From the NCBI GenBank assembly GCA_003161495.1, contig PMOP01000515.1:7118-21078 (forward strand): DNA of 13,961 bases, written 5' to 3'. The stretch comes from Acidobacteriota bacterium (GTDB lineage: Bacteria > Acidobacteriota > Terriglobia > Acidiferrales > UBA7541). The notes beneath the pieces are model-generated. The model worked only from the letters and a program-made list of their open reading frames with translations, had not been told where the DNA came from and searched no databases. Positions 1 to 13,961 of the stretch are shown here, in pieces. Made by a program: the position numbers and the translations under genes. The number at the start of each line of letters is the position of its first letter. The stretch's first letter is position 1.

Positions 1-489
1 GATGGAGCCTGCCGATGCGCTGCCGCATGTTCCGTCCGGCGACGGAAAATTACCCACCAGGACGAATCCCTTCTGCAGAACGTTCAATGCAGTGGAAAGT
101 CCCAGTGGCGCAGTGCCGCCGAAATATTGGAATACCGGAGCAGCGGGAGGCACATCGACGATGGTTGTGCCGGTGCCCTGGAGATTCGAACTGCTGTTAA
201 AGTTCGAAATTAAAATATCTCCGGGGCTGATCGTTCCACCTGTGGGAAACCCGGGCGGCACGAAGGCCACTCCGTAGGGATTTACATCCCCGTTGGCCGG
301 CACTGTCGATACGGCCCGAACTTGCGCGGGAAGGAATGCGTGATCGTCATCCGCCGCCATTAAAACGGCCGAGCAAAACAGGCAAATAGCGAGTGACGCA
401 CCAAGAACTTTGCAAATAGCGAGCTTCCTATTGGCGGGGAAGAATTGTAAGTTCGTATTGCGTGTTAGTCGGGCGATTATGTGGTTCAT
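1..489 (-). CDS. Exported protein of unknown function, N-terminal part (runs off the left edge)
   Basis: The reading frame opens with ATG at 489 and stays open for 163 codons to the window edge, so the C-terminus is missing. A good Shine-Dalgarno (AAAGGAG, about six bases upstream) fixes the start. The N-terminus has an arginine-containing lead of about 25 residues, then a hydrophobic stretch (residues about 26-44) ending in VLMAADDD, which looks like a signal peptide with cleavage after MA. The mature part contains NPYGVAFVPPGF and GDILISNFN, phrases I recognise from secreted NHL/beta-propeller-like proteins common in Acidobacteriota. No catalytic function can be assigned. It is separated from the upstream propeller gene by about 240 bases and probably has its own promoter. 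The frame is convincing; the family placement is from memory of motifs. Confidence 0.8.
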   Translation of the reverse strand, partial: MNHIIARLTRNTNLQFFPANRKLAICKVLGASLAICLFCSAVLMAADDDHAFLPAQVRAVSTVPANGDVNPYGVAFVPPGFPTGGTISPGDILISNFNSSSNLQGTGTTIVDVPPAAPVFQYFGGTAPLGLSTALNVLQKGFVLVGNFPSPDGTCGSASAGSI

Positions 490-539
490 GATGACTCCTT
501 TCAGGGTTGATCGCCGGTCATTCGAGACTTCGGCGAATT

Positions 540-560
540 GATTGTTGGAGGGGGACAATC
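540..560 (-). promoter_or_regulatory. Small hairpin in the leader of the exported-protein gene
   Basis: Read on the minus strand, GATTGT and ACAATC flank a nine-base loop, CCCCCTCCA, about 51 bases upstream of the start at 489. The stem is perfect over 6 bp. The pyrimidine loop contains CUCC, complementary to the GGAG of the gene's Shine-Dalgarno, so it could in principle pair with it. There is no T-run, so it does not look like a terminator. The stem is short and the role is conjecture. Confidence 0.3.
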
Positions 561-641
561 TCCAGAGACAAACCAGGCTGCCTAGTTCGTGAGAAAGAGG
601 CTACGCACGGGCCTTCGCGGGGGTGTCACGAAGAAATCTGA

Positions 642-661
642 AAATTGTAAACAAATTGTAA
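642..661. promoter_or_regulatory. 11-bp-period direct repeat, possible operator
   Basis: The nonamer AAATTGTAA occurs twice, at 642-650 and 653-661, with an 11-base period, so both copies lie on the same face of the helix. It sits in the intergenic region upstream of the minus-strand gene that starts at 489. Direct repeats with an 11-bp period are the typical target layout of OmpR/PhoB-type response regulators. The half-sites are AT-rich and stand out from the GC-rich surroundings. No regulator gene is nearby to link to it. Confidence 0.3.
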
Positions 662-733
662 ATTTGGAGGAGGGCTTTACGGGATTCACCGGCGGGCGAA
701 CTCGTGCGGGTTTATGTTTTACGCCAAGAGGGA

Positions 734-1765
734 CTAGTCCCGGGTTTCGTACACCCACAATTCAGCGCCTCGATTGGCGCGTGCAGGAACCGCCAAGTAG
801 AAGCTGTTGTGCTTGCCAACTTGTCCAGTATACGCGCTGGTTCGCGCGCCAATTGCAGTGGGAATTTTTGCAATTCGTTGATAGCGATCCGGATCAATCT
901 GTTGGTATACGAAGATAAACCCCTCTCCACTTGTAACGTAAATTCTTTTGCGGTCTGCGTCATAGGACATATCGTCGGTATCGATCGCGCCCGGGAGGCT
1001 GGCAATCTGTTTCCCTGTATCCATGTCGAGAACCAGCAGTCGCGCGGGCTTGCGGGCCGCGACAAACAGGCGGCGATGAGCTTCATCGAGGGCCATCGGA
1101 AAATTTGTTCCGGCCTCCTCCAATTTCCAATTCTGGATTTTGCGCGTGTTTCGATCAATGACGGCAATCTGGCTGATGGAGGCGAGGTTAACGAATATCT
1201 TCGGACCCTTCTCTTCGAGTTGAAAAGATTCCGGATGGGCTGTAAGTTTAAATTCTTCCAGACGCTTGTTCGTCGTTGCATCAAATACTCCGATGGCGCT
1301 TTCGTCGCCATCGCCGTACGCGACGTAAACGCGTTTCGCGGCCGGGTCGTAACGGAGCTGGTCTGCATCATCGGAAAACTTCACGGTATCGATCAGCTTG
1401 TACGTATCCGCGTCAAAGATCTTGCAGGTACCGTCGCCCTCGCTGGAGACGACGATGCGATTTGATTCTGGAAGATACGCCACCATCTGGGGCTTGATAA
1501 ATCCTTCCTGAATGCTGTGAATTCGTTTGCCGCGCTGAGTATCCAGAACCTCCACGGAGTCATTGCCGTAAACGGAGGCGAAGACACGGCCATTCTGGTT
1601 GTCCACCGCCATGTGATCAAAGCGGCCTTCTACGCCTGGGATCGGGATAATCCGCACGAACACCAGCGGCGCGGTCTCATCGGCGGGCAAAGTTTCCTGC
1701 GCGAAACCGCAGATGGCGGACAGCATCACAAGCGCAAAGATCTGCAGGGTGCGGAATGGCGGCAT
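734..1765 (-). CDS. Exported YVTN-family beta-propeller protein
   Basis: This 343-residue protein starts with a classic signal peptide (hydrophobic core about residues 7-20, probable cleavage after CGFA or FAQ). The mature chain has repeated blade units of about 40-45 residues: NGRVFASVYGNDSVEVLD (about 58-75), NRIVVSSEGDGTCKIFD (102-118), KRVYVAYGDG...IGVFD (144-162), PKIFVNLASISQIAVID (188-204), RRLFVAARKPARLLVLD (231-247) and KRIYVTSGEGFIFVYQ (273-288). The pattern of a strand, a small turn and VLD/VFD followed by TGK- or TNK-like turns is diagnostic of YVTN/lactonase-like propellers, which are periplasmic or extracellular; individual functions are mostly unknown. GAGGAG lies just upstream of the ATG. 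The gene is divergent from the creatininase at 1902, and no link to nitrogen metabolism is evident. The stop codon lies inside a 12-bp perfect palindrome (730-741). Confidence 0.9.
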   Translation of the reverse strand: MPPFRTLQIFALVMLSAICGFAQETLPADETAPLVFVRIIPIPGVEGRFDHMAVDNQNGRVFASVYGNDSVEVLDTQRGKRIHSIQEGFIKPQMVAYLPESNRIVVSSEGDGTCKIFDADTYKLIDTVKFSDDADQLRYDPAAKRVYVAYGDGDESAIGVFDATTNKRLEEFKLTAHPESFQLEEKGPKIFVNLASISQIAVIDRNTRKIQNWKLEEAGTNFPMALDEAHRRLFVAARKPARLLVLDMDTGKQIASLPGAIDTDDMSYDADRKRIYVTSGEGFIFVYQQIDPDRYQRIAKIPTAIGARTSAYTGQVGKHNSFYLAVPARANRGAELWVYETRD

Positions 1766-1901
1766 GTCGGGCTCCTCGTAAACTAAGCGATTGAATCTAT
1801 CGCACTAAATTACGGAAAACTACAGCAAAGGTGTACGATTTTCCTTCCTGGTTCGGCAACTGCGAGATAGACACCAGCGTTTTCAGAAATAGGGGGATAG
1901 G

Positions 1902-2651
1902 GTGAGCGACTTCGAGAAATTGAACAGCGAGAATGTTCGGCAGGAGGCCGGGCGCGGCATCCTGTTGTTGCCGGTGGGCTCTGTCGAGCAGCATGGGCCG
2001 CACCTTCCTCTTACAGTTGATGTCGAGATACCCGTGCGCATCTCCGCGGCGATAGCGGAAAGGGTCAAAGGATTTGTGGCTCCATCGATTTTTTACGGGG
2101 CGCGGTCGCTGCCGCAGAGCGGGGGCGGGCCGGAGATTCCGGGAACAATTCGCGTTCGCGGCAGCGTATTAACGGATTATTTGAAGGACGTTATTTCCGG
2201 ATATGTTTCCATGGGATTTCGTTCTGTTGTCATTCTCAACGGGCATTATGAAAATGAAAGTTTTCTGTTTGAAGCTCTGGAACTGTGCAGGCAGGAGGGA
2301 AGGTTGGACGGCGCGCGGATTGTTGCGTTGAGTTGGTGGAGCCTTGTGCCGCAAGCGTTGCTCGACAAACTTTTCGGCGATCGATTTACGGGGTGGCATG
2401 CCGAACATGCCAGCGTTTGCGAAACTTCCTTGATGCTTCATCTCAGGCAGGATCTCGTGGGTGCGGAGCGGGTTGATAATGTCACGCCTCCACGCTCCGG
2501 GATTTATACGTTTCCCATCGAGGCGTCCAAAATTTCCAACCGCGGAGTTTTGGGGAACACTTCTTCTTCGAGCGCGGAGAATGGCCGCGAGCTCTTTGAG
2601 GAGATTTGCTCGCAACTGCTGTCAGTTATTCGCGAGCACATGCGGGTGTAA
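1902..2651 (+). CDS. crnA: Creatininase (creatinine amidohydrolase), metal-dependent
   Basis: The 249-residue product belongs to the creatininase family, which uses a two-metal site to hydrolyse a cyclic amide; the type enzyme interconverts creatinine and creatine. The ligands of the Pseudomonas enzyme (Glu34, His36, Asp45, His120, Glu122) map to E29, H31 (EQHG), D40, H115 and E117 (NGHYEN) with a constant offset of five. NGHYEN is characteristic of true creatininases, whereas most relatives have NxHGGN. The substrate-pocket residues Trp154, Trp174 and His178 correspond to W146, W165 and H169 (WWSLV and GWHAEH), followed by CETSLML. The SGGG..IPGT block is also retained. Translation starts at GTG 1902 behind AGGGGGATAG. 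The protein is cytoplasmic, with no signal peptide. It is convergent with, and 4 bases from, the ureohydrolase gene. The family is certain; creatinine as natural substrate is likely but unproven. Confidence 0.88.
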   Translation: MSDFEKLNSENVRQEAGRGILLLPVGSVEQHGPHLPLTVDVEIPVRISAAIAERVKGFVAPSIFYGARSLPQSGGGPEIPGTIRVRGSVLTDYLKDVISGYVSMGFRSVVILNGHYENESFLFEALELCRQEGRLDGARIVALSWWSLVPQALLDKLFGDRFTGWHAEHASVCETSLMLHLRQDLVGAERVDNVTPPRSGIYTFPIEASKISNRGVLGNTSSSSAENGRELFEEICSQLLSVIREHMRV

Positions 2652-2655
2652 GTAC

Positions 2656-3615
2656 TCACGATTTTCGTTTCGCCAAAGATTCCGCCAGCAGGCACAAAAT
2701 TTCAAAGGCAATATTTGCGGCGGCTAGCGCTGTTCCTCCCGAGGGATCGAAGGGAGGAGAAACTTCGACCACGTCCGCACCGACAAGGTTCAGATTTCGC
2801 AGGCCGCGCAGCAGGCGATTCACTTCGCGCGACGTGAGGCCGGCGAATTCAGGCGTGCCCGTGCCAGGGGCAAAAACCGGATCCAGGGCATCGATGTCAA
2901 AGCTAATATAAGTTGGCGCATCTCCAGCAACGCGGCGCGCTTCGCGGATTACGGCGTCGATTCCCATTTCCTCAAATTCTTCGATCGAAATAATACGAAT
3001 GCCCTGCTGCAGCGGCCAATCGCGCTCGTCCGCGGAATAGGTAGAGCCGCGAATTCCAATCTGCACCACTCGTTTGGGGTCGAGCAGTCCCTCCTCGATG
3101 GCTCTTCGGAAAGGAGTACCGTGCGTAAATTTCAAGCCGCCGAAGTAGGAGTCAACGGTATCGGAGTGCGCGTCAAAATGGATCATCCCCACGGGCCGCG
3201 CGGCCGCGACGGCGCGCAAAATTGGCAGCGAACTCAAGTGGTCGCCGCCAATGGCCAGAGGCACGGCTCCCGCTTCCACAATTTGGCTGAAAAATTTCCG
3301 AATGTCTTCCAGGGAACGATTCAAATCAATTGGGTTTACCGGGGCATCGCCGAGATCCGCGACGCGGCAAATTTCGTACGGGGAAATTTTGGTAACCGAA
3401 TGAACGCGCTTAATCAGGCTGGACATTTCGCGGACTTGCCGTGGGCCATGCCGAGGTCCCGGACGATTGGTCGTGCCGCCGTCCCAAGGAACGCCTACGA
3501 TGGCAATATCCACGTCGCGCGGATCCGTCAAAACCGGGAGCCGCATGAATGTCGAGTGTCCGGCAAAACGCGGAGTTACGCCGGAATCGATGGGCTCATA
3601 GCGCTGAGTTGTCAT
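2656..3615 (-). CDS. Ureohydrolase (agmatinase / guanidinobutyrase type), binuclear Mn
   Basis: This is a full-length 319-residue arginase-superfamily enzyme, which removes urea from a guanidino compound. The metal-binding motifs are complete: GGDH (H126), DAHSD (D148, H150, D152) and SFDIDALDP (D240, D242), followed by APGTGTPEFAG (249-259) and the C-terminal VEVSPPFDPSGGTALAAA. The overall layout and segments such as RRAIEEGLLDPKRVVQIGIR and DADVVEVSPP-type sequence resemble guanidinobutyrase/guanidinopropionase (GbuA/GpuA) and agmatinase more than arginase. One oddity is PEFAGLT where PEIGGLT or PEPGGLT is usual. It is the last gene of the minus-strand operon, 27 bases after the permease, with only a weak ribosome binding site, so translation may depend on the permease. 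Substrate candidates are guanidinobutyrate, guanidinopropionate, agmatine, guanidine or possibly creatine; the sequence cannot decide between them. Confidence 0.88.
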   Translation of the reverse strand: MTTQRYEPIDSGVTPRFAGHSTFMRLPVLTDPRDVDIAIVGVPWDGGTTNRPGPRHGPRQVREMSSLIKRVHSVTKISPYEICRVADLGDAPVNPIDLNRSLEDIRKFFSQIVEAGAVPLAIGGDHLSSLPILRAVAAARPVGMIHFDAHSDTVDSYFGGLKFTHGTPFRRAIEEGLLDPKRVVQIGIRGSTYSADERDWPLQQGIRIISIEEFEEMGIDAVIREARRVAGDAPTYISFDIDALDPVFAPGTGTPEFAGLTSREVNRLLRGLRNLNLVGADVVEVSPPFDPSGGTALAAANIAFEILCLLAESLAKRKS

Positions 3616-3642
3616 GATTGTTTGTCCCAGGGATTTTCATCA

Positions 3643-5058
3643 TTATTTGGCCAAAGTCCGTTCTGTTGGGTCACCTTCCAGCGCCGTTTTCTTTCTTTTT
3701 GTGCTCCAGAAAAACCACAACAAACCCAGGGCCAGATATCCCAGAAAAATCAATGGAAGTTTGCCATAAACGCCTTCCGGAACGGGATAAAGATTGCCGG
3801 CGAGCGCAAGCAGCATGACGAAGAACGTGAGCCAGGGAATGATCTGCGCTCCGGGACGAAAGGCGCCGTGATTGCGCAGGTAGCGAGGCAGCGCGAGGCA
3901 TGTCAAACCGTAAGCCACAATGAAACCGTACGTGCCGAGTGAACCCATCCAGCCATACACGTCGAGGCCGCGAGCGCCTCGCGCGGCGAGCACGGCCACC
4001 GGGAGGACCGCGGCGATTCCCGTCACAATCACGGCGCGTCCGGGAGTTTCGTTGCGCGCATGCGTGACGCGGAGCGAGCCGTGCGTTAATCCTCCATGCG
4101 CCATCAGGAGGAGAACTCGAGCGGCGGCGGTGATGCACGCGAGCGTGCAGGCAAACAGGCTCACCAGCGCTCCAATATCAATTAAAAGTCCGAGAGATCC
4201 CTCTCCGGCCACTCCGGCAAGCACACGCATCGGAGCCGGGCTCGTGCCCAGGTCCTGGCCGGCGACGCGAAAGCCGAGGACTTCGGAATACGCGCACAGT
4301 GTAAAAATCGCTCCCGACAAAAGAGCGCTCTGGATCACCGCGCGAGGAATTGTTTTCAGGGGATCGCGCGCCTCGGAGCCGAGCGTCGTGGCGCTTTCAA
4401 ATCCGACAAAACTGAAGAGGGCCAGAACAAGACCGAGGCGCAGGCCGCTGCCGGTCATGCCGCGAAGTTGTAGTTGTTCCCAATCCAGGTGGTGGCGAAA
4501 TCGCACGAGAACCAGCGCGACAACGATGAGGATCAGTGAAACAGATACCGCCTCGATCCACAGCATGAGACGCGCGGAAACTTTTACGTCACGCCAGGCA
4601 ATCCACACGGAAATCGCCGTGGCCAGCAGGGACAAAAAGACAGCGGAAACGATGTGGCTGCCCGAATCCAGAATCAAAAGATTTCCATAGTGATAAAAGC
4701 CGCCGATCACGCTCGATCCCGTGGCCACGTAGGCGAGCAGCAAGCTCCAGGCGACGATCGCGCCTGCCGCCGGCGGAAGAATTGGCGACGCATAGGAATA
4801 CAGCGAGCCCGGCGAAGCCGAGTAACGCGCGAATTTACTGATGCAGAGCGCCACCAGGAAAATTGCGGCCGTGGCAAGAACGTAAGCGAGCCACGTGCCG
4901 TTGCCGGCCAGCGCGCAAACGAGCGGGATCGTGGCAACAGGCGTGGCGGTCGGAGAAATCGTCGAGACGGATTGCGCTAGAGTCTCCACGGGGGAGAGCG
5001 CCGCGTGCCGCAATCCATATCCCGTTTTCTCCAAATGCGCTTCGGGCACGCCGGTCAT
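3643..5058 (-). CDS. APC-family amino acid / polyamine permease
   Basis: The 471-residue protein has about a dozen hydrophobic segments spread over its length, from about residue 38 to 460, and the N-terminal block SPTATPVATIPL followed by a long hydrophobic helix, which fits the amino acid-polyamine-organocation (APC, COG0531) fold. Members move amino acids, polyamines and related amines across the inner membrane, usually with H+ or by exchange. It lies between the binding-protein gene (18-base gap) and the ureohydrolase (27-base gap), so it probably imports the guanidino/amine substrate, or exports or exchanges a product, of that enzyme. The ATG at 5058 has only a distant GGGGAGA upstream. 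The C-terminus is basic and ends in the cytoplasm. The substrate is not deducible. Confidence 0.87.
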   Translation of the reverse strand: MTGVPEAHLEKTGYGLRHAALSPVETLAQSVSTISPTATPVATIPLVCALAGNGTWLAYVLATAAIFLVALCISKFARYSASPGSLYSYASPILPPAAGAIVAWSLLLAYVATGSSVIGGFYHYGNLLILDSGSHIVSAVFLSLLATAISVWIAWRDVKVSARLMLWIEAVSVSLILIVVALVLVRFRHHLDWEQLQLRGMTGSGLRLGLVLALFSFVGFESATTLGSEARDPLKTIPRAVIQSALLSGAIFTLCAYSEVLGFRVAGQDLGTSPAPMRVLAGVAGEGSLGLLIDIGALVSLFACTLACITAAARVLLLMAHGGLTHGSLRVTHARNETPGRAVIVTGIAAVLPVAVLAARGARGLDVYGWMGSLGTYGFIVAYGLTCLALPRYLRNHGAFRPGAQIIPWLTFFVMLLALAGNLYPVPEGVYGKLPLIFLGYLALGLLWFFWSTKRKKTALEGDPTERTLAK

Positions 5059-5076
5059 ATAAAGTCCGTGTCTCCC

Positions 5077-6072
5077 CTAGTTTGTTTGCAGAAATTGCAG
5101 AGTGTAAGCCACCGCCGGATCAAATGGTTTCTCGATGACTTTCAAGTCGACGAGCTGTTCGTACATGGTAGTCCACCGCTTCGGATCCATTTGGCCGATC
5201 TGCGCGCCGCTGGCATTGTCCCCGGTAATGAAATGGCCGTCCCGCAGTTGTTGCCAGCTAAATTGCATCCATTCCGGATTGAGCGCGGGATTGAGTTTGG
5301 CAATCATGGCATGGGCCGGGCCCGGTTCATTCAGATAATCTTTCCAGCCTTTCAGCGATGCGCGAACAAATTTGGCGACGACATCGGGATGTTGCTGAAC
5401 GAAATCCCGCGTCGTATACATCACGCGGTAAGGACTGTATCCGGCATCGCTGACCAGCAGAACGCGCGTCTCAATCCCAGCCTGGTGCGCGAAAAACGGT
5501 TCCGACGTCGCAAACGCCTGCTGAATATACTGCGGATCGGCCACAAAGTTAGCCACATTCATCATTGCCGGAACGACTTTAATGTTATTCAGTTGAAAGC
5601 GTTTCGCGATGAACTCAAACCACGTGGATTCGCCGACCTTGATGGCGACGGAATGCCCGTTGAGGTCGGAGAAGGTATGGATGGGCGAATCTTTTCTCAC
5701 CATGATGCCTTGCGGATCGTGCTGCATCGTGGCGGCCACTGCGACCAACGATTGCCCTTCGGCATTCGATTCCAGAACTTTGTCCGAAGATCCCATGCCA
5801 AACTGCGCGCTTCCGGACGAAACTTGTTTTTCCACCGTGATGTACGGGCCGCCTGGAAGAATCGTTACGTCCAGGCCTTCGTCTTTGTAGAATCCCTTGG
5901 CCAGAGCGGTATAGAAACCTCCGTGCTCGGGCTGGGGATACCAGTCCGCCTGGAAAACAATTTTTGTCAGTCCGCTATTCTCGGCAGGGCGGCGGCATCC
6001 CAGCACGAAGATGCTGACGAAGATGCCGACGAAGATCAGTGCACACCAGATGCGGAAAAAACGCTTGGCCAT
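5077..6072 (-). CDS. ABC transporter solute-binding lipoprotein, NMT1/THI5 (NitT/TauT) type
   Basis: A 331-residue exported protein with a lipoprotein signal: a basic N-terminus (AKRFFR), a hydrophobic segment containing three IFV repeats, and a VLGC lipobox with Cys26 as the lipidation site. The mature part has the NMT1/THI5-like plan: IVFQADWYPQPEHGGFYTALAKGFYKDEGLDV near the start, then VEKQVSSGSAQFGMGSSD and DLNGHSVAIKVG. These proteins capture sulfonates, pyrimidine or riboflavin precursors and other small ring compounds for NitT/TauT importers. No ATPase or permease lies in its own operon; the matching pair is at 10648-12209 in the divergent operon. The ATG at 6072 is preferred; a GTG two codons upstream (6078) is equally possible, and neither has a strong ribosome binding site. 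It is the first gene of the leftward operon. Confidence 0.88.
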   Translation of the reverse strand: MAKRFFRIWCALIFVGIFVSIFVLGCRRPAENSGLTKIVFQADWYPQPEHGGFYTALAKGFYKDEGLDVTILPGGPYITVEKQVSSGSAQFGMGSSDKVLESNAEGQSLVAVAATMQHDPQGIMVRKDSPIHTFSDLNGHSVAIKVGESTWFEFIAKRFQLNNIKVVPAMMNVANFVADPQYIQQAFATSEPFFAHQAGIETRVLLVSDAGYSPYRVMYTTRDFVQQHPDVVAKFVRASLKGWKDYLNEPGPAHAMIAKLNPALNPEWMQFSWQQLRDGHFITGDNASGAQIGQMDPKRWTTMYEQLVDLKVIEKPFDPAVAYTLQFLQTN

Positions 6073-6169
6073 GTTCACGAATCCATTCCAGAGTCTGCGG
6101 GCGAGAATAACACGCGGGGTTTCGCGGAATGCGGTCTAATCGTTCCGATGCAAAAATTGAATAAAGGCG

Positions 6170-6197
6170 TTGCGGCGGGCCCGGCTCGCAATATGTT
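6170..6197 (+). promoter_or_regulatory. Possible sigma70-like promoter of the rightward operon
   Basis: TTGCGG at 6170-6175 and TATGTT at 6192-6197 are separated by 16 bases in the only non-coding gap between the two divergent operons. Match to the consensus is modest (about 3 of 6 and 4 of 6). If used, transcription would start at about 6204, giving a nearly leaderless message for the ATG at 6208 or a leader of about 40 bases for the ATG at 6247. I could not find a convincing counterpart for the leftward operon. Confidence 0.22.
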
Positions 6198-6207
6198 AAA
6201 TTGCGGC

Positions 6208-6750
6208 ATGGCATTGTCTGCTAGCGCAAGGCCGCGCGCTGCCGCGATGGACGAAGGACGCATGCGGGAGATTTACGAATTCACCGCGCGATCCCTGAAG
6301 ACCGCGCGCCCCGTGCCGTTCGGCGCGCTGATTGTCGACACACGCACGGGCGAACGCCTGATGCGCGCGACCAATGCGGTCCAGCGCGAAAACGATCCGA
6401 GCGCTCATGCCGAGACGCGCACCGTCCGGCTGGCCTGCAAGAAACTAAAACGCCCCTCTCTTGCCGGGTTTACGATGTACTCCACGTGCGAGCCGTGCGC
6501 GATGTGCATGGCGAATGCGCTGTGGGCCAGGCTCGATCGCGTGGTCTACGGGGCGACGATTGAAGACGCCAACCGCTTTTGCCTGCAAATTCATATTGGG
6601 GCTAAAGAAGTAGCGCGGCGCTCGGACATGCATTGCATCGTGGAGGGGCCGGTGTTGCGCGATCTCTGCAACACGCTTTTTACGCATCCGAACATGCAGA
6701 AGGCTTTTCGGGCCTGGAGCACGAGCAAAAGCAAATCCGCAAAATCGTGA
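6208..6750 (+). CDS. Nucleobase/nucleoside deaminase, guanine-deaminase (GuaD/TadA) type
   Basis: This is a zinc-dependent deaminase of the cytidine-deaminase superfamily that hydrolyses an amino group on a ring. The zinc and catalytic motifs are complete: HAE (H67, E69) and PCAMC (C97, C100) in TCEPCAMC, followed by ANALWARLDRVVYGA. The order FGALIVD, then NDPSAHAE, then YSTCEPC, together with a C-terminal extension ending KAFRAW, resembles Bacillus-type guanine deaminase more than tRNA deaminase TadA. Start choice is uncertain: ATG codons lie in frame at 6148, 6193, 6208 and 6247, none with a clear Shine-Dalgarno. The conserved domain begins near the 6247 ATG, so the true start may be there. 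It is first in the rightward operon, 21 bases before the FAD enzyme. Guanine is possible, but the neighbours suggest another aminated ring compound. Confidence 0.83.
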   Translation: MALSASARPRAAAMDEGRMREIYEFTARSLKTARPVPFGALIVDTRTGERLMRATNAVQRENDPSAHAETRTVRLACKKLKRPSLAGFTMYSTCEPCAMCMANALWARLDRVVYGATIEDANRFCLQIHIGAKEVARRSDMHCIVEGPVLRDLCNTLFTHPNMQKAFRAWSTSKSKSAKS

Positions 6751-6771
6751 TTTTGACAAGAGCCGATATCC

Positions 6772-8148
6772 ATGGACCCGAAACATATCGCTGAAATTCG
6801 ATTGATCATTGGGGATTCTTCGCGCGTAATTGTGAATCCGCAAATCGTCGAGCAGCTCTCGCGCGATTTCTACTGGTATTCGCCTGTGCTTCGCAAGCAA
6901 CTCGATGGAAAGCTGGGCGACGTCGTCGTTCAACCGCTCAGCGCGGCCGAAATTCAAAAACTGTTGCGCTACGGCTACGCGAATAATCTTCCCGTGACCG
7001 CCCGCGGCGCAGGCACGGGTAATTACGGGCAGGCGGTTCCGCTCGAAGGCGGCGTTGTTCTCGATCTCAGCCGCATGGATCGCATCGAGGAAATTCAACC
7101 GGAAGGCGTAGCCGTTTGCCAGCCTGGCGTTCGACTCGGGGAACTCGAGAATGAAGCGCGCAAGGCGGGGTGGGAACTACGGTGCTATCCCTCGACGATC
7201 ATCAAGGCGTCGATCGGCGGATTTCTCGGCGGCGGTTCCGGGGGAATCGGCACGGTTGCGCACGGATACCTTCGCGATTTTCAAACGGTGCGGGCCATCG
7301 AAGTGGTCACCATGGAGCCGGAACCGCGCGTAATTCTTCATGAAGGAGAGGCGGTTCACGAAATTCTGCACGCCTGGGGCACCAACGGCATCATCACCCG
7401 TATTTGGCTCGCGCTCACTCCGGCCGTGGAATGGTCTCAGTGCGTTGCGGCGTTTGACTCGTTTGCCGCGGCATTCGATTTCGGCGAAAAAATTGCGACC
7501 GGGGCTCAATGGATCAAGCGGCTCGTCACTGTTTTCGAGTGGCCGATTCCTTCTTTTTTCACGCCGATCCGGAAATATGCTCCAGAAGGAAAAACGCTGA
7601 TTTTTTTTATGATCGCTTCCAGCCAGCTCGCCGAATTGGAAGCGGCTGCCCAAGAAGGCGGAGGAACAATTACGCACAGCGCGGTTTATCCCGGCCTCAA
7701 CGCCAGGCCGCTGCTTTCCGATTACACCTGGAATCACACGACGCTTTGGGCGATGAGATCGGACGAAGCCTATACCTACTTGCAATGCGGCTTCAACCCC
7801 GATACTGTGCGCGAACAGATGCGTCAATTGCGCGAGCGGTTCGGGCAGGAATTTTTATTTCACATGGAGTTCATGAAGAACGGAGAGGGCCGCGTGATTC
7901 CCGGCGCGATTCCCGTCGTGTACTACACAACAGAGGAACGGTTGAACGAAATGATCGATTTCTGCAGGGAGATTGGAGTGTTCGTGGCCAATCCCCACGT
8001 GAACAATGTGGAAGGAGGCGGGCGTTATCGCGCGGACAACGTCCAGTTGCTCGCCAAACAGCGCTACGACCCCAAAGGATTGCTCAATCCGGGTAAGATG
8101 ATCACGTTCCATTCGGAATCCGCGACGGCCGGAGCAAAAACGAAATGA
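6772..8148 (+). CDS. FAD-binding oxidoreductase, GlcD/VAO (PCMH-type) family
   Basis: A 458-residue flavoenzyme. The N-terminal FAD-binding PCMH domain is recognisable from VVVQPLSAAEIQKLLRYG, PVTARGAGTGNYGQ (about 74-87), GGVVLDLSRMDRI and SIGGFLGGGSGGIGT (about 149-163), the pyrophosphate and isoalloxazine-contacting segments of the vanillyl-alcohol oxidase/GlcD family. The C-terminus carries the family's YDPKGLLNPGKM. Family members oxidise hydroxy acids, amines, alcohols or ring carbons and pass electrons to oxygen or a carrier. Its place between a ring deaminase and a creatininase-fold amidohydrolase suggests it oxidises a ring intermediate, but the substrate is unknown. The start ATG at 6772 has only a weak upstream AAGAG. 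Its stop overlaps the next start by 4 bases (ATGA). No signal peptide; cytoplasmic. Confidence 0.87.
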   Translation: MDPKHIAEIRLIIGDSSRVIVNPQIVEQLSRDFYWYSPVLRKQLDGKLGDVVVQPLSAAEIQKLLRYGYANNLPVTARGAGTGNYGQAVPLEGGVVLDLSRMDRIEEIQPEGVAVCQPGVRLGELENEARKAGWELRCYPSTIIKASIGGFLGGGSGGIGTVAHGYLRDFQTVRAIEVVTMEPEPRVILHEGEAVHEILHAWGTNGIITRIWLALTPAVEWSQCVAAFDSFAAAFDFGEKIATGAQWIKRLVTVFEWPIPSFFTPIRKYAPEGKTLIFFMIASSQLAELEAAAQEGGGTITHSAVYPGLNARPLLSDYTWNHTTLWAMRSDEAYTYLQCGFNPDTVREQMRQLRERFGQEFLFHMEFMKNGEGRVIPGAIPVVYYTTEERLNEMIDFCREIGVFVANPHVNNVEGGGRYRADNVQLLAKQRYDPKGLLNPGKMITFHSESATAGAKTK

Positions 8149-8939
8149 AAACCTGGATCCCGGACGCGCGAAACTTCGCCTATTTGAATTGGAAGCAAGT
8201 AGACGCGCTTCCTCGCGAGTCCACGCTGCTGGTGCTTCCCACGGCGGCCATTGAGCAGCATGGACACCATCTGCCTTTGGCAACCGACACGTTGATCAAC
8301 AATCTGCTTCTGGGACATGCGCTCTCTAAATTGCCTGCCGATTTACCCGTGTACGCGCTGCCGGCCGTCCATTACGGCAAGAGCAACGAGCACATCGGTT
8401 TTCCCGGAACGCTTTCGTTCAGCGCCACGACATTCATGGCCGTGCTGCGCGATCTCGGTTCCAGCTTGTCAAAAGCCGGGTTCCGAAAGCTCGTTCTCTA
8501 CAACACCCACGGCGGAAATACTTCGTTGATCGACGTCATGTCCCGCGACCTGCGCGCGGAATTCGGCTTGAGAACGTTTGCGCTGCATGGCTCCGGCGGA
8601 ATTTCGTTTGAAGGCCTCGATCCTCAGGAACGCGCGTATGGATTTCACGCGGGCGAAGTCGAAACTTCGTTCCTATTGTCAAGCGTGCCGGAGTTAGTGG
8701 ATCGCTCCGCATATACGCACAATTACATCGCGGACATTTCCAAGCCGGGGATGCTGCTGCCGGAAAATGGGCCAGCCACATTTGCGTGGCTTACGCGTGA
8801 CATCGCGTCCAGTGGCGTGATGGGCGATCCGCGGCCAGCCACTTCAGAAAAAGGCGCGCGCTGGATCGAACAAGCGGCCACGCGATTGGCCGCTGCGCTC
8901 CAGGAAATGGCACGCTATCCGGATCAGCGCACGCCATGA
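8145..8939 (+). CDS. Creatininase-family amidohydrolase, HGGN type (second paralogue)
   Basis: A 264-residue creatininase-fold enzyme distinct from the one at 1902. The metal ligands are present: E37 and H39 in EQHGHHLPL, D48, H122 in NTHGGN, and the FHAGEVETS block (168-175). Where true creatininase has NGHYEN and paired tryptophans, this protein has NTHGGN and HAGExET. That combination is typical of the broader subfamily, which includes formamidopyrimidine-type deformylases and the mycofactocin protease MftE. It most likely hydrolyses an amide, perhaps in a ring, but not necessarily creatinine. Starts at the ATG inside ATGA at 8145-8148, so it is translationally coupled to the FAD enzyme, and overlaps the next gene the same way at 8936. 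No radical-SAM or mycofactocin genes are nearby, which argues against MftE. Confidence 0.87.
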   Translation: MKTWIPDARNFAYLNWKQVDALPRESTLLVLPTAAIEQHGHHLPLATDTLINNLLLGHALSKLPADLPVYALPAVHYGKSNEHIGFPGTLSFSATTFMAVLRDLGSSLSKAGFRKLVLYNTHGGNTSLIDVMSRDLRAEFGLRTFALHGSGGISFEGLDPQERAYGFHAGEVETSFLLSSVPELVDRSAYTHNYIADISKPGMLLPENGPATFAWLTRDIASSGVMGDPRPATSEKGARWIEQAATRLAAALQEMARYPDQRTP

Positions 8940-10651
8940 GCAAATCCGATTGGATCGATTGCGGCGGAGGCGTGCGCCTCGAACGTGGCGTCCGCGCCCG
9001 GATGCGCGATGGCGTGGAACTGGTTTCCGACCACTACTATCCTCCACAGCCCGGTCCGCAACCGACGCTCCTGATGCGTCAGCCTTATGGACGCGACATT
9101 GCATCCACGGTTGTCTATGCCCATCCAACATGGTTTGCGCGTCACGGATACAACGTCGTCATTCAAGACGTTCGCGGCCGCGGCGATTCCGAAGGCGAGT
9201 TTTATCCTTTTCGCAATGAGGGCGCCGATGGCGCTGACACGATCGCGTGGCTGCGCGCGCGGGCCGAATCGAATGGCCGCGTTGGCATGTACGGTTTCTC
9301 TTATCAGGGGATGACGCAACTTTTGGCCGCAGCCGAACAGCCCGAGGGCTTGCAGTGCATTTCGCCTGGGATGGCCGCATGCGATTTGTATCGCGGTTGG
9401 TTCTATCACCAGGGAGCGCTACAACTCGCGTCGACGCTCGGCTGGGGATTGCAGTTGTTGAAAGCGGACGCGCGACGGAAACAGTTGCGCGATGCAAGCG
9501 ACAAGCTCGAACAAGCCTGGGCGCAACTCTCGATGCAAACAAGCTTGCTGCCTAATCGGTCGCACCCTGCCTTGCACGGCGAAGGTCTCCCCTCTTACGT
9601 GTTCGACTGGCTGGATCACGACGGTCCCGGAGAATATTGGACGGCGCTCGACGTGAGCCAGCGCCTCGATAAAATCCGAATTCCCGCGCTGCACATCTCC
9701 GGCTGGTATGACATGTTTCTTCGCGGCAGCGTCGATGGCTTTCTCGCTCTGCGTAAATTTGCGGGAAGCGAATTTGCGCGCGAGAACCAATACCTACTTG
9801 CGGGGCCCTGGACGCACATTCCGTGGGGAGATCGAATTGGCGCTGCGGACTTCGGTCCTGAGGCGCTCATCGACACGGACACAATTCTATTGCGCTGGTT
9901 CGATCACTGGTTGAAAGATTCCGGCGCGTTTGCGGGAAAAGCGCATGTGTGCCACTTTGTTCTCGGAGAAAATTTCTGGCGAGAATCGGAAACTTTTCCC
10001 GCTGAGGCAAAATACGCCCTCTTCCTTCACAGCGAAGGCAGAGCGAATTCGCGCAAAGGAAATGGAACGCTTTCAGGAGCAAACCCCGGCGCCGGCGAGC
10101 CTTGCGACATTTTCGTCCACGATCCCGAAGTGCCCGTCATTGCGCCCGGCGGCCCGACTGCCGCGAGCGGTTCATTCGATCAAGCGGCATTGGAACTCGG
10201 AAATAACGTCCTGGTTTATTCGACGGAGCCGCTGGAAATTCCGCTTTGGGTTTTTGGCATTCCACGCGTGGTTCTTTATTGCGCCACATCGCTGGCGACT
10301 GCTGACTTCACCGCAAAGCTTGTGCGCGCGAAGCCCAATGGCGCGGCGGAATTTATTTGCATGGGAGTAGCGCGGTCGAACTACCTCTTCGCATCGAATG
10401 GCTACGCCGCGGACAAAATTCACCACTGGGACTTTTCTCTCGAACCCACATCGTGCCTTTTTAGCAGGGGAGACCGCATTCGTCTTGAAATCGCCAGCAG
10501 CGCGTTTCCACTCTTTGACCGAAATCCCGGCAGCGATGTGCCTTCCAGCCGGGCGACTTCCTGGGATTGGCGGCGGTCGACGCAATTCGTGTTCCACAAT
10601 CACGATTGCCCTTCGGCGCTTTATTTGCCCGCCTCCGAGAGGCAGGAATGA
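8936..10651 (+). CDS. CocE/S15-family alpha/beta hydrolase
   Basis: A 571-residue member of the X-Pro dipeptidyl-peptidase (S15)/CocE family, about the length of cocaine esterase. The catalytic triad can be placed: nucleophile S122 in MYGFSYQGM, D259 in SGWYDMFLRG, and H294 in AGPWTHIPWG, in the family's usual order. QDVRGRGDSEG (about 77-87), which precedes the nucleophile, is also a family hallmark. After about residue 340 follows the C-terminal jelly-roll domain (PLWVFGIPRVVLYC... and RGDRIRLEIASSAFPLFDRN). There is no signal peptide, so it acts in the cytoplasm. Members hydrolyse esters, acyl-amino acids or peptides. Embedded by ATGA overlaps between an amidohydrolase and an ABC ATPase, it probably acts on an imported ester or amide. 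The substrate is unknown. Confidence 0.88.
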   Translation: MSKSDWIDCGGGVRLERGVRARMRDGVELVSDHYYPPQPGPQPTLLMRQPYGRDIASTVVYAHPTWFARHGYNVVIQDVRGRGDSEGEFYPFRNEGADGADTIAWLRARAESNGRVGMYGFSYQGMTQLLAAAEQPEGLQCISPGMAACDLYRGWFYHQGALQLASTLGWGLQLLKADARRKQLRDASDKLEQAWAQLSMQTSLLPNRSHPALHGEGLPSYVFDWLDHDGPGEYWTALDVSQRLDKIRIPALHISGWYDMFLRGSVDGFLALRKFAGSEFARENQYLLAGPWTHIPWGDRIGAADFGPEALIDTDTILLRWFDHWLKDSGAFAGKAHVCHFVLGENFWRESETFPAEAKYALFLHSEGRANSRKGNGTLSGANPGAGEPCDIFVHDPEVPVIAPGGPTAASGSFDQAALELGNNVLVYSTEPLEIPLWVFGIPRVVLYCATSLATADFTAKLVRAKPNGAAEFICMGVARSNYLFASNGYAADKIHHWDFSLEPTSCLFSRGDRIRLEIASSAFPLFDRNPGSDVPSSRATSWDWRRSTQFVFHNHDCPSALYLPASERQE

Positions 10652-11421
10652 ACGCCGACGCTTGCGTGCCGGAAATTGAGATCGCGGGCGTTACGAAGCA
10701 GTATGGCAATGCGCAAACGGTTTTGGAATCGATTGACTTGATTGTCGCCAAGCAGGAATTCCTCGGCATCATTGGCCCCTCGGGTTGCGGCAAATCCACA
10801 ATTCTCAAACTGATTGCCGGTTTAGCCATTCCGAACAGTGGGACGATTCGCGTGGATGGGATGACGCCGCAAAATGCCAGGGAAACGATTTCGTTCGTTT
10901 TTCAGGACGCGACGCTGCTTCCGTGGCGCACGGTGAAAGAAAATATCGGCTTGGGCCTCGAACTCGAGCGCATTCCGAAGAACCGGCGTGAAAATGAAAT
11001 TGCCGCTCTGCTCGAACTGGTAGGGCTCAAAAATGTAGCCAGGGCCTATCCGCGCGAATTGTCGGGCGGGATGAAGATGCGAGTTTCGATTGCTCGTGCG
11101 CTGGCGACGAACCCGCGGCTGATGCTTCTCGACGAACCGTTCGCTGCGCTCGACGAAATGTCTCGCGACCACTTGAACGAAGAAATCCTGCGCCTGCGCG
11201 CGGAACAAAATTGGACGGCAGTCTTCGTGACGCACTCTGTTTCCGAGGCGGTATTTCTTTCCGACCGGATTGTCGTGTTGGCGCCGAATCCTGGGCGAAT
11301 CCACGCGGAGTTTCGAGTGGAGTTGCCGGCGCCGCGCACCTCTGCGATCCGCAATTCCCGGGAGTTCGATGCGATTGTCGCGCGCGTGTCGCACACGTTA
11401 CGGGAGACGCTGCGGCCATGA
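10648..11421 (+). CDS. ABC transporter ATPase, NitT/TauT (SsuB/TauB-like) type
   Basis: A 257-residue nucleotide-binding subunit with every expected motif: Walker A GPSGCGKST (43-51), Q-loop Q86 in FQDATLLPWRTV, signature LSGGM (138-142), Walker B LMLLDE (158-163), D-loop ALDEMSR and H-loop H196 in VTHS. LLPWRTV and ALDEMSR are typical of ATPases serving nitrate, sulfonate, taurine and pyrimidine-precursor importers. The ATG at 10648 is chosen because it forms ATGA with the hydrolase stop; a longer frame opening at 10567 would overlap 85 bases of the hydrolase and adds no conserved sequence. It energises uptake with the permease at 11418 and, by inference, the lipoprotein at 5077-6072. Confidence 0.92.
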   Translation: MNADACVPEIEIAGVTKQYGNAQTVLESIDLIVAKQEFLGIIGPSGCGKSTILKLIAGLAIPNSGTIRVDGMTPQNARETISFVFQDATLLPWRTVKENIGLGLELERIPKNRRENEIAALLELVGLKNVARAYPRELSGGMKMRVSIARALATNPRLMLLDEPFAALDEMSRDHLNEEILRLRAEQNWTAVFVTHSVSEAVFLSDRIVVLAPNPGRIHAEFRVELPAPRTSAIRNSREFDAIVARVSHTLRETLRP

Positions 11422-12209
11422 AGCGGCAAGCCATCACCGCTCTCAACGCTCTCGCGGTTTTCGCAGCGCTGGTTGCGCTCTGGCAGATTGTTTTGTGGGT
11501 ATTTCACGTGCCGCCCTTCATGCTTCCTTCGCCATGGGCCGTGGCACGGGCCGTGGGCGCGCGATTTCCCTTATTGCTGAACGCACTGGCCATCACGGCG
11601 GAAGAATCCGCCGGCGGCCTCGGGGCCAGCATCGTTTTCGGCGTGCTGGTCGCGCTGCTTTTTGCTCAATCGCGCTGGGTGCGAAAGATGCTTTACCCTT
11701 ACACTCTGCTTCTGCAAACCGTGCCTATCATCGCGATCGCGCCGTTAATCCTGATGTGGATGGGAGCGGGCATTTTCGCGGTGACGTTCATTGCATTTAT
11801 TATTTCGCTCGCGCCCATTATCGCCAACACTACGCAGGGCCTCATCAGCGTCGATGAAAATCTGGTGCATCTTTTTCTGATGCACAATGCCTCGCGCGCT
11901 CAATTGCTCTTCAAGCTGCGGCTGCCGAATGCCGTCCCGGACCTTTTTGTCGGAATACGAATCGCCAGCGGAATTGCCGTGATCGGCGCGATTACCGGAG
12001 AGCTCTTCGCCGGCTCGAGCCGCGTCGGAGAAGGCGGGCTTGGATATTCGATCCTGTACGCTTCCTCTCAGTTGCAGACGGACTATTTATTTGCCCTGGT
12101 GCTGGCCGCGACCGTGTTGGGATTCGGTTTCCTGTTTCTGGTAATGTTTCTGGAATGGTATTTTCTGCATCGCTGGCACGAATCGGCTCGCGCGCCCGAA
12201 GCGGAATGA
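11418..12209 (+). CDS. ABC transporter permease, NitT/TauT (SsuC/TauC-like) type
   Basis: A 263-residue inner-membrane subunit with about six hydrophobic segments, beginning NALAVFAALVALWQIVLWV. PPFMLPSPWAVARA after the first helix is a hallmark of this permease class. The cytoplasmic EAA-type loop that docks on the ATPase is visible as HNASRAQLLFKLRLPNAVPDLFVGIRI (about residues 154-180). The ATG at 11418 overlaps the ATPase stop as ATGA. A frame opening at 11211 is only an extension inside the ATPase gene. It is the last tightly coupled gene; an untranslated purine-rich stretch follows. Together with the ATPase and the divergently encoded binding lipoprotein it makes a complete importer. 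Confidence 0.92.
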   Translation: MKRQAITALNALAVFAALVALWQIVLWVFHVPPFMLPSPWAVARAVGARFPLLLNALAITAEESAGGLGASIVFGVLVALLFAQSRWVRKMLYPYTLLLQTVPIIAIAPLILMWMGAGIFAVTFIAFIISLAPIIANTTQGLISVDENLVHLFLMHNASRAQLLFKLRLPNAVPDLFVGIRIASGIAVIGAITGELFAGSSRVGEGGLGYSILYASSQLQTDYLFALVLAATVLGFGFLFLVMFLEWYFLHRWHESARAPEAE

Positions 12210-12290
12210 AGAAACAAAATGGCGAAGCGGAATGGGAAAGCGGGAGGGCAAAGTGGGATGGAAAAGCGAAATAATAAACCGGAATGACTG
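12197..12290 (+). repeat. Purine-rich tract with short degenerate repeats after the permease
   Basis: From the last codons of the permease to about 12290 the plus strand is almost all purines. CGAAGCGGAATG occurs twice (12197-12208 and 12223-12234), and GGAATG or GGGATGG variants recur up to 12286. The first copy overlaps the permease stop codon. It encodes nothing visible. It may be a decayed tandem repeat or simply a compositional oddity. Confidence 0.45.
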
Positions 12291-12337
12291 CGTGAATTCA
12301 ATGCGCACCGCGCGATTCTTGAATTGCAAATCTTTGG

Positions 12338-12367
12338 ATTTTAAATTTCAAATTTGAGATTTAAAAT
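12338..12367. repeat. AT-rich 30-bp near-perfect palindrome
   Basis: ATTTTAAATTTCAAA (12338-12352) is followed directly by TTTGAGATTTAAAAT, its reverse complement apart from one T/G pair. It lies 27 bases upstream of the DUF3891 start, in an otherwise GC-rich region. It could act as a cruciform, a weak transcription stop for the preceding operon, or an operator for the next gene. Similar AAATTT-rich dyads are, from memory, scattered in intergenic regions of soil bacteria. No GC stem or T-run typical of a strong terminator is present. Confidence 0.5.
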
Positions 12368-12394
12368 TTGTGAAAGTTTGCGAGGTGAATCAAC

Positions 12395-13219
12395 ATGCTG
12401 CGGCTCGAAACAGAAACCGGATGGTGGCTCGTAAAGCATCCCGATCATGCGCGTCTCGCGGGCGCTTTCGCCGAGCGCTGGGGCAACGATCTTTTCTTGC
12501 CGCCCGAGCCGCGGGAACACGTTTTGCGCGGCATCGCCCGCCACGATGACGGCTGGGCCGCCAGGGACGCCGTTCCGCAAATCACACGGCAAGGGAAACC
12601 CAGCGCTTTCTCGACCGAACTCGTGGGCAAATATTCGGGCTTCGAGGAGATTGACCTCGTGGATTACCTCGCGGTGCGCGACCGAGCCGTGCGCGAGATA
12701 GCCGCGGAAGATCCGTACGCAGCGCTCCTCATTTCCATGCACACATACAGCCTGCTGCACGATCACGCCGACCGCTCCACTATCGCGCCTGCGCAATTGC
12801 CGCTGCTCGATCAATTCCTGGAACGGCAGAAAGCGCTGCAAAATTCCTTGCGCGAGCAAATTGCGGCGAATGCGAATTTGAAACGGGAGCATAAGACCGA
12901 AAGTGCAATTTTGGATCACTTTCGTTTATTGCAAGCCAACGACTATCTTTCTCTGCTCACTTGCGTGGATTTTCAGAAGCCTGTAAACCTGCTGCACGCA
13001 CTGCCGGCGCGGGACGGCAAACGCATTCCCGTCCAGGCGCGCGCGATTGCAACCCGCCACTTCGTTTTGGAACCTTATCCGTTCGCTGAGCCGTCGCTTA
13101 CCTTTCAATTTCCCGCGCGGCATGCCAAAGGAAAATTGTTTTCTGAGGCGAAAGAATTGCAGGCCGCTTTCGCAGCCGCGCCCGTCGAAATGTTGTCGGT
13201 CACCGTCAGCGCGAAGTAA
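12395..13219 (+). CDS. DUF3891 family protein
   Basis: A 274-residue soluble protein that I recognise as DUF3891. Visible conserved features are KHPDHARLAG (14-23), an HDDGW motif (50-54) after LRGIARH, and AALLISMHTYSLL (about 109-121). Together they suggest a helical fold with several conserved His and Asp residues, perhaps metal-binding and HD-like, but no activity is established that I know of. A clear GAGGTGA ribosome binding site lies about six bases before the ATG. It has the same orientation as the ABC/hydrolase operon but is separated by 185 bases containing repeats, so it is probably expressed on its own or weakly by read-through. It is followed directly by a long inverted repeat. 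Confidence 0.82.
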   Translation: MLRLETETGWWLVKHPDHARLAGAFAERWGNDLFLPPEPREHVLRGIARHDDGWAARDAVPQITRQGKPSAFSTELVGKYSGFEEIDLVDYLAVRDRAVREIAAEDPYAALLISMHTYSLLHDHADRSTIAPAQLPLLDQFLERQKALQNSLREQIAANANLKREHKTESAILDHFRLLQANDYLSLLTCVDFQKPVNLLHALPARDGKRIPVQARAIATRHFVLEPYPFAEPSLTFQFPARHAKGKLFSEAKELQAAFAAAPVEMLSVTVSAK

Positions 13220-13220
13220 C

Positions 13221-13292
13221 GTGGCGCAGGCTTCAGCCTGTGGGTTTTTGCCCTTGCTTGCGCTAAACCCCACAGGCTGAAGCCTGCGCCAC
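13221..13292. repeat. Long inverted repeat (24-bp perfect arms) between convergent genes, possible bidirectional terminator
   Basis: The arms at 13221-13244 and 13269-13292 are perfect reverse complements over 24 bases, separated by a 24-base loop, and complementarity extends a few bases further with a bulge. Each arm contains the sub-palindrome CAGGCTTCAGCCTG. The element starts two bases after the DUF3891 stop and lies between it and the convergent HpxZ-like gene. I recognise this GTGGCGCAGGCTTCAGCCTG-type sequence as a dispersed intergenic repeat in Acidobacteriota, like REP elements of other bacteria. The predicted RNA hairpin is very stable, so it may stop transcription from both sides, though there is no strong T-run. 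Confidence 0.8.
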
Positions 13293-13349
13293 TAAAACCG
13301 CTTGCCATCCATATTTGAATTTTCTTATTGGTGCCAATAGCATTTCTGA

Positions 13350-13730
13350 TCAAGGAAGAACCGAGACATGCGCGGAAACGATGCGCCAGCCATCGGGAAA
13401 CCGCACCCACACCTGGCTTTGCCGCCCTGAAATAAGTTTGCCATTTATGCTGCGCTCGAATTCAAGCGTGATGCTGCCGAAATCGCGCCCGAATGTGACG
13501 ATGTCGAGCCGCCTCACTTTTCTCGCCAGATTGGCGGGCGAGCGGCCTTTGCGGAAGGCGTCGATCTCCTCGATGCCGTACAAATTCTCGGTGATTCCGA
13601 AGCGCATTGCGTACGGCGACGCCCAGAACATGCGCGTTAGCGTTTCCGCATCGTTGGTGACTAGCGCGGCTTCATATTTCGGATAGAGCGCCAGCAGTTC
13701 CGCGACGATTTCGGGATCATTGATCTTCAT
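13350..13730 (-). CDS. hpxZ: HpxZ/AtzH-like protein (DUF3225, NTF2-like fold)
   Basis: A 126-residue protein matching the DUF3225/AtzH-like family over its whole length: YEAALVTNDAETLTRMFW (about 19-36), then ENLYGIEEIDAFRKGR, then a C-terminal RQSQVWVRFPDGWRIVSAHVS. In Klebsiella, hpxZ lies in the oxalurate branch of purine catabolism. AtzH, in the cyanuric acid operon, has been proposed to convert 1,3-dicarboxyurea to allophanate. The protein is small, soluble and cytoplasmic. It lies 52 bases downstream of the acetamidase/formamidase end, same strand, so the two probably share a message. The start at 13730 is the first ATG after an in-frame stop and lies in a tandem duplication of the first codons. 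The usual partner amidase (HpxW/AtzE) is not in view. Confidence 0.83.
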   Translation of the reverse strand: MKINDPEIVAELLALYPKYEAALVTNDAETLTRMFWASPYAMRFGITENLYGIEEIDAFRKGRSPANLARKVRRLDIVTFGRDFGSITLEFERSINGKLISGRQSQVWVRFPDGWRIVSAHVSVLP

Positions 13731-13740
13731 GGATCTTCAT
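13721..13740 (-). repeat. 10-bp tandem duplication over the hpxZ-like start codon
   Basis: On the minus strand, ATGAAGATCC is followed immediately by ATGAAGATCA, giving two ATG AAG ATC starts ten bases apart and so in different frames. Only the downstream one (13730) opens the conserved protein; the upstream one soon meets a stop. This looks like a recent slippage duplication that may change the efficiency of initiation. Confidence 0.6.
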
Positions 13741-13782
13741 GTCGATTGCTTTTTAGTATCACCTCAGCCTGCGCTGCGAAAA

Positions 13783-13961
13783 TCAAAAAAGTTTTCTCGC
13801 GGGAAGGATTTGTTTCGAGATCGCCGCGGATACTGTGAATATCGGCTCATTCACAACCTGGCTAAGCCGCAGATTCATCACCACGCTGCAAAGCAGGTAA
13901 GCGTGAACCGCGCTGAAGCCCCAGCGATCTGCGAGCAAATCGATCATGCGCGAAGTCGCCG
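13783..13961 (-). CDS. Acetamidase/formamidase family protein, C-terminal end (runs off the right edge)
   Basis: The last 58 residues of a minus-strand protein are visible, ending at the TGA at 13785-13783. The end contains MIDLLADRWGFSAVHAYLLCSVVMNLRLSQVVNEP, the C-terminal signature of acetamidase/formamidase (FmdA/AmdA): a helix, then AYLLCS, then NLRLSQVVN and a short tail. Such enzymes release ammonia from formamide, acetamide or similar small amides. The first two bases at the window edge are an incomplete codon. It is upstream of, and probably cotranscribed with, the hpxZ-like gene. Because most of the protein is outside the window, the exact subfamily cannot be judged. Confidence 0.75.
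   Translation of the reverse strand, partial: ATSRMIDLLADRWGFSAVHAYLLCSVVMNLRLSQVVNEPIFTVSAAISKQILPARKLF

Follow-up and report, generated by a model that had tools for sequence, protein, structure and literature searches.

The stretch of DNA analyzed here (the window, 13,961 nucleotides of contig PMOP01000515.1 ending at the contig end) carries at positions 1902–13961 two units side by side, module A and module B. Module A is a gene set common to many soil and lake bacteria, and module B lies outside this conserved cluster. Module A may be given over to taking up and degrading a small heterocycle with a 2-amino-4-oxo-pyrimidine ring, for which a pterin (free or folate-derived) would be the most likely identity and a modified purine a less likely one.

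All the genes named in a preliminary description of this DNA are present. Module A comprises a substrate-binding protein of an ABC importer, of the NMT1/THI5-like type (5077–6078, minus strand; PF09084, 141 bits), followed divergently on the plus strand by a CDA-fold deaminase (6208–6750; PF00383; start set at 6208 in an ORF that stays open further upstream), an FAD-dependent oxidoreductase/oxygenase of the FAD_binding_4 type (6772–8148; PF01565), the creatininase-fold amide hydrolase crt2 (8145–8939; PF02633), a CocE/NonD (peptidase S15-type) serine hydrolase (8936–10651; PF02129 and PF08530; TIGR00976, 400 bits, cut-off 66), the importer ATPase (10648–11421; PF00005) and permease (11418–12209; PF00528), and a DUF3891 protein (12395–13219; PF13030, 144 bits). 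The importer is indeed split over two divergent operons as first described, with the ATPase and permease on the plus strand and the binding protein on the minus strand. With ATG starts chosen (10648 for the ATPase and 11418 for the permease), every gene after the FAD gene, up to the permease, overlaps its predecessor by 4 bp, as in a co-translated operon. An outer block on the minus strand holds an AtzH-like/HpxZ (DUF3225) protein (13350–13730; PF11533, 164 bits) and the C-terminal end of an acetamidase/formamidase (AmdA/FmdA-like; 13786–13961) truncated by the contig end, which is a real gene end: tblastn with a full-length relative aligned 58 residues at 70.7% identity (13959–13786, minus strand). 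The DUF3891 gene had gone unmentioned in the preliminary description.

Conservation was assessed in the best 80 of 220 loci with the FAD enzyme, with flanks of up to 10 kb per side; all but two of these 80 belong to Acidobacteriota or Verrucomicrobiota. Among these best 80 of 220, all 68 loci that contain the complete set of six genes from deaminase to permease show them in the same order and on the same strands, a conservation far beyond chance, and of the 61 loci that extend 6.4 kb or more past the FAD start, 59 carry the complete six. With loci that stop early at a contig or flank end scored as misses, the deaminase and crt2 are each found in 79/80 loci, CocE in 75/80, the ATPase in 70/80, the permease in 69/80 and DUF3891 in 57/80; the binding protein appears in 71/80, in three of these at merely 24–27% identity. 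Relatives add an amidase (53/80), AtzH/HpxZ (32/80), acetamidase/formamidase (AmdA, 32/80) and Rid (22/80), and a TonB/Oar-type receptor also occurs among them; many of the 80 loci are without an amidase, AmdA, Rid or AtzH gene in the searched flanks. Granulicella rosea, at a locus whose flank is long enough, lacks CocE and the ABC ATPase and permease in the searched flanks. Conservation and gene families agree with the earlier proposal of a conserved uptake and C-N hydrolysis cluster compatible with breakdown of a nitrogen-rich cyclic compound.

The proposal that 1902–13961 forms a single island was not supported. The creatininase gene crt1 (1902–2651, plus strand; PF02633) and a gpuA-like ureohydrolase gene (2656–3615, minus strand; PF00491), which make up module B, occur beside 0/80 module A loci (flanks of up to 10 kb per side), and module B was rejected on this count as part of the conserved cluster. 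For co-occurrence of the 6208–12209 operon with the 2656–6072 operon the outcome is mixed: the binding protein travels with the operon, and crt1 and the ureohydrolase do not lie near it, while the APC-superfamily permease (3643–5058, minus strand; PF00324/PF13520) sits further out, outside the AtzH-AmdA-Rid block of module A in four relatives. Matches to this permease occur in 18/95 genomes of the order, the source genome included.

The absence of module B from these loci bears on whether the whole stretch could serve one guanidino/creatinine-like pathway in which crt1, the ureohydrolase, the transporters and crt2 act together. In this genome the genes of the binding protein, the APC permease and the ureohydrolase follow one another at spacings of 18 and 27 bp, as in a single operon. 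Of six genomes of the window's genus, three (the source genome, G385 and G386) have the FAD gene, crt1 and a close ureohydrolase, and the remaining three have none of them, a co-occurrence that speaks against full independence of the modules and makes a working link between them possible. However, G385 and G386 carry crt1 and gpuA on contigs other than those of module A; outside the genus no crt1 was found in the other four FAD carriers of the order or the other five of the phylum draw, and the one further crt1 carrier in that draw lacks the FAD gene. Human AGMAT, a relative of the ureohydrolase, moreover hydrolyzes neither creatine nor guanidinoacetate in the excerpts of its report (PMC9772407). 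A single pathway is very unlikely, even though crt1 passes the creatininase model and the ureohydrolase is GpuA-like with Tyr157. It is highly improbable too that the contact between the modules is an artifact of a mis-joined contig. The source is a draft metagenome bin of 544 contigs, 72.6% complete, and the crt1-gpuA-APC-binding protein contact was seen in none of the other genomes opened, but the G+C content per kb (0.54–0.61 over 2–7 kb) presents no clear step and the two short spacings are operon-like, unlike a random join.

The earlier count of two creatininase-fold proteins is confirmed, and the two differ in standing. crt1 scores 251.3 bits against TIGR04448 (cut-off 235) and its alignment to the PDB creatininase 1q3k/1j2t spans the full length, including the GHYEN and GW..EH stretches; crt2 reaches 89.3 bits against the same cut-off and is filed as creatininase-fold only. 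The ureohydrolase matches best the 3-guanidinopropionase 3nip (451 bits), followed by guanidinobutyrase (293), proclavaminate amidinohydrolase (260) and agmatinase (212). Its Tyr157, the specificity residue, is aligned and conserved; excerpts of PMC10833137 describe the role of Y157 and M161 in GpuA specificity. The protein also passes the NCBIfam agmatinase model (200 vs 174 bits), so family models do not fix its substrate. The best reading from the sequence is that module B encodes a creatininase and a 3-guanidinopropionase-like ureohydrolase: separately from module A, the former would open the ring of a cyclic guanidino compound, and the latter would release urea from the guanidino acid so formed. 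The two genes are neighbors away from module A in G385 and G386 and form a tandem on one Rhizobium plasmid. GpuA relatives without an adjoining creatininase were found on three plasmids and in three genomes of the Acidobacteriota phylum, and two creatininase relatives (one by annotation) have no adjoining ureohydrolase; the pair therefore recurs but is not obligate. A search for the ureohydrolase in viruses gave two pattern matches, none confirmed.

In module A, membership of the deaminase, amidase and CocE families does not in itself fix a substrate. The deaminase has nearly tied PDB matches, with deoxycytidine deaminase (5jfy) best by a hair over guanosine/guanine deaminases (7dbf, 1wkq, 1tiy) and TadA enzymes close behind; TadA is also its best NCBIfam match, far under the cut-off. 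Its zinc motif (HAE and PCxMC) is nearly invariant among relatives, and over 94 residues it is 39% identical to a GuaD-like gene of locus L160. The FAD enzyme aligns over residues 15–447 with PDB 6v42/6v43 (E 3e-109), annotated simply as ‘FAD/FMN-containing dehydrogenase’ in the structure search. We take 6v43 to bear the title of a flavin oxygenase of folate catabolism; the string ‘6V43’ was not found in the literature searched. crt2 is 32.5–37.8% identical to creatininase-family genes of four proteobacterial clusters (L139, L141, L144 and L145). A member of the same family, BrbF, deformylates 2-amino-5-formylamino-pyrimidinone (excerpts of PMC9478397), so the creatininase fold handles ring-opened pterin/purine skeletons.

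The best PDB match of the importer's binding protein is 4nmy (78 bits), a solute-binding protein that is itself uncharacterised; THI5 (51 bits) and a ThiY-type pyrimidine-binding protein (3ix1, 39 bits) come next. The best NCBIfam families of the ATPase (SaoA, taurine, PhnT2 and nitrate type) all score under their cut-offs. The DUF3225 protein passes the HpxZ model NF033625 (153.2 bits, cut-off 135), and in the alignment it is identical at 9/9 AtzH substrate-pocket residues (Tyr22, Arg46, Arg63, Arg66, Arg73, Phe94, Arg96, Gln106 and Gln108, as listed in the excerpted text of PMC6219798). Among 33 relatives the catalytic Tyr is kept in 29 of the 30 covering it, and the other pocket residues in all or all but one of those covering them. 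The full-length acetamidase/formamidase relative (L042:10374–11306) scores 118 bits against FmdA NF045496 (cut-off 500), and the amidase of one relative, of the AtzE/HpxY superfamily, scores 169–179 bits against AtzE models (cut-offs 426–461).

From these families we infer a substrate, an order of steps and products for module A. The NMT1-type binding protein and the ABC importer, with the TonB/Oar-type receptor in relatives, would take up the heterocycle, and the CDA-fold deaminase would release its ring amino group in the form of ammonia. Oxidation of the ring would then fall to the FAD enzyme, and crt2 would open a ring amide or take off a formyl group. The amides so formed could be cleaved by CocE, the amidase-signature enzyme and the acetamidase/formamidase, with the Rid protein clearing enamine/imine intermediates. 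The AtzH/HpxZ protein may decarboxylate an intermediate of the N-carboxy-urea type, so that urea/ammonia and C2 acids remain. The guanosine/guanine deaminases among the best solved relatives of the deaminase support this reading, as do the low-scoring THI5/ThiY relation of the binding protein, the HpxZ score, the complete AtzH pocket, the BrbF reaction and the related gene cluster of a Rhizobium plasmid. The deoxycytidine deaminase as the single best solved match of the deaminase, and the match of the Rhizobium cluster's own deaminase to a ‘cytosine deaminase’ model, speak against it.

The same deaminase relatives, together with the HpxZ score, would suit a modified purine or a purine/hydantoin product (oxalurate-type) in an extension of the Hpx/allantoin routes. 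Module A adjoins a likely purine-breakdown block in L160 (XDH-type subunits, an OHCU decarboxylase domain, allantoinase, the GuaD-like gene and a purine permease), and XDH-type genes with 48–75% identity to those of L160 flank 4/80 loci (L036, L040, L043 and L059). Purine genes, however, adjoin few loci only, HpxW was not seen, and in L160 ordinary guanine breakdown is probably already covered by the GuaD-like gene, the XDH-type subunits and allantoinase. We know of no role for such FAD and creatininase-fold enzymes in described purine routes, and a purine substrate is considered rather unlikely. Similarly unlikely is another heterocycle, be it a pyrimidine (thiamine pyrimidine or isocytosine), an s-triazine or some N-heterocyclic natural product of plants or microbes. 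The THI5/ThiY-type binding protein and importer (at low scores), the complete AtzH pocket, the deoxycytidine deaminase match and the cytosine-deaminase-type enzyme of the proteobacterial cluster L139, related to N-isopropylammelide hydrolase, would fit such a ring; no RutA-type, AtzD or AtzF family is present among the window genes scanned, and the broad conservation in soil and lake bacteria would make a widespread natural substrate more plausible than a triazine herbicide.

Other readings were rejected. Riboflavin/lumichrome catabolism, which also includes pyrimidine-ring hydrolysis, is described in excerpts of PMC12746152 as employing P450, xanthine-oxidase-type and Rieske enzymes, none of which is present here, and ‘creatinin-’ does not occur in the text of that paper. 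A defense system was discarded: of six proteins submitted, five had no PADLOC match and the deaminase had a trivial match of 18 bits. A riboswitch (folate, guanidine or any other class) that could point to the ligand was sought in the window at E values of up to 1 and in seven other loci at the gathering threshold; none turned up, which counts against the pterin reading. The sole match of that scan in the window was a palindrome far under the gathering score of miRNA families.

Returning to a pterin as substrate, the wider claim is possible but doubtful that module A encodes a complete, undescribed mineralization of the pterin ring (from folate or biopterin debris) in Acidobacteriota and Verrucomicrobiota, with a CDA-fold guanine-deaminase-like enzyme, AtzH/HpxZ-type urea chemistry at its end and a sister version with a non-homologous deaminase on Rhizobiaceae/Rhodobacterales plasmids. 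Nearly all cells make pterins and folates, and the return of the ring to the nitrogen cycle is largely open; the degradation mechanisms are not fully understood according to the introduction of PMC9513972. As the phyla that carry the cluster are common in soil and lakes and have cultured members, the fate of the pterin ring becomes directly testable. The context also gives a substrate class to orphan families (DUF3891, creatininase-fold proteins that are not creatininases, and AtzH/HpxZ proteins outside triazine and purine routes), and the recurrent creatininase-ureohydrolase pair is revealed alongside.

The earlier statement that no described pathway has this exact gene set agrees with the literature searched, which left out most subscription journals. 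The excerpts of PMC12625717 (oxalurate and biuret use by nitrifiers) and PMC7662398 (a review of flavin N5 chemistry) contain nothing on the gene set, and the latter paper has no mention of folate, pterin or Hoeflea. The absence of a Rut or cyanuric acid match was likewise borne out. The Rut pathway resembles module A in combining a flavin enzyme, Rid (in relatives) and hydrolases for ring opening, but the window enzyme, the only flavin enzyme among the window genes scanned, is of the FAD_binding_4 type and not a RutA-type monooxygenase, and RutB and RutG are absent from the window. The Hpx oxalurate branch (HpxW-X-Y-Z) and the cyanuric acid operon (AtzD-G-E-H-F) share with module A an HpxZ/AtzH protein with a complete pocket and, through its relatives, an amidase-signature enzyme; the remaining genes differ, and of the cyanuric acid operon neither AtzD nor AtzF was found among the window genes scanned. 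To deny any Hpx match was too strong, given the HpxZ score and the AtzE/HpxY superfamily of the relatives' amidase. Module B shares its Tyr157 ureohydrolase and its creatininase, identified by model, with GpuA of Pseudomonas aeruginosa and the creatinine pathway, and differs in that both enzymes are paired and that the window genes scanned include nothing creatinase-like.

The pterin deaminases of Agrobacterium (Arad3529) and Variovorax belong to the amidohydrolase superfamily. The window deaminase has the CDA fold (PF00383) and is thus not of the Arad3529-type fold, although the same function is possible. Like the proposed route, these enzymes (the Variovorax sp. F1 PDA and Arad3529) deaminate a 2-amino-4-oxo ring, and in Variovorax an ‘endoribonuclease’ gene, which we infer to be a Rid protein, lies downstream of the deaminase; the Variovorax route, as proposed in the excerpts of PMC9513972, ends at the deaminated products with no creatininase, oxidoreductase or gene cluster mentioned. 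Among the closest known systems are also proteobacterial plasmid clusters, represented by that of R. leguminosarum bv. trifolii WSM1325 pR132501 (L139). In the stretch shown, L139 has no CocE, DUF3891, AtzH or AmdA annotated, and unlike module A it carries a LysR regulator, a flavin-reductase-like gene and an amidohydrolase-type deaminase (PRK07583), which passes the ‘cytosine deaminase’ model (702 bits, cut-off 403) and has cytosine deaminases and N-isopropylammelide amidohydrolases as solved relatives; an NAD(P)H-dependent oxidoreductase is also present in these clusters. With module A they share relatives of the FAD enzyme (43.6% identity in L139), crt2 (34.9%), the binding protein (33.9%), the ATPase (45.3%) and the permease (37.9%), together with a deaminase and a Rid protein.

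The DNA holds a real, broadly conserved, probable catabolic cluster for N-heterocycles next to a creatininase-ureohydrolase pair that lies outside the conserved set. The window (13,961 bases) is the 3' end of a contig of 21,078 bases, from a draft genome of 544 contigs that is 72.6% complete. Every gene named in the preliminary description was recovered with Pfam and NCBIfam, and its general idea of an N-heterocycle breakdown cluster was judged right; no description of the cluster was found in the literature searched. The cluster (module A) comprises an ABC binding protein (5077–6078, minus strand), a deaminase (6208–6750), an FAD enzyme (6772–8148), a creatininase-fold hydrolase (crt2, 8145–8939), a CocE-type hydrolase (8936–10651), the ABC ATPase (10648–11421) and permease (11418–12209) and a DUF3891 gene (12395–13219). 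From the FAD gene through the ABC permease gene, each gene overlaps the next by 4 bp when the ATG starts chosen in the analysis are used.

Module A is strongly conserved. Twenty FAD proteins were aligned and used to scan a one-genome-per-species collection, where 220 of 240 matching stretches encode a relative; the best 80 of these 220 were kept (57 from Acidobacteriota, 21 from Verrucomicrobiota and 2 others, grouped by record names). Among these best 80 of 220 loci, with those shortened by contig ends included among the misses, the deaminase is present in 79, crt2 in 79, CocE in 75, the ATPase in 70, the permease in 69 and DUF3891 in 57, and the binding protein is found in 71, three of them at only 24–27% identity. 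Where a locus extends 6.4 kb or more from the start of the FAD gene (61 loci), all five partners are found in 59; the remaining two are L033, which starts immediately ahead of the FAD gene, and L061 (Granulicella rosea), where CocE and both ABC genes are truly absent from that stretch. The order and strand of the six genes are unchanged wherever all six are present (68/68), and identity to the window across relatives is 51–86% for the deaminase and 64–86% for crt2. The FAD enzyme is rare genome-wide: a draw of 297 genomes from the phylum contains 6 with a match (E up to 1e-60), and the 95 genomes of the order contain 7, counting that of the window.

Around this core, an amidase-signature gene appears in 53 of the 80 loci, mostly between the binding protein and the deaminase. 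An outer block contains an AtzH/HpxZ-like DUF3225 protein (13350–13730, minus strand; 32 loci), an acetamidase/formamidase (32 loci) and, in relatives, a Rid gene (22 loci), many loci stopping short of the position of the block. The clipped acetamidase/formamidase end in the window (13786–13961, minus strand) covers 58 residues, 70.7% identical to a full-length relative. A receptor, judged by eye to be of the Oar/TonB type, also recurs; it has about 1354 residues in 22 loci, and in Verrucomicrobiota one of about 810 residues is seen in 14 loci. The APC permease (3643–5058, minus strand) has matches in 18 of the 95 order genomes: every one of the 7 with the FAD gene, the window's genome among them, and 11 of the remaining 88. 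Where the contig with module A extends far enough in the other FAD carriers (the four genomes G386, G385, G325 and G368), the permease gene sits past the Rid gene on that contig; in G380 and G383 the contigs with module A are short and the permease gene is located elsewhere. A small DUF2165 membrane protein is found in 25 of the 80 loci and adjoins the APC permease in L158–L160 (by model at L160 11330–11821, by eye in the others).

A dispersed palindromic, REP-like repeat lies between DUF3891 and the AtzH-like gene (13217–13298). The draft genome contains 78 forward and 91 reverse copies of its 19-base half site (at most 1 mismatch), and two genomes of the same genus have totals of 42 and 94; a backward-read control pattern gave 0 in all three. 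Upstream of the island, two proteins have weak beta-propeller matches, at 734–1765 (minus) in the window and at 5206–6420 (plus) in L003, and a further secreted ORF crosses the window start (1–558, minus).

The creatininase (crt1, 1902–2651) and the GpuA-like ureohydrolase (2656–3615, minus strand), together module B, stand outside the conserved cluster: none of the 80 module A loci has either gene in its flanks. The relatives do not support treating the whole stretch as a single pathway, except for co-occurrence within one genus, that of the window. There, 3 of 6 genomes carry all of the FAD gene, crt1 and a close ureohydrolase, and the other 3, of which two are 71% and 89% complete, have none of them; this pattern counts against full independence of the two modules. 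Of the 95 genomes of the order, three have crt1, each belonging to the window's genus, and 20 have ureohydrolase matches: the own protein and two at 86–87% in the same three genomes as crt1, and 17 at 46–55%. In the other two of these three genomes the pair are convergent neighbours on contigs without module A. The phylum draw gave crt1 in 2 and the ureohydrolase in 4 of 297 genomes (E up to 1e-100), among which the FAD gene is seen only in the window's genome. A plasmid of Rhizobium sp. CIAT894 carries a creatininase (38.6%) and a ureohydrolase (57.7%) in tandem and abutting, an arrangement that argues for a functional link between the two enzymes. Relatives of the creatininase also adjoin an annotated nucleoside 2-deoxyribosyltransferase in Agrobacterium (L170 6914–8329) and, in another genome of the phylum, a 173-residue ORF resembling this enzyme by eye (L174 8273–9619).

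Among solved enzymes the ureohydrolase best matches 3-guanidinopropionase (451 bits, versus 293 bits for guanidinobutyrase). Creatine is an isomer of 3-guanidinopropionate. The human relative AGMAT showed no activity on creatine (PMC9772407). The window's ureohydrolase retains Tyr157, which has a role in substrate recognition according to PMC10833137. Both same-genus relatives have this residue too, as do all 4 plasmid relatives examined, but just one of 7 further relatives from the order and phylum does (L135–L138, L175–L177).

Gene content, operon structure and conservation are established directly. We infer that module A would import, deaminate, oxidise and hydrolyse a heterocycle bearing a 2-amino-4-oxo-pyrimidine ring. 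The best solved match of the deaminase is a deoxycytidine deaminase, with guanosine and guanine deaminases at practically the same score, and the binding protein has a low-score relation to the pyrimidine-binding THI5/ThiY proteins. One enzyme of the creatininase family, BrbF, has a formylamino-pyrimidinone as a substrate (PMC9478397). The DUF3225 protein scores above the HpxZ model cut-off and keeps 9 of 9 AtzH pocket residues, as listed in PMC6219798; nearly all of 33 relatives do likewise. Module A is unlikely to serve as the guanine route in the Acidobacteriota relative L160, because a likely purine-breakdown block (293–7945) adjoins it there. In this block allantoinase and OHCU decarboxylase models passed, XDH subunits fell below cut-offs, and a GuaD-like gene and a permease were assigned by similarity and Pfam. 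One L160 protein fuses an XdhB-type FAD domain to an OHCU decarboxylase domain.

A pterin is the preferred substrate of module A, for two reasons. Structure 6v43 presumably entered the PDB as a flavin oxygenase involved in folate catabolism. According to PMC9513972, pterin deaminase genes of Variovorax have an 'endoribonuclease' gene downstream. The product of this downstream gene would be of the Rid type. Counted against a pterin are the Rhizobium cluster deaminase, which matches the cytosine-deaminase model and cytosine deaminase structures, and the lack of any riboswitch found in the window or in the relatives' loci searched.

Cousin clusters are seen in Proteobacteria, where relatives of the FAD enzyme occur in 137 plasmid records (35–43% identity among the matches listed). 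The solved FAD protein 6v42 shares about 67% identity with the Rhizobium FAD proteins and 91% with one Hoeflea protein. All seven plasmid neighbourhoods opened (L139–L145) have an annotated ABC binding protein, ATPase, permease and Rid gene. Six hold a creatininase-family gene, the exception being Klebsiella (L142), whose gene table has gaps, and five (L139, L140, L143, L144 and L145) hold a 'cytosine deaminase' or amidohydrolase gene together with an NAD(P)H-dependent oxidoreductase. Counterparts of five window proteins are present in the R. leguminosarum cluster (L139), at 33.9–45.3% identity.
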